In this document: positions 1 to 64,000 of the stretch, piece by piece
Numbering within the stretch: position 1 is the first letter of the stretch
Layout of the letters: each line of letters begins with the position of its first letter
Source: a virus
IMG/VR virus record: IMGVR_UViG_3300027763_000040
Location: 34,874-98,873 of that record
DNA length: 64,000 nucleotides
Direction: 5' to 3' (one strand)
Made by a program: the position numbers and the translations under genes
Notes under the pieces: model-generated
The model's input: only the letters and a program-made list of their open reading frames with translations
The model's database searches: none
What the model was told of the DNA's origin: nothing

Positions 1-509
1 TTATTAATAACCTTTGGCGGAACATCTCTTGGAGATTTCTGAGATGTTGAATTTGATTCACTTGTTTGACTATTATATACTTTACCATTTGGATCTGCAA
101 CATTATCAGTATACCCAGTAAATGGAACGAATGGAGAAACATAGTCATTGGATGGAACTTGACTTGTTCTACCAAAAAGTCCCATAATTACAGGATTTTG
201 TCCATTATCTCCGTCCAAGAAAAATCCAAAAACAACATCACCAGGTCGAAGTTTGGGATTTGTTGAGTAATTTGCTGCGCCAGATCCAGAAGTTGTTGGA
301 AGAAGAACTTGCGCCCAGGGCAAATCTTCATTCTTAAGTTCTACATTATTATATGGGTGATAACCCATAATACGAACTTTACAACGATTTCCCCATCCAC
401 CACCATTAGTCTGCTTTCCTTGAGACTCAATTGGTGGAATTTGCCCAATCCACCAACGAAATCCATCTCTTCCTATAAAATTACTTTGAAGTAGTGATTG
501 ATCAATCAT
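1..509 (-). CDS. 5: gp5-like baseplate hub subunit / tail lysozyme, 5' part (truncated by window)
   Basis: This is the N-terminal 169 codons of a gene that runs off the window start. I translated it by hand from the ATG at 509; it begins MIDQSLLQSN and continues with RDGFRWWIGQIPP. Residues 20-110 look like the OB-fold of T4 gp5: WWIGQIPP, then CKVRIMGYHP, then LPWAQVLLP, then a LRPGDVVFGFFLDGD segment. This domain joins the hub to the membrane-piercing needle. Any lysozyme domain and needle would lie outside the window. The ATG overlaps the stop of the preceding hub gene (ATGA at 506-509), which suggests translational coupling. Confidence 0.85.
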   Translation of the reverse strand, partial: MIDQSLLQSNFIGRDGFRWWIGQIPPIESQGKQTNGGGWGNRCKVRIMGYHPYNNVELKNEDLPWAQVLLPTTSGSGAANYSTNPKLRPGDVVFGFFLDGDNGQNPVIMGLFGRTSQVPSNDYVSPFVPFTGYTDNVADPNGKVYNSQTSESNSTSQKSPRDVPPKVIN

Positions 510-1828
510 TTCTTTTTGGGTCCGAATGTATCTCTAATTAACTTCATAGAAGTATATGATCTTTCAACATCAAAATGATGGCATAATTCTTTTATCATAT
601 ATAGACCACTTGTTTCTGAATCATATTCTTTTGCATCAGATTCGGAAATTTTGGGAAATTGACATTCGATAATATCACCTGCTCTCAAATTTGTATTTGA
701 GGGAACCATAATACTCATAGTTTGTGTGAAAAGAGTGTTATATCTCATCAATGATTGTGATTGGTGTAATGATGGATCCGAATTTTGCGATGTAGATACG
801 CCTGGATCCATTGTTCCAACATCCAAAATTTGACTCATAATTCTTGTTGGTACTTCATCGAGACCTAGATTGGAACTATTTGAAATTTTTGGAAGTTCTA
901 ATTTTTTACCTAGATTCTTTGTTTTTTTAGAATAATTATTATATGTAAATACAGTGTTTGAAAAATTAAAATCCAATGGATTGAAGAATAATCTTTGACT
1001 AGAATACGCCCCTAATCTAAGTTTTTCTATTAGATTTTGATTTTTATCAGTAATATAATTTAAAATTTTCAAATCATTATCATCTTTCTTATCTTCAGAA
1101 TCATAAGAAGTTGTTGCTTCACTATATGTGTATGTTGCTTTTGGAGATTGTTCAATCAAATTATCAATAGATCTAAATTGGAATCCATCAATTGTTTGAT
1201 AAAATAAAAATCCTGCTGTACCAGATCCAGAAGATTCGGGAACAGATTTTGATGCTAACCAAGTTAAAATTGTAAATGGTTTTCTCATATTTCCAACAAA
1301 ACCATATTTGTTTGAGGTCTTATCAATTTTTCCAATTTTTTTCGCTATCAAATAGTCATTAAGAATTGCTCTAACAGAATTATCAATTGTTGATGATGGG
1401 TTAAATTTTTTTGGAACTCTAGAAGTTTCATTTGTAATTGATTCTCTTGAAGTTAAATGAAGAGTAAAACTTTCTCTTTGAGTCTCAGAAATTACATCAG
1501 TAATACTTGAAACATAAAGATAACCATTAGAATTTTTTGAAAAATCTAATCCTGGATTTTTTTCACTGTTTCCTGAAATTCTTATTGATAATCTCTCTCC
1601 ACCTCTTAAAGGAAGTCCATTATAAATTGATTGCTTATCTCCATCTGGATTTTCTTTGGGAGCAATTACATTTCCAGTGTCCATTACTTTAATTTTGGCA
1701 GTAATGGTAGGTGAAAAAATATCTTCAAAATATTCAACTGCAATAGTACCACTACTAATATCAACAGTTCTACTTTGATCGTTTGATTCTATAATTAATT
1801 CTTCAAATATAGATTTTTTTATTGACAT
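506..1828 (-). CDS. Baseplate hub protein, gp27-like (440 aa)
   Basis: Cyanophage-conserved virion protein placed directly before gp5. It starts MSIKKSIFEE and has an early segment (YFEDIFSPTITAKIKVMDTGN) typical of the first beta-domain of gp27/gpD/VgrG-like hub proteins. It is beta-rich with few hydrophobic runs. The C-terminus contains a NLRAGDIIECQFP segment followed by YMIKELCHHFD, reminiscent of hub proteins that end in a barrel next to the needle. The gene is coupled at both ends: its ATG overlaps the upstream stop by one base, and its stop overlaps the gp5 start by four. Assignment to gp27 rests on position and fold-like pattern, not on a clear sequence signature. Confidence 0.65.
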   Translation of the reverse strand: MSIKKSIFEELIIESNDQSRTVDISSGTIAVEYFEDIFSPTITAKIKVMDTGNVIAPKENPDGDKQSIYNGLPLRGGERLSIRISGNSEKNPGLDFSKNSNGYLYVSSITDVISETQRESFTLHLTSRESITNETSRVPKKFNPSSTIDNSVRAILNDYLIAKKIGKIDKTSNKYGFVGNMRKPFTILTWLASKSVPESSGSGTAGFLFYQTIDGFQFRSIDNLIEQSPKATYTYSEATTSYDSEDKKDDNDLKILNYITDKNQNLIEKLRLGAYSSQRLFFNPLDFNFSNTVFTYNNYSKKTKNLGKKLELPKISNSSNLGLDEVPTRIMSQILDVGTMDPGVSTSQNSDPSLHQSQSLMRYNTLFTQTMSIMVPSNTNLRAGDIIECQFPKISESDAKEYDSETSGLYMIKELCHHFDVERSYTSMKLIRDTFGPKKK

Positions 1829-3798
1829 TATAGATACGCTAGCTCTAGAAGAAGTTTTTGCTTAATAAATCTATTTAACAAGTAAGTATTATCTACTTGA
1901 CCAGTAGGTTTTTTTCCTTCTGTTGGATAAGATGCTACTGTGGTTTGTGGAGGTGGTGATGATTCGGGAACATCGACAACAATTGTTTGACCTTTTCTTT
2001 CTGGAGTAATTACTTGTTCAACATTTGATTTTGCTGTAGGATATAAATTTGCCTTCGCTGGTTTTCCAGAAAGATCCGATCCAGAAGATCCAGAAGCACC
2101 GTGAGAAACGGTAATTCCCTGACTTCCAACAATTTCTGCCTCTCTTCCATATCCTCCCCTATAATAGACCGAACCTACGGCAAAGGGAAATTTAGTTGCC
2201 GATCCTGGTTGAGATGGAAAAGTTCTTTGCACTGAAGGATTAGTTTCCTGTATATCAACTGCCATGCTGCTTCTTGCACCATGTGCTTGCTGTTCTGCAG
2301 CAATTTGAGATTTTAGAGTTGCATCATCTTTACTTGCAAAAATTCCAGCATTTCCAAAATAAACACTAGATCCTCTTGCAAACATTGCCTTTACAGCATA
2401 AAAGGCAACATCTCTAATTCTTGCAAGTATTGATGGATCATTTGTTTTGGAAGAATAATCCAAATGAAAATGTGTTGCATATAATTTATCTTTACCATTT
2501 CCAGATCCACCCTGAATAAATCCACCAGACCCACTTTGGGGTATAAGTGATAATCCAGTGGAAGTATTTGTAGGTTTTGTTGAGATTGTTGTTGGAGTTG
2601 GTTTTGCTGATTGTGTTGGTTGTGCCTTTGATACTGGAGTTCTTCTCGCCTGCTCAACAATTGCCCTTTCTTTAGTAGAGTATTTGGATCCTCCAGAAGT
2701 CCAAGGTGCTATTCCCCTTTCTTGCATTAATGCAAGTGCCATTCTATCTTGATTTTCGGGACTAAATTGATCGCTTGGTTTTAAACCTGCAGAATTCATT
2801 GCTCCTGGAAGAGTATTACCAATCATTTGATATTTTCCAGCAGCATGAACTCCCAAATCAGGTTTTGCGTTTCTTGGATATTTTCTTTCATTTTGACGAT
2901 CAATGACTTCACCAATGGTCATATCAGTTAAATTTTTACCAATAATATCTTTTGAAGTTTTGCCTCCCATAGTTGATCCAACTATGTTTCCATTTTTATC
3001 AGTTCCTTGATTCATAGCATTATAATTGCCACCACTTTCTGGACCAGCAATAATATCCAATGCTTGTTTATGAATTCCTCCTACAGGGCTAGAAGGTGTT
3101 GATGGTTGAGGATAAAGTGTATTTGGCGCTTCTTCTCCTAATGGTGGTGCTTCTTCTTCAGTATCAGAAGATTGTGTAAGTGGTGTGGTTAATAATTTAT
3201 AAGCTTGAAACAATTCATCATTTACAGATTGCATGGAAGAATTTAAATCTAAAAATGAATTTTTTACTCTGCCTGATTGATCAGTAAAATCAAAAGTTGC
3301 TATGTTAGTAACAACACTTGTTAAAAGAGTTCCAAAATTACTTATTATATTTAAAGTATCTCCTATAAAATCCGATATTAAACTTCCAACTTTAAATACT
3401 CTAGAAATAAATTCCTTTCCTATAAAAATTATTGTTGGCAAATTCTCAACTAACCATCCAGCAGTTAAAAATCCAAGAAATCCCAATAATCTCTGAAATG
3501 GTCCAGCAGAACTTGAACTAATCATTCTAAATCCACTTGTTGGATTTGTAGTTACTTTTGATGCTTCAATCCTATCTTCAATTTCCTTTCTTCTAGATGC
3601 TTCTCTTCTTCTTGCATCAAGAATACTTGATTTAAATGCCAATCTTTCCTTTTCTTTCGTATTAGATGATATTACTCTAGAAATTTTATTAATAGAAATA
3701 TTAGATTTTAAGATTTGGTTTTTTGTAGTATTAATAGATCTATTAGCATCTTCGGATGCAAGTAAAGATAATCTAAAAGAACTGGATATAGATGCCAT
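1828..3798 (-). CDS. Tail hub-associated protein with lysozyme-like and possible M23-like domains (656 aa)
   Basis: Multidomain virion protein. Residues 1-80 are charged and helical, probably coiled coil. Residues 100-165 are hydrophobic and contain the AGWL motif (113-116) shared with the next protein. After a Pro/Ser/Glu linker (210-240), residues 245-370 resemble a lysozyme/transglycosylase fold: a candidate catalytic Glu254 in AGPESGGNYN, then HAAGKYQMIGNTL (318-330) and MALALMQERG. This would cut peptidoglycan during DNA injection. A second linker (385-430) leads to residues 440-570, with THFHLDY, HGARSSMAVDI and ITVSHGASG, which recall the metal-binding motifs of M23 peptidases in an unusual order. 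I infer a cell-wall-degrading tail component. The second domain is tentative. Confidence 0.65.
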   Translation of the reverse strand: MASISSSFRLSLLASEDANRSINTTKNQILKSNISINKISRVISSNTKEKERLAFKSSILDARRREASRRKEIEDRIEASKVTTNPTSGFRMISSSSAGPFQRLLGFLGFLTAGWLVENLPTIIFIGKEFISRVFKVGSLISDFIGDTLNIISNFGTLLTSVVTNIATFDFTDQSGRVKNSFLDLNSSMQSVNDELFQAYKLLTTPLTQSSDTEEEAPPLGEEAPNTLYPQPSTPSSPVGGIHKQALDIIAGPESGGNYNAMNQGTDKNGNIVGSTMGGKTSKDIIGKNLTDMTIGEVIDRQNERKYPRNAKPDLGVHAAGKYQMIGNTLPGAMNSAGLKPSDQFSPENQDRMALALMQERGIAPWTSGGSKYSTKERAIVEQARRTPVSKAQPTQSAKPTPTTISTKPTNTSTGLSLIPQSGSGGFIQGGSGNGKDKLYATHFHLDYSSKTNDPSILARIRDVAFYAVKAMFARGSSVYFGNAGIFASKDDATLKSQIAAEQQAHGARSSMAVDIQETNPSVQRTFPSQPGSATKFPFAVGSVYYRGGYGREAEIVGSQGITVSHGASGSSGSDLSGKPAKANLYPTAKSNVEQVITPERKGQTIVVDVPESSPPPQTTVASYPTEGKKPTGQVDNTYLLNRFIKQKLLLELAYL

Positions 3799-3799
3799 C

Positions 3800-5542
3800 T
3801 TACATTACCACATTATAATTTAACTGAGAATACAAGATATAAAAATTATCAGGGTTTGCTGAATTTATCAATGGAACATCAGTCATACTTTCACCAGTAC
3901 TTGGAAAAACTTTCTGTGATTTTTGTGGAGATTGTCCAGATGATGTGACGATAACATTTGGTTTTGCTTCGGGCAAATTACCTACATTTGGAACTGGTTT
4001 TGGTATATTTTGAACTTGAGCTGGTTGTATATTTAATTTTTTCTCATTTGATTGAGTGGGTGAAGTTACTTCTGGAATATTTTGTTCATTTGTTTTAGAC
4101 TCTACCTCTAATTTTTGTTCAGATTGTTTACTATCAAATGAATTTTCGATACGCTTAAATTCTGGATTTGATGTGTCAATATTGAAAGTATAATTACCAA
4201 CTCCAGCAGTCATTGGTGTTTGTGGAGTAGATTTAATTTCAGGTTGTGTTGGTGCTGGTGAAGGTGTTGCTGAATTAATCTTTGGTTGTGTTGCTGTTAC
4301 TGATGGTGCAGCTGCTGGTGAAGGTGTTGCTGAATTAATCTTTGGTTGTGTTGCTGTTACTGATGGTGCAGCTGCTGGTGAAGGTGTTGATTTTTGTGAA
4401 TTAATTTTTGGTTTTGCTGTTTCTGATGATTTTTCTGCTGGTTTTGGTGCATTTGCTCCTGTAAGAAGGTCAGTACCTTTTCCTGCAAGTATAAATCCTG
4501 CAGCTCCACCAGCAATCATTCCTGGAAGTTTTAATGGTCCTGGCAATTTTGCCCCCATCTGAGCGCCTTTTTCTGCCCCATAAAGACTAGCAGCAGTTCC
4601 TGCTCCCGCCTGAACATTTGTTTGTCCCTCATTCTTTCTTTCTATAAATTCGGTAGCACCCAGAACAACATTAACGGCACCTTTAGCAACACCCTTAAGT
4701 ACATTACCAGTATTTTTTAATAATCCACTAGTGGCACCCTCTGTTGCACCTTTAGTGGCGGCCGTTGTTGCGCCTTTAGCAGCACCACCACTAAAAATAC
4801 TTTTTGCCGTAGATGTAACTGCTTTAATTGGAGCGGTAATAATTTTTCCAATCAATCCTGTAATTTTTGCAACAACACTTCCAAGTGTTTTAATAATTAA
4901 ATTAAATCCACCTTTAATTGTAAAAAGAATTCCAGCGGCAATACCAAGATGTTTAATAATATTATTTTTAATCTCAGTAAGTTTACTCCTATCTCCTTGC
5001 TGCTTAGCATCAAAAAATTTAACTAACTCATTTGTTAGCCACCCAGCAAAAAGAAATGTGAGTGCCTTTTGAACATTACCAAAAATATCTTGAACTTTTG
5101 GTGTAAGTTTTTGAACTGGTATAAGAACTGCAGATTGTATTTTCTGCTCTATCTCATTTTCTTTACCAATTCTTATTTCCTGTTCTGCATATCTTCTTTG
5201 TCTTTCTGCTTCTGATATTAATCTAGATTGGTCGGAAGCACCATCTTGCTGAATTAATACTGCAATTTTTTCTAATCCAGAATTTAAAGTTACAACTTGC
5301 TGATTGAGATTTTTAACCTGAGTATCAAGTGCAATTAAAGATTGTTGATTTGTTTGTGCAAGTTGTAAATTTTGATTATTATTCTCTACATATTGGGATA
5401 TAAAAGTAGTATCTCCCCTAAAGGATGAACTTGATATTTTTGTACTATTTAAAATTGCCTGCCTTACTTCTTTGGACAGCGGAGATCCTGTAATTGGATC
5501 TACTCCATTACTAGCAACTGATTTTAAATCAACTTCCGCCAT
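3800..5542 (-). CDS. Hub-associated virion protein with AGWL motif and Pro/Ala/Thr linker (580 aa)
   Basis: No enzyme signature recognised. Residues 50-135 are Gln/Asn/Glu-rich and likely coiled coil. Residues 150-260 are hydrophobic with FLFAGWLTNELVKFF (around 163-177), matching the AGWL segment of the neighbouring 656-aa protein. Next comes an Ala/Gly/Thr-rich region (AAKGATTAATKGATEGATSG) and glycine-rich helices. A long Pro/Ser/Ala/Gln linker contains an exact 20-residue tandem duplication. The gene follows the small gp51-like gene with a 14-bp overlap and lies one base before the lysozyme-domain gene. A role in the hub or central tail spike is inferred from position. A tape-measure-like or injected protein is the alternative. 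Confidence 0.6.
   Translation of the reverse strand: MAEVDLKSVASNGVDPITGSPLSKEVRQAILNSTKISSSSFRGDTTFISQYVENNNQNLQLAQTNQQSLIALDTQVKNLNQQVVTLNSGLEKIAVLIQQDGASDQSRLISEAERQRRYAEQEIRIGKENEIEQKIQSAVLIPVQKLTPKVQDIFGNVQKALTFLFAGWLTNELVKFFDAKQQGDRSKLTEIKNNIIKHLGIAAGILFTIKGGFNLIIKTLGSVVAKITGLIGKIITAPIKAVTSTAKSIFSGGAAKGATTAATKGATEGATSGLLKNTGNVLKGVAKGAVNVVLGATEFIERKNEGQTNVQAGAGTAASLYGAEKGAQMGAKLPGPLKLPGMIAGGAAGFILAGKGTDLLTGANAPKPAEKSSETAKPKINSQKSTPSPAAAPSVTATQPKINSATPSPAAAPSVTATQPKINSATPSPAPTQPEIKSTPQTPMTAGVGNYTFNIDTSNPEFKRIENSFDSKQSEQKLEVESKTNEQNIPEVTSPTQSNEKKLNIQPAQVQNIPKPVPNVGNLPEAKPNVIVTSSGQSPQKSQKVFPSTGESMTDVPLINSANPDNFYILYSQLNYNVVM
4261..4380 (-). repeat. Exact 60-bp tandem duplication in linker of hub-associated protein
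   Basis: Bases 4261-4320 and 4321-4380 are identical. The first part of the unit starts a third, diverging copy at 4381. The protein repeat contains PSPAAAPSVTATQPKINSAT. Perfect identity suggests recent slippage or unequal recombination that changed linker length. Confidence 0.95.
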
Positions 5543-5708
5543 TTGATTGATTCTTCAGATTTTCTTCTTCGATGTATTGTTGGAGAAGAGATACATAAAT
5601 TTCTCTTTCCCAAGGTATCATATTTTCTAACTCCGTCAAAGAGTATTTATGATGTTGAATCAAAGCAAAGTTCGTTTTATAGTATGACGCAAGATCTTCA
5701 TGCGACAT
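5529..5708 (-). CDS. gp51-like tail/baseplate hub assembly chaperone partner (59 aa)
   Basis: Short gene read by hand: MSHEDLASYY to LKNQSNGGS. The core MIPWEREIYVSLLQQYI matches the PWEREIY-type signature of second tail-assembly chaperone ORFs, such as those fused to gpG/gp26-like proteins by frameshift. Its ATG lies three bases past the gp26 stop, in the -1 frame relative to gp26. The -1 frame is open from the gp26 slippery site through this ATG, so it could be made alone or as the C-terminal part of a gp26 fusion. It overlaps the next gene by 14 bp. In T4 the equivalent position belongs to the gp26/gp51 hub assembly factors; this equivalence is inferred. Confidence 0.75.
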   Translation of the reverse strand: MSHEDLASYYKTNFALIQHHKYSLTELENMIPWEREIYVSLLQQYIEEENLKNQSNGGS

Positions 5709-5710
5709 AC

Positions 5711-6430
5711 CTAAGCGAAAAAACTTGACAATCCCTCTAAAACAACTGTGCTTTCAACATTAGTATTTGGATTTTTGAGACTAACAGTATGAGAAAGTTT
5801 TGGCATAGTCTCAAAGAATTTTTCAATTTCTTTAAATTGATTAGAAGTTAATTGCTCCAAAAATTGAATTAGATCTTTGTTGGAAAAATCACTTGCATTC
5901 CAAGACTCTTCTTCGCTATAAACTTGCTCAATGCATGAACAGATCAGGTCAAAAGTATCATCAACACTAACATCATTAGTATTGGAAAAATTACTTTTAA
6001 TAAATTCCTGTATAGATGGATACTTCATTCTCATTGTCAAAGCATCGTCCAATTTAATATCCCGAGAATGTTGATCACTAACTTCAACTTTAATTTCGTC
6101 AAGATTGATACTTACTGGTACTTTTGTTACACCATCATCTGGGCAAGTAATCAAAACATTTACAGTTTCTCCTACAGATTTTCCACGAATATTTAAAAAT
6201 AGATATTCAATATCAAATGTGGATAGTTTTTCAATTTTGATTCCTCTTGTAATCAAACAGTTTGAAATTACATTTTTAACAGCATCTGCAATTTGCTTGG
6301 AATCTTCACTTTCCATTGCAATGATAAGAATTTTTTCTTCCTTTACAAGAAATGGTCTATATTTAATTGTTTTTTTAATTGAAGGAATTTCCAACTCATA
6401 TGTTGGTGTAGAGATTGTTGGTAAAGGCAT
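5711..6430 (-). CDS. 26: gp26-like baseplate hub assembly protein (239 aa)
   Basis: The N-terminus (MPLPTISTPTYELEIPS, then IKYRPFLVKEEKIL) and the FDIEYLFLNIRGKSVGE segment are the conserved face of cyanophage gp26, needed for building the baseplate hub. The gene ends LSSFFA-stop, and the last codons contain T_TTT_TTC (5723-5717), a canonical -1 slippery heptamer in the correct frame. A CTAAATA late-promoter-like box lies 26 bp upstream. It leads the hub operon running to gp5. Confidence 0.85.
   Translation of the reverse strand: MPLPTISTPTYELEIPSIKKTIKYRPFLVKEEKILIIAMESEDSKQIADAVKNVISNCLITRGIKIEKLSTFDIEYLFLNIRGKSVGETVNVLITCPDDGVTKVPVSINLDEIKVEVSDQHSRDIKLDDALTMRMKYPSIQEFIKSNFSNTNDVSVDDTFDLICSCIEQVYSEEESWNASDFSNKDLIQFLEQLTSNQFKEIEKFFETMPKLSHTVSLKNPNTNVESTVVLEGLSSFFA
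5717..5723 (-). promoter_or_regulatory. Probable -1 programmed frameshift site, T_TTT_TTC
   Basis: Read on the minus strand, gp26 codons are AGT TTT TTC GCT TAG. The heptamer T_TTT_TTC fits X_XXY_YYZ in the zero frame, and a -1 slip continues as FF-RLG-MSHEDL into the 59-aa ORF without a stop. Frameshifting is established for tail assembly chaperone pairs in many tailed phages. Its use here is inferred. Confidence 0.7.
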
Positions 6431-6455
6431 AATGACCTATAGAATTCAGTAAATT

Positions 6456-6462
6456 TATTTAG
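6456..6462 (-). promoter_or_regulatory. Late-promoter-like CTAAATA before gp26
   Basis: CTAAATA, 26 bp upstream of the gp26 ATG, in the same position as the other ATAAATA/CTAAATA boxes of this window. Those resemble the T4 late promoter (TATAAATA) used with gp55/gp33/gp45. Confidence 0.55.
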
Positions 6463-6464
6463 GG

Positions 6465-7277
6465 TCAAATTGTTTGAATAGGATTGTATGGTCCACCAAC
6501 TCCTCTTGGTCTTGGATCATCCAATCTTCCCGTACCTTGATTTAGATTTCTCCAAAGCATTTCCTGCTTACCAGTAGCAAGTTTATTTGGCAATACACTA
6601 TTGTCAATTGTAGCAGATGCTGGTATTAAATTATTGTTAATATTTTGATAAATTGATAAACTAGTAGTTCTTCCTGCAATATAACGATCAAATTGGAATG
6701 AAACGTTGATGAGCATTATATTTGAAGAACTATATGAAACTGGAATTGAGGATATGCTTAACGGGAAAAGTCCAATAAAGTTATACTCAATTTCTGCATT
6801 ATAATCTCGATCAAATTTAATTATTTTTGTGGATTCCGATTTATAGTATTTTGGATACTGCATCCTAACAAAATATGCCTGAGATTCTTGCCGAATAGGA
6901 TTAGAAACTCCTGCAATTGGATTATAAGAACCACTCGTAGTGAATTCCATCCAATATTCTAAAAATTTTAATATATTATAATTACTATCAACATAAAATT
7001 CCATCGAAATTTGAGAATAAACTTTCGAATGGGCAAATTTTTCTTGAACTCCTATATGATTATAAATCTCCCCAGATCCCAATTGAAATGTTGGAAGAGA
7101 TGTGGAAGAACACAGAAGTCCAGCATCATTGGTAATAAATCTTTGAGTTATTCCTCTCCTATCCAAATAGGACAGCAATTGACCACTAAATCCACCAAAT
7201 TGAACTTCATAGTGTGAAGTTTGGGCAAGATTTGAAAATAGTGGTTTAATGTCCGATATTCTACGCGGTGAAGCCAC
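6465..7277 (-). CDS. Tail-tube-fold baseplate protein, gp54-like (270 aa)
   Basis: Starts MASPRRISDIKPLFSNLAQTSHYEVQF. The overall pattern matches the tube fold of T4 gp19/gp54: an N-terminal strand, a segment around GEIYNHIGVQEKFAHSKVYSQISMEFYV, a helix NILKFLEYWMEF, then IEYNFIGLFPLSI and LINVSFQFDRYIAG at the C-terminal side. Tube proteins and tube initiators share this layout (helix, an IGLFP-like turn, a closing strand). Encoded in the hub operon opposite gp48/gp53, it is best seen as a tube-initiator or hub-to-tube adaptor. The exact T4 counterpart is not certain. Confidence 0.6.
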   Translation of the reverse strand: MASPRRISDIKPLFSNLAQTSHYEVQFGGFSGQLLSYLDRRGITQRFITNDAGLLCSSTSLPTFQLGSGEIYNHIGVQEKFAHSKVYSQISMEFYVDSNYNILKFLEYWMEFTTSGSYNPIAGVSNPIRQESQAYFVRMQYPKYYKSESTKIIKFDRDYNAEIEYNFIGLFPLSISSIPVSYSSSNIMLINVSFQFDRYIAGRTTSLSIYQNINNNLIPASATIDNSVLPNKLATGKQEMLWRNLNQGTGRLDDPRPRGVGGPYNPIQTI

Positions 7278-7278
7278 T

Positions 7279-7285
7279 CTAAATA
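7279..7285 (+). promoter_or_regulatory. Late-promoter-like CTAAATA before gp4
   Basis: CTAAATA on the plus strand, ending 27 bp before the gp4 ATG. It forms a near-symmetric divergent pair with the minus-strand box at 7306-7312. Confidence 0.55.
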
Positions 7286-7305
7286 CCTATTATATGTCGT
7301 ATTAG

Positions 7306-7312
7306 TATTTAG
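7306..7312 (-). promoter_or_regulatory. Late-promoter-like CTAAATA before the gp54-like gene
   Basis: CTAAATA on the minus strand, ending 28 bp before the ATG at 7277. It mirrors the plus-strand box for gp4. Confidence 0.55.
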
Positions 7313-7750
7313 ATGTCATATAAGGGAAAATATCAACCAGCATTCCCCAAAAAGTATAAGGGCGATCCATCAAATATCACATATAGGTCTTTGTGGGAAC
7401 GTAAATTTATGGTGTATTGTGATACTAATGAAAATATTTTAGAATGGGGAAGTGAAGAATTGGCGCTTCCTTATAGATCTCCAATAGATAATCGCATTCA
7501 TAGATACTTTCCAGACTTTTATATTAAGGTCAAAGAAAGTAACGGTTCAATTAAGAAATATCTAATTGAAATCAAACCAAAAAAACAAACAGTAGAACCA
7601 ATACCACAAAAAAGAAAAACAAAAGGATATATCTATGAAGTTTATGAATATGCTAAAAATCAGGCAAAATGGAAAGTGGCGCGGGAATTCTGTGAAGATC
7701 GCCAATGGGAATTTAAAGTTTTAACCGAAGATGATTTGGGGATTAAATAA
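7313..7750 (+). CDS. 4: gp4 head completion protein, nuclease-fold (145 aa)
   Basis: The sequence YRSLWERKFMVYCDTNENILEWGSEELALPYRSP followed by YFPDFYIKVKE and YLIEIKPKKQ is characteristic of T4 gp4 (gp50/65) head completion proteins, which have a TnsA/PD-(D/E)XK-like fold. The putative metal-binding residues are Asp in FPDFYI and Glu/Lys in EIKPK. In T4 the protein acts on filled heads before tails join. Normal length for cyanophages. First gene of a short plus-strand operon; its stop overlaps the next ATG (TAATG). Confidence 0.9.
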   Translation: MSYKGKYQPAFPKKYKGDPSNITYRSLWERKFMVYCDTNENILEWGSEELALPYRSPIDNRIHRYFPDFYIKVKESNGSIKKYLIEIKPKKQTVEPIPQKRKTKGYIYEVYEYAKNQAKWKVAREFCEDRQWEFKVLTEDDLGIK

Positions 7751-8316
7751 TGGCATCTAAATTAACTGGATACGAGAAACAATTAGACAGTTATACTAAA
7801 AATGAATTGGTCGAAATTGCACAGAAATATACAATTTATTATATTGGAGAATCTGGTCAAGGAAAAACATCTGGTTATAGCAAATTAACAAAAGAAAAGT
7901 TAATTTCAATTATTCGTAATGATAATGACTATAAGGATGCAAATCCAAATATTAATAATAGACCAGTTAATAGAATTCAAAGACTGGTTAACAGTTTATA
8001 TGGAACTGAGGAACCTGAGGAACTGATGGATTATATTTTGGAAGCACTGTCTGATGGAGGAAGTTCAAGTACATCCAAAGGAAAATACTACACCTTTTTA
8101 TATTATGCAAAAACTCCAAGAATAACTTACGATCAACATCCACTTATTCTTGCTGGCGATTCTACTGCAAATGGATTTTATGGATTCAATTATCACTGGG
8201 GAAAAGTACGCCGATATACTTATCCAGAAGCTGCTAGTCCATTTTTTGAAGTTTCAGTTCGAGAATTTTATTCCTTGAAGCAACTTCCTTATGCAAAATA
8301 TATTACAAAGACCTGA
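7750..8316 (+). CDS. Conserved cyanophage protein with SAP/Rho-N-like N-terminus (188 aa)
   Basis: Residues 8-57 (LDSYTKNELVEIAQKY and later YSKLTKEKLISIIRN) look like a SAP or Rho N-terminal helix-extended-loop-helix fold, which often binds nucleic acid. The C-terminal half is aromatic-rich (FLYYAKTPRITYDQHPLIL, FYGFNYHWGKVRRYTYPE) and conserved-looking but unassigned. It lies between gp4 and gp48, translationally coupled to gp4. A DNA-end or head-neck role would fit the position but is only a guess. Confidence 0.6.
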   Translation: MASKLTGYEKQLDSYTKNELVEIAQKYTIYYIGESGQGKTSGYSKLTKEKLISIIRNDNDYKDANPNINNRPVNRIQRLVNSLYGTEEPEELMDYILEALSDGGSSSTSKGKYYTFLYYAKTPRITYDQHPLILAGDSTANGFYGFNYHWGKVRRYTYPEAASPFFEVSVREFYSLKQLPYAKYITKT

Positions 8317-8322
8317 TAAATA
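8315..8322 (+). promoter_or_regulatory. Late promoter GATAAATA before gp48
   Basis: GATAAATA overlaps the stop of the preceding gene and ends 14 bp before the gp48 ATG at 8337. Confidence 0.6.
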
Positions 8323-8336
8323 GTTAGAAAACAATA

Positions 8337-9233
8337 ATGGCAGGATCTTTAAGATATCCGATTAAAAACATAGGAATAAATGATGATTATCTCAGAATAG
8401 AGATTGTTGAATATGTTCCACCTGGACTTGGGCAGCAAGGGCAAGGATTTGCATTGGGAACTACGGATCAAGCAATAAAAAATAATAAAAAACTATTACA
8501 GACGATTATATTACCAATACCACAAAATATTTCAGATTCAAATTCTGCTAGTTGGGGAGAAAATTCATTAGATTCTGTTGCGGGTGGACTTATGAGTGGA
8601 ACTGCAGATGTAATGTCCTCATCAACTCCATTTAATACTGGATTAAAAGCAGTAAAAGGTGTAATTGATAAAGTTACGGGAGGAGTTACTGATGCTACAG
8701 GACAAAAAGCAGCAACGACAGCATTTACAGGATTAGCAGTACAAACATTATTAAGTGGAGAAGCAAATATTAATCAACTAGTTTCCAGATCAACTGGAGC
8801 AGTTATTAATCAGAATGTTGAGTTGTTATTTGGAGGAGTTACGATTAGAACACCATTTCAATTTTCATACGACTTGATACCCAGATCTGAAGAAGAATCG
8901 TTAGTGGTTAAAAATATTATTAGATTATTCAAACAAAATATGACAGCAAGTAAAGGTAGTGCAGAGTCTAATGGTGGAGGATTTTTTGTAAAATCTCCAA
9001 ATGTATTCTTACTATCTTACATGAGTGGTGGAAAAATACACCCATTTTTAAACAAATTTAAACCTTGTGCTCTATTAAATATGGGAGTAAACTATACTGC
9101 TTCTGGACAGTATGCAACTTATTCAGATGCTACTCCAGTTCATCTACAACTAAGTCTTTCATTTCAAGAATTATCTGTTGTATATGCTGAAGATTATAAT
9201 GAAGGAGACGGTACAATAGGAGTAGGTTACTAA
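8337..9233 (+). CDS. 48: gp48 baseplate tail tube cap (298 aa)
   Basis: Starts MAGSLRYPIKNIGINDDYLRIEIVEYVPPG, a typical cyanophage gp48 N-terminus. The middle is Ala/Gly/Thr-rich and low in complexity. The C-terminal half carries the tube-fold signature: NVELLFGGVTIRTPFQFSYDLIPRSEEES, then LKPCALLNMGVNY-like strands and LQLSLSFQELSVVYAEDY. In T4, gp48 and gp54 form the platform from which the tail tube polymerises. Adjacent to gp53 as in other cyanophages. Confidence 0.85.
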   Translation: MAGSLRYPIKNIGINDDYLRIEIVEYVPPGLGQQGQGFALGTTDQAIKNNKKLLQTIILPIPQNISDSNSASWGENSLDSVAGGLMSGTADVMSSSTPFNTGLKAVKGVIDKVTGGVTDATGQKAATTAFTGLAVQTLLSGEANINQLVSRSTGAVINQNVELLFGGVTIRTPFQFSYDLIPRSEEESLVVKNIIRLFKQNMTASKGSAESNGGGFFVKSPNVFLLSYMSGGKIHPFLNKFKPCALLNMGVNYTASGQYATYSDATPVHLQLSLSFQELSVVYAEDYNEGDGTIGVGY

Positions 9234-9234
9234 A

Positions 9235-9882
9235 ATGTCATACTTTAGAGAATTACCAAATCTAGAATATCAATCAATACTTTCTGATAGAGTATCTTCT
9301 GACGAATATTTAATTGTAAAAAATTTATTTCGTAGAGCAAAACTTAGAGAAGATCTTCAAAATGTTTTTACGATCTTTAATAAGTATCAAATACCAGATG
9401 GATCTAGACCAGAATTAGTTGCTAAAGAGATCTATAATAGCGCACAATATGATTGGATTGTTTTAATTGGTGCAGGAATCACTAATGTTAGGGATCAATG
9501 GCCATTATCCGATAGAGATCTTTATACTTATGCCGAAGAAATATATGGTGAAAATTTAAATGATATTCATCATTATGAGACTACGGAAGTCAAAGATTTA
9601 AAAGGAAGATTAATTCTTCCTGCAGGAAAAGTTGTTGATGCATCCTTCACTATACCAAACCAAAATTTGTTGACTCAAACTATAAATCCTGTAACTGGAA
9701 TTACTAATTATGAATATGAAGTAAGAAAAAATAATAAAAAAAGATTAATATATGTTATCAAACCATCTTACTTAAAACAAATTATTAAAGATATGAGAAA
9801 CAGTTTACTTTATGATGAATCTTCACAATATATTAATGAAAAATTGATTAAAACTGAAAATACTAGAAATACCTTACCATAA
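9235..9882 (+). CDS. 53: gp53 baseplate wedge subunit (215 aa)
   Basis: Contains YNSAQYDWIVLIGAGITNVRDQWPLSDRDLYTYAEEIYG, the conserved core of gp53-type wedge proteins (a LysM-like fold in T4), which join neighbouring wedges around the hub. Starts one base after the gp48 stop codon. Its 3' end overlaps by nine bases the end of the converging minus-strand Mom-like gene, so the two transcripts collide here. Confidence 0.85.
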   Translation: MSYFRELPNLEYQSILSDRVSSDEYLIVKNLFRRAKLREDLQNVFTIFNKYQIPDGSRPELVAKEIYNSAQYDWIVLIGAGITNVRDQWPLSDRDLYTYAEEIYGENLNDIHHYETTEVKDLKGRLILPAGKVVDASFTIPNQNLLTQTINPVTGITNYEYEVRKNNKKRLIYVIKPSYLKQIIKDMRNSLLYDESSQYINEKLIKTENTRNTLP

Positions 9883-10461
9883 GAGTTCTAGATTCTTATC
9901 AAATATCATTACATATCGATGTTTGCGGGAGCGGTCTTTCCAGTCTCCTTCAGCACCTTTAATTTTGCCTCTAGAGTGTTTAGTTCCGTCTGCATAATAG
10001 AAATCTTTTTTTGCGTCTGTGAGTCCGCAATATTTAAAATTACAAGCGCGATAGATTGTACCATTATGGAAATCACTATCAGCGTAAGAGATGATTGCTT
10101 TAACTTCAGTATCCTTCCGTAACTGTCTAATCGCTCTTGAAACAAACCAAGAAGTGATATTATGCTCAGTTCGTTGAGTTTCGGGATGGATGCAGAGTCT
10201 TGATAACTCAAAAAGTCCTTGTTGTTCATTTCGTTCAAGTCCAAATGCACCTGTTGCAATTTCGGGAACAGGCAGTCCAGTAAAAATACAAACTCCTTGA
10301 AGACCACCAATATTTAATGGGCAAAAATCATTATTTTTATAAAGACCATAGTTATACCCAGATTTAAAATCTTTAGATATATCTTTAAGATAATGAAACT
10401 TCAGAAGTAACTCTGAAGATTCGGATTTACTTATGCGATCTATATAAAAATCTGACTTCAT
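9874..10461 (-). CDS. Mom-like DNA modification / GNAT-family acyltransferase (195 aa)
   Basis: The central block ELSRLCIHPETQRTEHNITSWFVSRAIRQL, then VKAIISYADSDFHNGTIYRACNFKYCG and DFYYADGTKHSRGK, matches phage Mom-family proteins. These have an acetyltransferase-like fold and in phage Mu turn adenine into an acetamido-modified base that blocks restriction. The strand-helix pattern (residues 80-150) and the YADSDF...GTIYRACNF segment are the clearest part. ATGA overlap with the HNH-like gene before it suggests co-expression. Whether this phage's DNA is modified cannot be seen here. Confidence 0.7.
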   Translation of the reverse strand: MKSDFYIDRISKSESSELLLKFHYLKDISKDFKSGYNYGLYKNNDFCPLNIGGLQGVCIFTGLPVPEIATGAFGLERNEQQGLFELSRLCIHPETQRTEHNITSWFVSRAIRQLRKDTEVKAIISYADSDFHNGTIYRACNFKYCGLTDAKKDFYYADGTKHSRGKIKGAEGDWKDRSRKHRYVMIFDKNLELLW

Positions 10462-10856
10462 AAGAGTTTTTCTAAAGGATTTCTAATATCACTACCACTA
10501 AAATGATTTTTTAACAAATTTACTTGTTCTTTAAATTTTTCTTCTGGACAGCGTTGTCTGCCCAAATTAAATAATCTAAGTGCAATAACAACATTGCCAG
10601 GAATATAACCATCAAATTCGTCCAATCTTTCTAAACTTGGCGCAAGTGGATTATGAGATTCAAAAACTCCTTGTGGGTTAATTGGAAATCCTGTCCAATA
10701 ACATTTGCCATTTTGGTTAAAAAATTGCTCAACTAAATACGTTTCATCAATAGTAACATCTAATGGTTCTGTTCTTTTGATTCCGTTTTTCTTTTCTTGT
10801 CCAGGTCGCGCAGCAGTTTTTGCTTTATGAATAAGTGCTTTCCAAGGATTTTTCAT
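10458..10856 (-). CDS. HNH-like nuclease-fold protein (132 aa)
   Basis: The ATG at 10856 (MKNPWKALIHKAKT) is chosen because a longer version would begin inside the terminator hairpin upstream. Residues around 50-100 read GKCYWTGFPI, then NPLAPSLERLDEFDGYIPGNVVIALRLFNLGR, the layout of small phage HNH proteins: a Cys-containing turn, S-x-x-R-x-D, GY-x-x-x-N-V, and a following helix. Cys-His content is low, so a zinc knuckle is incomplete and activity is uncertain. Coupled by ATGA to the Mom-like gene; the two may form a modification/nuclease pair. Confidence 0.6.
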   Translation of the reverse strand: MKNPWKALIHKAKTAARPGQEKKNGIKRTEPLDVTIDETYLVEQFFNQNGKCYWTGFPINPQGVFESHNPLAPSLERLDEFDGYIPGNVVIALRLFNLGRQRCPEEKFKEQVNLLKNHFSGSDIRNPLEKLL

Positions 10857-10860
10857 AATT

Positions 10861-10896
10861 AAAAAAATAGGGGAGAGGACTCTCAACTTCTCCCCC
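10861..10896 (-). terminator. Rho-independent terminator after gp32
   Basis: On the minus strand a GGGGAGA / TCTCCCC stem (10895-10889 with 10876-10870) with a 12-nt loop is followed by TA and a run of seven T, immediately downstream of gp32. Confidence 0.85.
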
Positions 10897-10925
10897 ATTA
10901 TAGCACAAATATCTTATTCTGCCAA
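10897..10925 (-). promoter_or_regulatory. sigma70-type promoter at the 3' end of gp32
   Basis: TTGGCA (10925-10920), 17-bp spacer, TATAAT (10902-10897), with TG one base before the -10 box. The -35 box lies inside the gp32 coding end, and the predicted start falls at the first stem of the terminator. It may drive the HNH-like and Mom-like genes, or a very short RNA. Confidence 0.7.
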
Positions 10926-11831
10926 CTTTGCGAAGTAGGACAGAGTATCATCCTCATCTTCATCATATGAAGAAGACTTAGAAGAAGAACTCAGATTACT
11001 CAATTCGGTGCGAAGATCTTCATCAAGGTCACGAACTGGACCGCGAGAAGTCTCTTCCTCATCAGCAACCTCAGGGTCTTGACGACGAGCAGTCTTGTTG
11101 CCGAGAACATAATCAAGACGCTTCTTCAGTTCATCATAAGACTTGAACTGGTCAGCAGCAACGAGTTCTGCAAGAGAATACTGCTTCTTCCAGATTGCTT
11201 CCATTGCATCATCATCGTCCAGAAGAGCACCTTGTGCGGCAAACTCTGAAGAATCATAATTACGATAACCAGCAACATTCTTTGCCTTCAGTTTGAAGTT
11301 AGCACCCTGCCAGAAGTCAAACGGATCGATAGGAGTCTCATCTTCAAACTCTGGTTGCATTGCAGCAGTCAGTTTATCGAAGATTTTCTTACCAAACTTA
11401 TAAAGGAACACTTTACCTTCGTTAGCAGGATTAGCAGGATCCTTGACAACATAGATGTTGCTCACATAAGTCAGTTTGCGCTTCTGCTTACGTGCTACTT
11501 CTTTACCAGCATCAGTACCATTGTTCCACAATTCGGAGTTGAGTTCCGATACGGGATCCTTCTGGTTCATGGTAGTAAGAGAATTCTCAATATACCAACC
11601 GCCAGGGCCTTGAAATGCGTGGGAGTACAGTTTTACAAACGGAAGATCTTCACCGTTAGGAGCAGGGAGGAAACGAATGACGGCATAACCATTGCCGCTC
11701 TTATCACATTCGAGTTTCCAAAGACGATCATCGCCAGATGATGTGTTATTATTCATTTTTTCTACTTCCTTGACCAGTTTTGCGGTCAGGGAACCAAGTT
11801 TAGATTGTTTCTTAAGATCAGAAAAAGACAT
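10914..11831 (-). CDS. 32: gp32 single-stranded DNA-binding protein (305 aa)
   Basis: Starts MSFSDLKKQSKLGSLTAKLVKEVEKM, the basic N-terminal cooperativity region of cyanophage gp32. The OB-fold core includes YAVIRFLPAPNGEDLPFVKLYSH, GPGGWYIENSLTT and DPFDFWQGANFKLKAKNVAGYRNYDSSEF. The C-terminus is Ser/Asp/Glu-rich and acidic (DEDEDDTLSYF), as expected for the tail that binds replication partners. The Cys/His zinc site of T4 gp32 is not seen. It coats ssDNA in replication and recombination. Expressed from an ideal sigma70 promoter at 11875-11903 and ended by a terminator. Confidence 0.95.
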   Translation of the reverse strand: MSFSDLKKQSKLGSLTAKLVKEVEKMNNNTSSGDDRLWKLECDKSGNGYAVIRFLPAPNGEDLPFVKLYSHAFQGPGGWYIENSLTTMNQKDPVSELNSELWNNGTDAGKEVARKQKRKLTYVSNIYVVKDPANPANEGKVFLYKFGKKIFDKLTAAMQPEFEDETPIDPFDFWQGANFKLKAKNVAGYRNYDSSEFAAQGALLDDDDAMEAIWKKQYSLAELVAADQFKSYDELKKRLDYVLGNKTARRQDPEVADEEETSRGPVRDLDEDLRTELSNLSSSSKSSSYDEDEDDTLSYFAKLAE

Positions 11832-11874
11832 TTGGATTCGTTGTGTAAATTGGATGTTTTGGATTTACTTAGAT

Positions 11875-11903
11875 ATTATAACAAAAATAATATCACTTGT
11901 CAA
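11875..11903 (-). promoter_or_regulatory. Consensus sigma70 promoter for gp32
   Basis: TTGACA (11903-11898), exactly 17 bp, TATAAT (11880-11875): a full match to both hexamers. It lies across the end of the DUF1825 gene and 44 bp before the gp32 ATG, implying strong early transcription by host RNA polymerase. Confidence 0.85.
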
Positions 11904-12225
11904 TAAATTCCTTGAGAGACTCAATTGTTTTGTTCATACTATTGAAAAGTATATTCATATCTGTGTCAGGAGGAAATCCCATAATTGCCACAGATTTGCG
12001 AAGATTCTCTTTCATCTCAACCGCTTGTGGATCATCAGAAAGAGAAAGTCTTGTGTACATAATACGTTGCTTTTCTAGCAACTGAGTCAATTTATCAATG
12101 TGTTCCAGTTTATCTTCACGGGTCATCGAACCAAAAGTAAGAATACTTCCATAAATGAACTTTTGAAGTTCATTAATTTCTTCAAGTTCTTCCTGAATCA
12201 ATTCAGAATCAAAGAATTTACTCAT
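11893..12225 (-). CDS. DUF1825-like protein (110 aa)
   Basis: Begins MSKFFDSELIQEELEEINELQKFIY and contains EKQRIMYTRLSLSDDPQAVEMKENL. This matches the pattern of DUF1825, a small helical family found in cyanobacteria and their phages; no function is established. It is almost entirely alpha-helical and acidic. It overlaps the gp59 gene by eight bases and hosts the gp32 promoter in its last codons, so it belongs to the replication/late-transcription operon. Confidence 0.65.
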   Translation of the reverse strand: MSKFFDSELIQEELEEINELQKFIYGSILTFGSMTREDKLEHIDKLTQLLEKQRIMYTRLSLSDDPQAVEMKENLRKSVAIMGFPPDTDMNILFNSMNKTIESLKEFIDK

Positions 12226-12808
12226 TTACAATTTCCCGTAAAAGTTTTTTGTACTGGAATACATCGATATTTAGAAACGGTTTGTATTTTTTAATTTTTA
12301 AACTTACGGTTTCCCACACTGGGTCCAAAAGTTTTTTATCAAACACATTCCCGAACTGGAATATTATATCATAAATCACCAGGGTTTCAATACCAATCTT
12401 CCCGCCCAGGAACTTTTTTAGAACTGGTGGATGTCCTTTCGAACAATTGAAAGCATCTTCTAATTTTGTTTCCGAGAGTAATTCTTCCGATTGTTCTTTG
12501 AACAAGTAGGTCAAACTCTGCTGTCGTTTCATCCACTCGACGTATGTTCTTTCTCCAGAATTTATAATTTCTCCAATCCATATGTTTTGTGGGTTATCGG
12601 CGGCAAGAAAATTGGCAAGAAAATAATCTACTATTTCTTTATCAGAATATTTACGACTGGATTTCTCAAACCAATATTTATCTTTGCGTTTGTTAAAAGA
12701 AGTTAGAGTTGCCCTTGACTTCCCACCATATTTAAAGAAATCGTATTTTGGATTTGTAAAATGACTTTTGAGTGAAAGATAATGTTGATAGGTCTCAAAA
12801 GGACTCAT
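12218..12808 (-). CDS. 59: gp59 helicase loader (196 aa)
   Basis: The segment KYDFFKYGGKSRATLTSFNKRKDKYWFEK followed by RKYSDKEIVDYFLANFLA and NPQNIWIGEI is the conserved N-terminal (HMG-like) region of gp59, which loads the gp41 helicase at forks and binds gp32. The C-terminal half (FNCSKGHPPVLKKFLGGKIGIETLVI) also fits. Length is close to the T4 protein. ATGA overlap with gp33 upstream. Confidence 0.88.
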   Translation of the reverse strand: MSPFETYQHYLSLKSHFTNPKYDFFKYGGKSRATLTSFNKRKDKYWFEKSSRKYSDKEIVDYFLANFLAADNPQNIWIGEIINSGERTYVEWMKRQQSLTYLFKEQSEELLSETKLEDAFNCSKGHPPVLKKFLGGKIGIETLVIYDIIFQFGNVFDKKLLDPVWETVSLKIKKYKPFLNIDVFQYKKLLREIVNE

Positions 12809-13065
12809 AGGGGCAATTTTGCTCTCGAAGTTTTTTTCATAAAGTTTAGGTTGATAGCATCATACTTCAATCTTTCTTTAAGTGGTTTTGATACGAGTTT
12901 CGTAATTGAATCTACTTCAATACCATTCACTTCACAATAGTGAACGATTGCATCAATATAGTTGCACTTTTCTTCTGCAACAATTTTTTCCACTTCCAGT
13001 GCAAACTTGGAAGGGGTGAGGAATTTATCCTCCATTACCTGCTCTAGTTCTTTATTTGGTTCCAT
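12805..13065 (-). CDS. 33: gp33 late promoter transcription accessory protein (86 aa)
   Basis: Core sequence FLTPSKFALEVEKIVAEEKCNYIDAIVHYCE followed by LVSKPLKERLKYDAINLNFMK is the cyanophage gp33 signature. In T4, gp33 joins RNA polymerase to the gp45 clamp so that gp55-directed late promoters are activated, which fits the many late boxes in this window. The ATG at 13065 (MEPNKELEQ) is preferred; an internal ATG at 13035 (MEDKFLTP) is possible. Longer upstream extension would run deep into the nuclease gene. Confidence 0.85.
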   Translation of the reverse strand: MEPNKELEQVMEDKFLTPSKFALEVEKIVAEEKCNYIDAIVHYCEVNGIEVDSITKLVSKPLKERLKYDAINLNFMKKTSRAKLPL

Positions 13066-13732
13066 ACTGCTCAAGTTTATCTCCAACAAATTTTCTAATA
13101 TATTGGACGAGCAATTTAAGGTACTTTGCTTTGTCGTATTCTTCATAAACTACACATTCTCCATTTTCACAAGACATAATGATAACAAATTTTTTGACTG
13201 GTATCTCAGTCAGTTCGTAATACATTGCTGCATAAGCACAGCACTGTACAAAATAATGGTCAATCCACTCACGTGGTTTGGGTTTTTTGGAAGTCTTAAA
13301 GTCGATGATCGCTAGTTCGCCATTATATTCAGCAATGCAATCAACGGTTCCCGCAACACCTAATTGCTTACTATATAGGGAACCTTCAAGAGCGTGAATA
13401 TTATTTATATTATTCAGTTCCGTTTTTGCAATCTTAAAAAGAAAATCCGCCAGCGGCGCAACAGACGGCAAATCTTGATTTTTAAGATAGTTCTCCGTAA
13501 GAGAATGCATATCCGTACCGCGAGAAGTAGCCGCCTTAGTAATCTTCTCCGCCTCCGCCTCACCAATCCTTTTGCGCCACTTAACAAATATTTCACGATT
13601 AAAATGACTTGTAACAGAAGTAATTGAAACTAGTTTAAGAAGTTCTTCCTCGTCAGGAACTTTATAATATCGAATACCATCTATAGTCTCCCGTTCAAGT
13701 TTTGGGAGAATCACATCAACATGATTGAACAT
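13052..13732 (-). CDS. RecB/MGME1-type PD-(D/E)XK exonuclease (226 aa)
   Basis: The motif order of RecB-family nucleases is visible: RGTDMHSLTENYL (His76), ALEGSLYS (Glu116), GVAGTVDCIAEY (Asp131) and LAIIDFKTSKK (Asp144, Lys146), then a QCCAYAAMY helix. These form the two-metal active site. Cyanophage members resemble mitochondrial MGME1 exonucleases and probably trim DNA ends in recombination or host DNA recycling. Its start overlaps the PhoH stop (TAATG) and its end overlaps gp33 by 14 bp. Confidence 0.85.
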   Translation of the reverse strand: MFNHVDVILPKLERETIDGIRYYKVPDEEELLKLVSITSVTSHFNREIFVKWRKRIGEAEAEKITKAATSRGTDMHSLTENYLKNQDLPSVAPLADFLFKIAKTELNNINNIHALEGSLYSKQLGVAGTVDCIAEYNGELAIIDFKTSKKPKPREWIDHYFVQCCAYAAMYYELTEIPVKKFVIIMSCENGECVVYEEYDKAKYLKLLVQYIRKFVGDKLEQYGTK

Positions 13733-14487
13733 TAAAAACCTGCTTCTATTTTAGCAACAATGTATTCTTTGACAAGTCCAGAACGAACAATATCATCAAC
13801 ACCAAATTCTATTATATCAATAGATGGCATTTTACGCAAGATGCTCATAAAATCAACAATTCCATTACGCTCATTAGATTTCTGCAAATCCGACTGAGTA
13901 GCATCTCCACAAAACATAATCTTAGAGTTTTCACCAACACGAGTAATGATTGAATCCAATTCATGTGCCGTACAGTTTTGAAATTCATCTACAATAATGA
14001 TTGAGTTATCAAGTGTCGTGCCTCTCAAAAATGAGGTACTCCAGAACTTAATCGTTTCCTGTGCCTTAAGATTACCATAAAGCATCTCAAACTCTGCATC
14101 AGAAGGCATCTGGAACATATACTTTACCATATTCTTATAAGGAATCTGATAGATATCCGATTTGTCTTCATAGGAACCAGGAAGGAAACCAATCTCCCTT
14201 GTAGCAACTAAAGAACGAACCAAATAGATTTTCTCATAAGGAGTTCTTTCATCAAGAACTTCACGAAGAGCATTATAAAGAGTGATGAAAGTCTTACCGG
14301 TTCCTGCACATCCATATGCGACAAGATGTTTACCTTCGGCATATGCGTCAAAAAGTTTGCCTTGATTATCCGTAAGTGGATCAATATCTAATAGATATTC
14401 GCTCCCGAGTGCCTTTTTCCTCTTTGCCTGACGGGTTGTAAGACCAACACCAATTGGTTGGTCGTTCGTCCTTTTTCTTCTTGCCAT
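13732..14487 (-). CDS. phoH: PhoH-like P-loop ATPase (251 aa)
   Basis: Walker A GCAGTGKT (59-66), IYLVRSLVATREIGFLPG, Walker B SIIIVDEFQNC and the GDATQSDL sensor motif define PhoH, a helicase-like ATPase common in cyanophages. Bacterial homologues are induced by phosphate starvation, but the role in phage is unresolved; RNA or nucleic acid processing is suggested by the fold. Full-length. Sits in the replication operon between a small conserved gene and the exonuclease. Confidence 0.93.
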   Translation of the reverse strand: MARRKRTNDQPIGVGLTTRQAKRKKALGSEYLLDIDPLTDNQGKLFDAYAEGKHLVAYGCAGTGKTFITLYNALREVLDERTPYEKIYLVRSLVATREIGFLPGSYEDKSDIYQIPYKNMVKYMFQMPSDAEFEMLYGNLKAQETIKFWSTSFLRGTTLDNSIIIVDEFQNCTAHELDSIITRVGENSKIMFCGDATQSDLQKSNERNGIVDFMSILRKMPSIDIIEFGVDDIVRSGLVKEYIVAKIEAGF

Positions 14488-14488
14488 A

Positions 14489-14731
14489 TTAAAGTTTTTT
14501 TATAGTTGAACCGGGCATTTTCTGTGCTTTTCCAAGAACATCATTCCATCCTGGATGTTTGTTGGCGAGTTTATCTCTCCATTCTCCAACCTCTCCTGGA
14601 CTTGCGGATCCCTGCGACCAATCCCTTTGCCACTCAGGATTGTCCTGATACCACTGCGTGATGTCATGAACACTCATTTCAATCACTTTCGTCTCACCAG
14701 TTTCTTTATGAATAATCGGATAAATTGCCAT
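14489..14731 (-). CDS. Small conserved cyanophage protein (80 aa)
   Basis: Starts MAIYPIIHKETGETKVIEMSVHDITQWYQDNPEWQRDW and ends with GEWRDKLANKHPGWNDVLGKAQKMPGS. The beginning resembles an FmdB-type small regulatory protein (MPIY-x-F-x-x-x-TGE), but the cysteines of that zinc ribbon are missing. Trp-rich and likely folded. One base before phoH, so co-expressed. Function unknown. Confidence 0.75.
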   Translation of the reverse strand: MAIYPIIHKETGETKVIEMSVHDITQWYQDNPEWQRDWSQGSASPGEVGEWRDKLANKHPGWNDVLGKAQKMPGSTIKKL

Positions 14732-14753
14732 GGGGTTTAATAATGTGTATCGT

Positions 14754-14760
14754 TATTTAG
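14754..14760 (-). promoter_or_regulatory. Late-promoter-like CTAAATA overlapping the thyX stop
   Basis: CTAAATA, 22 bp before the ATG at 14731, overlapping the TAA of thyX. It could give a late start for the phoH-exonuclease-gp33-gp59 group. Confidence 0.45.
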
Positions 14761-15392
14761 ACCCATTCAAGGGCTTCTGAGACTGCTGGGAATTGTTCGG
14801 CAAACACTTTCTTACATGCCTCTGCAATTTCCATATGTTCTTTTTGAGTTCCGTGTGCAGAACGCAGATTGATATAATGAATCCACGACCTGCAAGAGCC
14901 TGTCATATAAATTTTTGTAGGAACTGCAAGTGGCAATACAAACCTAGCACACTCCTTTGCCACATCACACTCTAGGAGTTCCTTGTAGAGGTCTTGAGCG
15001 GCATCAAAATGATCTTGGATCTTAGAGTAGAGTTCTATCTTAAGGTCTGCTGGGAGGTCGTCTGTGGAGTTCTGGCGGTTCTTTGTGTCCTGCCTACGAA
15101 GTTCTGGTAGGGGAATATCCTCTGCAATCAGATTTGTGTCAGCATAACGTTGTGAGAACTCTTGGAATGTGAAGCTACGATGACGCAGAATTTGTGCGGC
15201 AATACCACGAGTAGTCTCAATCTCCAGTGTCATAGAAGACTGTTCAAACACAGACCAATGATTATGCTTAATGCAATAAGCAAGCAACTTGGAATAGTTT
15301 TCGTTATCCTGATTTGCAGGATTAGAAACTCTCGCAATAAATGCCATTGTTTTTTCTGCATCTGGTGTAATACTAATTAATTTTACAGTCAT
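14757..15392 (-). CDS. thyX: Flavin-dependent thymidylate synthase ThyX (211 aa)
   Basis: Makes dTMP from dUMP using methylene-tetrahydrofolate, FAD and NADPH. The diagnostic RHRx7S motif is present at residues 70-80 (RHRSFTFQEFS), followed by QRYAD. The C-terminal ECARFVLPLAVPTKIYMTGSCRSWIHYINLR contains the substrate-binding region. The start is the ATG at 15392, in an ATGA overlap with a 55-aa gene. It supplies nucleotides for phage DNA synthesis alongside host degradation. Confidence 0.95.
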   Translation of the reverse strand: MTVKLISITPDAEKTMAFIARVSNPANQDNENYSKLLAYCIKHNHWSVFEQSSMTLEIETTRGIAAQILRHRSFTFQEFSQRYADTNLIAEDIPLPELRRQDTKNRQNSTDDLPADLKIELYSKIQDHFDAAQDLYKELLECDVAKECARFVLPLAVPTKIYMTGSCRSWIHYINLRSAHGTQKEHMEIAEACKKVFAEQFPAVSEALEWV

Positions 15393-15556
15393 TTCTTTCC
15401 AAATCCTTTTGATGTTTGTTGTTCAATTTGTTCCAATTCTTGTTTTACACTTCGAAGTTGTGCTTTCATTTCTTTCAATTGTTCTCCAGAATAAAGATGA
15501 TCTTGTTTGATCAATTTTTCCAACAATTTTACAAGTTCTTTTGCTTTATTAGTCAT
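15389..15556 (-). CDS. Small charged coiled-coil protein (55 aa)
   Basis: Read by hand: MTNKAKELVKLLEKLIKQDH, then YSGEQLKEMKAQLRSVKQELEQIEQQTSKGFGKK. Strong heptad pattern from residue 5 to 50 suggests a coiled coil. Its stop overlaps the thyX ATG, and its start overlaps the end of the preceding 52-aa gene by eight bases. Tight coupling on both sides argues that it is a real gene. Function unknown. Confidence 0.75.
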   Translation of the reverse strand: MTNKAKELVKLLEKLIKQDHLYSGEQLKEMKAQLRSVKQELEQIEQQTSKGFGKK

Positions 15557-15707
15557 TATAGTCCTCAAAGATTTCGTCGTAATCTAATTCTCTTGGTTTA
15601 ATATCATCATATCGATATGATGGTGTATCGGAATAAATTTCCGCCTTTAACGAATCAAGAAGAAGTTCCATATTTCGGATTATGAGTTTTAATTTGTCTT
15701 TGTCCAT
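15549..15707 (-). CDS. Small acidic protein (52 aa)
   Basis: Read by hand: MDKDKLKLIIRNMELLLDSL followed by KAEIYSDTPSYRYDDIKPRELDYDEIFEDYND. An amphipathic N-terminal helix with an acidic, Tyr-rich tail. First gene after the terminator at 15738-15763 and overlapping the next ORF by eight bases. Function unknown. Confidence 0.7.
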   Translation of the reverse strand: MDKDKLKLIIRNMELLLDSLKAEIYSDTPSYRYDDIKPRELDYDEIFEDYND

Positions 15708-15737
15708 CCTTTATAGATCTCTCAAAACATTTTACAT

Positions 15738-15763
15738 AAAAAAAAGGAGGGTGTCAACCCCCC
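15738..15763 (-). terminator. Rho-independent terminator closing the riboswitch peptide unit
   Basis: Minus strand: GGGGGG, short TTGACA loop, CCCTCC (one G-T pair), then eight T. It starts seven bases after the stop of the 37-aa ORF. Confidence 0.85.
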
Positions 15764-15769
15764 AGTATA

Positions 15770-15883
15770 TTATCGCATTGCCATTACAAGTTTTGCTTGA
15801 TGCTTGCGTTGTTCTTTTTCCTTTTGCTGCTTGATTAAAACAAGTTGCCAGTTATTTTTATTTTTCACATTTGCTTGTGACAT
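15770..15883 (-). CDS. Basic 37-aa peptide, second gene of the glutamine-riboswitch unit
   Basis: Read by hand: MSQANVKNKNNWQLVLIKQQ, then KEKEQRKHQAKLVMAMR. Net positive, probably one long helix. A good ribosome site (GGAGAAAACCTA before the ATG) supports translation. It lies 40 bp after the riboswitch-proximal peptide and just before a terminator. Glutamine-synthetase-inactivating factors of cyanobacteria are also small basic peptides, but I see no clear sequence match. Confidence 0.65.
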   Translation of the reverse strand: MSQANVKNKNNWQLVLIKQQKEKEQRKHQAKLVMAMR

Positions 15884-15923
15884 TAGGTTTTCTCCTTAGT
15901 GGTTTAGGTTAAAGAGCGTTCCT

Positions 15924-16076
15924 TCAGTCGGCGGTTGCGTCTATTTTACACTCTTTGGGAGTAATTTTTTTGATTTCCCAAATTAAATCGTTGCGAGTTT
16001 GTGGAGGCATATTTGCCTTCATAACTCTTCCAATGATTAACTTTGCTTGTAGACAACTAAGTAAGAGTGCTTCCAT
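15924..16076 (-). CDS. 50-aa peptide directly downstream of a glutamine riboswitch
   Basis: MEALLLSCLQAKLIIGRVMK, then ANMPPQTRNDLIWEIKKITPKECKIDATAD. The ATG at 16076 is chosen; a longer reading that starts at a TTG at 16166 translates the promoter and aptamer and is rejected. The helix-helix pattern with Cys residues near both ends is typical of small cyanobacterial/cyanophage peptides found next to 'downstream peptide' RNAs. A role in nitrogen signalling is inferred from the aptamer only. Confidence 0.7.
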   Translation of the reverse strand: MEALLLSCLQAKLIIGRVMKANMPPQTRNDLIWEIKKITPKECKIDATAD

Positions 16077-16085
16077 AGATGAACG

Positions 16086-16131
16086 ATCCGTTCCGCGTCG
16101 GCTTACTTCCGACCCTTTCGGGTTGAACGTA
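16086..16131 (-). ncRNA. Glutamine riboswitch (glnA / downstream-peptide type aptamer)
   Basis: Minus strand: CGTTC (16129-16125) pairs with GAACG (16093-16089) as P1. ACCC-GAAA-GGGT forms P2. The conserved CGGAAGTAAG and CCGACGCGGAACG follow, matching the known glutamine aptamer core (CGGAAGTAGG ... GAAGGAACG). It lies between a sigma70 promoter and the 50-aa ORF, with the predicted transcription start at its 5' edge. This class is established in marine cyanobacteria and cyanophages and senses L-glutamine. Confidence 0.82.
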
Positions 16132-16136
16132 GAGGT

Positions 16137-16166
16137 ATTATACCCCCATTGCGGGTATTTAGTCAA
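16137..16166 (-). promoter_or_regulatory. sigma70 promoter of the riboswitch unit
   Basis: TTGACT (16166-16161), 18-bp spacer, TATAAT (16142-16137). The expected start is about seven bases downstream, at the first bases of the aptamer. Host-type early promoter. Confidence 0.82.
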
Positions 16167-16192
16167 ATAATTCTGTAAAATGTGATACAGTT

Positions 16193-16537
16193 TTACTTGC
16201 GCTTTTTCTTTTCTGGAACACTATATCCCCAATTTCTAGGGTTAATCTTACCATAACCCCATCTAATACTACGAATAGTATTGCCTATTTTATCATAGTA
16301 CATATCAAAAAGATTTACTCTTTTTCCACATCTTGTTAAATCATAACAAATCTCACCATCTACGATATATTCAACAATATATGCATCTGTTGGTACAGTA
16401 TAATCTTTTGTTTCTTGTAATGTACAATTGTGTTTGAGTATTTCACACCCATAACGAGATTTAAGTTCTTTTATTTCCTGAGCGTTCCAAATATAATTGG
16501 AATCTTTATCAGATACTTTATTTTTTTCTGTTGACAT
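16193..16537 (-). CDS. Hypothetical protein (114 aa)
   Basis: ATG at 16537 (MSTEKNKVSDKDSNYIW) chosen over an upstream TTG. The centre (NAQEIKELKSRYGCEILKHNC, DAYIVEYIVDGEICYDLTRCGKRVNLFDMYYDKIG) alternates hydrophobic and charged residues and contains three cysteines. The C-terminus is basic (PEKKKRK). No family recognised. Not tightly coupled to either neighbour. Confidence 0.6.
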   Translation of the reverse strand: MSTEKNKVSDKDSNYIWNAQEIKELKSRYGCEILKHNCTLQETKDYTVPTDAYIVEYIVDGEICYDLTRCGKRVNLFDMYYDKIGNTIRSIRWGYGKINPRNWGYSVPEKKKRK

Positions 16538-16598
16538 TATATTTTCTGCAACTACATTTTTCAATTTTTTAAATCCACAATATTAATTAATAACAATA

Positions 16599-17228
16599 TT
16601 AACCACGATTTCCCCAACAAATATCCGGATATGCTTGGGAAACAATGTCCTTTGAAATTTTATACTTTGTCTCTAGATTCTTATCTTTAGTAAGGCAGAG
16701 AATTTCCGATTCAAGTGGATGAAGTCCTTGAAGAATATTAATAAACATTGTCTCTCTACGAATAGAAGATAGTCCATCATTACCACCTTTTACAAAATTA
16801 TAAAATTTGGTATATTCTTTACGAATTGATGATTTACCTTGATCCGTTGAACCAAGTGATTGTGTTCCAAGTTCTCCCATTTTATAAACAGCATCTTCAA
16901 TTTTTTGACTTAGAGTCGAATTAAAAGATCCTTGTTCACTAACATCAGAGTAAGGAACTTCTCCCGAAGGAAGTAATGAAATTATAGTTTCATCAAAATT
17001 CCAAATAAAAATTGCTTTTAATGAATCATGTTCATATTTTTTAAGAACTTCAACCTTTTTAGAAATACTCCTTTGCTTTGAAGCAAGATTGAGAATTTCA
17101 AATATAAATGGGTTAGCTGGAAGTTCTAGAATTGGAGTTTCAACAACCTTTTCGGTAACTGTTTTTGGTTGTACCGTTTTAGTTGCCGCTTTAGTTGCTG
17201 CTTTAGTCGTCGTCTTCTGTGTCGTCAT
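16599..17228 (-). CDS. DUF6433-like cyanophage protein (209 aa)
   Basis: A Thr/Lys-rich N-terminal tail (MTTQKTTTKAATKAATK) is followed by a conserved-looking core: FEILNLASKQRSISKKVEVLKKYEHDSLKAIFIWNFDETIISLLPSGEVPYSD. This pattern recurs in a cyanophage-wide protein family (DUF6433) often found near replication genes. The C-terminus holds LHPLESEILCLTKDKNLETKYKISKDIVSQAYPDICWG. It overlaps the upstream membrane protein gene by 26 bp. Function unknown. Confidence 0.65.
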   Translation of the reverse strand: MTTQKTTTKAATKAATKTVQPKTVTEKVVETPILELPANPFIFEILNLASKQRSISKKVEVLKKYEHDSLKAIFIWNFDETIISLLPSGEVPYSDVSEQGSFNSTLSQKIEDAVYKMGELGTQSLGSTDQGKSSIRKEYTKFYNFVKGGNDGLSSIRRETMFINILQGLHPLESEILCLTKDKNLETKYKISKDIVSQAYPDICWGNRG

Positions 17229-17430
17229 ATTCATAGTCAGTGTTTTCAAATCTAAATGCGATTACTTCATCGGGAATAACATTCCCATGATTATCATAAA
17301 ATTCAGGATGCATTCTTGGCGTTTCCTGATAACTCAACATATACTCTCTAGCAACCCATCCCAAACCTATTCCCACTATAAGAAATAATACGGTTAAAAA
17401 TGAGCCAAATACTAAACTGATTGCTAACAT
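17203..17430 (-). CDS. Small single-pass membrane protein (75 aa)
   Basis: Residues 3-27 (AISLVFGSFLTVLFLIVGIGLGW) form one clear transmembrane helix. The remainder, REYMLSYQETPRMHPEFYDNHGNVIPDEVIAFRFEN and an acidic tail (DYEYDDTEDDD), would be cytoplasmic. Strong ribosome site GGAG seven to ten bases before the ATG. The MHPEFYD-NGNVIPDE motif looks like a conserved cyanophage small membrane protein. Function unknown. Confidence 0.75.
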   Translation of the reverse strand: MLAISLVFGSFLTVLFLIVGIGLGWVAREYMLSYQETPRMHPEFYDNHGNVIPDEVIAFRFENTDYEYDDTEDDD

Positions 17431-17447
17431 TTTTTTTCTCCGGGAAA

Positions 17448-17627
17448 TTACTTCTTTTTTCTTGATTGAAAGTAAAATTCGAAATGAATGGTTGTTTCCC
17501 GATTAAGAAAGCAGACCATCTTTTCAAAAATAATATGGAACGGTTTGGTCTGCTTTTTGTTGCCTCCTTTAAGTATAACTTCGACTCCACGATTAATATC
17601 GGGGAATTCATTATTATTTATGCCCAT
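17448..17627 (-). CDS. Small hypothetical protein (59 aa)
   Basis: Starts MGINNNEFPDINRGVEVILK, continues GGNKKQTKPFHIIFEKMVCFLNRETTIHFEFYFQSRKKK. ATG at 17627 follows the glutaredoxin stop by one base, implying coupled translation. Basic, beta-prone. No family recognised. Confidence 0.55.
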   Translation of the reverse strand: MGINNNEFPDINRGVEVILKGGNKKQTKPFHIIFEKMVCFLNRETTIHFEFYFQSRKKK

Positions 17628-17628
17628 C

Positions 17629-17865
17629 TTAGACAATTTTTTGTTCCCTAAGGAAATTGATTGTATCAATACATCCGCCCAATTTTGTACCGTCACAAAC
17701 AACTTGTGGGAAAGTTGACCCTTCACCAAATTCTGAATAGAATTCATCTCTAGTAAAGTCGGAATCTAAAGTATAAACTGCAAAGTTACTTTTTGTCAAC
17801 TCCAAAACAGTTTTGACTTTATAGCAATAAGGACAATCATTTTTGCTGTAAACTGTAAAATTCAT
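17629..17865 (-). CDS. Glutaredoxin, NrdC-like (78 aa)
   Basis: The active site CPYC is at residues 11-14. The cis-proline segment TFPQVVCDG and GGCIDTINFL complete the thioredoxin fold. Glutaredoxins pass electrons to ribonucleotide reductase or reduce disulphides; phage copies support dNTP synthesis. Compact but complete length. Confidence 0.9.
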   Translation of the reverse strand: MNFTVYSKNDCPYCYKVKTVLELTKSNFAVYTLDSDFTRDEFYSEFGEGSTFPQVVCDGTKLGGCIDTINFLREQKIV

Positions 17866-17899
17866 AATAGAAAAAAATTAATTTATTGTTAGTATATAT

Positions 17900-19996
17900 T
17901 TAAAATCCAAGATTCTTTCTACGAACAAATTTTAAATCATATGTCGTATGTGAAGCGGATAGTGTTTCATTATTAAATGGATATTCAAATGGATGAAAAT
18001 TCCAATCTGTTCCTTCTTGATTTCTCCAATAGTCTCCCCATTTTTCTCTCATATAATACCCATTACAGTCATGGGCATAATCTATTTTTTCCCTCAATTG
18101 AGGATCTGTTCTCCAAGTTTGAGACCCACTATTTTCATAATCTTTTTCGCCATGTAGATATTCTACCGACAGATTATGAATCTTAATATTTTTCTTCACG
18201 GTTCTCAAATAATAATCACAATCCTCCATATAAGCGGGATAAAAATTCTCATCAAATAATCCACACTCTTGAATAACTGAATCTTTAATTAAAAACAAAT
18301 CCCATTGATATTGCTTTCCTTTGATAATATCAACATTTTCATCCTTCGATTTCTCCACAAATTCTTTTAATAAATTTGGAGTAAATGCAATATCATGACT
18401 ACAGATAATCCAATATGGAGATTGCATGTATGATTTGATAATTAAATTATAAGCTCCAGAGCATCCAATATTTGATGGTAGATTGCAAATATGAATTTTT
18501 TGAATAAAGTTATGAGGGGTTTTAGAGAGTCTCTCCAAATCCTCATCAAGTTCACCCCTTCCGTTATTATTAATTACACATAATTCTTTAACAGGATAAT
18601 CAACACTATCAACTAATCTTTGCAACCAATTAAAACCATTAACAATTGGTACACCAATTACGGGGATTGGATTTGAAAACTCTGGTGGTAATTTTTTTTC
18701 AACTTCAACTCCAATACGATTTAAGTTTTCGTATACCGATTGTTGATATTGTGCGTTTAAATCATAATTATTATAGAGATCTAATAAAATTGATTTAGAT
18801 TCCTCATTTTTTCCCCACCACCAACCAGAGATTGCCTTTTCAAAAAGAAGTCCATATCTTCCAGGATATTCAACATCAGTTAAAAGTGGAGGATTGGATT
18901 CAAAATCTGCGTACATCAATGCATTATTAGCATGAATATAACAATCTTGCCACCATTGCCTTCTTTCAGCAAATCTACTTAAAAGAAAATATGCTTCTGG
19001 TCTTTTGGGTAATACACAGAGTGCTTGTTCAAGAAGAGATTTTGCACTTCCATCTCTAGTACCTTGCTTATCATAACAATATGATGCACGAATCAATGCC
19101 TCATAGGCAAGATTATCATCATCAGATCTCTCAGCGCATCTCAAAAAATAAGAAAGTGCTGGGGCCGTATGTCCCTGATTTTCATACCAAACAGCAATAT
19201 TAAAATTATGCATTGGATTCTCAGTATCCAAAGAATAATTGGTCAAAAGTTGTTCCAGTTCTGATTTTAAATGAATCTTCTTTATTTCCATTTTAGATTT
19301 CCAATAATTCAATACAATATTATGAGCAATTTTATGATTATTTTTTTGTCCAAAATTTACATCGTCATCCTGATCTTTTGAAAATGTTGAATCAAATTCA
19401 ATATTTTCTACAAATAATGGAACAGTATATGTTTTACCCGTCGTGAATAAAATATTTTCTATTAAAGGCATTATTTCACAATTTGGAATTTCCAAGTGAA
19501 AAGTATCACCGTTAATATAAGTATCTATAAGTTTTTTTGCATATCCCCTAGTAATAATATATGCAGTTGCTCCCCAATCATTCCAATATCTATCACGAAT
19601 AGAAAACGTATCAAAATCTTGCCTAATTGTTAATAACTGAATACAGTCATAATCCATGGGAAAAGTTTTTACAAATTCTTCCCAAGTAAAGTCCCAATAT
19701 TCAATAGTTTCTAACGAAAGATCATCCTCACAAAAAAATGCAAAATTTTCATTATAATTTTCATACCAATGCTTAATGGCTTTCAAGTGTGATACACAAC
19801 ATCCAGCAGTTCCAGCATTTAATTGATGTAAATATTTACCACTAACACTATCATTAGATTCAGAAAATCTTTTTGAAATTATGGGAGTTAAGGAAATATT
19901 ATATTTGGAGAATTGATCGTTCATATTTTTTTGACGATCTACACACTCCTCCAAAGACATGTAATATGCAGTTGGAAAATTTTCTAACTTATTCAT
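17900..19996 (-). CDS. Two-domain glycosyltransferase: GT25-like + TPR-like + GT2-like (698 aa)
   Basis: ATG at 19996 chosen (MNKLENFPTAYYMSLEECVDRQ). Residues 1-200 look like GT25 (LPS-type) transferases: AYYMSLEECVDR, AGCCVSHLKAIKHWYE, FFCEDDLSLE, GATAYIITRGYAKKLID. Residues 240-420 form helical TPR-like repeats (NFNIAVWYENQGHTAPALSYFLRCA; EALCVLPKRPEAYFLLSRF-like). Residues 450-698 are GT2-like: PVIGVPIVNGFNWLQRLVDS, NNNGRGELDED, NLPSNIGCSGAYNLII, CSHDIAF, YPAYMEDCDYYLR. Two catalytic domains joined by a scaffold suggest one enzyme that adds two sugars in sequence. Last gene of the glycan cluster. Target unknown. Confidence 0.8.
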   Translation of the reverse strand: MNKLENFPTAYYMSLEECVDRQKNMNDQFSKYNISLTPIISKRFSESNDSVSGKYLHQLNAGTAGCCVSHLKAIKHWYENYNENFAFFCEDDLSLETIEYWDFTWEEFVKTFPMDYDCIQLLTIRQDFDTFSIRDRYWNDWGATAYIITRGYAKKLIDTYINGDTFHLEIPNCEIMPLIENILFTTGKTYTVPLFVENIEFDSTFSKDQDDDVNFGQKNNHKIAHNIVLNYWKSKMEIKKIHLKSELEQLLTNYSLDTENPMHNFNIAVWYENQGHTAPALSYFLRCAERSDDDNLAYEALIRASYCYDKQGTRDGSAKSLLEQALCVLPKRPEAYFLLSRFAERRQWWQDCYIHANNALMYADFESNPPLLTDVEYPGRYGLLFEKAISGWWWGKNEESKSILLDLYNNYDLNAQYQQSVYENLNRIGVEVEKKLPPEFSNPIPVIGVPIVNGFNWLQRLVDSVDYPVKELCVINNNGRGELDEDLERLSKTPHNFIQKIHICNLPSNIGCSGAYNLIIKSYMQSPYWIICSHDIAFTPNLLKEFVEKSKDENVDIIKGKQYQWDLFLIKDSVIQECGLFDENFYPAYMEDCDYYLRTVKKNIKIHNLSVEYLHGEKDYENSGSQTWRTDPQLREKIDYAHDCNGYYMREKWGDYWRNQEGTDWNFHPFEYPFNNETLSASHTTYDLKFVRRKNLGF

Positions 19997-20825
19997 GTTC
20001 CTTTGCAATATAAAATTGAGGATGTACTTCCTCCACTTTCCACTCAGTCATTGGATTCGCATAAATGTAATTTTTTTCCATATTAGATATCCATTCATGA
20101 TTCATATTAATATGTGTTTGTGCCAAACAAAAATCAGTTTGCCATTCCAATTCTTGGTTTCCAAATCCATTATTTTTTAATACTTCTTTTATTTCATCTC
20201 TACGATGTCTTTCAGAATCTGATGCTTCAAAATTTTCTGTTCTTTTATTATCTGGATGAGGAATATGAATTATATTGTGGTCATAATCAATTCCACGATT
20301 TTTTAAACCACAATTTTCCAATCTAATCATAATATCTTGATCTTCAGAAGCATACCATTTGCGGAATTTTTCAGAAAAACCATTTACCTTCATAAAATTG
20401 TCTTTTGAAAGGTAAAGAAATCCAAACAAATACTTATAATAAGGATCGAATCCTCTATCAATAGTATTTTGTCCACAAACAAAAGATTGATCATCTATAA
20501 AATAGTTTTCATTTTCAAAAAAACTAAAGTATGGATTTAAGATATAGTCACAATCCATTTTAAGAATATACTTACTGGTCGCTAACACAGCAGCAAGATT
20601 TAATGGTTGTGGTTGATTAAAATACTTTTGATCGGGTACTGATACAATTTTAATCCTTTTATCCCATTTTGTCAAATATTCCAACGATTCATCTGAGCTC
20701 CAATCAACAATAATAATTTCAGAAATTTGGTCAAAATTTAACCAAGATCGAAGAGAAATATTTAATGCAGGATTTCTATTTTTACAGGCACAAATAGCGG
20801 TAATAGATTTTTCAAACATATTCAT
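19989..20825 (-). CDS. GT2 family glycosyltransferase (278 aa)
   Basis: ATG at 20825 chosen; another ATG lies two codons on. N-terminal ITAICACKNRNPALNISLRSWLNF and IIIVDWSSDESLEYL form the nucleotide-sugar fold. KYILKMDCDYIL carries the metal-binding DCD, and FSEKFRKWYASEDQDIMIRL is the galactosyltransferase-type C-terminal acceptor motif, followed by IIHIPHPDN. It overlaps the next gene by eight bases. Confidence 0.85.
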   Translation of the reverse strand: MNMFEKSITAICACKNRNPALNISLRSWLNFDQISEIIIVDWSSDESLEYLTKWDKRIKIVSVPDQKYFNQPQPLNLAAVLATSKYILKMDCDYILNPYFSFFENENYFIDDQSFVCGQNTIDRGFDPYYKYLFGFLYLSKDNFMKVNGFSEKFRKWYASEDQDIMIRLENCGLKNRGIDYDHNIIHIPHPDNKRTENFEASDSERHRRDEIKEVLKNNGFGNQELEWQTDFCLAQTHINMNHEWISNMEKNYIYANPMTEWKVEEVHPQFYIAKEHE

Positions 20826-20829
20826 ATAA

Positions 20830-22467
20830 TTAATTTTTTGTATATTGCCAAACACCAGAAGAATGTACGATCACGCTATCGCCAAAATATTCATGAACAG
20901 CTTTTGATACTCCAGGAAAATGATTATAGTCATCTCCACAAATAATTCCATTTTGTTTTAATTTTGGATACCATGCAGTAATATCAGCAAGAACATCAGA
21001 GTATTCATGTGAGGCGTCAACATAGATTATATCAATGCTACTATCATCAAATTCGTTGCAAGAATTTAAACTAGTACCCCTAATAGTTTGTACATATTGA
21101 GAGACTTTACAATAATCAAGATGCTTTTCATATTCTTGTAAAAAACTAGAATTATTTGCAGTCAATTGAGTTGAGATATCAATATGACATTGTTCAGTTT
21201 GACTGCCTTCAAAGGTATCAATTGCATAGAATTTCACATCCTTATTTGACTTTTTAATCAATTCAGCAATGTAACAAGTTGATCTTCCCATGAAACATCC
21301 AACCTCAACAACAGTTGATTCTGAAGGAATTTCCTTTATGTACTTTTTAAATACTTCGGTGTGTGCAAACCATCCCGGCACGTGCTCCCAACTTGGATTT
21401 TCTGGAGTATTTAAATTTCCATAATTGTAGTAAGTATTATCTATAGCATTGGTTGGAATTATTTTTACAAATTTGCTACTACTATTACCAAATATAAAAT
21501 CAGTAACAAACTGCTTTGAAACGCGAAGAAGGTATGCGGCGTTGTCTTGAAATCCAAAAGTGATCAAATAATCATTTTCATACTCACACATACCAACAGC
21601 AAATTCCACTTCTGCATTTAAAAATGCAAATTGATCAGAAACTTTTACAATATTCCAATCTTTATCCCAAACAACAAATCGATGACGATATGTACCATCT
21701 TTCCTATCCGCTGGACTACGGAAAAGATACGTTTCGTGATTAAGACAAACACGATACTCCCCCATAGGAATTACTTGAGATCCTCCACGAAGATCAATGC
21801 ATCCAAGATTTTTCCAATCTTTAACCAGAACTTGTTCTGTGGTATTTGTCTCTATATCATATTTTACAACTTCAGTTCCATTAGTCCATTTGACAAAGTG
21901 ATATGGCATATCAAGAATTGGCATCCAATTCTTTTCACAATATGATCCTTCATTCCCAACATGATTTGGAACTGGAATGCGATATTGGGCAATTTCCTTT
22001 ACTCCATCTTCAGTGATTTCAATTTCAGAGAGTTCCATTCTACCAATACCGGTAGTTTCAAGATCTCGTCTTACTCCACACATGTAGAGTTTTCCATCCC
22101 ATCGAACAATTCTTGCATCTTCAAGTCCAACAAATTCCCAAAGTTCTTTATCTGGAAACTTTGATGTATCGATATGATTGTATCGTTTAATTTGCATATT
22201 TTCATCAACTTCGCACATAATATTTTTTGTACGAAGACGCAAATCATTCTCGGGATGAATATAAACCAATGGTCCCCAATGATGCTCAAATTTTTTCTTT
22301 TCAGAATGATAAAGGGTATAATTTATATTTCTAAGATTCATAAGAATCTTTCCATTATCATTATAAATTGATGGGTTAGTTACCGCAGGCCCCATCAAAT
22401 ATGAAGATGGGACCAATAATGGATGAATACTTCCACCATTTTCTAATGCACGTTTTACAAAATTCAT
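20830..22467 (-). CDS. Fusion: GH130-like beta-propeller + class I methyltransferase (545 aa)
   Basis: Residues 1-320 resemble five-bladed propellers of glycoside phosphorylase/GH130 type: GPAVTNPSIYNDNGKILMNLR, VGLEDARIVRWDGKLYMCG, EKNWMPILDMPYHFVK, LRGGSQVI, HRFVVWDKDWNIVKVSDQF. Residues 350-545 are a Rossmann methyltransferase: VVEVGCFMGRSTCYIAELI (SAM loop), FYAIDTFEGS, IDIIYVDASHEYSDVLADI, NGIICGDDYNHF. The pairing suggests binding or trimming of a glycan and then its methylation. Catalytic residues of the propeller were not verified, so it may only bind sugar. Confidence 0.75.
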   Translation of the reverse strand: MNFVKRALENGGSIHPLLVPSSYLMGPAVTNPSIYNDNGKILMNLRNINYTLYHSEKKKFEHHWGPLVYIHPENDLRLRTKNIMCEVDENMQIKRYNHIDTSKFPDKELWEFVGLEDARIVRWDGKLYMCGVRRDLETTGIGRMELSEIEITEDGVKEIAQYRIPVPNHVGNEGSYCEKNWMPILDMPYHFVKWTNGTEVVKYDIETNTTEQVLVKDWKNLGCIDLRGGSQVIPMGEYRVCLNHETYLFRSPADRKDGTYRHRFVVWDKDWNIVKVSDQFAFLNAEVEFAVGMCEYENDYLITFGFQDNAAYLLRVSKQFVTDFIFGNSSSKFVKIIPTNAIDNTYYNYGNLNTPENPSWEHVPGWFAHTEVFKKYIKEIPSESTVVEVGCFMGRSTCYIAELIKKSNKDVKFYAIDTFEGSQTEQCHIDISTQLTANNSSFLQEYEKHLDYCKVSQYVQTIRGTSLNSCNEFDDSSIDIIYVDASHEYSDVLADITAWYPKLKQNGIICGDDYNHFPGVSKAVHEYFGDSVIVHSSGVWQYTKN

Positions 22468-22485
22468 AATAACTAAAAAAATTTA

Positions 22486-22701
22486 TTATTCGGTTACTTC
22501 TTCAGCAGTGGTTTCTACAACTTCAGGTTGTGGTTCTGGAACTGGTGTAGTAATAGTGATTTCGATCTGGTGATCCGCACCATGCTCTTCAATCAATGCT
22601 GCTACTTCCTCAACAGTATAACCAGTAGTATTTGCTGGATCCGCAGTCAAGTGATATACATGCATCAAAGGCATTGTAAGAGTTTCAGTTTTAGTATCCA
22701 T
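22486..22701 (-). CDS. Small acidic protein (71 aa)
   Basis: MDTKTETLTMPLMHVYHLTADPANTTGYTVEEVAALIEEHGADHQIEITITTPVPEPQPEVVETTAEEVTE. The ATG follows the stop of the large glycosyltransferase directly. The tail is Pro/Glu/Val/Thr-rich and disordered. No family recognised. Confidence 0.6.
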   Translation of the reverse strand: MDTKTETLTMPLMHVYHLTADPANTTGYTVEEVAALIEEHGADHQIEITITTPVPEPQPEVVETTAEEVTE

Positions 22702-24555
22702 TTAAAATTTCCTCCAAAGTTCTTTTGAAAATTTAACCCAGTCTTGGATTCTAGTATCCCAACTGTAGTAGTTATTTATTACTTGTACTTGAGCGGTGCT
22801 ATCAAACTGCCCATTTCGGTATTCCGTAATAGTTTGTTTGAGTTCTCCTGCAAAACGCTCAATGTGCTTTTGACGATCAGGAATATACCCATAAAGACGA
22901 GCAAATCCCATTCCAGTCTCAGGAAGTGCTGCAAGATTACTTGCAACAACAGAACATCCAGCAGCAAGTGCTTCAATCAAACAAATACAAGATGTCTCTT
23001 GGAAATATGATGGATATGCAAAGATATGAGTCTTCATGAGTTGCTCACGGATCTTAGAGTTATTCGTTCTTGTATGGCGAACAATTCTCTTATCAGCATT
23101 TGCAAGTGCTAAGCAATAGCGAAGAAACTGTTCTTCTTGCTCATTGACATGAGAGTATTCATAAGTTTGCAGGCCCTGAGCATATTGTTTTTTACGCTCA
23201 TCAGGATCAAGTTCATGAAAAATATGAAGTTCAAAGTCCTCTTCTGGAATTAGTTTAATACCTTCTAGAAGAAGATCCAATCCACGAATAGGATTAGGAT
23301 GGAACATCAATTGAAGTTTTCCTTCTGGTTTTTTATGTGATTCAAATGGATGAATAGCATTCTTAAGAACAAAACATTTTTCCATGGGAAGATTAAACTT
23401 CTCACCAAATCTTTCGTACTGCCAGTCAGAAACAAACACATATGCCTTGAAATGTTTCTGGAATTGTTTATCCATCAACTGTTCAAGACCAACCTCATTA
23501 TGATGAGGATGCAACCAAACAATGTTAGAATTATCTGGTGCAATAATATTATCTCCAGGAATCACACACCAGTGCCAATCAGCAAGATCTGGTGCGGCAG
23601 GAAGAACTAAATCTTGCCATGCTCTTCCCATAATCTCCGTACCACCAGTTCCATCAGGATTCAATGATGCCTCAAGAAGTGGTGGCATATTGTTGTGAAG
23701 AAACTCTGGTTTTGTTACAACTTCAGGTTCTGGCATTTTATAATATTCTTCTGCGAATGTTTTAATTATAGCACTTTTAAAGTCTTCTGGAAAGTTTGAA
23801 AAGTCATATTTGATGAATTGCTTATTCTCATGCTTACGATCTAAAAGATCAGTTCCAGTTTTAATTGCTTTAAGAATGTGCTGTTCGTTTTTAATTTCAT
23901 CTGTATTGAATTCCTGATGAGCATAAGATTCAATCTTTGTTTTGATTTGTTCAACACCACCAAAAAATGTAAGATGCCATCCAGACTTTTCTGCAAATGG
24001 GAATGAAAAACAATTTGCTCTTAAGTAGTTACATCCTTTTTCTAAGGCATTTCCAACTGTAGTGAATACAGTTCCCGCCCAAGTATCATTTTCATAAGTG
24101 TTAAAATTATAATAAAAGTTATCACATATTGCAGTTGCAAATGGTTCTTTAGAAATATTATCTTTCATATAAAGGATGAGTTCCTTTTTAGGAATCTCAT
24201 CGGCATCACTTAACATGAAAAGATCTTCAAAAGCAAACTGAAATAGACCTTTACTAATATGATCTCTCTGACCTTGTTCTAGTTTCCAAAATCCAGATTC
24301 AAAATCACATTCTTCTTTGTTACTAAAATCATATTCACTAATGTCTGGTTCATATTGCAATCTAATAATTTTATTACGAAGTTCTTCATCAAACTGATCA
24401 ATCACTTGATCCAAATAATATGGTTTTGGTTTTCCAGAATGCGTATAGTTACATTCTGAGATTACAAAATAATCTACCACATCACGAAGATATTCCAATC
24501 TTAACTTAAGAATATCAAACTCATTGAAAAATGAAAATCCATCAATAACTTTCAT
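22702..24555 (-). CDS. Fusion glycosyltransferase: GT17-like + GT4-like (617 aa)
   Basis: Start at the ATG 24555 with an excellent ribosome site (AAGGAGGT). Residues 1-240 match GT17 (beta-1,4-mannosyl-glycoprotein N-acetylglucosaminyltransferase type): KVIDGFSFFNEFDILKLRL, VDYFVISECNYTHSGKPK, LFMLSDADEIPKK with a DAD metal site, GWHLTFFGG. Residues 290-617 are a GT4/GT-B retaining transferase: GGTEIMGRAWQDL, WLHPHHNEVG, FVSDWQYERF, MFHPNPIRGLDLLLEGI, FAYPSYFQETSCICLIEALAAGCSVVASNLAALPE. It would join two different sugars. Confidence 0.85.
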   Translation of the reverse strand: MKVIDGFSFFNEFDILKLRLEYLRDVVDYFVISECNYTHSGKPKPYYLDQVIDQFDEELRNKIIRLQYEPDISEYDFSNKEECDFESGFWKLEQGQRDHISKGLFQFAFEDLFMLSDADEIPKKELILYMKDNISKEPFATAICDNFYYNFNTYENDTWAGTVFTTVGNALEKGCNYLRANCFSFPFAEKSGWHLTFFGGVEQIKTKIESYAHQEFNTDEIKNEQHILKAIKTGTDLLDRKHENKQFIKYDFSNFPEDFKSAIIKTFAEEYYKMPEPEVVTKPEFLHNNMPPLLEASLNPDGTGGTEIMGRAWQDLVLPAAPDLADWHWCVIPGDNIIAPDNSNIVWLHPHHNEVGLEQLMDKQFQKHFKAYVFVSDWQYERFGEKFNLPMEKCFVLKNAIHPFESHKKPEGKLQLMFHPNPIRGLDLLLEGIKLIPEEDFELHIFHELDPDERKKQYAQGLQTYEYSHVNEQEEQFLRYCLALANADKRIVRHTRTNNSKIREQLMKTHIFAYPSYFQETSCICLIEALAAGCSVVASNLAALPETGMGFARLYGYIPDRQKHIERFAGELKQTITEYRNGQFDSTAQVQVINNYYSWDTRIQDWVKFSKELWRKF

Positions 24556-25397
24556 CACAACACCTCCTTAAGAAAGTTTTCCATAGGAGACTTTTTAAAT
24601 ACTTCTAGAGCATTTTCTGCACCATTATCCATTTGTACTGGATTTCTAAGAAGTTCGTATGCAGTGTTAACAAACTCATGATAAGGTGCTGTATAAGATG
24701 TTTGTTCCATATATGAAGGAAAATCAGTATCTGGATTTCTTTCACAAAGAACAGGAACATTATTTTGAATCAAATGACTTATACGAACCATTTCAAAGAT
24801 CTTATTGTCATTGTTATGTAGATTAATCACCAACTTTGCTCTCTTAATATAATCATCTCTTTCATCACCATAAATGCTATTAATAGAAACAAAATTAATA
24901 TTTGGATCCTTTTCAAAGACTTCCATTACAGCAAGTCTTCTAGGAGAAGGATTCATATAAGCAAGAATGTCAATATCCCTTTCTTCAGGTCTATTTCTTT
25001 CAAAATAACTAATCTCTGGAACGTAACCAATCTTACAGTGTTTGATGTTCTCAACTCCTGCCTTACGAAGAACTTCAACATTTCTCATTGAATAGTCCCA
25101 CACTTCAAGACCACGATACTTACGACACCAACGCATACATTCTGGGGCATCTTTCATTTGCTCCAAGGAATAAATGATCGTATCCTTTGGAATATCATGT
25201 CTCACAACATCCACAGGACAGTGATGCATCCCAAATACAATGTTTCGTGCATTAGTTTTAAACTCATTCACACTATTGGTAACTTCATATCCCATTCTTT
25301 GAAGAGTGAAGAACATCGCTGCTTCAATTTCATTAAAGACCTGAGAATGAACATAAAACCCATTATCGGGTACAATACGGCATAAATTAAATTTCAC
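24555..25397 (-). CDS. GT-B-like glycosyltransferase (280 aa)
   Basis: Start set at a GTG (25397) with GGAGAG seven bases upstream; the longer TTG reading lies further inside the preceding gene. Contains TIIYSLEQMKDAPECMRWCRKYRGLEVWDYSMRNVEVLRKAG, KIGYVPEISYF, DILAYMNPSPRRLAVMEVF, LVINLHNNDNKIFEMVRISHLIQNNVPVLCERN, typical of the C-terminal half of GT-B enzymes with an FE-x-x-R-like nucleotide-sugar site. Overlaps both neighbours, so it is part of the operon. Confidence 0.75.
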   Translation of the reverse strand: MKFNLCRIVPDNGFYVHSQVFNEIEAAMFFTLQRMGYEVTNSVNEFKTNARNIVFGMHHCPVDVVRHDIPKDTIIYSLEQMKDAPECMRWCRKYRGLEVWDYSMRNVEVLRKAGVENIKHCKIGYVPEISYFERNRPEERDIDILAYMNPSPRRLAVMEVFEKDPNINFVSINSIYGDERDDYIKRAKLVINLHNNDNKIFEMVRISHLIQNNVPVLCERNPDTDFPSYMEQTSYTAPYHEFVNTAYELLRNPVQMDNGAENALEVFKKSPMENFLKEVL

Positions 25398-26829
25398 GAA
25401 TAAACTCTCCAAAATTCTTTTTGATTTCGTTAATAAGATTTATATCTTTACTCACAACTCCCAATCCGTTGCAATGTCCAAAATTAGTTTTAGGAAGACT
25501 GATCTCTTTAAAGAATCTACTCACACCGAACTCTGGATTTTCAACCATGGTATCATGCATTAGTATTATACCACCTTCTTCCAAAAATGGCGACCACTTC
25601 TCAAAATCATTCTTGACTGCCTCATAGGTATGAAGACCATCAATATGAAGAATATCAATCTTCTTATCCCAGGTTTGAACCACATCATCAAAGAATCCCT
25701 TAATGAAAGTAATATTATTCAGTTCAAGTTCTTTCTGTTTATCGGTCACATATTTGTAAAGTTGCTCAGTATCTCTTTCTCCTGCATGGACATCACCTTC
25801 AAAACTATCAATACCATAAACATGCCCAATCTCAGGAATCGCAAAACAGAAAGTTGAGTATGCATAATCAACTCCCAGATCCACAATCGTTTCTGGTTTC
25901 TTATAGCGAACAATCCAATCAGCAAACCGACGATGATCTCTCCAGTTGAATAGATTCTTACTACCAACTTCCATCAGAATATCAAGTTTGTTTCTGGTGT
26001 ATTTTGTCTCATCAGTTTTAATATCTTCACGATACATCTCAGGTGGGAAGTATGTGAAGTATCTTTCTAGCCCCTGATTATCATATTGATGATGGCGACG
26101 ATAATGAAAACAATGTTGCTTTGGATTACCAGTTGCCATCCAAAGTTCAAAACAATAGCGATAGTTTTGAAGTTCTCGCATCATTGCTTCTACATCCATA
26201 TACTCTTCAATCTTAACTGGATGTTTCAGTTTGCGAATATAATCATTTCGTGCCCACCAGAAGTTTCCAGCATAGTGCTGAACCACAAAATCCAATTTAA
26301 TATCATGGCGTTCGACCCAATCAACACCACAACATTCATATCCTTCGTCCAGTTTAGCAATACAATCTTCCCACTTTTCAATATTATAATACTGCATATA
26401 GTGTCGCCAATCTTTAATGGCACCAGCAATATGAGTTGTATAAGAACTTATTCCTTTATTATGAAAATAGAAAACATATCCATCCTCATTTTGGCAGTGC
26501 TCATAAATCTTTGCAAGAGTTTGACCCTCATAAAGATTTGGTTGCTCTCCTAAAGGACGAGTATCAATGATATTCACAAATGGATAGCGATCTTTGATAT
26601 AACCGAATACCATCTCATCATATGAATGTCCTGTCTTGGAATTATGCAATCCAAGAGGAAGAGTCACACACATATTAATTCTTGCCTTATCAGCAAGTCC
26701 AGATGATTTTAACAGTCCCATCTGCTCATCAATCCACCAAACCCACATATTATTAGTATCGGGAATGAATAAATGATAGAAAACTGTAATGGTTTTTTCG
26801 ACTTTCTTTTCGTTTCTATACTGTAACAT
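25387..26829 (-). CDS. Fusion: DUF-type glycan-synthesis domain + class I methyltransferase (480 aa)
   Basis: ATG at 26829 (MLQYRNEKKVEK) preferred over earlier codons that lie deep inside the upstream gene. Residues 1-300 match the whole upstream 237-aa protein (FYHL, DEQ-GLLKSSGLAD, PFVNI, EGQTL, YVFYFHNKGISS, DWRHYMQYY, HYAGNFWWARNDYI, CFELWMATGNPK). This kind of domain occurs in polysaccharide-linked glycosyltransferases. Residues 310-480 are a SAM methyltransferase: TIVDLGVDYAYSTFCFAI, VYGIDSFEGDVHAG, IDILHIDGLHTYEAVKNDF, GGIILMHDTMV. Probably makes and methylates a sugar. Confidence 0.75.
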   Translation of the reverse strand: MLQYRNEKKVEKTITVFYHLFIPDTNNMWVWWIDEQMGLLKSSGLADKARINMCVTLPLGLHNSKTGHSYDEMVFGYIKDRYPFVNIIDTRPLGEQPNLYEGQTLAKIYEHCQNEDGYVFYFHNKGISSYTTHIAGAIKDWRHYMQYYNIEKWEDCIAKLDEGYECCGVDWVERHDIKLDFVVQHYAGNFWWARNDYIRKLKHPVKIEEYMDVEAMMRELQNYRYCFELWMATGNPKQHCFHYRRHHQYDNQGLERYFTYFPPEMYREDIKTDETKYTRNKLDILMEVGSKNLFNWRDHRRFADWIVRYKKPETIVDLGVDYAYSTFCFAIPEIGHVYGIDSFEGDVHAGERDTEQLYKYVTDKQKELELNNITFIKGFFDDVVQTWDKKIDILHIDGLHTYEAVKNDFEKWSPFLEEGGIILMHDTMVENPEFGVSRFFKEISLPKTNFGHCNGLGVVSKDINLINEIKKNFGEFIREI

Positions 26830-27529
26830 AACGCTCTCTTGGATAAGGTGCATAGTAATGATCAATCGCACTATAATGAATCGATCTTACCTTTGGACTA
26901 TTGGTTGCCATCCAGACTTCATAACAGAATCGATGGCCTTCAAACTTTTCTGTAAATTTTTCATCATAATATGAACTCCTGTCCAGAACATTCGGAAGAG
27001 TTTTAATATAATCAGTTGTTGCCCACCAGAAGTTTCCTGCAAAATGAGGATAAGGGTCACGAGTCCAGTTCGTAGAAACTGCATCAACCTGATCATCTTC
27101 TAGTTTTTTAATACAATCCTTCCACCTTTCAACACACCAATAGTTCATATAATGGCGCCAATCTCTTGTTGGGATTGTTTGATGTGAGTTTATGGCATGA
27201 AGCATTCCTTTAGAATGAATATAAAGAACATATCCATCATTTGCTTTTGAATATGTTTGAAGTTCTTTGAGTGTTTGTCCTTCAAATAAGTTCTCTTGTT
27301 CTCCTTTACCTTCAAGAATTCTAGAGGAAAGGATATTTACAAAAGGATATTTTTGTCTCACATAAATCTTGATTTCATTAATGGCATGATCTGGAGCAGC
27401 ATAGCACATATTTACAGTTGCCACATCTGCAAGTCCAGAGGACTTAATCAATCCAAGTTGTTCATCCAAAAACTTATTCCAGAGACTATTGATTGCTCCA
27501 AGATGATAAAAGACTGCAAGTTTTTTCAT
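26816..27529 (-). CDS. Glycan-synthesis protein paralogous to the next gene (237 aa)
   Basis: MKKLAVFYHLGAINSLWNKF, DEQLGLIKSSGLADVATVNM, YPFVNIL, LFEGQTLKEL, GYVLYIHSKGM, TRDWRHYMNYWCVERW, PHFAGNFWWATTDYIK, FCYEVWMATNSPK. Nearly every block recurs in the N-terminal part of the following 480-aa gene, so one arose by tandem duplication. The GNFWWA-x-x-DYI block is a hallmark of this uncharacterised glycosyltransferase-like family. ATGA coupling with the preceding gene. Confidence 0.75.
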   Translation of the reverse strand: MKKLAVFYHLGAINSLWNKFLDEQLGLIKSSGLADVATVNMCYAAPDHAINEIKIYVRQKYPFVNILSSRILEGKGEQENLFEGQTLKELQTYSKANDGYVLYIHSKGMLHAINSHQTIPTRDWRHYMNYWCVERWKDCIKKLEDDQVDAVSTNWTRDPYPHFAGNFWWATTDYIKTLPNVLDRSSYYDEKFTEKFEGHRFCYEVWMATNSPKVRSIHYSAIDHYYAPYPRERYVTV

Positions 27530-28185
27530 ACTACAATATTAGATTTCACATGTCCTACGACTACAGTGGGATCTACATGAACTTGATATCCAAGATCTGC
27601 GACTCTTTCACACCAATAAAGATCTTCGCCCAATGGAAGATCATAAATCTCACCATCAACTTCCTGAGTAACTTTACCCAGTCCGTACCAAGGACGCTTC
27701 AAGGATTCAAAAACTCCTTGATTAACACACATGAATCCAAGGCCAACACCATATGCGGGAAATGAATCTCCAGTTTGTTGAAGTGCTGTGATTTCTTCAC
27801 GACTCATGGGACGAAAATCATCTTTGTTGCGATGAATCATGGCATCGGCACCTTGTGCTTCATAATAAACTCCAGAGATAATGTCTTTATCAGACTGAAG
27901 TAATTTTATAAACTGATCAGGATTCCAAACAATATCACTATCAATACAGAAGATTTTATCGTAGGTGTATTGACCTTTTCCTGGTGCCCGATTAAAAACT
28001 TCCAGTTGGCGACTACCAGTAATCGTTGCTTCTCGTGCATTAGTGACAAGAGATGCATATTCATTTTGATAGTGCCAGGTGATATTATTTGCCTGAAGAA
28101 CTTGAATCGTTCCCAGCAGTGATTTTACATATTCAGACACCAGTGATTTTCCTGGAGTCATGATTACTACATTAAAATGAGTCAT
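27526..28185 (-). CDS. GT-A-like glycosyltransferase (219 aa)
   Basis: ATG at 28185 (MTHFNVVIMTPGKSLVSEYV), overlapping the upstream stop by ATGA. Key segments: LVTNAREATITGS, YDKIFCIDSDIVWNPDQFIKLL with an SDI/DSD metal motif, DIISGVYYEAQG, GVGLGFMCVNQGVFESLKRPWYG, LGEDLYWCERVADLGYQVHVDPTVVVGH. This is an inverting GT-A layout resembling Anp1/GT2 proteins. It is a tandem paralogue of the upstream gene. Confidence 0.78.
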   Translation of the reverse strand: MTHFNVVIMTPGKSLVSEYVKSLLGTIQVLQANNITWHYQNEYASLVTNAREATITGSRQLEVFNRAPGKGQYTYDKIFCIDSDIVWNPDQFIKLLQSDKDIISGVYYEAQGADAMIHRNKDDFRPMSREEITALQQTGDSFPAYGVGLGFMCVNQGVFESLKRPWYGLGKVTQEVDGEIYDLPLGEDLYWCERVADLGYQVHVDPTVVVGHVKSNIVV

Positions 28186-28898
28186 AGGATTACCATTTTT
28201 TGATGACCGACACGAACTTTTGGATTGCACCAGATTTCAAATCCATGATCTCTGATATCTTCACACATAGCAACATCTTCAGAACACATATCTTCAAGAA
28301 CAATTCCATCTTCACGAATGAGTTGAACTTTCTTTGGTGCAAACCAAGGATAAGGAATCTTTTCAAAGATACCTTTCTTCATCAGAACCCAACCAAATCC
28401 ACAGTATTCAATCTTAAATGGTTCTGAGCGGCGTTGCATATCTTCAATCGTTTCAAAATAATAAGAACCCTTCTCAAGAAGAAGTTTCTTATCCATATTC
28501 ACAACAACAGTTGATTGATTGGATACAGGAGTTCCATTCGACTGAACATACCATCCAGTAGAAATATCCTTATCCATTTGCAGAAGTTCTATCAGATCTT
28601 CTGTCTTAAAAATAATATCACTATCGATCCACATAATATAGTCATAAGGAACTTGACCCCTCCATGGAGTCAGTAGTGTCCCTGCAAAGTTATCTGCCTG
28701 CAGACAATCAGTTCTGGCGAAGTTTACCATCGAACTGTATTTCTGCGAAATATAAAAGTTGATTCCCATTTGATTGAGATCAAACAAAAGGCGAATCATC
28801 TGAGTCATAAAGGTTCCTGAATATGAAAATCCAGGAAGACAGAATGCTATTGTTTTTCCCTTGAAATCATTCTTCGGTTGATTTGAATAATTAAGCAT
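28182..28898 (-). CDS. GT-A-like glycosyltransferase (238 aa)
   Basis: First gene of the glycan operon. KTIAFCLPGFSYSGTFMTQM, SMVNFARTDCLQADNFAG, YDYIMWIDSDIIFKTEDLIELLQMDKDISTGWYV, YCGFGWVLMKKGIFEKIPYPWF, CSEDVAMCEDIRDHGFEIWCNPKVRVGH. It shares the order of motifs (IDSDI, ISxGxY, GFGxxxxxxGxFE, PWF/PWY, EDxxxCEx, VxVGHxK) with its downstream neighbour. An extended -10 promoter lies just upstream. Confidence 0.78.
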   Translation of the reverse strand: MLNYSNQPKNDFKGKTIAFCLPGFSYSGTFMTQMIRLLFDLNQMGINFYISQKYSSMVNFARTDCLQADNFAGTLLTPWRGQVPYDYIMWIDSDIIFKTEDLIELLQMDKDISTGWYVQSNGTPVSNQSTVVVNMDKKLLLEKGSYYFETIEDMQRRSEPFKIEYCGFGWVLMKKGIFEKIPYPWFAPKKVQLIREDGIVLEDMCSEDVAMCEDIRDHGFEIWCNPKVRVGHQKMVIL

Positions 28899-28920
28899 AA
28901 ACTAAAGTCATATACTAATG

Positions 28921-28929
28921 ATTATAGCA
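28921..28929 (-). promoter_or_regulatory. Extended -10 promoter before the glycan operon
   Basis: TGCTATAAT on the minus strand, 22 bp before the ATG at 28898. The -35 region (TGGTAA at 17 bp) is poor, as is usual for extended -10 promoters. Confidence 0.55.
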
Positions 28930-28943
28930 TATCTAGGCAAGTT

Positions 28944-31900
28944 TTACCACCAGGTTATTTTAACATATCCATTTCCACCCGAAGCACCATCTCCAAATCT
29001 ATTTTGTTCTTGAGAATATCCTCCACCACCTCCACCACCTCCACGAGTTCCAGCGCCACCATCTCCTGCCACAGATTGTGTTGTGGATGATGCAGTAGCA
29101 AGAGTTCCCGAAGGTCCAGCAGCAACAAATGAGGACCCATAAATCAATCTTGTAATATTAGTCGTACCAAATCCAGAAGATCTTACAATCCATGCGATTG
29201 CATCAGTTGAAGATCTGATTGCCCCACCAACACTACCAGCAACATAAATGTTATTAGTATAAGCAAGAGCATTAATCGCGGATGTACCAAATCCTGATGT
29301 TCTTAACGACCAAGTAATCGTATCCGTTGAAGTACTTAAGATTCCATTGTTTCCAGCAGCAACATAAGCACCGCCTAGACCACCATAGGTAAAGGCATTA
29401 ATCGCTGTTGTAGTAAATGTATTAAATCCAGAAGTTCTTATGGCCCAGTTGATATTATCAGTAGAGATCATAATATTGTATTCATTCAGAATATTTGTTG
29501 CTGATGCTACTGTGTAAAGTCCTTCTGAATCTAAAGCAGTGATTGATGTAGTATTATTTGCAGTTGTTCTAACTGTCCAGGTTATCGTATCTGTGGATGC
29601 TTGCAATAATCCGCCAGTACCGTAAGAAAGTAAAAGAGTTTGAGTAGAAGTTGCAATAGTCCCACCTCCACCACCGATTACATAAAGGTTATTGCCATAA
29701 GCACCACAAAAAATTGATGTTGCACCAAACCCAGATGTTCTTAATGCCCAAGTAATACCATCGGTCGATGTTCTTTGTTGTCCATTTGTCGTTGCAATAT
29801 AAAGACCATCATTATAAGTTAATCCATAGGAGTTAATAGCATTTATAAATCCAGTAGTTCTTAATATCCAGTTAATAGTATCGGTTGAAGTTGCAAGGTA
29901 TGTTGAGTTGCCTGAAGCAACTATAAATGTATTTGTTGGCAAAGATCCATAAACTGAAGAGAATAATTGAGAACCTGGGGATCCAGAAGTTCTTAAGGTC
30001 CAAGAAATCGTATCTGTAGAAGTTGCGATACCACCAGATCCACCAGTTGTATACAAATAAACTCCATTTCCATATGTAAATGTATAGGCATAAGATGGAA
30101 ATATAGCGGTTCTCAATTGCCAATTAATATTATCAGTAGATGCTGCTAAGAAATAATTTGTACTGAAGATTGAGTCATTTCCCCACCCTAAAGTAAAAGC
30201 ACCAGCGGAAGAAAATCCACCAGTTGAACCAAAATTTTCAGTTCCTAATGGTGCAGTTCTTGTGGTCCAAGATACAGAATCAGTTGATGCTCTTAAAAAT
30301 GCTCCATTACCATAAGAACTTAAAATTGTTTGAGTTGATGTTACCAAAGTACCAGAAGCACCTCCCATTATATAAGTATCAGTTCCATAAGCAAGTGTAT
30401 TAATATCAGAAATGCCAAATCCAGAAGTTCTTAAAATCCAAGTAATCGCATCAGTAGAAGTTCGAGTGGTTCCAGATGCACCAGCAGCAACATAAAGATT
30501 ACTATTATAAGCAAGAGTACTAATTGTGGATGCACCAAATCCTGATGTTCTTAAAGTCCAATTAATAGTATCTGTTGAAGTATTTAATATTCCATTGTTA
30601 CCACCAGCAACATAAACGATCCCATAACCAAAAGCATTAATCGCCGTCGCACCAAATCCAGAAGTTCTTAAAACCCAGTTAATGTTATCTGTAGAAACAA
30701 TTAAATTACCACTAATATTTCCTGAACTTACACCAGAAGCAAAAGAATAAGAACCACCAGAACCTAATGTAACAATATCTACAATCTGGGAATAAGTTCT
30801 CAAAGACCAAGATATTGAATCTGTAGAAGCACTCAAAAGTGAATAGATAGGATCAACAGAAGAGGCAGTTGATAGAGTGTTTGTTGCGTTAGATGCTATT
30901 AAAAATAGATTATTCCCAAAAGTAGATGCAAAAATTACTGTAGTACCGAAACCAGAACCTCTTAGAGTCCAAGTAATACCATCTGTAGAAGATGAATTAG
31001 TTCCAGAAGCGCCACCAGCGCCATAGGTATTATTACCATAAGAAAGTGTATTAATCTGAGAAGTACCAAATCCAGAAGTTCTTAAAGTCCAAGCAATTGT
31101 ATCTGTTGAAGATAATAAGGTTCCAGAAGCACCCCCAACAACATAAAGATTTGATCCATTATAAGCAAGTGTAAGAATATTGGAAGTACCAAACCCAGAG
31201 GTTCTCATAGTCCAAGCAATCGCATCCGTTGATACCGATATTGCACCACCAGCAGTTGCAGCAATGTAAGCATTGCTTCCATAAACAACAGCACTAATTG
31301 AAGATGTACCAAACCCTGTTGTTCTCAAAGTCCATTGAATAGCATTTGTAGAAGATATTAATCCTGCTATTCCACCAGATCTACCGCCAACATATTTTTC
31401 TGTTGGTGTTACACTATATGCGAGAGTAGAAACCACTCCACCACCAAGAAATCCACCAGTTCTTAAAGTCCAGTTAATTGTATCTGTTGAAGTTCTTATC
31501 TGTGGCCAAGAATCTCCAACAACATAGATACCGCCACCGAAGACCATCGTTTGCATAATTGATGCTGGGGCCGCGTTTGCAGAAGTTCTTAAAACCCATT
31601 GAATAGCATTTGTAGAAACTTGAACAGAAGCATTTGTTCCATAACCACCAGCAAGATAGAATCCATTACCAAATGTAAGAGCACCAAGACCCGTTGAAGT
31701 TCCAACAACTGTTCTCTGAGTCCATACTAATGGTTCCCCTCGACTATTAATTAAATATTCACCATTAAAGTAAGTAGAACTAACAATACCAGTTGATCCA
31801 AATCCTGATGTTCTTAAAGTCCAAGAGATTGTATCTGTTGAAGATATTAATGTTCCAAGAGATTCTCCCATATAGTTTGTTGTTGCTGCAACATAATAAC

Positions 31901-34900
31901 TACTACTTGAAGCAAGAGTAGTAATTGATTGAGTATTAGTGACCGTTGTTCTTAAGATCCAAGTAATTGCATCAGTAGAAGCAGCAAAATATGCTCCAGT
32001 ACCAAACGAAGATAAGATTGTTTGAGTTGATGTGACAATCACACCCGCAGCTGCGGCAGCAACATAGTTGGTTCCGTCAGATGCCATTTCAACAAAATCT
32101 TGTACTGTTCCAGAAGTTCTAGTAATCCAAGTGATTGTATCTGTAGAAGTTGCGATTCTTCCTCCAACAGACGCAGTAACATAAAGATTACTATTATATA
32201 CTAAACCATATATTCCACTTGTACCAAATCCAGAAGTTCTTAATACCCATTCAATACCATTCGTTGAAGATACTATTGAACCAGAGTTACTAGTGGCAGT
32301 ATAAGTACTTGATACATAAACTATATTTGTACAACCTCCACTCATAGGTGATGTTCTTGTTGTCCAAGCAATTCCATCTGTGGATGCTCTTAAAAGTGGT
32401 CCACTACCTCCAACATAATAGTCAGATCCATCATAAATAGCAGATACAATGCTAGATGTTCCAAATCCAGAAGTTCTGATTGTCCAGGCAATAGAATTGG
32501 TAGAAGAACTTAATCTACCACTTTGCCCAGCAATAATATATTTTTCAGTTTCACTAGACCCATAGGAAATAGATCCAATCCAAGAAGTTCCAAATCCTGA
32601 TGTTCTCAAAAACCAAGAAATCGTATCCGTAGAAGTAAGAAGACCTCCAGAAGTTACAGCACCACCAACAATAAAGTAGTTAGTTCCATCATAAGTTCCA
32701 GATTGTGTATCAAAAAATGGTGCTATAACAGGAGATGTTCTTGCGGTCCAGGACACACCATCTGTTGATGCTCTCAAAAATCCAGTGGATGTTACTGCAG
32801 CAACATAAAGACCATTTCCATATATTAATCCTTGTATTGTGGAAGTACCAAATCCTGAAGTTCTTAAAGTCCACATTACTGAGGGTGAATTTCCACCAAC
32901 ATAATAATTCGTACCTTTGAAACCAGATGCATTAATTGAACCAATAGTTCCAGAAGTTCTTAGAGTCCAAGTAATAGATGTAGAACTTCCTCCAATTAAA
33001 TATTCACCATTAAAATATGAATAAAAATTGATTCCACTGGATCCAAATCCAGAACTTCTTAATGACCAAGATACTCCATCTGTTGATGTAGAGATAAGAC
33101 CACCAGCAATTCCATTAGATCCTCCAATCAAAAACGAAGTTCCACCATAAATTGCATGAAAAATAGTAGGACTTGCCCCAAATCCAGAAGTTCTTAAAGT
33201 CCAAGTAACTAATGTTGATGCAGCACCACCAATCAGAAACTCATTATTAGAATAAGTAACTGCACTAATCGTAGTTGTTCCAAATCCAGTGGTTCGTGCG
33301 ATCCAGGTGATATTATCTGTAGAAGCAATCAAAGCAGTCTGAGAAATATAGTTTGTTCCCGCCGCAACATAGTAACTATTACTTGTAGATAATAATGTGA
33401 TTGTTTGAATATTGGAGTTAGTTCTTAAAGTCCAAGATACTCCATCAGTCGAAGCAGTTAGTAATCCACCATTTCCAAGAGAACTTAAAGTACTTTGTGT
33501 CGAAACTGCTAAAGTTCCTATATTACCACTAGCAATATAAGTGTTGTTATTATAAAAAATACTTAACATATTACTATTTAAGTTTGAAGTTCTCAAAATC
33601 CAAGTAATACCATCAGTTGAAGTTGTATTGGTTGGTCCTGCTCCGCCAGCAGTAAAAATACCACCATTATAAGCGATGGTATAGATTATATTAGAACCAA
33701 ATCCAGCAGTTCTTAAAGTCCAAGAAATGGTATCGGTGGATGTTGAAAGATATCCAGATGTTCCACCACCAACATAAAGATTAGATCCATTATAAGCAAA
33801 TGTATAGATGTTTTGCGTCGTTCCAGATGTTCTCAATATCCAAACAGTCGCATTAGTGGATACGAGAATCTGTGCTGGAGAAGAACTTGGTGAAACAACA
33901 TAAGGATTTGAAGCGCCAGTTGCATAGGTAAATGCAGCAGAATAACTCGTTACCGCTGTTGGTAAAGTTGCACTTTGAGTCCAAATAATAGAATCCGTAG
34001 AGTTAATAAAGATTGGTGGATTTGTGTTTGAACTCAAAATAGAAAATCTACCATCCACATAAAGCATACTTGAATATTGTGCCGCAGTAAATCCAGCAGT
34101 TCTTACCGTCCAGGTAATCGCATCAGTTGAAGCAGTGATCCACTGACCATTGCCACAAGCAACATATCTTCCAACACCATAAGCAACAGATCCAATCGCT
34201 GTTGTACCAAATCCAGAGGTTCTTAAAGTCCAAGTGATAGCATCTGTCGAAGACGCAAGAACTCCAGATTGAGCACAATAAAGATAAAGTGATGATCCAT
34301 CATAAGTAATCGGATATCCACCAGTGGTAAATCCACCAGGACCAATATTGGCAGATACTTGACCAGAAGTTCTTAAGACCCAGGTAATAGTTGGTGTAAA
34401 TCCTCCAGCAACATGGAAACTATTACCATATGTAAGCGCAGCAATCGCGGTTGTACCGAATCCAGAAGTTCTTAAATACCAACTATTGATTCCAGTCGAA
34501 AGTGCTCCTCCACCTCCACCACCAGATCCAATGTTTCCAGTATAAGATCCAGGAATACCATCAATGCCATTACCACCAGAAGCACTTCCTGCAGTATTAT
34601 ATGCATTTCTATAATAATATGTTAGAGAGTTTCCACCCGCTCTTGTATTAAATGCACCACCACCGCCACCAGTAACTTGATATGTATTTGATTGAATTGC
34701 ATTGTTTACACTTGCCCATGATGTTAATCCAGCACCACCAGCAAGACCAGCAGTAGTATAAAGTGGGTTTAAAGTCACTGCGGCTGCGGCACCTGCAGTT
34801 CCTGCAGTTACATCGGATGAAGATGCTCCAGTTCCTCCAGAAGATGTTAAGGTATAAGTAGCGGTTCCTGTTGGAGATTTTCCAGTCCAAGTTAGGGTTG

Positions 34901-37900
34901 TATTTCCACCAGATGTGGGTGTAATTAATAATCCCGATCCCCCAGCAAGAAAAACAGTTCCATAAGTAAGACCATAAAGTGAAGTTAATGCACTATTTGT
35001 TCTTAAAGTCCAAGTAATCGCATCAGTTGATGTTACAGTAGTACCACCATACTGATTGACAAAAATTCCAGAATTATAAATTACTCGATAAGATCCAATA
35101 GCATTTGGAGTAGTTCTAATTGTCCATCTAATTGTATCTGTGGAACTTGCAAGTTTATTAAATCCCGCTGCAATATGAATTCCATTACCATATGCCAAAT
35201 TGTTAAGTTGCTCTGCACCAATTCCAGATGTTCTTGCAGTCCAACGAATAGCATCAGTTGATACAAAAATATTACCATTAAGATCCCCAACAATATATGG
35301 AGTTGATTCCGAAGATACATAATTTGATGAAAGTATTGAACTTGATCCACCACAAGTTCTAATTGTCCAAGTAATAGCATCGGGACTTGTGATTATTGCC
35401 CCATTAACACCAGTCATAACATAAGTTCCACTTGGTGCAGTACCATACATTAAAGAATATTGGGTAGAGTTTGGAATTCCACTAACTCTTATAGTCCAAA
35501 CAATCGCATCAGTGGATGTCCCATAATAACTTGGAAATATTCCAACATCAGTTCCAAAAACATATAATGATCCCGAATAAATCAAAAGTGGGCCACCCCC
35601 TAAACTTCGTCCAATTCGAGTTGTTCCAAATCCAGATGTTCTCAAAATCCAAGTATTTGTATCAACAGATGTTGCAATTGTTCCAGAATCTCCAACTGCA
35701 ACATAAAGAGAATTTCCATATACAAGATGATTAATTGTAGTTGCTCCAAAAGCACTGTTTGTTCTGGTCCAAATAATCCCATCAGTACTACTAATCATTG
35801 TTTTAATATTACCACCAGTTCCTCCAGTACCTGGAGTTACTGTGATTGTGGGCGCATCTCCAAATTCTAGACGACGAATCAACCAAGAGTTATAAGCACC
35901 ACCACCTCCTCCACCACCAGATCCAACAGTTCCAGTTGCTTTTCCTGCTGCTCCGCCTCCACCAGCACCGATTGCTTCAATATAAATCTGAGATGCTGTT
36001 GGAGGAATATAAAAAGTTTGTGCTCCTGATGCAGTAAACTCCTGATATCCTCGATATATTGGAGAACCGATTGTACTAGATGTAGAGTTAATCGTTTGCC
36101 ACTGTTTTGCAGTTATATTGGAAACCGCAAGAGTTCCAGATACACCACCAGCAACAATCGAAGAACCATAAACAGAAGTTGTGATTGAAGTAGATCCAAA
36201 TCCACTAACTCTCGAAATCCAAGAGATTCCATCTGTAGATATTGCTAGTGTTCCCGCAGAACCAAAGGCAACAAATTGGGTTCCACCATAAAATAAACTA
36301 TTAATCGCCGTCGTACCAAATCCAGTTGTTCTTAAAGTCCAAGAGATTGTATCTGTAGAAGTTCTTAAGAGACCAGCATTGCCAGCAATAGTATAAGTAT
36401 TATTACCATAACCAAAAGCATTAATCGCCGTCGCACCAAATCCAGAAGTTCTTAAAACCCAGTTAATGTTATCTGTAGAAACATTTAAAAATCCAACTTC
36501 ACCCATATAGTTGGTTCCATGAGCAAAAGCATAAGAACCACCAGAACCTAGTGCAGTGATTGCTAGTGTATTAACTGCAGTTGTTCTAGAAGTCCAAGAA
36601 ACTCCATCAGTTGATGCCCGTAAAAGTGCTCCAGTTCCAAATGAAGATAAGATTGTTTGATTGGAAGTTTGTATGTCTCCAGTATTAGTACCAAAGACAT
36701 AGATATCATTTCCAACTCCAATCGTCGATATTGCAGTTGTACCAAATCCAGAAGTTCTTAAGACCCAAGTAATCGTATCAGTCGATGTTACAGTACTTCC
36801 ATTTTGACCAGCACCTACATAGACTCCATTATTATAAGTAAGTTGTAATAGTGATGTAGATCCGAGTCCAGAAGTTCTTAAGACCCAATGAATCGCATTC
36901 GTTGAAACGGTTATATATGTTGCACCACATCCAAGATATAGATTATTTGCATAGATTAATCCAACTAATGAGTTACCAGCACCAATCGCAGTAGTTCGAA
37001 TCACCCAAGCAATCGAATCTGTGGAAGATGATGTGAATGATGGTACAGATGCAACATATTTTTCAGTTGCATTTTGCCCATATGCCAAAGCATTAATGGT
37101 ACTTGTACCAAATCCTGTTGTTCTTAAGGTCCAAGAAATAGTATCTGTCGAAGATATAATAGTACCAGATGATCCTCCAGTAACATAAAGACTTCCACTA
37201 TATACGAATGTTGGTCCACTATTACCAACACTGTTTCCCAGAGTGGCAGTTGTTCCAACGGTTCTCGCTGTCCAGTTAATACTATCAGTCGAAACAAGAA
37301 CATTACCTTGATTCAAATAGTTATTTGATGTTGCAAGATAATATCCACCACCAGATGTTAAGGCAGTAATACCTTGAGTGTTGAGTCCTGCAGTTCTTAA
37401 TGCCCAAGAAATAGTATCGGTTGAAGCCCTTAAAATTGCACCATTACCAATCGATCCCAAAATACTTGTCGTTGATGTTGAAATTGTAGGTACTGAAAAT
37501 CCAGGTCCTGCCACCACAAAAGTATTATTACCATAAGTGGAGGTATATATTGTAGATGTACCAAATCCAGAAGTTCGTGCAATCCAAGTAATCGCATCAG
37601 TTGATGTTGCAGTATTTCCACCAGCACCACTCGCATTAAAAATTCCATTACCATAGGTCAATGCATACACATTGGCACCCATTGTACCTACAGTTCTTAA
37701 AACCCAACTAATACAATCCGTAGATGATGCAATATTAAACCCACCGATAACATATAAAGAATTTCCATAAGTGGAAGTAAAAATTGCATTAGCAGGAAAT
37801 CCAGTGGTTCTTAAAACCCAGTTAATTCCATCAGTGGAAGATGAAAATGATCTAGCAACATTAGTAGTTACGCCATATGTATTGATTGGGGTATTCCCAT

Positions 37901-38930
37901 AAACAATTGAATATATGCTAACAAATCCCAATCCAGTTGATCTTGCAAACCAACTAATTGAATCGGTAGAAGTTGAGAAATAACCTCCACTACCACCCAC
38001 AAGATAAACTCCATTTCCATAATTGATGAGAGGTCCAACATCAATAGCATTTGAATAATCTAAAGTAGTTCCAGAAGTTCTCTTAGTCCAAAAAATACCA
38101 TCTGTCGAAACTGTTATGGATCCAGCAAGACCAGTAGCAACATATAAATTATTACCATATCCAACATTATGAAGAGCAGTTGTACCATATCCCGTAGTTC
38201 TCGAAACCCAATTGACTGCATCGGTTGAAGTTAATAATACTGCTCCCGTTCCTCCTGCAAGATAAAGATTGTTTCCATATCCTAAAGAGTATGGAGTAAA
38301 TACTGTACCAAAAGTTCTTTGAGTCCAGGTTGTATAATCAGCATACCCACCAGCAAGATAGATTCCATTATTATATGCGATACTATAAATCGCTGTTGTA
38401 CCAAATCCTGAAGTTCTTAAAGTCCAAGAAACGGTTTCTGCTCTACCAGCAATCAAATATTCATTGTTAAAATATATTGATTTTGCAATATTAGTTGTAC
38501 CAAATCCTGATGTTCTTAAAGACCAGGAAACAGAATCAGTTGAAGAAGTTAAGGTTCCAGAAACTCCAGAAGCAACATAATTTGTTCCTGAAGATGCTAA
38601 GTTATTGATCGCGGAAGTACCGAATCCTGATGTTCTTAAGGACCAGGAAACAGTATCGGTTGAAGTTGTTAATGTTCCAGAATCTCCACCATTAACATAA
38701 ACAGTTCCATAAGTCGCAGCATTAATATTAGTAGTACCAAATCCAGAAGTTCTAAGTGTCCAGTAAAATGCTCCAGGATAAACACTTAAAAACTTACCAC
38801 CATTTCCAGATACAGATGGATATATTGGAGTACCAGTTAATACAGCATCTGCATAAGTCTTATTTGCCGCATCTGTTGTATTAACTACTGTACTAATACC
38901 AGTAATATTATTGCTGCCTAATATTGCCAT
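28944..38930 (-). CDS. Giant Asp-box repeat adhesin / tail fibre (3328 aa)
   Basis: The N-terminus MAILGSNNITGISTVVNTTDAANKTYADAV resembles cyanophage fibre attachment starts and is shared with the two following genes. Most of the protein is a repeat of about 45-50 aa of the type TSTDTISWTLRTSGFGTTAI-LAYGNNLYVAGGASGTL. The S-T-D-x-I-x-W core is an Asp-box (BNR) as in sialidase-like and Ycf48-like propellers; well over fifty copies are visible. A polyglycine-rich domain is split into three parts (near 36050-35800, 34910-34500, and the C-terminus), with repeat arrays inserted between them. The end GGGGGGGGYS...GGNGYVKITWW is shared with the two sister proteins. Likely a long receptor-binding or glycan-binding fibre. 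Codon use is like its neighbours. Confidence 0.85.
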   Translation of the reverse strand: MAILGSNNITGISTVVNTTDAANKTYADAVLTGTPIYPSVSGNGGKFLSVYPGAFYWTLRTSGFGTTNINAATYGTVYVNGGDSGTLTTSTDTVSWSLRTSGFGTSAINNLASSGTNYVASGVSGTLTSSTDSVSWSLRTSGFGTTNIAKSIYFNNEYLIAGRAETVSWTLRTSGFGTTAIYSIAYNNGIYLAGGYADYTTWTQRTFGTVFTPYSLGYGNNLYLAGGTGAVLLTSTDAVNWVSRTTGYGTTALHNVGYGNNLYVATGLAGSITVSTDGIFWTKRTSGTTLDYSNAIDVGPLINYGNGVYLVGGSGGYFSTSTDSISWFARSTGLGFVSIYSIVYGNTPINTYGVTTNVARSFSSSTDGINWVLRTTGFPANAIFTSTYGNSLYVIGGFNIASSTDCISWVLRTVGTMGANVYALTYGNGIFNASGAGGNTATSTDAITWIARTSGFGTSTIYTSTYGNNTFVVAGPGFSVPTISTSTTSILGSIGNGAILRASTDTISWALRTAGLNTQGITALTSGGGYYLATSNNYLNQGNVLVSTDSINWTARTVGTTATLGNSVGNSGPTFVYSGSLYVTGGSSGTIISSTDTISWTLRTTGFGTSTINALAYGQNATEKYVASVPSFTSSSTDSIAWVIRTTAIGAGNSLVGLIYANNLYLGCGATYITVSTNAIHWVLRTSGLGSTSLLQLTYNNGVYVGAGQNGSTVTSTDTITWVLRTSGFGTTAISTIGVGNDIYVFGTNTGDIQTSNQTILSSFGTGALLRASTDGVSWTSRTTAVNTLAITALGSGGSYAFAHGTNYMGEVGFLNVSTDNINWVLRTSGFGATAINAFGYGNNTYTIAGNAGLLRTSTDTISWTLRTTGFGTTAINSLFYGGTQFVAFGSAGTLAISTDGISWISRVSGFGSTSITTSVYGSSIVAGGVSGTLAVSNITAKQWQTINSTSSTIGSPIYRGYQEFTASGAQTFYIPPTASQIYIEAIGAGGGGAAGKATGTVGSGGGGGGGAYNSWLIRRLEFGDAPTITVTPGTGGTGGNIKTMISSTDGIIWTRTNSAFGATTINHLVYGNSLYVAVGDSGTIATSVDTNTWILRTSGFGTTRIGRSLGGGPLLIYSGSLYVFGTDVGIFPSYYGTSTDAIVWTIRVSGIPNSTQYSLMYGTAPSGTYVMTGVNGAIITSPDAITWTIRTCGGSSSILSSNYVSSESTPYIVGDLNGNIFVSTDAIRWTARTSGIGAEQLNNLAYGNGIHIAAGFNKLASSTDTIRWTIRTTPNAIGSYRVIYNSGIFVNQYGGTTVTSTDAITWTLRTNSALTSLYGLTYGTVFLAGGSGLLITPTSGGNTTLTWTGKSPTGTATYTLTSSGGTGASSSDVTAGTAGAAAAVTLNPLYTTAGLAGGAGLTSWASVNNAIQSNTYQVTGGGGGAFNTRAGGNSLTYYYRNAYNTAGSASGGNGIDGIPGSYTGNIGSGGGGGGALSTGINSWYLRTSGFGTTAIAALTYGNSFHVAGGFTPTITWVLRTSGQVSANIGPGGFTTGGYPITYDGSSLYLYCAQSGVLASSTDAITWTLRTSGFGTTAIGSVAYGVGRYVACGNGQWITASTDAITWTVRTAGFTAAQYSSMLYVDGRFSILSSNTNPPIFINSTDSIIWTQSATLPTAVTSYSAAFTYATGASNPYVVSPSSSPAQILVSTNATVWILRTSGTTQNIYTFAYNGSNLYVGGGTSGYLSTSTDTISWTLRTAGFGSNIIYTIAYNGGIFTAGGAGPTNTTSTDGITWILRTSNLNSNMLSIFYNNNTYIASGNIGTLAVSTQSTLSSLGNGGLLTASTDGVSWTLRTNSNIQTITLLSTSNSYYVAAGTNYISQTALIASTDNITWIARTTGFGTTTISAVTYSNNEFLIGGAASTLVTWTLRTSGFGASPTIFHAIYGGTSFLIGGSNGIAGGLISTSTDGVSWSLRSSGFGSSGINFYSYFNGEYLIGGSSTSITWTLRTSGTIGSINASGFKGTNYYVGGNSPSVMWTLRTSGFGTSTIQGLIYGNGLYVAAVTSTGFLRASTDGVSWTARTSPVIAPFFDTQSGTYDGTNYFIVGGAVTSGGLLTSTDTISWFLRTSGFGTSWIGSISYGSSETEKYIIAGQSGRLSSSTNSIAWTIRTSGFGTSSIVSAIYDGSDYYVGGSGPLLRASTDGIAWTTRTSPMSGGCTNIVYVSSTYTATSNSGSIVSSTNGIEWVLRTSGFGTSGIYGLVYNSNLYVTASVGGRIATSTDTITWITRTSGTVQDFVEMASDGTNYVAAAAAGVIVTSTQTILSSFGTGAYFAASTDAITWILRTTVTNTQSITTLASSSSYYVAATTNYMGESLGTLISSTDTISWTLRTSGFGSTGIVSSTYFNGEYLINSRGEPLVWTQRTVVGTSTGLGALTFGNGFYLAGGYGTNASVQVSTNAIQWVLRTSANAAPASIMQTMVFGGGIYVVGDSWPQIRTSTDTINWTLRTGGFLGGGVVSTLAYSVTPTEKYVGGRSGGIAGLISSTNAIQWTLRTTGFGTSSISAVVYGSNAYIAATAGGAISVSTDAIAWTMRTSGFGTSNILTLAYNGSNLYVVGGASGTLLSSTDTIAWTLRTSGFGTSQINTLSYGNNTYGAGGASGTNSSSTDGITWTLRGSGFGTTVIFASTFGNNLFLIASNATNTLSTASSVDPIYSLLSASTDSISWSLRTYSQIVDIVTLGSGGSYSFASGVSSGNISGNLIVSTDNINWVLRTSGFGATAINAFGYGIVYVAGGNNGILNTSTDTINWTLRTSGFGASTISTLAYNSNLYVAAGASGTTRTSTDAITWILRTSGFGISDINTLAYGTDTYIMGGASGTLVTSTQTILSSYGNGAFLRASTDSVSWTTRTAPLGTENFGSTGGFSSAGAFTLGWGNDSIFSTNYFLAASTDNINWQLRTAIFPSYAYTFTYGNGVYLYTTGGSGGIATSTDTISWTLRTSGSPGSQLFSSVYGSLPTNTFIVASGNSTYLATSTDTINWILRTTGFINAINSYGLTYNDGLYIATTNGQQRTSTDGITWALRTSGFGATSIFCGAYGNNLYVIGGGGGTIATSTQTLLLSYGTGGLLQASTDTITWTVRTTANNTTSITALDSEGLYTVASATNILNEYNIMISTDNINWAIRTSGFNTFTTTAINAFTYGGLGGAYVAAGNNGILSTSTDTITWSLRTSGFGTSAINALAYTNNIYVAGSVGGAIRSSTDAIAWIVRSSGFGTTNITRLIYGSSFVAAGPSGTLATASSTTQSVAGDGGAGTRGGGGGGGGYSQEQNRFGDGASGGNGYVKITWW
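29090..38770 (-). repeat. Asp-box repeat arrays in the 3328-aa adhesin
   Basis: DNA repeat of roughly 135-150 bp. The most constant stretch is the complement of CCAAATCCAGAAGTTCTTAA, encoding LRTSGFG. Interrupted by Gly-rich segments at about 36050-35800 and 34910-34500. A less frequent module (TQTILSSFGTGA...ASTD...VSTDNINW) recurs at about 37450, 36640, 33480, 32010, 30840, 30320 and 29630, at irregular spacing. Confidence 0.85.
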
Positions 38931-38951
38931 TTATTCAACATTAATATAAGT

Positions 38952-38959
38952 TATTTATT
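38952..38959 (-). promoter_or_regulatory. Late promoter AATAAATA before the giant adhesin
   Basis: AATAAATA 21 bp before the ATG at 38930, overlapping the stop of the preceding fibre gene. Confidence 0.6.
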
Positions 38960-41684
38960 ACCACCAGGTGATCCTCACAAATCCATCGCCACCATTTCCA
39001 CCATTCGCAAAAGTAGATCCAATGGCAGCACCTCCACCTCCACCACCTCCACGAGTTCCATTACCACCTGCGCCAGCACTTGATATACCAGCACCTCCTC
39101 CACCTCCACCAAAACCATAAGGAAGTGAAGTGATTGCAATACCAACTGCACCATTCGATCCTGTATTACTTCCACCAGCAGAGAAAATAGTATTGCCATA
39201 GAAAGTAATCGAACCACCACCACCTCCTGCGGAAGATGGTGTTCCTGCTCCACTACCACCGCCCGTTGATTGGAATGAGTTTGCCTGTGCCGTAGCAGAC
39301 ACTCCAACACCATTGATCGCAGTAACACCACCAGGGCCGCCAGCAGTTGTATAATAATAATTCGTGATATTTGTTTGAGCAATTCCAGCAACACCACCAG
39401 CACCACCACCATTTGCAACTAGTGTATAAGTTCCTCCAGGGCCAGTCCATGATATTGTTGTTCCTGCTCCTGCAGATCCAGAACTAGTTTCAGTTGTTGC
39501 TCCAGTTCCACCGACTCCAATATTTACACTTACATTTGAAGTTACTATAGATTTGGGAATATACCAAGAAGTATAAGAACCTCCAGAACCGCCAGTACCA
39601 GATAACTGAGATTGTGCAGTAATTAAAGATCCAGATACTCCAGCAACATAGTAATTATTATTCACAGATATTGATGATCTTAAAGATTGTGTCGTATTAG
39701 AAGTATTTACTCTCCAAACTATAGCATCTGTTGAGACATAAACTCCTCCATTATCACCTGCCAGAAGATAACTCAAAGATGCAGAAGAATATGAAAGAGT
39801 ATAGATTGAATCTCCAGAAAACCCTACAGTTCTTAGAGTCCAAGTGATTGCATCAGTTGAAGAGGTTAAGAATTTATCAGATCCTGCAGATACATAAACA
39901 GACCCATAAGTAAGTGTATTAATCGCGGAAGTACCGAATCCCGATGTTCTTAAGATCCAGGTAATAGTATCAGTTGAAGTATTTAAGATTCCATTATTAC
40001 CGCCAGCAACATAAACAGTTCCATAACTAAAGGCATTAATCGCAGTTGAACCAAATCCAGAAGTTCTTGCAATCCAGTTAATATTATCTGTAGAAACATT
40101 TAGGAATCCAATATCACCTCTATAGTTGGTTCCATGAGCAAAGGTATAAGAACCACCAGAACTTAGTAAAGTTACAGTTAATGTATTGAGTGCTGTAGTT
40201 CTTAAGACCCAAGTTATGCCATTAGTTGATGCTTGGAGACGGGCCCCAGTTCCAAATGAAGATAAGATTGTTTGATTGGAAGTTTGTATGACTCCAGAAC
40301 TTCCCCCAAAAACATATATGTCTTGACCAAAGATACTCGTATAAATGTCATTACCTGAAGGAGAAGTTCTCAATACCCATGCAATACCATCCGTAGAAGT
40401 TAGATTAGTTCCAGATGCACCAGCAGCAACATATAAGTTATTATTATGGGAAATGGTATAAAGATTACTTACAGTTCCAGAAGTCCTAAATGTCCATTGT
40501 ATGGCATTAGTAGAAGTTTCAATAAATCCCGAGTTGCCAACTATAGCATAAACAGAACCTACCGCAATATTGTTAAGCGTAGTGGTAGTTGAAGAAGTTC
40601 TGAATGTCCAGTATATGGTATTCGTCGAAGTTTGTATATATCCACTAATACCCGCAAGAACATAGTAGTTACTACTCAGAGTACTATAGATTCCAGAATA
40701 CACATAATTTGGATTCATTGGTACGGGACTAGTTCTTGTAAACCAACCAATACCATCAGTTGAAGTTGTTATTATTGCAGAAGCACTTAGATAAGTTGGA
40801 GTTGGTAAAGATCCATATAATACAGTATGTATTCCATAAATACCAGCAACCATAGGAGCATTGGTTCTTGTAGTCCATACGATTCCATTTGTAGAAGTTC
40901 CTGTTCCTCCGCTATTCGAATTATTAATGAACACATATAAATTATTCCCCAAAATAAGACCAGAACCAGCACCATTATTACCATTTCCAACTTGATTTAA
41001 AGGAGAAGAAATAGTTCTAAGTACCCAAGAAATAGTATCCGTGGAAGTTGCTAAATTTGAAGAATTTCCACCAGCAAAATAAGTATTATTAGCATAAAGA
41101 GATGCTAAAAAACCATTACCAGTTCCAGAAGTTCTTAAGACCCAGGTAATCGTTTCTACTCTTCCACCAATCAAATGTTCATTATTAAAGTAAGTTGCAC
41201 TATTAATATTGGTTGTTCCAAATCCTGAGGATCTTACAATCCAAGTGATTGTATCAGTTGAAGATCTCAATGCTCCTCCTGCTCCAGAAATAACATAAGT
41301 TGTTCCACCTGATGTAATATTTGAAATCGTCGTCGATCCAAAACCAGAAGTTCTTAATGACCAAGTAAGACCATTTTTTGCAAAAGTAGATCCAGTTGTT
41401 CCAGTACTTCCACCACCTCCAGCACCAACTGCCTCAACATATAAAAGATTTGCCTGAGAAGGCACTGTAAATGTTTGTGGAGATCCTGTTGTAGAAAACT
41501 CTTGATAGTTTGAAACATAATCCCATGAAACACTTGTACCATCAGTCGTAGTTAAAAACTCTCCATCATTTCCAGTTTGTGATGGCAATGTTGAAAGATT
41601 ATCGACATAAGACTTATAAACACCATCAGTTCCCTGAGTTGCTGTTGTAATGCCAGTAATAAAATTAGATCCTAGTATTGCCAT
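38958..41684 (-). CDS. Asp-box/polyglycine adhesin paralogue (908 aa)
   Basis: Begins MAILGSNFITGITTATQGTDGVYKSYVD, close to the giant adhesin. A polyglycine domain starts at YQEFSTTGSPQTFTVPSQANLLYVEAVGAGGGG. It is interrupted by one array of Asp-box repeats (about 41380-39600) and resumes at LSGTGGSGGSYTSWYIPKSIV, running to GGNGGDGFVRITWW. The repeats are closely related to those of the neighbour, for example the YFNNEHLIGGRVETITW module. Ribosome site GGAG eight to eleven bases before the ATG. Probably a receptor-binding fibre or fibre tip. Confidence 0.82.
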   Translation of the reverse strand: MAILGSNFITGITTATQGTDGVYKSYVDNLSTLPSQTGNDGEFLTTTDGTSVSWDYVSNYQEFSTTGSPQTFTVPSQANLLYVEAVGAGGGGSTGTTGSTFAKNGLTWSLRTSGFGSTTISNITSGGTTYVISGAGGALRSSTDTITWIVRSSGFGTTNINSATYFNNEHLIGGRVETITWVLRTSGTGNGFLASLYANNTYFAGGNSSNLATSTDTISWVLRTISSPLNQVGNGNNGAGSGLILGNNLYVFINNSNSGGTGTSTNGIVWTTRTNAPMVAGIYGIHTVLYGSLPTPTYLSASAIITTSTDGIGWFTRTSPVPMNPNYVYSGIYSTLSSNYYVLAGISGYIQTSTNTIYWTFRTSSTTTTLNNIAVGSVYAIVGNSGFIETSTNAIQWTFRTSGTVSNLYTISHNNNLYVAAGASGTNLTSTDGIAWVLRTSPSGNDIYTSIFGQDIYVFGGSSGVIQTSNQTILSSFGTGARLQASTNGITWVLRTTALNTLTVTLLSSGGSYTFAHGTNYRGDIGFLNVSTDNINWIARTSGFGSTAINAFSYGTVYVAGGNNGILNTSTDTITWILRTSGFGTSAINTLTYGSVYVSAGSDKFLTSSTDAITWTLRTVGFSGDSIYTLSYSSASLSYLLAGDNGGVYVSTDAIVWRVNTSNTTQSLRSSISVNNNYYVAGVSGSLITAQSQLSGTGGSGGSYTSWYIPKSIVTSNVSVNIGVGGTGATTETSSGSAGAGTTISWTGPGGTYTLVANGGGAGGVAGIAQTNITNYYYTTAGGPGGVTAINGVGVSATAQANSFQSTGGGSGAGTPSSAGGGGGSITFYGNTIFSAGGSNTGSNGAVGIAITSLPYGFGGGGGGAGISSAGAGGNGTRGGGGGGGAAIGSTFANGGNGGDGFVRITWW

Positions 41685-41694
41685 TTATTTTCTC

Positions 41695-44439
41695 CTATTG
41701 CCAACTAATACGAACATAACCATCACCACCATTTCCACCAAATCCTGGAACAGTGCTTGCACCATCATATGCTCCACCACCACCACCGCCTCCACAAACT
41801 CCATTTCCACCACGGCCCGCCTTTGTTGCAGTCGTCGCAATCATATCTGAACCACTGCTCACAAGTAGAAAAATATTATTTCCAAAACACCCACCACTGA
41901 CATTACCACCATTAACCCATCCACCAGTTCTTAAGTGCCAAGTAAAAGAATCGATAGATGCATGAACATAATTAGAATTGCCAGCAGCAATATAAGTCCC
42001 ACCACCATAAATTGAAGCATATGGATCACTACTTAAAGTTCTCACAATCCAAGTAATGGTATCAGTAGAAGTAGAAACACTATTACCACTTCTATTAGAT
42101 GCTATAAATCTTCCATTGCCATATGCCAATGATGAAACATCGCCAATACCGCCTATACCCAAAGTTCTTGCAATCCAAACAATACCATTTGTAGATACAT
42201 TAATCACTCTAGAAGCTGCTCCAAGAATATATTGATCATTATCATAAATTATAGAATAAATTTGTCCCGTTGTTCCAGCAGTTCTTAGTTGCCAAACAAT
42301 GGCATCCGTAGAAGCAATTAGAGCACCAGAGGCGCCAACACCATAAAAAAATCCACCTTGATATGACAAAGAAGGTCCAGAAAAAGTACTTCCAATTTGA
42401 TTTGCAGTTCCAGATGATCTAAATGTCCAGTTGATTGAATCAGTAGAACTTCTTAATCCAGAGTTTCCATCAATCACATAAACACCATTACCATAAACTA
42501 CCCCCAAAATTACACTAGCACCATAAGAAGAAGTTCTCAAAACCCAAACAATACTATCGGTAGAGAATCCCAAGCGGCCACCATCACCACCATAAATGTA
42601 ATTTGATCCATCATAATAAGTCGTATAAAGAACAATACCACCGGTATTGGCAGTTCTTAATCTCCAAAAACTTCCGCCAAGAGCATTCGAACTTCCACCA
42701 TTTCCACCATAACCATAAGAAAGTCCAGTAATGTTTGTTGCACTTGTACCATTCATATTTCTCTGATCTAATGTGGAAGATACAGTATTTCCATAATAGT
42801 TAATTGTACCTCCCAAAGATCCATAAGATCCATAAAAATTTGAACTATTTGTGTTAGAGTTAGAAACTGCTCCACCACCACCACCAGTAGTTTGAAAAGA
42901 TGAAGTTGCAGTTGTTGCATTTGATGGTACTTGAAGTGCCTCAAAAATACCACCATTACCACCAGCAGTTCCAGCAGATGCTTGAAGATAATTTGATGAT
43001 GCCGTTATTGTACCTCCTGCCCCACCAGGAAGTGATTGAGTTGAAGAGTTATATACATTAGTTCCAGCACTTCCACCATTTGCAGTTATAGAAAAGTTTC
43101 CTCCAGGTCCTGCCCAAGATACTACACTCGAATCTCCAGATGCTCCATATACACCACCTTTTCCAACTTTAACGGTTAATGTAGTGCCACTAATATATGC
43201 TTTTGAAATATTCCAAGATGCCGCTGCTCCTCCACCTCCACCACTTCCAGCAAATCCAGTAGGAGGTAAAGCAGCACCAATATATCCAGAATCACCACCG
43301 ACAACAAAAGTATTATTGCCATATACCACTCCTTTCCAACCACTACCAAAAGCACCTGGTGAAGTTCTGAATGACCAAGTAACAGTATCAGTAGAAAAGA
43401 ATATAAATCCAGCACCACCAACAGCATAATAAGTATTATTCGCAAAAGTTGTTGCATATAAAGATTGTAAATAACTTACACTAGTTCTTGCAGTCCAAGT
43501 AACTGCATCTGTAGAAACAATTATATCGGCAGATGTACCAGTAGCAAAATAAAGACCATTTCCATAAGATACACTAATATAAAAATTATTATTAACTCCA
43601 GTTCTAATTACCCAAGTAATACTATCTGTAGAAGTTTGAAATCTTCCAGAACCACCACTAGTAACATATTGATCTCCAGCATAAAGAATTCTATATATTG
43701 CATTTCCGGTAGGATATCCAGAAGTTCTTAAGGACCAGGTAATGCCATTTGTAGAAGCAAAAATACGAGCATCATTATCTAAACCAAGAACATAAATGCC
43801 ATTATTAAATTCTAAAGCATTAAGTCTAGCAGTACTGGCACCTGTTGTTTGCATTGTCCAAGTGATACTATCAGTAGAGGTAATTAATTTTCCAGCATTA
43901 CCACATACAACATAAAGATTTCCACTATACACGATAGAACCAATTGCAGTTGCACCAAATCCACTTGTTCTCGTAATCCAAGTAATTGCATCAGTAGAAG
44001 CAAGAACTGCTCCACCATCAGTTCCTGCATAAAATACATTGTTCGCATATATCATTCCTGGACCCTGATAATACCCTGAAATACTATTAGAATGACTAGA
44101 AGTTCTTAAAAACCATTGCCCAGCACCAGTGTTCACATAAGAAGATGCATCTCTAGTTCCTGATGCTCCACTCCCTCCAGCACCCGTTGCTTCTATGAAC
44201 AGTTGTTTTGCTTGAGACGGTACATTAAAGGTATACGTTCCAGCAGCAATATATTCTTGATATGATCCTACTGGTTGCCAAGATGAAGTATTGCCATTAG
44301 TGGTTAAAAAGTTATTATCTTGATTTGTTATTGGTGGACCAGATGCAGAAATATCCACATATTGCTTATTTACGGCATCAGACGCATTAGATACCGAATC
44401 AATACCAGTAACTTGAGTAGAACCTACACCGACTGGCAT
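41695..44439 (-). CDS. Asp-box/polyglycine adhesin paralogue (914 aa)
   Basis: Starts MPVGVGSTQVTGIDSVSNASDAVNKQYVD. The polyglycine domain (YQEYIAAGTYTFNVPSQAKQLFIEATGAGG) is interrupted twice by Asp-box arrays: about 44130-43250 and 42680-41830. Between them lie Gly-rich stretches (SGGGGGAAASWNISKAYI, SFQTTGGGGGAVS). It ends CGGGGGGGAYDG then GGNGGDGYVRISWQ. The second insertion sits in a different loop from that of the 908-aa protein. One base after the S74 fibre gene stop in the operon order. Confidence 0.82.
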   Translation of the reverse strand: MPVGVGSTQVTGIDSVSNASDAVNKQYVDISASGPPITNQDNNFLTTNGNTSSWQPVGSYQEYIAAGTYTFNVPSQAKQLFIEATGAGGSGASGTRDASSYVNTGAGQWFLRTSSHSNSISGYYQGPGMIYANNVFYAGTDGGAVLASTDAITWITRTSGFGATAIGSIVYSGNLYVVCGNAGKLITSTDSITWTMQTTGASTARLNALEFNNGIYVLGLDNDARIFASTNGITWSLRTSGYPTGNAIYRILYAGDQYVTSGGSGRFQTSTDSITWVIRTGVNNNFYISVSYGNGLYFATGTSADIIVSTDAVTWTARTSVSYLQSLYATTFANNTYYAVGGAGFIFFSTDTVTWSFRTSPGAFGSGWKGVVYGNNTFVVGGDSGYIGAALPPTGFAGSGGGGGAAASWNISKAYISGTTLTVKVGKGGVYGASGDSSVVSWAGPGGNFSITANGGSAGTNVYNSSTQSLPGGAGGTITASSNYLQASAGTAGGNGGIFEALQVPSNATTATSSFQTTGGGGGAVSNSNTNSSNFYGSYGSLGGTINYYGNTVSSTLDQRNMNGTSATNITGLSYGYGGNGGSSNALGGSFWRLRTANTGGIVLYTTYYDGSNYIYGGDGGRLGFSTDSIVWVLRTSSYGASVILGVVYGNGVYVIDGNSGLRSSTDSINWTFRSSGTANQIGSTFSGPSLSYQGGFFYGVGASGALIASTDAIVWQLRTAGTTGQIYSIIYDNDQYILGAASRVINVSTNGIVWIARTLGIGGIGDVSSLAYGNGRFIASNRSGNSVSTSTDTITWIVRTLSSDPYASIYGGGTYIAAGNSNYVHASIDSFTWHLRTGGWVNGGNVSGGCFGNNIFLLVSSGSDMIATTATKAGRGGNGVCGGGGGGGAYDGASTVPGFGGNGGDGYVRISWQ

Positions 44440-44440
44440 A

Positions 44441-44959
44441 TCAACTTCCCTCTAGTTTTTCTTTCAGTTTTTGTATTTCTATATTTTGTTCCTTGATTGC
44501 TTCAATTAATAGGGCAATAAGATTTGCATAAGCAACAGATTTTTTTTCATAATCTGGTGCGGGTCCTTTGGGATATACAATCTCAGGTACAATTTTTTCA
44601 ACTTCCTGTGCGATTAAACCGATTTGATGTTCTCCATTGTCTATGCGGTCATATTCAACCCCTCTCAGTGCCAATACCTTTTCAAGAGCATTTTCAAGAG
44701 GTTTAATATTTTTTTTAAGTCTTTCGTCAGAGTTTGCAGTAACTGTTCCAGAAACAACAATGTTTCCTGCTGTTGTATTATTTGCAACTCCAACTCCAAG
44801 TCCACCAGAAATATAAGCACTACCAGTTACTTGAAGTGGTTGAGATGCTGTTCCTGTAGATGTTGCAGTTCCCACTAATATTGGTCCAGAAGTAACTTGA
44901 AGTTTATTATCAACAGTTGCATCACCATAGATTCTTGTACCAGATTTAAGTTTTGCCAT
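44441..44959 (-). CDS. Tail fibre with C-terminal S74 intramolecular chaperone (172 aa)
   Basis: ATG at 44959 (MAKLKSGTRIYG) overlaps the upstream stop by one base. The first 75 residues are a short fibre segment (VTSGPILVGTATSTGTASQPL, SAYISGGLGVG). Then SDERLKKNIKPLENALEKVLALRGVEYDR, HQIGLIAQEVEKIVPEIV and SVAYANLIALLIEAIKEQN form a peptidase S74 domain, which helps trimerise the fibre and then cuts itself off at the leading Ser. The C-terminal coiled coil (IEIQKLKEKLE) is typical. Very short for a fibre, so it may cap other fibres. Confidence 0.85.
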   Translation of the reverse strand: MAKLKSGTRIYGDATVDNKLQVTSGPILVGTATSTGTASQPLQVTGSAYISGGLGVGVANNTTAGNIVVSGTVTANSDERLKKNIKPLENALEKVLALRGVEYDRIDNGEHQIGLIAQEVEKIVPEIVYPKGPAPDYEKKSVAYANLIALLIEAIKEQNIEIQKLKEKLEGS

Positions 44960-47900
44960 TATGCCTGCGCCTCCGTCCAAGAAAGTCTTGTTGCAACGTT
45001 TGTCGCAGTTGCTGACAAATTAGTTGCAACAATTGTAAGTGTATCAGGACCATCTGGATAAATTCCTATTCCACTTGTTGCCCCACCACCACCAAGAATA
45101 CAATTACCTAAGTCTCGAACCTGGGTAAGATCAATGGAATTTGCTCCAGATCCAACGAAGAAACCAGCAGTAACCTCACCACCAATTACCTGAACTCCAG
45201 TTGCTCCACCAACAGATGCATAATCAGCAATTTGTGCCAGACTTGAATTTTGAATATTAGCGACATTACCAACAGCATTTGTCCAATTTGTTGCAGTACT
45301 TGGAGTTGTATTCAAAAATGCTCTTACAAGAATGTTAGAGTTTGCCGTAAGTGAAGTAAGATCGAGAGCAACAAGTTTTAACTGCATTCTATTAATTAAT
45401 TCTCTTGTCCCAAATGATGCTGCAACACCATTATCAACTGATGGGGCAACACGAATTGCAATTAGTGCTCTTGTTGAACCAGTAGCTCCCGTTGCAGCAA
45501 GAGTAGTAATACCAACTTGCCCATAGGTAAAGATCAAGGATTTATCATCATCAAATCGTCCATCCATAATCACACTTGTTCCCCAGTGAGAGATAGAAGG
45601 GCCATATGTTGGGAATGCAAGTTCAATGGCCGTTGGGTCAGTTGCTGAATAAGTAAATGTTTGCCCAACAGTTGCACCCATTGGAGCGATTGTTACTGTT
45701 GGATTTAATGCTGTTGATGCCTGACTTAAATAAATAGTACCAATTCCAAGAGCACTGACATAAGTACTTTCAGGAAAACCACCAATAACTCTTTGACCTA
45801 CTTGTAAATTTGTAGTTGATCCAGTTGCTATATTTGATCCCAATGGAACTGTAAGAGAAAGAGAAGCATTACCTGGTTTTCCTCTTGTTAATCCAATAAA
45901 TGTAGTTGTTCCAATACCAGTATAATTTACATACTCATAAGTATTTGCATTTCTTATAACCACTGTTCCTGCACTAGGGAACCCTAATGTACTTGCAACA
46001 CTTACCAAAGTATCTCCAGAGTTTAAAGTTGATGTTAGATATGTAGTTGCAGGAACACTTATAGACTCATACCTTGCTGGCAAATTTCCAGTTCTCAAAT
46101 ATGCTTCGGTATTTACATTATTATTGACCTGTTTGTGACAATAAATTACATTACCATCAGCACCTCTAAATCCCCAACGAACAAATCCAGCACCATACCA
46201 AGAATAATCCAAGTAAAACATCTGCATCTTGGATAAATCAAGATTATAACCAGAAGGACCAGTACCATCACACTTGTCAAGGTTCCATTGTGACTGTGGA
46301 ATTTTTGTTTCTATAGTCTCCGAAATAATCACGAAGTCAGCAGTTGCTCCTCTATATGAAGGAGAAATCGTCATACTTGTATCACTTGCAATATCAACAA
46401 CACGATATGACTGTCCACGAAGAACAATAAAATCACCAATATTTAATTGTTTTGAAAATCTAGTTGGAAATGTTTCATTTGTCTGTACTACAGCATTATT
46501 TCCACTTACAACACTCACTCTTCCCGAAAGTTGGAAAGTAGAGTTTCTACGAACTGCATAAAGTGTTTGACCATCAAATTCAAAAAAGATTCCATTTTGA
46601 GAATCAAATGCACCAAGACGATTAAAGCACCCATACCATCCAGATATATTACAAATATATGTACCAGAAGCAATTGTTGCAGACGGTGTTGTTAATGGAG
46701 TATATTGAAAAGTATTATAACCAGTAACGGAAGTTATATTATAAGATCCATTATATCCAGTTTCATTTGCACCAGAAATTGTAATTGTGGTTCCTGGAGT
46801 TGATGCTTGAATATTATGTTGTTCTTTAGTTTGAACCGTAACAAGATTCGTTGCGGGATTATATGTTAACGAATCAATTTGAAGATTTGGTTTAAGAGAA
46901 GTACCAGAACTAACTTGTATACCTTTGCCAGACTGATAACGAAAATATCTTCTTGTTTGACGAGTTGCTGATTCAAAGTTTGAAGATGCATTATTTGAAA
47001 AAATAACTCCACCATCAAAAGGGCGATGTAAAAATTGACCTTGCGGTCTTACATAAATTAAACCACCAGTTGGAACTGCTGATGGGGTATTATTTGCATA
47101 ATAAACAAATTGAGTTGAACTATTAATTGTTGTAACAACGAACGAACCATTTGCAACAGTTTCAGTTGTACCAATTACTGCAATCTGATTTCCAATTGCA
47201 AGACCATGAGGAACTGTTGTATTTACCGTAATTTCTGTTCCAGAAGTCCAAGCAAATGAAGGAGTACTCCCAATTGCAGCACTAGTATAAACAATACCAT
47301 TATTAATTACTGTTTTATTCGGATCAAAAATATTTGTTACTGTTCCAGTATTTGTTGCTCTTGCCGTATAAGTAAAAATTGTATTGCCAACTCCACTATT
47401 TGTTTCTACAATGAAGTTACCATTTGCAATATTTAAATAACAATCCTGAACCGAAATTGCAGTTCCTATGCCAGGTGCTGCACCCTGCAATCCAACAGTA
47501 ACAGTTCTTGAGTTTGTTGGAATATTAATAGAACTAATTGTTGCAATACCAATTGCAGAAGGAAATGAGAATGGACGATTATTAATCATCGCCAAGTTTT
47601 CCCACTTCGTAATTTGAGTACCATACTCAAAGTCAGTATCAATCAGTGCTTGTGCTTGAGATGTTCTAAATTTATTTACAGGATCAGTATAAATTTCTGA
47701 TGGAGTAAACTTTTCATCGTACTCATCTACAATAATTTGAAGTTTATCTGTACTACTCATTGCGGCAGTACTATAATTCAATACGATTGTGGTTGTAGTT
47801 GTATTACCACCACCAGAAGTTAATACTGTATAAGCATTTGCTTTTAGATTCGAATCAGAAAAATTATAGATTACTGTGTTCGTCGTCACATTGGTAATCA

Positions 47901-47997
47901 ATATCAATCGTTCCCTCTGTATAGCACGAGGAATGACTATGGTATTTGTGGAAGGTGTAAATGTATATCCCGTTTCCAGTATTGCCTTTCTTGCCAT
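44959..47997 (-). CDS. Large cyanophage virion structural protein (1012 aa)
   Basis: Starts MARKAILETGYTFTPSTNTIVIPRAIQRERLILITNV, a cyanophage-conserved opening. Further segments: FRTSQAQALIDTDFEYGTQITKWENLAMINNRPF, RYFRYQSGKGIQVSSGTSLKPN, WYGCFNRLGAFDSQNGIFFEFDG, SQWNLDKCDGTGPSGYNLDLSKMQMFYLDYSWYGAGFVRWGFRG. It is beta-rich with Thr/Asn/Gly, like baseplate or fibre-network proteins, and sits in the fibre operon under a late promoter. Homologues are abundant in virions of related phages, but no precise T4 equivalent is known to me. Confidence 0.75.
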   Translation of the reverse strand: MARKAILETGYTFTPSTNTIVIPRAIQRERLILITNVTTNTVIYNFSDSNLKANAYTVLTSGGGNTTTTTIVLNYSTAAMSSTDKLQIIVDEYDEKFTPSEIYTDPVNKFRTSQAQALIDTDFEYGTQITKWENLAMINNRPFSFPSAIGIATISSINIPTNSRTVTVGLQGAAPGIGTAISVQDCYLNIANGNFIVETNSGVGNTIFTYTARATNTGTVTNIFDPNKTVINNGIVYTSAAIGSTPSFAWTSGTEITVNTTVPHGLAIGNQIAVIGTTETVANGSFVVTTINSSTQFVYYANNTPSAVPTGGLIYVRPQGQFLHRPFDGGVIFSNNASSNFESATRQTRRYFRYQSGKGIQVSSGTSLKPNLQIDSLTYNPATNLVTVQTKEQHNIQASTPGTTITISGANETGYNGSYNITSVTGYNTFQYTPLTTPSATIASGTYICNISGWYGCFNRLGAFDSQNGIFFEFDGQTLYAVRRNSTFQLSGRVSVVSGNNAVVQTNETFPTRFSKQLNIGDFIVLRGQSYRVVDIASDTSMTISPSYRGATADFVIISETIETKIPQSQWNLDKCDGTGPSGYNLDLSKMQMFYLDYSWYGAGFVRWGFRGADGNVIYCHKQVNNNVNTEAYLRTGNLPARYESISVPATTYLTSTLNSGDTLVSVASTLGFPSAGTVVIRNANTYEYVNYTGIGTTTFIGLTRGKPGNASLSLTVPLGSNIATGSTTNLQVGQRVIGGFPESTYVSALGIGTIYLSQASTALNPTVTIAPMGATVGQTFTYSATDPTAIELAFPTYGPSISHWGTSVIMDGRFDDDKSLIFTYGQVGITTLAATGATGSTRALIAIRVAPSVDNGVAASFGTRELINRMQLKLVALDLTSLTANSNILVRAFLNTTPSTATNWTNAVGNVANIQNSSLAQIADYASVGGATGVQVIGGEVTAGFFVGSGANSIDLTQVRDLGNCILGGGGATSGIGIYPDGPDTLTIVATNLSATATNVATRLSWTEAQA

Positions 47998-48018
47998 AAT
48001 TAATGAATACCTTTGTTA

Positions 48019-48026
48019 TATTTATC
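48019..48026 (-). promoter_or_regulatory. Late promoter GATAAATA before the 1012-aa structural gene
   Basis: GATAAATA 21 bp before the ATG at 47997. Confidence 0.6.
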
Positions 48027-48028
48027 AG

Positions 48029-48334
48029 TTATGTAAAAGATGTGATTTCATCAATTTCAGTATATACAATCACAGATTTATCAGTATTTTGTCTCATATA
48101 AGTTCCTGTTCCAGATCCATAAGAAACTCCAGCAAATTCATCACCAATAATGTCGTATGGTTTAAAAACATTAGCAGTTAATGTTGTAACTCCTATATTT
48201 TCAGAAAACTCTGAAGAATAGTATGTTCCAACAGATCCAGCAGATGCGGCAATTCCATTATCATTTGAAGTTGTATCATCAAACTCATTCACGAGCATTG
48301 ATGCATATTGATCTAATCTTCCTACAATTGACAT
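48029..48334 (-). CDS. Small structural-type protein (101 aa)
   Basis: MSIVGRLDQYASMLVNEFDDTTSNDNGIAASAGSVGTYYSSEFSENIGVTTLTANVFKPYDIIGDEFAGVSYG. Thr/Ser/Gly-rich and beta-prone, in the fibre operon just before the 1012-aa gene; its ATG comes one base after the previous stop. Likely a minor virion protein. No family recognised. Confidence 0.6.
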   Translation of the reverse strand: MSIVGRLDQYASMLVNEFDDTTSNDNGIAASAGSVGTYYSSEFSENIGVTTLTANVFKPYDIIGDEFAGVSYGSGTGTYMRQNTDKSVIVYTEIDEITSFT

Positions 48335-48335
48335 A

Positions 48336-48965
48336 TTATCCTGCTACAAAATCTAAACTATTTGTAGTTGAGTTATATTGTATATAGAAGTTCGTGCTAG
48401 AAGAAGTTCCACCAAATCTTACTTTATTATCAGATTGAACGCGAACATCTCCACCAACATCAGCAGAAAATTGTGGAAATGTAACTCCAATACCAAGTCT
48501 CCCACTTGAGGGTACAAATGTTAGATTGGTTTGAGTGATTCCAATTGAAGTTGCACTCGTATTTGTAACAAATCCAATATATTGTGGAGTATTTGAATTT
48601 GATTCAGAAATAGTTAAAGAAGATGATCCTCCTCCACCACCAGAAACACCCTGAACACCTTGGCCAGCAAATAATCCAGAAAGACCTTGAATTCCAAGAT
48701 TACCTTGAAGACCTTGAGTTGCTTGAGTACCTTGAGCACCTTGGCCAGCAAAAAGACCAGGAACACCTTGAGTACCTTGAAGTCCTTGAAGTCCCTGAAC
48801 ACCCTGTCCAGCAAATTGTCCAGCAAGACCTTGACGTCCTTGAAGACCTTGAAGACCTTGAGAACCTACACCTTGAACACCCTGAGTACCTTGAAAATTG
48901 CCTGGAAGACCTGCAATTCCTTGAATGCCTTGAAAAGATCCTCCAAGTAAACTGGATAAAAGCAC
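48336..48965 (-). CDS. Collagen-like short fibre (209 aa)
   Basis: GTG start at 48965, since stop codons lie just upstream in frame. Residues 9-110 are Gly-X-Y repeats rich in Gln at Y ([17 protein letters not shown]) broken three times by an FAGQG element. A polyglycine hinge (SGGGGGSSS) follows. The C-terminal 90 residues ([33 protein letters not shown]) are a beta-structured fibre end of the kind common in cyanophage fibres. A triple-helical trimer is expected. Confidence 0.75.
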
Positions 48966-48987
48966 AGTTTTAACTTACTATTTTAAA

Positions 48988-48995
48988 TATTTATT
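48988..48995 (-). promoter_or_regulatory. Late promoter AATAAATA before the 209-aa collagen-like gene
   Basis: AATAAATA 22 bp before the GTG start at 48965, which supports that start. Confidence 0.6.
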
Positions 48996-49025
48996 CTTTC
49001 AATTAATAAAATTATAAAACAACAT

Positions 49026-50015
49026 CTATATTCTAGTCACAATCAAATATCCATCTCCAGTATTATATCCAATTACACTAATTGTAGATTGAGAATAACT
49101 TCCCCCACCACCAGCAGTAATAGTACCTGTGCTTTCTCCACTACCTCCACCGCCAGAATATCCACCACCACCTCCACCACCTCCAGCGTTTCCATGAGTT
49201 CCTCCACCACCACCAAAACCCCCATATGCAGTATTAGTACCACCAGAATTTCCACCTTGCCCACCATTTACAAAAGCAAATCCCAATCCACTAGTATTAC
49301 TGGCAGCATTTGTACCGTCAGTCAGTAAACCTCCTCCACCTCCACCCCATCTAGATCCACTCCCACCTACTGCACCAGTTCCACCATTTCCAGAAGTTCC
49401 ACCAGTACCATATCCTTCACTACTATTAGATCCAGATGTTCCAGATTGCCCATCACTTCCAGAATAAAGTGTTGCTGAGTTAGTGGTAGCACCTCCTCCT
49501 CCACCAGCAACTATAATGGGACTATTTCCAGTGGTTGTCATAAAAGTTCCACCACCACCACCACCAGAACTAGTTACATATACAGATCCTTTTTGTCCAA
49601 CCAATATTTTATATTGTTGCCCCGCCACTAAGGATATGGTAGATTCAATAACAATTCCCCTACAATAAGTAGCAAAATTTCCATTTTGTCCAGCAGCACC
49701 AGCAGCACGAATCGTGTAGTTTCCAGTAGCAGGTGCAGTCCAATTTTGTATTCCAGATGAAACGGAAAAATAAGTTGAATACCAAGATTGTGATGTGTAA
49801 CTTGAGACTGCTGCAAATGAAGTTGGTCCATTTCTTCCAGTTGCACCACCAGTTGTAAAGGTAAATGTAGTGAAGTTATAAATACCTCCACCACTATTAT
49901 CATTAGTTCCACCACCAGTCCATTTAGTTCTATCAAAAGGTACTGAATATCCATCCAATACTTTGCCAGGAACAAACCCGCCGCTAGAAGTTTTACTTGT
50001 AGTTCTGACTGCCAT
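49026..50015 (-). CDS. Glycine-rich fibre-type protein, ALK-GRD-like (329 aa)
   Basis: N-terminal MAVRTTSKTSSGGFVPGKVLDGYSVPFDRTKWTGGG is likely virion-attached. Residues 95-329 alternate short strands with runs of 5-10 Gly (SSGGGGGGTF, AGGGGGATTN, GGFGGGGGTHGNAGGGGGGGGYSGGGG) and contain YKILVGQKG and GFAFVNGGQGGN. This is very like the glycine-rich domain of ALK/LTK-type proteins, where Gly runs pack as polyglycine II helices. Located among fibre genes and probably a rigid tip or binding module. Confidence 0.7.
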   Translation of the reverse strand: MAVRTTSKTSSGGFVPGKVLDGYSVPFDRTKWTGGGTNDNSGGGIYNFTTFTFTTGGATGRNGPTSFAAVSSYTSQSWYSTYFSVSSGIQNWTAPATGNYTIRAAGAAGQNGNFATYCRGIVIESTISLVAGQQYKILVGQKGSVYVTSSGGGGGGTFMTTTGNSPIIVAGGGGGATTNSATLYSGSDGQSGTSGSNSSEGYGTGGTSGNGGTGAVGGSGSRWGGGGGGLLTDGTNAASNTSGLGFAFVNGGQGGNSGGTNTAYGGFGGGGGTHGNAGGGGGGGGYSGGGGSGESTGTITAGGGGSYSQSTISVIGYNTGDGYLIVTRI

Positions 50016-50037
50016 ATGAAAAACCTATAAAGTTTAA

Positions 50038-50823
50038 TTAAAGACCAAATCTTCCCTTTTTATCATTAAAATTTTGCAATACTTCTACCGAAGAAAGTCC
50101 TCGGTTATAAACTTGCACCACACCAATATTACCAATATAATATCCATCACCACCATTTACCCATGTATTTCTATATGCCCCGATTCTCCAATATCCACTA
50201 GAGTTTTCAGCATTAGATGCAGTATTTGTTGCAATCGATACTCCATTGACATACAATCTTACGGTAGTTCCTTCTCCACCATAAGTTCCCGCAACATGAT
50301 ACCAGTTATTATCATTATATGTTAATGGCGAAATTGCAGATTTAACTGCCCCATCATAAACACCAAAATATAGTTTCCCATCAGTACCTATGTAAATCTG
50401 CCTATCATGTGCATCAGCAGTAGTTCCTATTCGAGCAGATTGAAACCCAATTATTTTTTTACCATTAGCAGCGGCAGTTTTAAACCAAGCACTAATAGTA
50501 AAAGATTGGGGATTTGTATATAGTGTTGTTGTATAAAGATACTGACTGAAACTATCAATAAAAACTACAGAACCTCCATTTTCAGTACTATAATCAGGTG
50601 CAGTTCCAGTAAATGCAAGAGTTCCAGTATTACTAGTACCACTTAAATCAGTCACAGTAGTTCCAGATCCTGGCCAGGAACTAGTATTACCAAAATCATA
50701 ATGTATGATCAATCCACTAGTTACTCCACCAGATTCAATCGTAGTTCCACCACCAGTTCTTTTGGTAGATCCAAATTTTGCTCCTTTAATAGATCCAATA
50801 ATTCTTGTACTCTTTATTGACAT
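50038..50823 (-). CDS. LamG / concanavalin-A-like virion protein (261 aa)
   Basis: From residue 35: LIIHYDFGNTSSWPGSGTTVTDLSG, GGSVVFIDSFSQYLYT, FTISAWFKTAAANGKKIIGFQ, NWYHVAGTYGGEGTTVRLYVNGVSI, GYYIGNIGVVQVYNRGLSSVEVLQNFN. This is the standard laminin-G-3 jelly roll, which often binds carbohydrate. The short N-terminal part (MSIKSTRIIGSIKG) probably anchors it. A surface decoration or fibre-tip lectin role is inferred. Confidence 0.82.
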   Translation of the reverse strand: MSIKSTRIIGSIKGAKFGSTKRTGGGTTIESGGVTSGLIIHYDFGNTSSWPGSGTTVTDLSGTSNTGTLAFTGTAPDYSTENGGSVVFIDSFSQYLYTTTLYTNPQSFTISAWFKTAAANGKKIIGFQSARIGTTADAHDRQIYIGTDGKLYFGVYDGAVKSAISPLTYNDNNWYHVAGTYGGEGTTVRLYVNGVSIATNTASNAENSSGYWRIGAYRNTWVNGGDGYYIGNIGVVQVYNRGLSSVEVLQNFNDKKGRFGL

Positions 50824-50836
50824 AATGAATCAACCA

Positions 50837-51244
50837 TTAAATATCAGTATCACCGATAATCTGATAGTTTATCGCACTTCCAATACCTGCCCCACCAACA
50901 GAAAGACTTGGTTGAGTAACCTCCACAACAATCTTTTCTTGATTTACAAGAACAAGAGGATAATTCGTTTCAAAGAAATACGTTTCATTTGTTCCAAGAT
51001 CAACTCTCGCCAATCGAAAGGAAGTTACTCCAACACCAGAAACTGCAACTGTACTTGGATAAACATAAATTGACGAAGTTGCAGTATTAAGACCAGTATT
51101 ATGCATAATAATACTTCTCAAATAAGTAGTAGAAGCAATGCCAACACCACCTGCAGTTGGAGTAGTTCCTACAGTAAAAATGCCAACCGTAGCAATTCCA
51201 GTTACTGATTGAATACTTAATAATTTAGTTCTTCTAAGTGCCAT
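50837..51244 (-). CDS. Small beta-rich virion protein (135 aa)
   Basis: MALRRTKLLSIQSVTGIATVGIFTVGTTPTAGGVGIASTTYLRSIIMHNTGLNTATSSIYVYP. Predicted to be a small immunoglobulin-like or jelly-roll protein from alternating strands. Sits between collagen-like and LamG genes under a late box. No family recognised. Confidence 0.6.
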   Translation of the reverse strand: MALRRTKLLSIQSVTGIATVGIFTVGTTPTAGGVGIASTTYLRSIIMHNTGLNTATSSIYVYPSTVAVSGVGVTSFRLARVDLGTNETYFFETNYPLVLVNQEKIVVEVTQPSLSVGGAGIGSAINYQIIGDTDI

Positions 51245-51258
51245 TATCTTTTTTTAAA

Positions 51259-51266
51259 TATTTATG
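51259..51266 (-). promoter_or_regulatory. Late promoter CATAAATA before the 135-aa gene
   Basis: CATAAATA 14 bp before the ATG at 51244, overlapping the end of the preceding collagen-like gene. Confidence 0.55.
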
Positions 51267-53835
51267 AGAAAAGTGCAGCGTCAAGTTCATTTATAGTACC
51301 AGTACCTCCTCCCGATCCTGTAGGTCCTGTAGGTCCTGTAGGTCCTGTAGGTCCTTGTGGACCTAATGAACTGAATACTTGCCAGGTTGTTCCATCATAT
51401 ATTAAATCTACAATTGTTAATCCCAAATCTAATGTTAGATCTTCAGACAATCCTTCAATTGTACTACCATTTCTTGCAACTGTTAGGTTATACGTTACCC
51501 AATTTGCACCATCAGATATACGGACAATATTTCCAGTTGATGGAGTTGCTGGAAGAGTAATTGTAAATGCTCCACCAGAAGTATTTGCAATAATTTGATC
51601 CCCAGTTGTTGCAGTATAGTTTGCTGTTTTATAAATCCAACTTGATAATCCTCCTCCTCCGCCACCACCAGATCCTGCTGGACCTTGAATTCCTATGAGA
51701 CCTTGAAGACCTTGAGAACCAACACCTTGAAGACCTTGAAGACCTTGTGATCCAACACCTTGAAGACCTTGGGATCCTTGAGTACCAGTAGATCCAATAC
51801 CAACAGTTCCCTGAAGACCTTGTGATCCATCACCTTGTAATCCTTGAGAACCTTGTGAACCAACACCTTGAAGACCTTGAAGGCCTTGAGTACCAGTGGA
51901 TCCAATACCAATAGTTCCCTGAAGACCTTGTGATCCAACACCTTGAAGACCTTGGTTTCCTTGAAGACCTTGAAGACCTTGAAGACCTTGAAGACCTTGA
52001 AGACCTTGAGATCCTTGAGAACCAGTAGATCCAATACCAATGACTCCTTGAAGACCTTGAGTACCTTGAGTACCTTGATTTCCTTGAGTACCTTGATTTC
52101 CTTGAGTACCCTGAGATCCTTGAGTACCAGTAGATCCGATACCAATGGTTCCTTGAACTCCTTGAAGGCCTTGAGAACCTTGTGATCCAATACCTTGAAG
52201 ACCTTGTAATCCTTGAGAACCTTGAGTACCAGTAGATCCGATACCAATAGTACCTTGAAGACCTTGTAATCCTTGAGAACCTTGAAGACCTTGTAATCCT
52301 TGAGAACCTTGTGATCCAATAGTTCCTTGAACTCCTTGAAGGCCTTGAGAACCAATAGTTCCTTGAAGACCTTGAGATCCTTGTGATCCAACACCTTGAA
52401 GACCTTGGTTTCCTTGAGCACCTTGCAAACCAGCACCAAAAGGAGTAGTCCAAGAAACTCCAGCACCAGTAGAAACTAAGATTGAATTAGCGGCGCCTAC
52501 ATTATTGTAAACATCATAAAGACCAGAACGAAGTCTTATATTCCCACCAACATCTAATGTAGTATCAGTAACTTGCATCCCACCGACAGCAAGTCTTACT
52601 CCATTAGGAATTTGATCAGTGCCAATACCCACTCCATAATTAAATAACCAAGCATCAGTATTCAGTCCAGTAAAGGAACCAGACTTCAACCACATAATTT
52701 GCTTATATGTTCTTGGAATATTATCAGTACCAAAACCAACATCAATATCAAATAATGGACTTCCTTCAGTTGACGCAATAGCAATACCACCATGATTTGC
52801 AGTGGTATCAGTTGAAACATCTTGGTTTAATGTATTTGTAGTAATACCAAGGACAATATTTTTGTCCTTAATTTTAACTTCATTAACAGCAAGGAATGCT
52901 GTTGTACCTCCAATAGTAATATTTCCACCAATATAAAGATTGGATCCATCAAAAGTAAAGTTATTGGATCCAGTTGGATTATTGGAACCATCCTTATAGA
53001 CGACTTGATTAGCACTACCTGCTACTGGGCCAGAAACACCTTGTGTTCCCTGAGTACCCTGGAGTCCTTGAGTACCTTGGGATCCTTGGGATCCTTGGGA
53101 TCCAGTAGATCCAATGCCAATAGTTCCTTGAAGACCTTGCGATCCTTGAGTACCTTGAAGACCTTGAAGACCTTGAAGACCTTGAAGACCTTGCGATCCT
53201 TGAGATCCTTGAAGACCTTGAGATCCTGTTGAACCAATACCAATAGTACCTTGAAGACCTTGTAATCCTTGAAGACCCTGAAGACCTTGAGATCCAACAC
53301 CCTGAAGACCCTGAAGACCTTGGAGTCCTTGAGATCCAGTAGATCCAATGCCAATAGTTCCTTGAAGACCCTGAAGACCTTGAGTACCTTGAAGACCTTG
53401 GAGTCCTTGAGATCCTTGAGATCCTTGAGATCCAGTAGATCCAATGCCAATAGTTCCTTGAAGACCCTGAAGACCCTGAAGACCTTGGAGTCCTTGAGAT
53501 CCAGTAGATCCAATGCCAATAGTTCCTTGAAGACCCTGAAGACCTTGAGTACCCTGCGATCCTTGAGAACCAGTAGATCCAATGCCAATAGTTCCTTGAA
53601 GACCTTGGATTCCTTGAAGACCTTGAGTACCCTGGGATCCTTGAGATCCAATACCCTGAAGACCTTGTGATCCTTGAGTACCAGTAGATCCAATACCAAT
53701 AATACCTTGAGTTCCTTGAGAACCTACAATAATATTTGGCACCAATTCCCATCCTTGGCCATTCCACTTCCAAGTTTTCGTTCCTATAGAAGTAGTAAGA
53801 CCTATTGTTGGACTGATTGGAAAATCAAGTGCCAT
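51262..53835 (-). CDS. Collagen-like fibre with two Gly-X-Gln blocks (857 aa)
   Basis: MALDFPISPTIGLTTSIGTKTWKWNGQGWELV is a phage fibre opening (a KTWKWNG-x-GWE segment). Residues 38-280 are Gly-X-Y repeats, mostly GLQ, GTQ and GSQ, with the recurring interruption GTIGIGSTG. A beta-structured middle (280-465: NNFTFDGSNLYIGGNITIGGTTAFLAVNEVKIKDKNIVLG) is followed by a second collagen block (about 466-720). The globular tail (YKTANYTATTGDQIIANTSGGAFTITLPATPSTGN) resembles a fibre-tip domain, then a short GPTGPTGPTG stretch. Trimeric fibre expected. Confidence 0.82.
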   Translation of the reverse strand: MALDFPISPTIGLTTSIGTKTWKWNGQGWELVPNIIVGSQGTQGIIGIGSTGTQGSQGLQGIGSQGSQGTQGLQGIQGLQGTIGIGSTGSQGSQGTQGLQGLQGTIGIGSTGSQGLQGLQGLQGLQGTIGIGSTGSQGSQGSQGLQGLQGTQGLQGLQGTIGIGSTGSQGLQGLQGLQGVGSQGLQGLQGLQGLQGTIGIGSTGSQGLQGSQGSQGLQGLQGLQGLQGTQGSQGLQGTIGIGSTGSQGSQGSQGTQGLQGTQGTQGVSGPVAGSANQVVYKDGSNNPTGSNNFTFDGSNLYIGGNITIGGTTAFLAVNEVKIKDKNIVLGITTNTLNQDVSTDTTANHGGIAIASTEGSPLFDIDVGFGTDNIPRTYKQIMWLKSGSFTGLNTDAWLFNYGVGIGTDQIPNGVRLAVGGMQVTDTTLDVGGNIRLRSGLYDVYNNVGAANSILVSTGAGVSWTTPFGAGLQGAQGNQGLQGVGSQGSQGLQGTIGSQGLQGVQGTIGSQGSQGLQGLQGSQGLQGLQGTIGIGSTGTQGSQGLQGLQGIGSQGSQGLQGVQGTIGIGSTGTQGSQGTQGNQGTQGNQGTQGTQGLQGVIGIGSTGSQGSQGLQGLQGLQGLQGLQGNQGLQGVGSQGLQGTIGIGSTGTQGLQGLQGVGSQGSQGLQGDGSQGLQGTVGIGSTGTQGSQGLQGVGSQGLQGLQGVGSQGLQGLIGIQGPAGSGGGGGGGLSSWIYKTANYTATTGDQIIANTSGGAFTITLPATPSTGNIVRISDGANWVTYNLTVARNGSTIEGLSEDLTLDLGLTIVDLIYDGTTWQVFSSLGPQGPTGPTGPTGPTGSGGGTGTINELDAALFS
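51660..53730 (-). repeat. Collagen-coding repeats, blocks 51660-52430 and 53030-53730
   Basis: Nine-base units such as CTTGAAGAC / CTTGAGTAC (plus strand) recur almost perfectly, with a longer cassette encoding GIGSTG-S/T-QG every 10-25 triplets. The reading is long and open on several frames because of the low-complexity DNA. Confidence 0.85.
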
Positions 53836-53855
53836 GTTTATATCTCTTTAAAAGT

Positions 53856-53863
53856 TATTTATT
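53856..53863 (-). promoter_or_regulatory. Late promoter AATAAATA before the 857-aa collagen-like gene
   Basis: AATAAATA 20 bp before the ATG at 53835. Confidence 0.6.
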
Positions 53864-53887
53864 TTATGTTTGGTTATCATACTAAAG

Positions 53888-54757
53888 TTATCCCCATTTA
53901 GTTCTAAGACTACTTATAACTGATGCCCTTTCTGTTGAGTCCATAGATCTATTATAAAATGCAAATTCACATGCAACTAATGCTGGATAAGTAGTATTGC
54001 CACTATAATCTACAGGTCTAATTTGAAAATATCTATTTGCATCTACTTGTGTAGAATAAGTTATTCCAGAAATTGTACCTGAAGAAGTATTCGCAGAACC
54101 TAGACTAGTATTATATGAAACGTTATATACGCTTCCAGTAACTGTAACAACATCATAATGAACAAAAGATGTTGATCCCCTATTACTACCACTAGTAATA
54201 GATACAGCCTTTGATGCGGCAGCATAATTAAAAACATCAAGTTCATCATTAGAAGAATTGACCCAATAAGTTCCATGATTAAAATCATAACTATAACCAG
54301 CCAAATACCACCTATACATTCTAGTATAATTTGAAATTGTTGTTGTGTGTTTCCAAACAGAAATCCAAGTATAAGAATCTGATGCTCCTATATTTGGAAA
54401 AGCATTTCCATCAGAATTTAAAAATGCTCCTTGATTTTGAGTACCAGTATTCGATGCTAAAGACAAACATTTTATTCCATTTTGAGTACTAATTGTAGTT
54501 GAAAAAGTACCAGTACCAGATCTTTTATGATAAAGTTGTGGAGTTGTGGATGATCCTCCAATAGAATTTCCAGCTGCTGAGGTAATTGCAGTACCATCCG
54601 TAGTATAAGTAGTTCCAACAGCATCTGCTAATACAGAAAAATCCCAATGAGAATATAAACTATTTGTTGGTATTACTCCAGAATATGATGCAGATGATAC
54701 TTTTTTCCTACTATTAAATCCAAATCCAGAACTAATCCTATTGACAATTGGAGACAT
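53888..54757 (-). CDS. LamG/ConA-like virion protein (289 aa)
   Basis: MSPIVNRISSGFGFNSRKKVSSASYSG then SLYSHWDFSVLADAVGTTYTTDG, LYHKRSGTGTFSTTISTQNGIKCLSLA, DSYTWISVWKHTT, MYRWYLAGYSYDFNHGTYW, ALVACEFAFYNRSMDSTERASVISSLRTKWG. The ending (EFAFYNRSMDSTER...L-x-x-KW) is the usual close of phage LamG-type modules. N-terminus probably attaches to the virion. Overlaps the large collagen gene stop by one base. Confidence 0.75.
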   Translation of the reverse strand: MSPIVNRISSGFGFNSRKKVSSASYSGVIPTNSLYSHWDFSVLADAVGTTYTTDGTAITSAAGNSIGGSSTTPQLYHKRSGTGTFSTTISTQNGIKCLSLASNTGTQNQGAFLNSDGNAFPNIGASDSYTWISVWKHTTTISNYTRMYRWYLAGYSYDFNHGTYWVNSSNDELDVFNYAAASKAVSITSGSNRGSTSFVHYDVVTVTGSVYNVSYNTSLGSANTSSGTISGITYSTQVDANRYFQIRPVDYSGNTTYPALVACEFAFYNRSMDSTERASVISSLRTKWG

Positions 54758-57700
54758 TATCTAAATCCCCCATTCACAATACCAAGAACAATATAATTTG
54801 CAGCAGTACTTGCAGAACCTACGGTATTAATTCCAGTAAAATTATAGATATCATATCCTCTAGTTGTTGTAACACCAGTGGTTGCAGATGCTAAAGAACC
54901 CCCAGACCAAAATATTGTTTCAGGAACACCATTCAAATTAACTGCAGTACAACTTCTTGCAGTTCCAGTTTGAGTTACAATTACACTAAATGTAATCACA
55001 TGATTATCAAAAGAACTGTCTGTTGGAATACCAGTTACATTCAGTGTAATATTACCACTCGGATTGGTACATAATCCAGTATTTGCACTATTCGAACTGT
55101 AAGTAATGGATACATTATTTCCATCTGTTCTTATAAGTTTTTCTGCAACATTTTGAATTCTTATTTCAGAAACTGTTGCTACACCAGATACTGAAAGTTG
55201 AGTAACTGATGCAATACCACCTATAACATTAGTAGATACTCCTGCTGCTGTAGCATACGTGGCAATACCAGCATTATTAGAATAACCAGTATTTATTTGT
55301 TGAGGTGTTGGACCAAATTCAACCCATTGAGAACTGTTTCCATCATTATAATAAAAATAAGTGATGCCATCATCTTCGTCTACCCAATAATCTCCGACAG
55401 ATGCAGATCCTGGTGGCGTAGATTGGCGATAAACCGTAAAGTTACCAACAAGTCCTTGAAGACCTTGCAATCCTTGAGAACCTTGAAGACCTTGCAATCC
55501 TTGAGAACCGAATGCACCCTGAAGACCTTGAGCACCAGTGGATCCAATACCAATGGTTCCTTGAAGACCTTGGAGTCCTTGAGCACCAGTGGATCCAATA
55601 CCAATAATACCTTGAAGACCTTGGAGTCCTTGAAGACCTTGTGATCCTTGAGAACCGAATGCACCCTGAAGACCTTGAGCACCAGTGGATCCAATACCAA
55701 TAGTTCCTTGAAGACCTTGAGTACCTTGAAGACCTTGAGTACCTTGAAGACCAGTAGATCCAATACCAATAGTTCCTTGAAGACCCTGAAGTCCTTGAGA
55801 ACCAGTAGATCCAATACCAATAGTTCCTTGAAGACCTTGAAGGCCCTGTAATCCCTGAGTTCCTTGAGATCCTTGAGCACCTTGAGATCCTGTTGAACCA
55901 ATACCAATAGTACCTTGAAGACCTTGTAATCCTTGAAGACCTTGCGATCCTTGAGATCCCAATACACCTTGAAGACCTTGAAGGCCTTGAGCACCAGTGG
56001 ATCCAATACCAATAATACCTTGAAGTCCTTGAAGACCTTGGAGTCCTTGAAGACCTTGTGATCCTTGAGAACCAGTAGATCCAATACCAATAGTTCCTTG
56101 AGTACCTTGTAATCCTTGAGTTCCTTGGAATCCTTGAGAACCTATCGATCCTTGAAGACCTTGAATTCCTTGAGAACCTTGAGAACCAGTAGATCCAATA
56201 CCAATAATACCTTGAAGACCCTGAAGTCCTTGAAGTCCTTGATTACCTTGAGTACCTTGATTACTTAAACCCTGAATTCCTTGAGTTCCCTGCGGTCCCC
56301 TAACAGATCCAACATTAGACCATGATGATCCATTATATACCCATAAATTACCAGTATTACTATCAATAACACCATCACCAGAAACAGCAGAAGGAAATCC
56401 ACTATTAAGTTGACTTTGCTCACTTCCTGGTGTTAATGGTAAAGATCCTTTAATAGTAACCGAAGTACCATCTGATCCACGTTGACCTATTGCGCCTTGA
56501 GATCCAAATATTCCTTGCGTTCCCTGAATTCCTTGAGCACCAGTGGATCCAATACCAATAATACCTTGAAGACCTTGGAGTCCTTGAAGACCTTGGAGTC
56601 CTTGAGCACCAGTGGATCCAATACCAATAATACCTTGAAGTCCTTGGAGTCCTTGAAGTCCTTGAAGTCCTTGGAGTCCTTGGAGTCCTTGAAGACCTTG
56701 GAGTCCTTGAGCACCAGTGGATCCAATGCCAATGGTTCCTTGAAGTCCTTGTAATCCTTGAGAACCTTGAAGACCTTGTAATCCTTGAGAACCTTGAGCA
56801 CCAGTAGATCCAATACCAATAGTACCTTGAAGACCTTGTAATCCTTGAGAACCTTGAAGACCTTGTAATCCTTGAGAACCTTGAGCACCAGTAGATCCAA
56901 TACCAATAGTTCCTTGAGTACCTTGAGTACCTTGAGCACCTTGAGTACCAGTAGATCCAATACCAATAGTTCCTTGAGTACCTTGGAGTCCTTGAAGACC
57001 TTGAGTACCTTGAGCACCTTGAGTACCAGTAGATCCGATACCAATGGTTCCTTGAACTCCTTGAGTTCCTTGAGCACCTTGAGTTCCTTGAGCACCAGTA
57101 GATCCAATACCAATGGTTCCTTGAACTCCTTGAAGTCCTTGACGACCTTGAGTTCCTTGAGCACCTTGTGATCCAATAGTTCCTTGAACTCCTTGAAGAC
57201 CTTGAGAACCAATAGTTCCTTGAAGTCCTTGAGCACCTTGGGCGCCAGTAGATCCAATACCAGAAGTTGTTGAAAATGTTATTTTTTTCGGATCAGTTGC
57301 TTTTGTTGTAATTGCAATTCCAGGTCCAGCAACAATCTCAACAGTATCCTCAGCAACCGCAACGAGAGGATCTTGCCCAGCAACATTCCAAGTTTTAAAA
57401 CTACTACCCAACTGAACAAAAACTTCATTATTGCCAAGACTTGTTACGGCAAATCCAGTATTTCTATCAAATCTTATTGCACTTACATTCGTTACAGCAT
57501 CTGTACTATTAATCCCAGCGTAACCAGATCTTGTGCTAACAGTAAGTGATGACCCAACCCCAGTTAATTTTGATCCATCACCATAAAAACTAAATGCACT
57601 TACAATTCCAGTATTACCATAAATTGTAACACCAGTACCAACATTTAAAACATTTGTTGTGCCATTGAGAGTGATGCTCGAAGATCCAACAGTTAAAATA

Positions 57701-59532
57701 CCAGAAATTCTTGCGTTTCCAGTAACATCTAATTTTGATTTTGGTAATGTAGAACCTATACCAACATTTCCACTTAAATTAATTCTTATAGCATCATTCT
57801 GTCCATTCGCACCTAGACCAAGTTGAACAGAAGATTCTGCACGAACATTGGATACTAAGTTCGAATGAGAGATAACAATATCACCTTGACCACCTTTTAC
57901 AAATCTTATATTTCCACCGTCAACTTCAAAAACATATTGTTCTGCAGGAGAAAGGACCCCAATACCAACTTGTCCAGAATTAAGAACAGTAAATGCATTG
58001 GCATCATTACGAGATCCATGTTCAACAAGGAAAGCAGGTCCAGTTCCAAGTTGTGTTACACGAAGAAGTTCTGTAGTTGTTGCCCCCTCAAAAATAACAT
58101 CGCCAGAAACATTAAGAAACGCTGGAGTAAGTGTGGTTCCAATTCCAACACCATTATTTGTAAATCTAACCTTTTCGTTAGATGCTAATGTTCCACCAGA
58201 GAATAATGAAAGATATGAAGTACTTTTTCCAACACCAAGAGATAGATTTCCATCAGATGCATACAAATAACCATCAGTTGGTCCATTAATAGTCCAAATA
58301 TCAGTACCAAATCCAGTATTATTAATACCAAGATCTAAGAAGTTTAGTGTATCAGTTCCATTATCTGCAGTTAAAATAAGATCAGAAGATGCATTAGATC
58401 CAGAAGAAGTATTTCTGATGTTAACTTGGGCATAAGAATTTACATTTGAACTAAAATCTGCAAGTGCATTTACCAGTCCAGAAGTAGAAGAAGTATTATT
58501 TGCGACGGAGAGTTTATATGGGGGATTTGTGATGCCTATACCAGTATTACCTTGGATATAAGCACTACTATTGACTTGAAGTTTTTGATTTGCTGTTCCT
58601 GTTGAATACCCGCCACCAACGATAACATTTCCATCAGAATCAATTTGCATTCTTGAAGAAGCACTTTCATCATTATAGTTTCCTGTATAAAATGTAATAT
58701 TAGTAGCATCAGGAGACCCCCAACCACCGCCACCAACATAAACAGATCTTTCAATTGCATCATCCCAAGTTCCAAAAGCACTAAAAGGTATATTTGAGTT
58801 ATTATATCGTGCTCCACGTATAATAGAACCCTTACTAGTTAAATTATTTAAACTATATCCAGAAAGAGTAATAGCATTATAATTATCTATTCCATTACCA
58901 TAAATTTCTAATGTAGACTTAATATTTGTTGTTCCAATTCCAACAAAATATCCATTACCAACAACGTGAAGTTTTGATGTTGGATTTGTGGTTCCTATAC
59001 CAACATTCGAAAGTGTATTGATACCAGCAGAAGTTTTTTCCCAATAATTAGATCCTGATGGACCTTCAATTCCCATGACACCCTGAAGTCCTTGAGATCC
59101 ACCACCCTGAAGACCTTGCAATCCTTGAGTGCCCTGCGATCCTTGAGAACCAGTAGATCCAATACCAATAATACCTTGAGAACCTTGATTTCCTTGTGTA
59201 CCTTGATAACCTTGTGATCCTATAGATCCTTGAGCACCTTGATTTGATAATCCCTGAACACCTTGATTTCCTTGTGTACCCTGATTTCCTTGTGATCCTA
59301 TAGATCCTTGAGTACCCTGATTTGATAATCCTTGAACACCTTGACGACCTTGAGTACCTTGAACACCCTGTCCAACAAATTCGCCACTTATACCCTGACT
59401 ACCTTGTGTACCTTGAAATCCTTGAGTTCCATCGCGTCCAATATTACTGGAAACTACCTTGATGGCGTTTTCTTGGCCAACTCTTACGGTAGTAGTATTT
59501 GGTGGATTAACATTTACATTAATATCAGACAT
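54757..59532 (-). CDS. Large collagen-like tail fibre (1591 aa)
   Basis: Starts MSDINVNVNPPNTTTVRVGQENAIKVVSSNIGRDGTQGFQG. A first collagen block (about 35-160) leads to a long beta-structured shaft (160-760: NVGIGTTNPTSKLHVVGNGYFVGIGTT, KLQVNSSAYIQGNTGIGITNPPYKLSV, repeated fibre-type GIGTT motifs). Two further collagen blocks lie at about 757-1010 (57250-56500) and 1080-1370 (56300-55450), separated by PLTPGSEQSQLNSGFP. They are rich in GLQGLQG and GTIGIGSTG. The C-terminal globular tail (GDYWVDEDDGITYFYYNDGNSSQWVEFG, RTDGNNVSITYSSNS) resembles tips of other phage fibres. First gene of the collagen/LamG set under a late promoter. Confidence 0.85.
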   Translation of the reverse strand: MSDINVNVNPPNTTTVRVGQENAIKVVSSNIGRDGTQGFQGTQGSQGISGEFVGQGVQGTQGRQGVQGLSNQGTQGSIGSQGNQGTQGNQGVQGLSNQGAQGSIGSQGYQGTQGNQGSQGIIGIGSTGSQGSQGTQGLQGLQGGGSQGLQGVMGIEGPSGSNYWEKTSAGINTLSNVGIGTTNPTSKLHVVGNGYFVGIGTTNIKSTLEIYGNGIDNYNAITLSGYSLNNLTSKGSIIRGARYNNSNIPFSAFGTWDDAIERSVYVGGGGWGSPDATNITFYTGNYNDESASSRMQIDSDGNVIVGGGYSTGTANQKLQVNSSAYIQGNTGIGITNPPYKLSVANNTSSTSGLVNALADFSSNVNSYAQVNIRNTSSGSNASSDLILTADNGTDTLNFLDLGINNTGFGTDIWTINGPTDGYLYASDGNLSLGVGKSTSYLSLFSGGTLASNEKVRFTNNGVGIGTTLTPAFLNVSGDVIFEGATTTELLRVTQLGTGPAFLVEHGSRNDANAFTVLNSGQVGIGVLSPAEQYVFEVDGGNIRFVKGGQGDIVISHSNLVSNVRAESSVQLGLGANGQNDAIRINLSGNVGIGSTLPKSKLDVTGNARISGILTVGSSSITLNGTTNVLNVGTGVTIYGNTGIVSAFSFYGDGSKLTGVGSSLTVSTRSGYAGINSTDAVTNVSAIRFDRNTGFAVTSLGNNEVFVQLGSSFKTWNVAGQDPLVAVAEDTVEIVAGPGIAITTKATDPKKITFSTTSGIGSTGAQGAQGLQGTIGSQGLQGVQGTIGSQGAQGTQGRQGLQGVQGTIGIGSTGAQGTQGAQGTQGVQGTIGIGSTGTQGAQGTQGLQGLQGTQGTIGIGSTGTQGAQGTQGTQGTIGIGSTGAQGSQGLQGLQGSQGLQGLQGTIGIGSTGAQGSQGLQGLQGSQGLQGLQGTIGIGSTGAQGLQGLQGLQGLQGLQGLQGLQGLQGIIGIGSTGAQGLQGLQGLQGLQGIIGIGSTGAQGIQGTQGIFGSQGAIGQRGSDGTSVTIKGSLPLTPGSEQSQLNSGFPSAVSGDGVIDSNTGNLWVYNGSSWSNVGSVRGPQGTQGIQGLSNQGTQGNQGLQGLQGLQGIIGIGSTGSQGSQGIQGLQGSIGSQGFQGTQGLQGTQGTIGIGSTGSQGSQGLQGLQGLQGLQGIIGIGSTGAQGLQGLQGVLGSQGSQGLQGLQGLQGTIGIGSTGSQGAQGSQGTQGLQGLQGLQGTIGIGSTGSQGLQGLQGTIGIGSTGLQGTQGLQGTQGLQGTIGIGSTGAQGLQGAFGSQGSQGLQGLQGLQGIIGIGSTGAQGLQGLQGTIGIGSTGAQGLQGAFGSQGLQGLQGSQGLQGLQGLVGNFTVYRQSTPPGSASVGDYWVDEDDGITYFYYNDGNSSQWVEFGPTPQQINTGYSNNAGIATYATAAGVSTNVIGGIASVTQLSVSGVATVSEIRIQNVAEKLIRTDGNNVSITYSSNSANTGLCTNPSGNITLNVTGIPTDSSFDNHVITFSVIVTQTGTARSCTAVNLNGVPETIFWSGGSLASATTGVTTTRGYDIYNFTGINTVGSASTAANYIVLGIVNGGFR
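55450..57250 (-). repeat. Collagen-coding repeats, blocks 55450-56300 and 56500-57250
   Basis: Tandem nine-base units with Gln-Gly codons, interspersed with the complement of a cassette encoding IGIGSTG. The cassettes are nearly identical to those in the 857-aa gene. Confidence 0.85.
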
Positions 59533-59577
59533 TCCTTAAATACTCTCGTATTTTTCTAGTACGTGTTCCGTTATGGT

Positions 59578-59585
59578 TATTTATC
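59578..59585 (-). promoter_or_regulatory. Late promoter GATAAATA before the 1591-aa fibre
   Basis: GATAAATA 45 bp before the ATG at 59532, touching the stop of the HNH gene. Confidence 0.6.
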
Positions 59586-59956
59586 TAACTGATATTATTG
59601 CTTCTTGGGCGATACTTATATAAATCTGTACGTGCTTCTGGTTTCATCCAGTTTTTAATTTTCTCATAATTCTCAGCAGAAAAGAAGCACTGATTATAAT
59701 ACCATTCTTCCCAAAGAGTATGTCCTTTGGATTGATTACAAGAATGACAGCAGGCAACTACATTCGTCTTAATATCCAAACCACCTTTACACTGGGGAGT
59801 AATGTGATCTAGTGTGATGTTTTCTTCAGAATCACAATAGGCACATTTGTTTTCCCATTGTTCTTTTATATTCTTCCTCCACATTCGTTTTGCTTCTGCT
59901 TTACTTGTCGTTTCTAGATTAAACAGATAGTCCTTAAACGAGTGTAGAGGAACCAT
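59585..59956 (-). CDS. HNH endonuclease (123 aa)
   Basis: ATG at 59956 (MVPLHSFKDYLFNL) chosen over a TTG. The HNH core is clear: CAYCDSEENITLDHITPQCKGGLD, NVVACCHSCNQSKG, with CxxC pairs on both sides for zinc and DH for catalysis. Free-standing HNH genes in T4-like phages are often homing endonucleases that cut related phage genomes. It lies between the oxygenase region and the fibre operon and has its own late box upstream. Confidence 0.88.
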   Translation of the reverse strand: MVPLHSFKDYLFNLETTSKAEAKRMWRKNIKEQWENKCAYCDSEENITLDHITPQCKGGLDIKTNVVACCHSCNQSKGHTLWEEWYYNQCFFSAENYEKIKNWMKPEARTDLYKYRPRSNNIS

Positions 59957-59975
59957 AAGTATTTGCAACTTATGA

Positions 59976-60098
59976 TTATTTATTCTTGGTTTTTATAACT
60001 TCTACGAGTTCTTTAAATGTGATATAGATGTAATGAAACTCATCATAGTAAGTGACATCAGAGTCTCTCTCTAGAAATTTTTTAATTTTCTTTAACAT
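59976..60098 (-). CDS. Small protein (40 aa)
   Basis: Read by hand: MLKKIKKFLERDSDVTYYDE, then FHYIYITFKELVEVIKTKNK. The ATG lies inside the end of the oxygenase gene (17-bp overlap). Charged helix plus aromatic strand. Its stop region forms the late box for the HNH gene. Function unknown. Confidence 0.55.
   Translation of the reverse strand: MLKKIKKFLERDSDVTYYDEFHYIYITFKELVEVIKTKNK
59977..59984 (-). promoter_or_regulatory. Late promoter AATAAATA before the HNH gene
   Basis: AATAAATA 20 bp before the ATG at 59956. Confidence 0.55.
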
Positions 60099-60711
60099 AT
60101 GGAGATAATCTCTCTAATGCATCGTCCCACATAATTCTATCTCCACTTGGAGTAAACAAAGCAACTGTAATCACAACTCTTCTCTCATTTGTAGGATTAT
60201 ATGAACTATGTAAAGGCCCTACATTAATTAGACTGCAAGTTCCAATTTCTGCTTCATATTCTAATTTGGCATCATTTTCATAAGACATTAAAACTCTTCC
60301 ATGATAATGACTATCATTCCTATCTCCAACTCGAACTTTTGATATTTCTGGTATTTGATCTGCCGATACACTCTCAAGACTTGTACTAATATTATGAACT
60401 TTTTCGGAAGTCCACCATCTCATAGTACTACCATTAGCGCCATACTGAAAAACAATTTTTGCCCAATCATCCCATTCAGTGTTATCCGAATGTATTACTC
60501 CAACATCATTTGGGGGAGTACAAAAAACTTCAATCCAATAACTTGTCATATTCAATGACTTAAGAAGTTTAATAAGATTTGGATTATTGAGTTGATTTAA
60601 TTTCAAAGTTTTATGAAATTCTACCCATTTCATGCCATTACTATTCCATTTACTGACATCAATATTTGGAACACAATTTGACAAATTTAAATGTCTATGA
60701 TATCTGTTCAT
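60082..60711 (-). CDS. 2OG-Fe(II) oxygenase-like protein (209 aa)
   Basis: ATG at 60711 (MNRYHRHLNLSNCVPNI) chosen; ATG at 60729 is possible. Candidate iron ligands are His and Asp in VGVIHSDNTEW (HxD) and the distal His in VGPLHSSYNP, followed by NERRVVITVALF, where Arg would bind 2-oxoglutarate. This is the double-stranded beta-helix layout of cyanophage 2OG oxygenases and aspartyl-hydroxylase-like proteins. Substrate unknown. Gene overlaps on both ends with small ORFs. Confidence 0.65.
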   Translation of the reverse strand: MNRYHRHLNLSNCVPNIDVSKWNSNGMKWVEFHKTLKLNQLNNPNLIKLLKSLNMTSYWIEVFCTPPNDVGVIHSDNTEWDDWAKIVFQYGANGSTMRWWTSEKVHNISTSLESVSADQIPEISKVRVGDRNDSHYHGRVLMSYENDAKLEYEAEIGTCSLINVGPLHSSYNPTNERRVVITVALFTPSGDRIMWDDALERLSPYVKEN

Positions 60712-60892
60712 TTTTTTTCTTACAGGCATCTCTTGCCCAAGCACGACTTAAACTATCTATATGAGAACAAGATTTTTTAGATTCCCCACAGTATGGACAT
60801 TTAGCATCTGGGGGATCCTTTAAGTATCCGTCAGGTATGTACATCCTCTTCTTTTTGAGATTCTCAGATTGTTTATGTTTTCTGTGATTCAT
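60695..60892 (-). CDS. Small zinc-ribbon-like protein (65 aa)
   Basis: MNHRKHKQSENLKKKRMYIP, then DGYLKDPPDAKCPYCGESKKSCSHIDSLSRAWARDACKKKNEQIS. CPYC followed by CSH and a distant Cys suggests a metal-binding knuckle, with a basic N-terminus. ATGA overlap with the upstream gene. May bind nucleic acid. No family assigned. Confidence 0.6.
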   Translation of the reverse strand: MNHRKHKQSENLKKKRMYIPDGYLKDPPDAKCPYCGESKKSCSHIDSLSRAWARDACKKKNEQIS

Positions 60893-61209
60893 ACCCTAAC
60901 ATGAAAGGGTTCTTGCTGCCTGTCTGGTAGTTTGATTTGAGGTAATTGATTGATCTTCTCAACCATCCACGCATCTCGATGCTCTTGATAAGGTTTAGGA
61001 TCGATGGCAATTTCATTAGTTGGAAGTGCTTTGGGCATTTCAATATCAATCACTGGACTCATGAGTGTTTTGTTTTTTACAATTTCACGATTTGGTGTAT
61101 CTAAATTCATTATCATTCTTGCATCTTCAAAATCCCCACAGTCACAAATCTTTCTTCCAGTCCTTCTTTCTCTTACTGAGAAGTAATCTTCAGTATTATA
61201 CTTGTTCAT
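60889..61209 (-). CDS. Small conserved cyanophage-type protein (106 aa)
   Basis: MNKYNTEDYFSVRERRTGRKICDCGDFEDARMIMNLDTPNREIVKNK, later PYQEHRDAWMVEKINQLPQIKLPDRQQEPFHVRV. The first part resembles small phage proteins with a strand-strand-helix unit (FSVRERRTGRKICDCGDFEDARMI). Coupled on both sides by overlaps. Function unknown. Confidence 0.6.
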   Translation of the reverse strand: MNKYNTEDYFSVRERRTGRKICDCGDFEDARMIMNLDTPNREIVKNKTLMSPVIDIEMPKALPTNEIAIDPKPYQEHRDAWMVEKINQLPQIKLPDRQQEPFHVRV

Positions 61210-61318
61210 TTTTTGAAGTCTTTTGATTATTATACTGCTTTTTCATCGGTCTGTAAAGGTTGGGCCAAGTATCATGAATTATATCTACGAGTTTATATGG
61301 AGTTGTTGAGGATATCAT
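61196..61318 (-). CDS. Small protein (40 aa), ATGA-coupled to a membrane peptide
   Basis: MISSTTPYKLVDIIHDTWPN, then LYRPMKKQYNNQKTSKNEQV. ATG at 61318 overlaps the stop of the 21-aa membrane peptide ORF (ATGA). The 3' end overlaps the 106-aa gene. Basic tail. Function unknown; may be real because of the coupling. Confidence 0.5.
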   Translation of the reverse strand: MISSTTPYKLVDIIHDTWPNLYRPMKKQYNNQKTSKNEQV

Positions 61319-61380
61319 AGTAGGGACATTAGAAAGAGGAACACTCCGAAGAGTTGGAAGAGCAGGAGGATGAGGAGCAT
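61315..61380 (-). CDS. Putative 21-aa single-helix membrane peptide
   Basis: Reads MLLILLLFQLFGVFLFLMSL then L-stop, a hydrophobic helix of transmembrane length with no charged residue. It resembles in size the small photosystem/cytochrome membrane peptides but matches none that I recognise. Supported by ATGA overlap with the next ORF; no clear ribosome site. A TATAAT box at 61410-61415 lies 30 bp upstream. Confidence 0.45.
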   Translation of the reverse strand: MLLILLLFQLFGVFLFLMSLL

Positions 61381-61411
61381 TTTTTATTGATGCTTTTATT
61401 GTATATAGTAT

Positions 61412-61419
61412 TATAAATA
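61412..61419 (+). promoter_or_regulatory. Late promoter TATAAATA before the endonuclease
   Basis: Exact T4-type TATAAATA, 25 bp before the ATG at 61445 on the plus strand. Confidence 0.65.
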
Positions 61420-61444
61420 AGTATAGAAAATACGCATTACAATA

Positions 61445-61843
61445 ATGAAAACTTGTATGGATTGCAAACAAGATTTATCGGATGATTTGTTTCATAAAAG
61501 AACTTATAGAACTGGTAAACTAGGACTTCAACCAAGATGCAAAAAATGTGCTACTAAGAATAGAAAACAATATTATAAACCTCACGAATATATGAGAAGA
61601 AAATTTAAACTATCGGAAGCAGAATATAATGAACTTATGAAGCACGATAACTGTCAAGTATGTAGTAGAGATATAACAAATAAAAAATGTATTGACCACT
61701 GCCATAATAAAGAAAAAATCCGAGGAGTGTTATGCAATAACTGCAACACTGCACTCGGATTAGTTGGGGATAATGTTCAGATTTTATCTAAACTTATCCA
61801 ATACTTGGAGCAGTCAGAGCAACAGGAGTTGCTTCTACACTAG
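61445..61843 (+). CDS. Endonuclease VII-like homing endonuclease next to psbA (132 aa)
   Basis: [25 protein letters not shown], then zinc-binding [28 protein letters not shown], and the catalytic [35 protein letters not shown]. The DHCH...RGVLCNNCN core is the His-Me (HNH) motif of recombination endonuclease VII family enzymes. It is the only plus-strand gene in this part and lies at the 3' end of psbA. Its last 50 nt overlap psbA exon 2 on the opposite strand. S-PM2 has a comparable free-standing enzyme (F-CphI) beside its intron-containing psbA, so a role in intron mobility is likely. Confidence 0.88.
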
Positions 61844-63078
61844 CAAGGTCCAAGGGGAAGTTGTGAGCATTCTTGAAATCCCACTGTCGCCAGGGGCAAG
61901 GACTATATCATCACCATTTCTGGTGTCGGACGCTAATGGTGTATTACATCTCACGCTTGAGAAACCACCTAGTCTCTGAACCTTCCCCAGAAGCGTCTGG
62001 GGCTTGGCTGCTGATTGTCTACGAGAGAGTTCCAGCAATTCATCCGATTTAAAGAGCGCCATGCTTATACAAAACGCTCGTGCATTACTTCCATCCCAAG
62101 TCCACCACGATTAAGAATATCAGCCCAAGTAGGAATTACTTTGTTCTGACTATCAGTAATAGACTGGTTGAAATTAAATCCGTTGAGATTGAAGGCCATC
62201 GTGGAAACACCAAGGGCGGCGAACCAGATGCCTACAACAGGCCAGGCAGCAAGGAAGAAGTGCAACGAACGGGAGTTATTAAAGGACGCATATTGAAAGA
62301 TAAGACGACCAAAATACCCGTGAGCTGCAACTATGTTATAAGTTTCTTCCTCTTGTCCGAACTTATAACCGTAGTTCTGACTTTCGGTTTCAGTAGTTTC
62401 ACGTACCAACGATGAGGTTACAAGAGAACCGTGCATCGCAGAGAACAGTGAACCACCAAAGACACCAGCAACACCCAACATATGGAAGGGGTGCATAAGG
62501 ATGTTATGCTCTGCCTGGAAGACAAGCATATAGTTAAAAGTACCAGAAATGCCCAAAGGCATAGCATCAGAGAAAGAACCTTGTCCGAAAGGATACACAA
62601 GGAATACAGCAGATGCAGCAGCAACAGGTGCTGAGTAAGCAACCATAATCCAAGGACGCATACCTAGACGGTAAGAAAGTTCCCATTCACGTCCCATATA
62701 GGAGTAGATACCAATCAGGAAGTGAAAGACAACAAGTTGGAAAGGTCCACCATTGTACAACCATTCATCTAAGGAAGCAGCTTCCCAGATAGGATAGAAG
62801 TGAAGTCCAATAGCATTAGAAGAAGGAACAACAGCACCAGAGATGATGTTGTTACCGTACATTAATGAACCAGAGACAGGTTCACGAATGCCGTCGATGT
62901 CCACAGGAGGAGCACCGACAAATGCGATGATGAAGCAAATCGTTGCGGCAAGCAACGTTGGAATCATAATGGTTCCAAAATGTCCGACGTATAAACGATT
63001 ATTTGTACTTGTTACCCAACTAAGGTAACGTTCCCAGAGATTGTCGCCAGATTGGCGTGTAGCAATTGTAGCAGTCAT
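61794..63078 (-). CDS. psbA: psbA, photosystem II D1 protein, split by a group I intron (exons 63078-62074 and 61871-61794)
   Basis: Exon 1 (335 codons) starts [35 protein letters not shown] and includes [82 protein letters not shown] and ends [10 protein letters not shown]. Exon 2 (25 codons) reads [20 protein letters not shown] then APSIG-stop. Joined length is 360 aa, exactly that of D1. The join restores [14 protein letters not shown], so Mn4CaO5 ligands His332/Glu333 come from exon 1 and His337/Asp342/Ala344 (standard numbering) from exon 2. Without splicing, translation ends after two extra residues (FV). Phage D1 keeps photosystem II running during infection. Confidence 0.95.
61872..62073 (-). 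other. Group I intron in psbA (202 nt, no ORF)
   Basis: P1 is exact: exon GAGCGT pairs with intron GCGCTC (62059-62054), placing the required U-G wobble at the 5' splice site. The intron ends in G (61872) before AATGCTCAC. P7-like elements GACTA (61970-61975 region) and TAGTC (61901-61905 region) are present. Size is close to the 212-nt psbA intron reported in S-PM2. No maturase ORF inside; the endonuclease is outside. Confidence 0.93.
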
Positions 63079-63231
63079 TTGTTAAAAGGGTAAGTATGAG
63101 TCCAAGGGGAATTGAACAGTTACAGTATTCCTACACCACCCTCCAGTGTAGGTATGAGAGACGTATTTATCGTGCAAAGTCTCGGTAAGCACCTTAGCAA
63201 TGTTAGGATTTCCTGACTTGCTGATGTATTT
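63079..63231 (-). ncRNA. Structured psbA leader (candidate PhotoRC-type element)
   Basis: About 150 nt of leader between the promoters and the ATG. A CCTACAC / GTGTAGG hairpin (63152-63146 with 63136-63130) has a nine-base loop. A second possible stem, GGAAT / ATTCC, follows immediately. PhotoRC RNAs are known in front of psbA in cyanophages, but I cannot confirm the consensus by eye. Confidence 0.45.
63164..63171 (-). promoter_or_regulatory. Late promoter GATAAATA within the psbA leader
   Basis: GATAAATA 85 bp before the psbA ATG. A start here would drop the first part of the leader but keep the hairpin. Confidence 0.5.
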
Positions 63232-63260
63232 ATCATAACACCATCAGAACCTGCTGTCAA
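63227..63260 (-). promoter_or_regulatory. psbA: Overlapping sigma70 and late promoters of psbA
   Basis: TTGACA (63260-63255), 17 bp, TATGAT (63237-63232): a near-perfect host-type promoter. GATAAATA (63234-63227) overlaps the -10 box, so the same place can serve as an early and as a late promoter, in keeping with psbA expression throughout infection. Confidence 0.75.
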
Positions 63261-63278
63261 CCCCCTTCCTCAAATAAA

Positions 63279-64000
63279 TTATGTTGCAGTTAATGCAGTT
63301 ACTAATCCAACATATCCACCAGCAATTGCAGTGCTATACTTTGCATTTTTTCCAAAAGCAACTACTGTATTGGAATGAAAAACGAAAACTCCAGAGACAC
63401 CAGCAATTGCTCTGTTGCTGGCAGGAGATGTAAGTATATCAAAGTAATTATTGATTGTTACAAGAGTACCAGCAGTCATTGATACTCCATGTCCTACAGT
63501 ATTTGTTAGAGATGTGCTAGTAACTATGGCAGTTCCACCATCAACTTTTACACATGCTTCTCCAGCACTGTCAATTTTACTATACTGGATTTGTAGAGTT
63601 CCTGTTCCACTTACATTAAATGTAGCAGTTGAACCACCAGTTGAGCAGTTACTAAAAAATGCATATCCTTTACTGACTTTTACAACATAATCAGTTCCTG
63701 ATGTACCTGCTCTGGATAATTGTTGAACTTCTGCATATAATTGAGTTCCAGTTCCACTATTATCCATAAAAATTGCCTGGTTTCCTGTAGAACCTGCAAT
63801 GATATTACAATCATTTAGATAACAACGAAGAGGTGCTGAACCAGTAACTATTAATGAGTGTGTTGTCCCAATACCAGGATTACTTCCAGTATTTACAATA
63901 CCAAGATTAGAAATACCAAATCGGTTTTGATATAAACTTCCTACTGTTGGATTGATGGTGACTGTTCCATAAATCCATATGGGCATTTGAGAACCACTTG
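63279..64000 (-). CDS. Beta-helix-like virion protein, C-terminal part (truncated by window)
   Basis: The frame is open to the window edge (…SGSQMPIWIYGTVTINPTVGSLYQ), so the ATG at 63986 is probably internal. Repeating short strands with Gly/Asn/Thr turns (LNDCNIIAGSTGNQAIFMDNSGTGTQLYAEVQQLSRAG, GTLQIQYSKIDSAGEACVKVDGGTAIVTSTSLTNTVGHGVSMTAGTLVTINNYFDI) suggest a right-handed beta-helix, common in cyanophage surface and fibre proteins. It ends just before the psbA promoter. Confidence 0.6.
   Translation of the reverse strand, partial: SGSQMPIWIYGTVTINPTVGSLYQNRFGISNLGIVNTGSNPGIGTTHSLIVTGSAPLRCYLNDCNIIAGSTGNQAIFMDNSGTGTQLYAEVQQLSRAGTSGTDYVVKVSKGYAFFSNCSTGGSTATFNVSGTGTLQIQYSKIDSAGEACVKVDGGTAIVTSTSLTNTVGHGVSMTAGTLVTINNYFDILTSPASNRAIAGVSGVFVFHSNTVVAFGKNAKYSTAIAGGYVGLVTALTAT

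Follow-up and report, generated by a model that had tools for sequence, protein, structure and literature searches.

A probable composite glutamine riboswitch with a small protein gene nested in one arm, in a cyanomyovirus

The locus and its parts

The window studied here, the whole stretch of viral DNA of 64,000 nucleotides, carries on its minus strand (16166-15738) a compact unit made up of a promoter, a glutamine aptamer, two small open reading frames (ORFs), and a terminator. A first-pass annotation had proposed that the phage carries a glutamine-riboswitch unit encoding small proteins. The analysis supports such a unit, in a cyanomyovirus, and a search of the window recovered all the parts that the annotation had listed: a sigma70-type promoter and a terminator (both by consensus scan), an aptamer, a 50-aa ORF, and a 37-aa basic ORF with a good ribosome site. 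The parts, several of which were delimited by the comparisons described below, are as follows (all on the minus strand).

16137..16166, minus: sigma70-type promoter, TTGACT-18-TATAAT (consensus scan)
16166-16161, minus: promoter -35 box, TTGACT
16142-16137, minus: promoter -10 box, TATAAT, separated from the -35 box by an 18-nt spacer
~16131-16129, minus: predicted transcription start
16125..16129, minus: P1 5' strand "a", CGUUC, which in the composite form pairs with d
16112..16123, minus: P2 hairpin, ACCC-GAAA-GGGU
16104..16111, minus: J2/3 core CGGAAGUA, conserved aptamer nucleotides, identical in host aptamers
16096..16103, minus: P3 5' strand AGCCGACG; 16096 is covarying position X
16089..16093, minus: strand "b", GAACG, partner of c (composite isomer) or of a (local isomer, that of Rfam)
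16081..16085, minus: strand "c", CGUUC, the 5' strand of the second half-unit
16075..16079, minus: P2' 5' strand UCUAU, which includes the A and U of the ORF1 start codon
15924..16076, minus: ORF1, 50 aa, nested between the P2' strands, phrog_504-like
15940..15944, minus: P2' 3' strand AUAGA, within the last ORF1 codons
15926..15933, minus: P3 3' strand CGCCGACU; 15933 is covarying position Y and 15926 the U of the ORF1 stop codon
15922..15925, minus: J3/1 core GAAG, outside the Rfam match and overlapping the ORF1 UGA stop
15917..15921, minus: P1 3' strand "d", GAACG
15911..15917, minus: GCUCUUU, a possible partner of the ORF2 ribosome site (predicted by the minimum-energy fold)
15892..15897, minus: ORF2 Shine-Dalgarno sequence AAGGAG, 8 nt upstream of ORF2
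15770..15883, minus: ORF2, 37 aa, basic
15738..15763, minus: intrinsic terminator GGGGGGUUGACACCCUCC plus U8, a hairpin at 15763-15746 followed by the U tract (consensus scan)

The aptamer begins at the predicted transcription start, as had been claimed, and this arrangement is general among relatives: of the 136 distinct upstream regions among the matches listed, 133 have a -10-like box 5-11 nt upstream of the aptamer (at 7 or 8 nt in 103), and 107 have a -35-like box too, compared with a background of 5%.

Extent of the aptamer

Covariance-model searches, which the first-pass annotation had proposed as a check, gave a qualified answer. A cmscan of the whole window listed no glutamine riboswitch at gathering score; in a search of a 561-nt stretch, the glnA model RF01739 matches 16131-16085 with 33.0 bits (E 2.5e-5), just short of its gathering score of 35 bits, and several relatives attain 35-38 bits. 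The other model proposed, RF01704 (type 2), scores only 13.9 bits in the window against a cut-off of 33 bits, which two of the relatives just attain. The RF01739 match is limited to 47 nt and remains sub-threshold because the matched stretch is without the 3' half of the aptamer. The alignment shows a four-position gap exactly at the expected 3' core (consensus CCGAAGGAACGC); the window carries GCCGACUGAAGGAACGC at 15932-15916, spanning the ORF1 stop codon, and the missing 3' half, GACUGAAGGAACG, lies ~200 nt downstream of the matched part, over that same codon. We therefore read the aptamer as spanning 16129-15917, with ORF1 inside one arm, and an arm the size of an ORF is beyond what the RF01739 model can bridge.

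Thus a glutamine aptamer is present as had been claimed, but its extent had been drawn wrongly, with the half containing J3/1 GAAG (15926-15917) left out, and the linear order of aptamer, ORF, and ORF gives way to one in which ORF1 sits within the aptamer. ORF1 as a gene behind a leader was dropped when the 3' half was found at the ORF1 stop codon. The closing helix P1 (CGUUC/GAACG) is present, with pairings a:b and a:d both possible and a:d used in the composite; J2/3 CGGAAGUA at 16111-16104 has the same letters as the host copies; and a P3 that starts directly after GUA, together with a J3/1 GAAG directly before the 3' strand of P1, is obtained only if 15933-15917 is counted in as the 3' half.

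Host aptamers provide the reference for this order of parts. RF01739 matches occur in 54 of the 151 genomes of the family of a Prochlorococcus single-cell genome (G001), and the 19 host aptamers that were extracted run CGUUG-A-P2-CGGAAGUA-P3-GAAG-CAACG, with P3 starting right after GUA and ending right before GAAG; the phage composite keeps the same order. A covariance model built from 14 host sequences only finds four of 18 ORF-less phage loci, with up to 31.2 bits, and parses all four as a composite of 97-102 nt with a 50-nt insert in P3. In the window, the host model returns only a local 47-nt 5' part (11.1 bits) because ~200 nt separate the halves.

We consider it likely that the unit is a composite type 1 (glnA) glutamine riboswitch, in which two tandem aptamers are fused and ORF1 is nested in P2'. 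Half-unit 1 would give the 5' strand of P1, P2, and the CGGAAGUA core, and half-unit 2, ~200 nt downstream, would give the GAAG core and the 3' strand of P1; P3 would link the halves and bear the inner hairpin b:c and the extra arm P2'. ORF1 would form the loop of P2', with the start codon placed in the 5' strand of the arm and the stop codon within the core of the aptamer.

Related loci and the contents of the arms

In BLASTN comparisons with phages, DSL-LC02, DSL-LC03, and S-SRM01 are conserved over the aptamer, all of ORF1, and on to where ORF2 starts. The S-CREM1 match is split into two segments that leave out ORF1, and the S-CREM1 record has one 99-nt glnA riboswitch annotated at that place, to which the accompanying paper assigns a 99-nt span and 44.0 bits (PMC9964418). 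Homologues of ORF1 occur in 26 IMG/VR contigs, each with the same aptamer before ORF1, and GACUGAAGGAACG follows ORF1 in each of these contigs that extends far enough. The ORF1 slot is filled by a different-looking ORF in the isolates P-SSM2, P-SSM7, S-SSM7, and P-RSM6 and in three phage records from single cells, and by a short hairpin in P-TIM68, Bellamy, S-PM2, and AG-345-P14; phages with and without ORF1 thus have common framing sequence, and what varies is P2', a short hairpin in some and a loop carrying an ORF in others.

After an IMG/VR pattern scan, the elements number at least 160 in total and at least 140 distinct. Our tally of arms covers 137 distinct elements among the matches listed: 75 have a hairpin in P2 and ORF1 in P2', 25 have hairpins in both arms, 22 have ORFs in both, and 5 have an ORF in P2 only, the rest being incomplete at a contig end or otherwise unclassified. 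The first-pass annotation had tied both ORFs to the aptamer. This stands for the downstream small ORF, which is nearly always kept, but ORF1 is missing from 30 of these 137 listed elements (the 25 with two short arms and the 5 with an ORF in P2 and a short P2') and is therefore optional cargo.

Arm slots that hold different ORF families (phrog_504, phrog_6471, and phrog_13397) and that can be empty would also suit an exchange cassette, in which the CGUUC/GAACG inverted repeats aid the swapping of small ORFs and the RNA fold now has no regulatory role. A recombination site, however, requires sequence identity and not the compensatory pairing described below; moreover, the core nucleotides are those of the host glutamine aptamer, promoter spacing is fixed, and genes like the downstream one are what glutamine riboswitches control in hosts. 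We consider an exchange cassette very improbable.

The second nested family, in P2, which we call ORF0, comprises phrog_6471 and a MTKALLLLAW.. family (L038, L040, L055, L062, L070, L079, L081, L086, L114, L142, and others). ORF0 lies directly behind the promoter without a ribosome site, and promoter spacing would put the 5' leader at about a dozen nucleotides before its start codon. By eye, the N-termini of several proteins encoded by ORF0 and ORF1 look like signal peptides. At a few loci (L098 and L003) ORF1 runs past the core stop and ends downstream of strand d. In two phages the composite is followed, after a few hundred bases, by a manA RNA scoring 185-188 bits (L037, 1958-2143, and L038, 1909-2106).

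Pairing and covariation

The two strands of P2' face each other across an entire gene, and 98% of their pairs are standard (n = 78 distinct end pairs, among the matches listed). In this same set, covariation is 0.441, compared with 0.017-0.174 in slid registers. The mean number of consecutive pairs is 5.92 versus 4.52 after shuffling (maximum of 2000 shuffles, 4.96). The stem has compensatory changes, and in one locus, L155, it is exchanged entirely (GATTATGG/CCATAATC). P2 behaves in the same way across ORF0, with 5.26 consecutive pairs versus 3.91 shuffled (maximum 4.87; n = 23, among the matches listed) and stem exchanges of the kinds UCCUAU/AUAGGA, UCUCAU/AUGAGA, UCUUAU/AUAAGA, and UCCAAU/AUUGGA.

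These pairings bear on another account, that only the 5' unit at 16131-16085 functions, as a plain leader of ORF1, with the downstream GAACG and the P2' pairing as relics. Neither Rfam nor the host model picks up any other part of the aptamer in the window, but the sequence of the 3' half is almost unchanged across at least 140 loci and P2' still pairs across diverged ORFs, so that we regard the account as very improbable.

The halves themselves are joined by P3, where position X (in GAC-X-CGG) and position Y (in GCAAA-Y-G) form a Watson-Crick pair in 67 of 67 cases among the matches listed (T-A in 45, G-C in 13, and A-T in 9). X:Y has the highest mutual information among the pairs tested, and the best of 20,000 shuffles reached 0.69. 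In a second sequence class P3 is AGUCG/CGACU and fully paired, and the P3 of the window has two mismatches (C-A and A-C). Mapped on the ORF1 tree, changes at X number five or more, as do those at Y; a relatedness-controlled test of X:Y yielded three supported independent pairs, all concordant and too few for significance.

Covariation at X:Y argues against an ordinary tandem of glnA RNAs, in which a:b and c:d close separate aptamers, ORF1 lies in P2' of the second, and the outcome is a steeper response to glutamine. In favor of such a tandem, glnA RNAs in tandem have been described (PMC2864571), each half-unit in relatives obtains an Rfam score of its own (31-38 bits), and both isomers are similar in folding energy. 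Against this, half-unit 1 is without J3/1 GAAG and half-unit 2 without J2/3 GUA, the missing parts being complementary; X:Y covaries across the units; and the host model prefers the composite. We consider two separate aptamers unlikely. P1 strands are invariant, so a:d and a:b are not told apart by covariation, and folding energies, which lie within a few kcal/mol, do not pick an isomer. Start codons and ribosome sites show no difference in ensemble accessibility, which thus predicts no switching direction.

The nested protein

Compared with the window copy, ORF1 homologues give dN/dS values of 0.11-0.36; across 277 pairs the median is 0.29. These values place ORF1 under purifying selection. 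In 112 of 118 loci among the matches listed, ORF1 ends at the UGA/UAA of the core. In a 30-row alignment C8, C43, A47, and D50 are invariant, and the constant C-terminus (..DAxxD) is the region that encodes the RNA core. AlphaFold models the protein as a two-helix hairpin (pLDDT 84.9); a structure search with this model gave no PDB match with E <1, and in a viral structure library the model matches cyanophage proteins only. The window's ORF1 is a weak match to phrog_504 (E 0.0031), which marine homologues match with E down to 1.3e-26. Pfam and NCBIfam returned nothing usable for ORF1 or ORF2, and a search of 201 host-family genomes, run without a positive control, found no host copy of ORF1.

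The downstream gene

The second peptide, which had been taken for an undescribed one, is instead a derived form. Among the matches listed, 114 of the 125 distinct downstream ORFs of relatives have YRG motifs of the DUF4278 type; a typical one matches DUF4278 (PF14105) with E 4.8e-5 and 24.1 bits, just under the cut-off of 25.3, and window ORF2 has no Pfam match to that family. ORF2 consists of the start of the relatives' YRG ORF (MSQ..) fused to the small basic ORF that comes next, an arrangement of the fusion subgroup (the window, L010, and L011) as compared with L018, L026, and L027. By this comparison, the window's subgroup has lost the YRG ORF, and ORF2 is a remnant form of it. ORF2 had no tblastn match in phages and none in 101 host-family genomes, the latter in a search without a positive control. 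Host small ORFs behind glnA aptamers, at L217 and L218 (MSIITVHYLQRHREETARRAKEMAYRRHVD..), show a pattern like that of the phage ORF2 basic module (NWQLVLIKQQKEKEQRKHQAKLVMAMR), which we note as a lead only. Cyanobacterial glutamine aptamers mainly go with DUF4278 proteins, and in the riboswitches of both types that have been tested glutamine turns expression on (PMC6316151).

Distribution

The exact pattern turned up 54 times across 84,980 prokaryote genomes, in most cases by chance; five of the matches have an adjacent c element (L170, L201, L204, L210, and L213). The bins of these five are labeled Dehalococcoidia, Nonlabens, Euryarchaeota, and Prochlorococcus. L213, from a Prochlorococcus single-cell genome, is on a contig with phage genes as judged by eye, and L170, L201, L204, and L210 are probably mis-binned phage contigs. 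No other copy of the composite was found in 400 genomes of that Prochlorococcus family. As far as the exact pattern shows, the composite is thus phage-specific.

Proposed mechanism and relation to known systems

Architecture, promoter geometry, pairing across ORF1, and purifying selection are all seen in the sequence comparisons. The mode of action proposed for the likely composite is as follows. Glutamine would stabilize the whole fold, and P2' would then bury the ORF1 start, so that ORF1 output would be low at high glutamine; by analogy with host riboswitches, the closed composite would favor the downstream small ORF. A ribosome on ORF1 would part the halves and, once it reached the stop codon, sit over strand d of P1, and translation of ORF1 and ligand binding would therefore exclude each other. 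Reading of ORF1 and folding of the switch probably hinder each other. More broadly, we offer as a possibility, at somewhat less than even chances, that the peripheral arms are slots for up to two small genes in a fused pair of which each half is incomplete: with glutamine bound, the nested genes, whose starts lie in folded arms, would be shut and the downstream gene of YRG/DUF4278 type would be on, and when nested genes are translated the ribosomes would keep the sensor open, giving opposite outputs.

Protein genes in peripheral loops of structured RNAs are familiar from group I introns, which are in that respect like the ORF1 arrangement; a group I intron, however, is a ribozyme with a homing endonuclease and not a ligand sensor, and the phage unit contains no mobility gene.

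glnA aptamers in T4-like cyanophages have already been published (PMC9602691, PMC9964418), and the presence of a riboswitch is therefore not new in itself. With the type 1 (RF01739) riboswitches of cyanobacteria the phage form has in common P1, P2, the CGGAAGUA and GAAG core, and the position of P3 between GUA and GAAG; it differs in being a composite of two tandem units, in the inner hairpin and extra arm of P3, in arms that contain protein genes, and in its absence from the host genomes searched. The S-CREM1 riboswitch (OP535465) has the same 99-nt composite span and the same place before a YRG-type ORF, but its P2' is a short hairpin without a nested ORF, and the accessible part of the paper contains no remark on a two-unit nature (PMC9964418). 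The type 2 riboswitch, or Downstream-peptide motif (RF01704), is also a glutamine aptamer by ORFs of 17-100 aa in marine picocyanobacteria, but with the ORF placed after the aptamer, unlike the nested ORF1. Methylophage Melnitz and pelagiphages likewise have a glnA-type aptamer in a marine myophage, which is tied to a tmRNA gene and for which nested ORFs are not reported (PMC9004378). Searches of the open-access literature turned up no account of a riboswitch aptamer that contains protein genes, nor of two tandem glutamine aptamers fused into one.

If the composite reading is correct, the fold with which a metabolite aptamer binds its ligand can itself house a protein gene, and the ways in which riboswitches can link translation with sensing would have to be seen differently. 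Searches for riboswitches would have to change, as present models miss or truncate such copies. Well over 100 natural variants with zero, one, or two nested genes would be at hand in phages infecting Prochlorococcus and Synechococcus, phage gene control would be tied to the host nitrogen-status signal, and phrog_504 and phrog_6471, unexplained small phage proteins, would become cargo of a glutamine switch.

Other structured RNAs in the window

Elsewhere in the window, also on the minus strand, Rfam places a group I intron at 61880-62123 (72.7 bits) and a PhotoRC-II RNA at 63117-63205 (64.8 bits), the latter being a known leader of cyanophage psbA-type genes.

Follow-up and report, generated by a model that had tools for sequence, protein, structure and literature searches.

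In three consecutive phage genes, the larger Asp-box repeat arrays appear to be propellers nested in propellers. Complete seven-bladed propellers appear to be lodged in loops of a glycine-rich host domain that the three proteins share, and whole propellers have been exchanged as cassettes between related phages. We put the overall explanation, namely tail-fibre-type proteins with nested propellers, cassette exchange and most likely a role as virion adhesin, at about 80%.

If the bracket reading described below is right, a single polypeptide forms a branched tree of one self-nested fold, with a grammar that can be checked: sibling blades number seven. This would matter for the limits of domain insertion, and for how phage receptor-binding proteins may diversify through module swaps.

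Genes and host domain

The window, meaning the whole stretch of DNA analysed here, is 64,000 nt long and comes from a virus record of 98,873 bases. ORFs A, B and C are consecutive on its minus strand, next to S74 and tail-fibre genes (Table 1). The neighbouring 1012-aa protein has relatives in 113 phage records, mostly of Synechococcus phages and cyanophages, with 46% identity in S-RSM4. Because of these relatives and a psbA gene at window positions 62065–63078, we place the virus among the T4-like cyanophages. In two marine phages the annotation lists short genes immediately following the counterpart of this 1012-aa protein.

Table 1. Window coordinates of the genes, host-domain pieces and propellers
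Feature	Window position	Residues	Strand	Remarks
ORF A, 3328 aa	28944..38930		-	N-terminal segment, site N array, Gly-rich domain with inserts at sites 2 and 3
A Gly-rich domain end	28947..29069	3288–3328	-
A site 3 array	29070..34490	1481–3287 (approximate)	-	42 blades, 6 propellers, tree [1[]3[2[1[]3[]]]]
A child propeller r.3.2.3	30861..31724	2403–2690	-	core of AlphaFold2 query
A child propeller r.3.2.1	32016..32873	2020–2305 (approximate)	-
A child propeller r.1	33495..34382	1517–1812	-
A Gly-rich domain middle	34491..34895	1346–1480	-	host alignment
A site 2 propeller	34896..35792	1047–1345 (approximate)	-	single, 7 blades
A Gly-rich domain start	35799..36059	958–1044	-	PF21722 profile 1–73, profile search
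A site N array	36093..38774	53–946 (approximate)	-	21 blades, 3 propellers nested in line, parser
ORF B, 908 aa	38958..41684		-	Gly-rich domain, single insert of 14 blades at site 1
B Gly-rich domain remainder	38961..39605	694–908	-	uninterrupted
B outer propeller	39606..41393	98–693 (approximate)	-	inner propeller inside blade 2
B inner propeller	40254..41144	181–477 (approximate)	-	7 blades, D-strand Trp 181 to 436
ORF C, 914 aa	41695..44439		-	Gly-rich domain, one 7-bladed propeller each at sites 1 and 3
C site 3 propeller	41824..42675	589–872 (approximate)	-	7 blades
C site 1 propeller	43261..44145	99–393 (approximate)	-	7 blades
179-aa protein, Peptidase_S74 (endosialidase chaperone) domain	44441..44980		-	directly upstream of the three ORFs, tail-fibre context
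1012-aa virion structural protein (PHROG 5838)	44959..47997		-

A preliminary description had proposed three ORFs with a common Gly-rich domain split by Asp-box arrays, one array in the 908-aa protein, two in the 914-aa protein, and two plus an N-terminal one in the 3328-aa protein. The ORF coordinates, the array counts and matches to the family PF21722 (Gly_rich_2) bear this out. The 908-aa protein scores 27.7 bits (residues 684–907, profile 26–225), above the cut-off of 24.3 bits, and the 914-aa protein 23.3 bits (residues 378–620, profile 20–216), below it. The whole 3328-aa protein gave no PF21722 match in the profile search; its domain start piece gives 35.5 bits. Also below the cut-off are the C-part of the 908-aa protein taken alone (22.5 bits) and two relatives (designated by L numbers), L019 (20.2) and L024 (18.3). 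The match is uninterrupted up to site 3 in the first 303 residues of the 1526-aa protein of L014 (40.4 bits, profile 1–202) and in the first 296 residues of the 4380-aa protein of L034 (45.3 bits, profile 2–207). Because these two match continuously, the split Gly-rich pieces can be taken as a single domain, as the preliminary description had it.

An alignment of the host parts of 49 proteins, with the arrays cut out, places inserts mainly at four sites, with column numbers scattering within a site. Site N lies before YQEF and is of the third-gene type; site 1 follows GAGGGG, in the first and second genes; site 2 follows the TVTPGTGGTGG stretch, in the third gene and in two first-gene proteins, L019 and L020; and site 3 follows the YGxGGGGGG stretch, in all three genes. 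Inserts of L058 map off these sites, at columns 414 and 451, and the rows for L028, L044 and L048 are unreliable, their arrays being partly missed or split or the protein partial. Inserts of the window lie at site 1 (908 aa), sites 1 and 3 (914 aa) and sites N, 2 and 3 (3328 aa); the earlier statement that the arrays occupy different loops is not quite right, since sites 1 and 3 are each used by more than one protein.

A search for solved structures by sequence gave no match for the L034 host part, and a PDB sequence search with alignment A5 returned one chance-like match, a ribokinase (E 0.21). The N-part of the L034 protein matches PHROG 356, a minor tail protein, at E 9e-14, and that of L014 at 2e-9. 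Among the window's three proteins only the 914-aa one matches a tail PHROG, number 754, weakly (E 0.0019).

In excerpts of their published accounts, S16 gp38 (6F45), PP01 gp38 and Pam3 gp24 have receptor-binding Gly-rich tips (PMC6851490, PMC12892980, PMC9608196). These tips, the tail-fibre neighbours and the minor-tail-like Gly domain of the relatives make a virion adhesin the likely reading, and from them we infer virion location, adhesion and glycan ligands. The same architecture could instead serve without adhesion, as a structural spacer, a shield, an enzyme (glycan depolymerase) or a decoy. Propellers of such a shape do other jobs as well, and the fold matches of the module modelled below include YCF48 photosystem factors. 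The tail-fibre neighbourhood, the matches of the relatives' Gly domain to PHROG minor tail proteins and the described tips nevertheless count against a non-adhesive role, which we judge unlikely while giving it more weight than any other alternative.

Blade grammar

We define a unit as the stretch that begins at a D-strand Trp, takes in strands A, B and C and ends at the Trp of the following D strand; it is usually ∼40 residues long. In the nested arrays of the window, units form three classes by the distance between strand B and the D-strand Trp that follows: ∼6–7 residues (no C strand), 11–23 (ordinary) and 27–33 (an extra C strand). A few units mis-measured by the profile, e.g. A 2888 and B 220, were classed by spacing instead. 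Among perfectly parsed arrays of at least 14 blades, median spacing is 33 for short units (n = 53), 41 for ordinary units (n = 379) and 57 for long units (n = 53). An Asp box ([ST]x[DN]) stands ahead of the next D strand in 377/379 ordinary and 53/53 long (closing) units of these arrays, and in 7/53 short ones. We read a short unit as an opening bracket and a long unit as a closing bracket.

Matching the brackets of the window arrays by hand, before the parser existed, gave seven blades in every propeller. The automated parser assigned all 98 blades of the window to 14 propellers, each with exactly seven blades, and nested at most four deep. Array sizes are 21, 7 and 42 in A (70 blades, 10 propellers), 14 in B, and 7 and 7 in C, all multiples of seven. 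At site N of A, the outermost propeller has blades 57, 96, 136/779, 824, 864, 904, the middle one 169/509–722 and the innermost 202–449; the outer propeller of B has blades 108, 148/492, 537, 576, 615, 657. When unit classes were permuted within an array, a parse entirely into sevens arose in none of 200,000 permutations of the 42-blade array of A; its 21-blade array gave 35 such parses in 20,000, and the 14-blade array of B gave 762 in 20,000. The 53 nesting events in perfect arrays put the child in blade 1 (13), blade 2 (23), blade 3 (14) or blade 4 (3) and in none of blades 5–7, these events not being independent because related proteins share them by descent. The modular scaffold of the preliminary description survives in part: compact propellers in loops of the Gly domain, predicted for one module, agree with it, but the propellers within propellers had been overlooked. 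Its rigid Gly-helix core, for which solved structures gave no convincing match by sequence, and its lectin-like propellers are conjectural.

Seven-bladed propellers following one another in series, with the short and long units as loop variation, would also predict multiples of seven (found in 104 of 119 uncut arrays, see below), and proteins with two seven-bladed propellers exist, e.g. 1nr0 by its title. A strictly sequential order is contradicted by the units at positions 7, 14, 21 and so on, which in perfectly parsed arrays of at least 14 blades are ordinary, with no break, in 51 of 53 cases. Moreover, the missing and extra C strands pair as brackets around sevens, which permutations seldom do; the propeller in the AlphaFold2 model matches the interval of a bracketed child; and segments that lie far apart but are united by brackets correspond to a single full-length counterpart in relatives. 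We give propellers in series very little credence, and read the large arrays as propellers nested in propellers.

Parsing of related proteins

Relatives came from viral contigs: an ORF was kept if it had 250 residues or more and three or more Asp boxes, and contained and near-identical sequences were removed. The parse set also took in such ORFs of four phage loci, and only runs of three units or more entered the count. This gave 124 arrays, of which five at contig ends were set aside, leaving 119 uncut. A perfect parse into sevens was obtained for 102 of these 119 (166 of 192 groups had seven blades; 19 of 26 arrays with brackets were perfect), percentages that are not blind because the rules were adjusted repeatedly while most proteins were in view. 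Early loose Trp patterns over-called blades, and later rule sets misread some units before the final rules. The 4380-aa protein of L034 parses as 91 blades in 13 propellers, 13 deep, mostly one within blade 2 of the next; one of its openings is recovered by a rule that was added after the miss was seen.

Seven of the 17 failing arrays have brackets and ten do not. The former are in the 1714-aa protein of L032 (whose ORF ends inside the array), L048 (two), L053 (cut at the 5′ end), L058 (one) and L079 (two). The two of L048 are one array broken by an over-limit spacing; joined by hand, and including blade 2010, which only one earlier rule version made visible, it has 49 blades in seven propellers of seven. 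The two failing L079 arrays have seven units each, with brackets called falsely. The third gene of one relative (L032/L048) is split over two ORFs. The bracketless failures have 4, 5, 6 or 8 units and occur in L028, L058 (two), L069, L073, L074, L078, L080, L082 and L083. Several of these are distant relatives or partial, and L083 gives seven if read from further upstream.

A small fresh sample consisted of contigs found after the parser had been frozen. L112, which is close to L031, parses fully (21, 7, 7), and L054, cut and close to L017, gives three groups of seven and, where it is cut, a last one of four. The lineage of L079 recurs in L091 and L095, with two of seven arrays failing by false brackets at seven units each. 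L096–L098, of other architectures, gave no parse.

Identical proteins recur in several records (the 4380-aa protein in two, a 3589-aa protein in two and the 1526-aa protein in three), and three further contigs hold the whole of B and C and nearly all of A; these records and contigs are perhaps not independent samples. Collapsed or chimaeric metagenome repeats might mimic nesting: the window record and the nested relatives all come from metagenome contigs, assembly is known to be error-prone where repeats are nearly identical, and the divided third gene of L032/L048 would suit such an artefact. Frames nevertheless stay open over 10–13 kb, identical proteins appear in more than one record, and an assembly error would not honour multiples of seven, which leaves this explanation highly improbable.

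Predicted fold of one module

For folding we aligned nested children together with their parent flanks (D-A-B before, C′-D-A-B after). The 39 children became 37 after removal of near copies, and 35 with two uncertain L058 rows left out. With A 2364–2735 as first row of the 35, AlphaFold2 gave pLDDT 77.1 and pTM 0.75. Ten-residue blocks inside the child mostly have pLDDT 70–94 and the parent flanks ∼34–66; the two closing-strand blocks stand at 57 and 55, so the ring is closed in the model by weak residues. VIA-align placed model residues 39–328 on the whole of the designed seven-bladed 7big (275/286, 2.4 Å, Z 31.5) and 37–329 on 2z2p (283/293, 2.1 Å), with Z up to 33.5 to complete propellers. 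The bracketed child is model residues 40 to ∼327, and because the modelled propeller matches this interval, the child would be a propeller by itself with the parent strands outside, as the brackets require. For this one module a closed ring of seven four-stranded blades is thus the predicted fold.

By E-value the top Foldseek match in the PDB was the eight-bladed design Tako8, with an rmsd of 8.4 Å. Matches to the module in BFVD include predicted structures of a BNR-repeat protein of Synechococcus phage S-CBWM1 and of the S-SSM7 baseplate wedge initiator. AlphaFold2 on the full 908-aa protein with four orthologues, Gly core included, gave an unusable pLDDT of 34.

The three window proteins have no Pfam BNR or lectin match and none above cut-off to a Pfam propeller model, the only one under it being PF19755 (DUF6242) in the 914-aa protein at 25.2 bits (cut-off 29); the 596-aa protein of the relative L024 has a Kelch_1 match of 22.3 bits (cut-off 20.1). 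Such a result could be expected if the repeats had some other fold, or were degenerate sequence with none, an idea made scarcely credible by the pLDDT of most child blocks, by the Z scores to complete propellers and by dN/dS of 0.16–0.43 in parents and host pieces (see below). The model suggests that the repeats resemble seven-bladed Asp-box propellers, though they stand outside the Pfam propeller families.

Exchange between phages

Distant segments united by brackets align over their full length with the counterpart at the same tree position. The outermost node at site 3 of A, put together from roughly cut pieces with >1,000 residues between them, shares 83% identity over 282 aa with that of L012, 75% over 283 aa with L013 and 73% with L014. 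The site 3 trees make up a series, [1[]3[2[]]] in L013, L014 and L022, [1[]3[2[3[]]]] in L012 and [1[]3[2[1[]3[]]]] in the window; the L022 tree needed one correction at first and parses under later rules.

In blade-level alignment, the clean case, and the only one we use, is A against L012 at site 3, with a single gap of exactly seven blades. Propeller r.3.2.1 is missing from the corresponding L012 socket, and the L012 blade there, 1690, is ordinary. The N-terminal arrays of the same pair show gaps of 8 and 1, net seven. Gaps of other sizes occur between L012 and L013, A and L013, L017 and L019, B and L019, and L031 and L022; L022 and L013 align 28 blades to 28.

Between A and L012, r.1 is 98.0% identical in amino acids (pS 0.061) and r.3.2.3 99.0% (99.4% in DNA, pS 0.004). 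Because these children sit inside parents of 76–85% amino acid identity and pS 0.27–0.38, whole propellers must have been swapped as cassettes. The DNA differences around r.3.2.3 end two residues short of its first Trp (2403); save for one at 2692, they begin again six residues past the parent's next Trp (2708). For r.1 there is a sharp 3′ switch after ∼1831, and a 5′ switch that is not sharp. The breakpoints fit the STDxIxWxLRT motif as a putative place of exchange. B against L008 shows the reverse pattern, the inner propeller being 45% identical (pS 0.50), the outer 80–82% and the host 88%.

The nearest relative of r.3.2.1 is a child in a different L012 array (77% aa), and r.3.2.3 shares 76% aa identity with the inner propeller encoded by the L013 middle gene; because they resemble children in other arrays and genes, modules move between sockets and genes as well. 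Estimates of dN/dS, based on pN/pS, are 0.16–0.43 for parents and host pieces, 0.67 for the inner propeller of B and, on very few changes, 1.44 for r.3.2.3.

Distribution

All the nesting that we saw was in viral contigs that carry this three-gene type, in roughly a dozen IMG/VR viral lineages counted by contig. Patterns from the nested-pair alignment, scanned against 84,980 species of bacteria and archaea, gave 10 matches and no relative. A single-propeller scan of the same species found three loci (two in Paenibacillus, one in a MAG), all without short or long units; both scans rely on short patterns that distant nested proteins could escape. In the phage collection the 914-aa protein matched four records, the 908-aa protein three and the nested pair two, five of them distinct; the parser covered all of these but DSL-LC03 and found no brackets in the four. 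The uninterrupted Gly domain of L034 found no match in that collection.

Gly-rich adhesin tips, domain insertion and Asp-box propellers (a known type according to an excerpt of PMC3797127) are already known. What appears to be new is one fold repeatedly inserted into itself, with trees, 13 levels and a rule of seven. We found no earlier description of nested propellers in the open-access literature, which is weak evidence of absence because only open-access papers were covered.

Proposed architecture and role

We propose that the products of the three genes are proteins of tail-fibre type and that the phage is a T4-like cyanophage. The Gly-rich host domain would offer up to four sockets, one before the domain and three in its loops, each taking a complete seven-bladed Asp-box propeller closed by its own first D and last C strands. 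A propeller would itself be a socket, admitting another in one of blades 1–4, between its B and C strands, and repeated insertion would yield a branched or Russian-doll protein from one chain; this assembled geometry we infer from the brackets. Phages of the group gain, lose and swap entire propellers as cassettes, probably through recombination in the recurring STDxIxWxLRT motif found at the border of each unit, and selection would retain only seven-blade changes. The most likely job of such a protein would be that of a multivalent receptor- or glycan-binding adhesin of the virion, its swappable modules varying host binding. That the propellers are both plug and socket, form single-chain trees and move as cassettes between sockets, genes and phages to diversify virion binding is, in our judgement, quite probable.

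If so, the blade of A begun at residue 1484 would wait until 3247 before its ring closes, a matter for co-translational folding, and the architecture would be a natural template for programmable multivalent protein scaffolds.

Comparison with known systems

As far as the excerpted accounts go, Salmonella phage S16 gp38, PP01 gp38 and myocyanophage Pam3 gp24 likewise have Gly-rich motifs with variable distal loops between them. Their loops are short variable segments, whereas the window proteins carry whole propellers in the loops. The window host domain matches PF21722, yet propellers split it at profile positions ∼20–33, 73 and 202–216.

As in other Asp-box (sialidase/BNR-like) propellers, e.g. 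YCF48, the box of the window proteins lies between strands C and D, with a Trp starting D; in the predicted fold blades number seven and the ring is closed by N- and C-terminal strands, but the propellers of the window would be inserted into one another. The window box reads S-T-D-x-[IV]-x-W, and the canonical Asp box is one residue longer. Domain insertion, natural or designed, puts one fold into a loop of another. Here the same fold would be inserted into itself, in trees of up to 13 levels with exchangeable modules.

Blade arrays in related contigs

In the related viral contig L048, an array read by hand within a 2726-aa protein comprises 49 blades, making up seven propellers that form a branched tree at one site; our parser, in which a short unit opens and a long unit closes a bracket, broke this array up because a single spacing exceeds its limit. 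The first part of the gene seems to lie in an ORF of its own further upstream, 1714 aa long, whose end falls within an array. The same three genes are present in a divergent lineage (contigs L079 and L091/L095), whose Asp boxes are weaker and whose counted arrays have seven units apiece, and parsing its arrays with the bracket rules revealed no convincing nesting.

Genomic surroundings

The 329-aa protein is a further Gly-rich product encoded upstream of the three genes; its ORF contains eight GGGG runs and is without an Asp-box array. On the 857- and 1591-aa proteins the PHROG matches cover many stretches and overlap one another. Poly-Gly runs also occur near the second Peptidase_S74 (S74) domain of this virus record. 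Glycosyltransferase and methyltransferase matches follow immediately downstream of the three genes, and products of these types might target virion or host glycans.

Features discussed, with window coordinates unless a contig is named
Feature	Coordinates	Location	Matches
2726-aa protein	L048:6902 onwards	part also in L032	
Second S74 chaperone domain	G000:C1:12274-12453 (locus L002)	outside window; inside 2086-aa open frame	
329-aa Gly-rich protein	49026-50015 (locus L005)		PHROG 22713, unknown function
857-aa protein	51262-53835	upstream, same direction	tail-fibre and collagen-like PHROGs
1591-aa protein	54757-59532	upstream, same direction	tail-fibre and collagen-like PHROGs
Genes with glycosyltransferase and methyltransferase matches	17900-28898		PHROGs 2835, 29879, 2170, 2675, 34859, 12406
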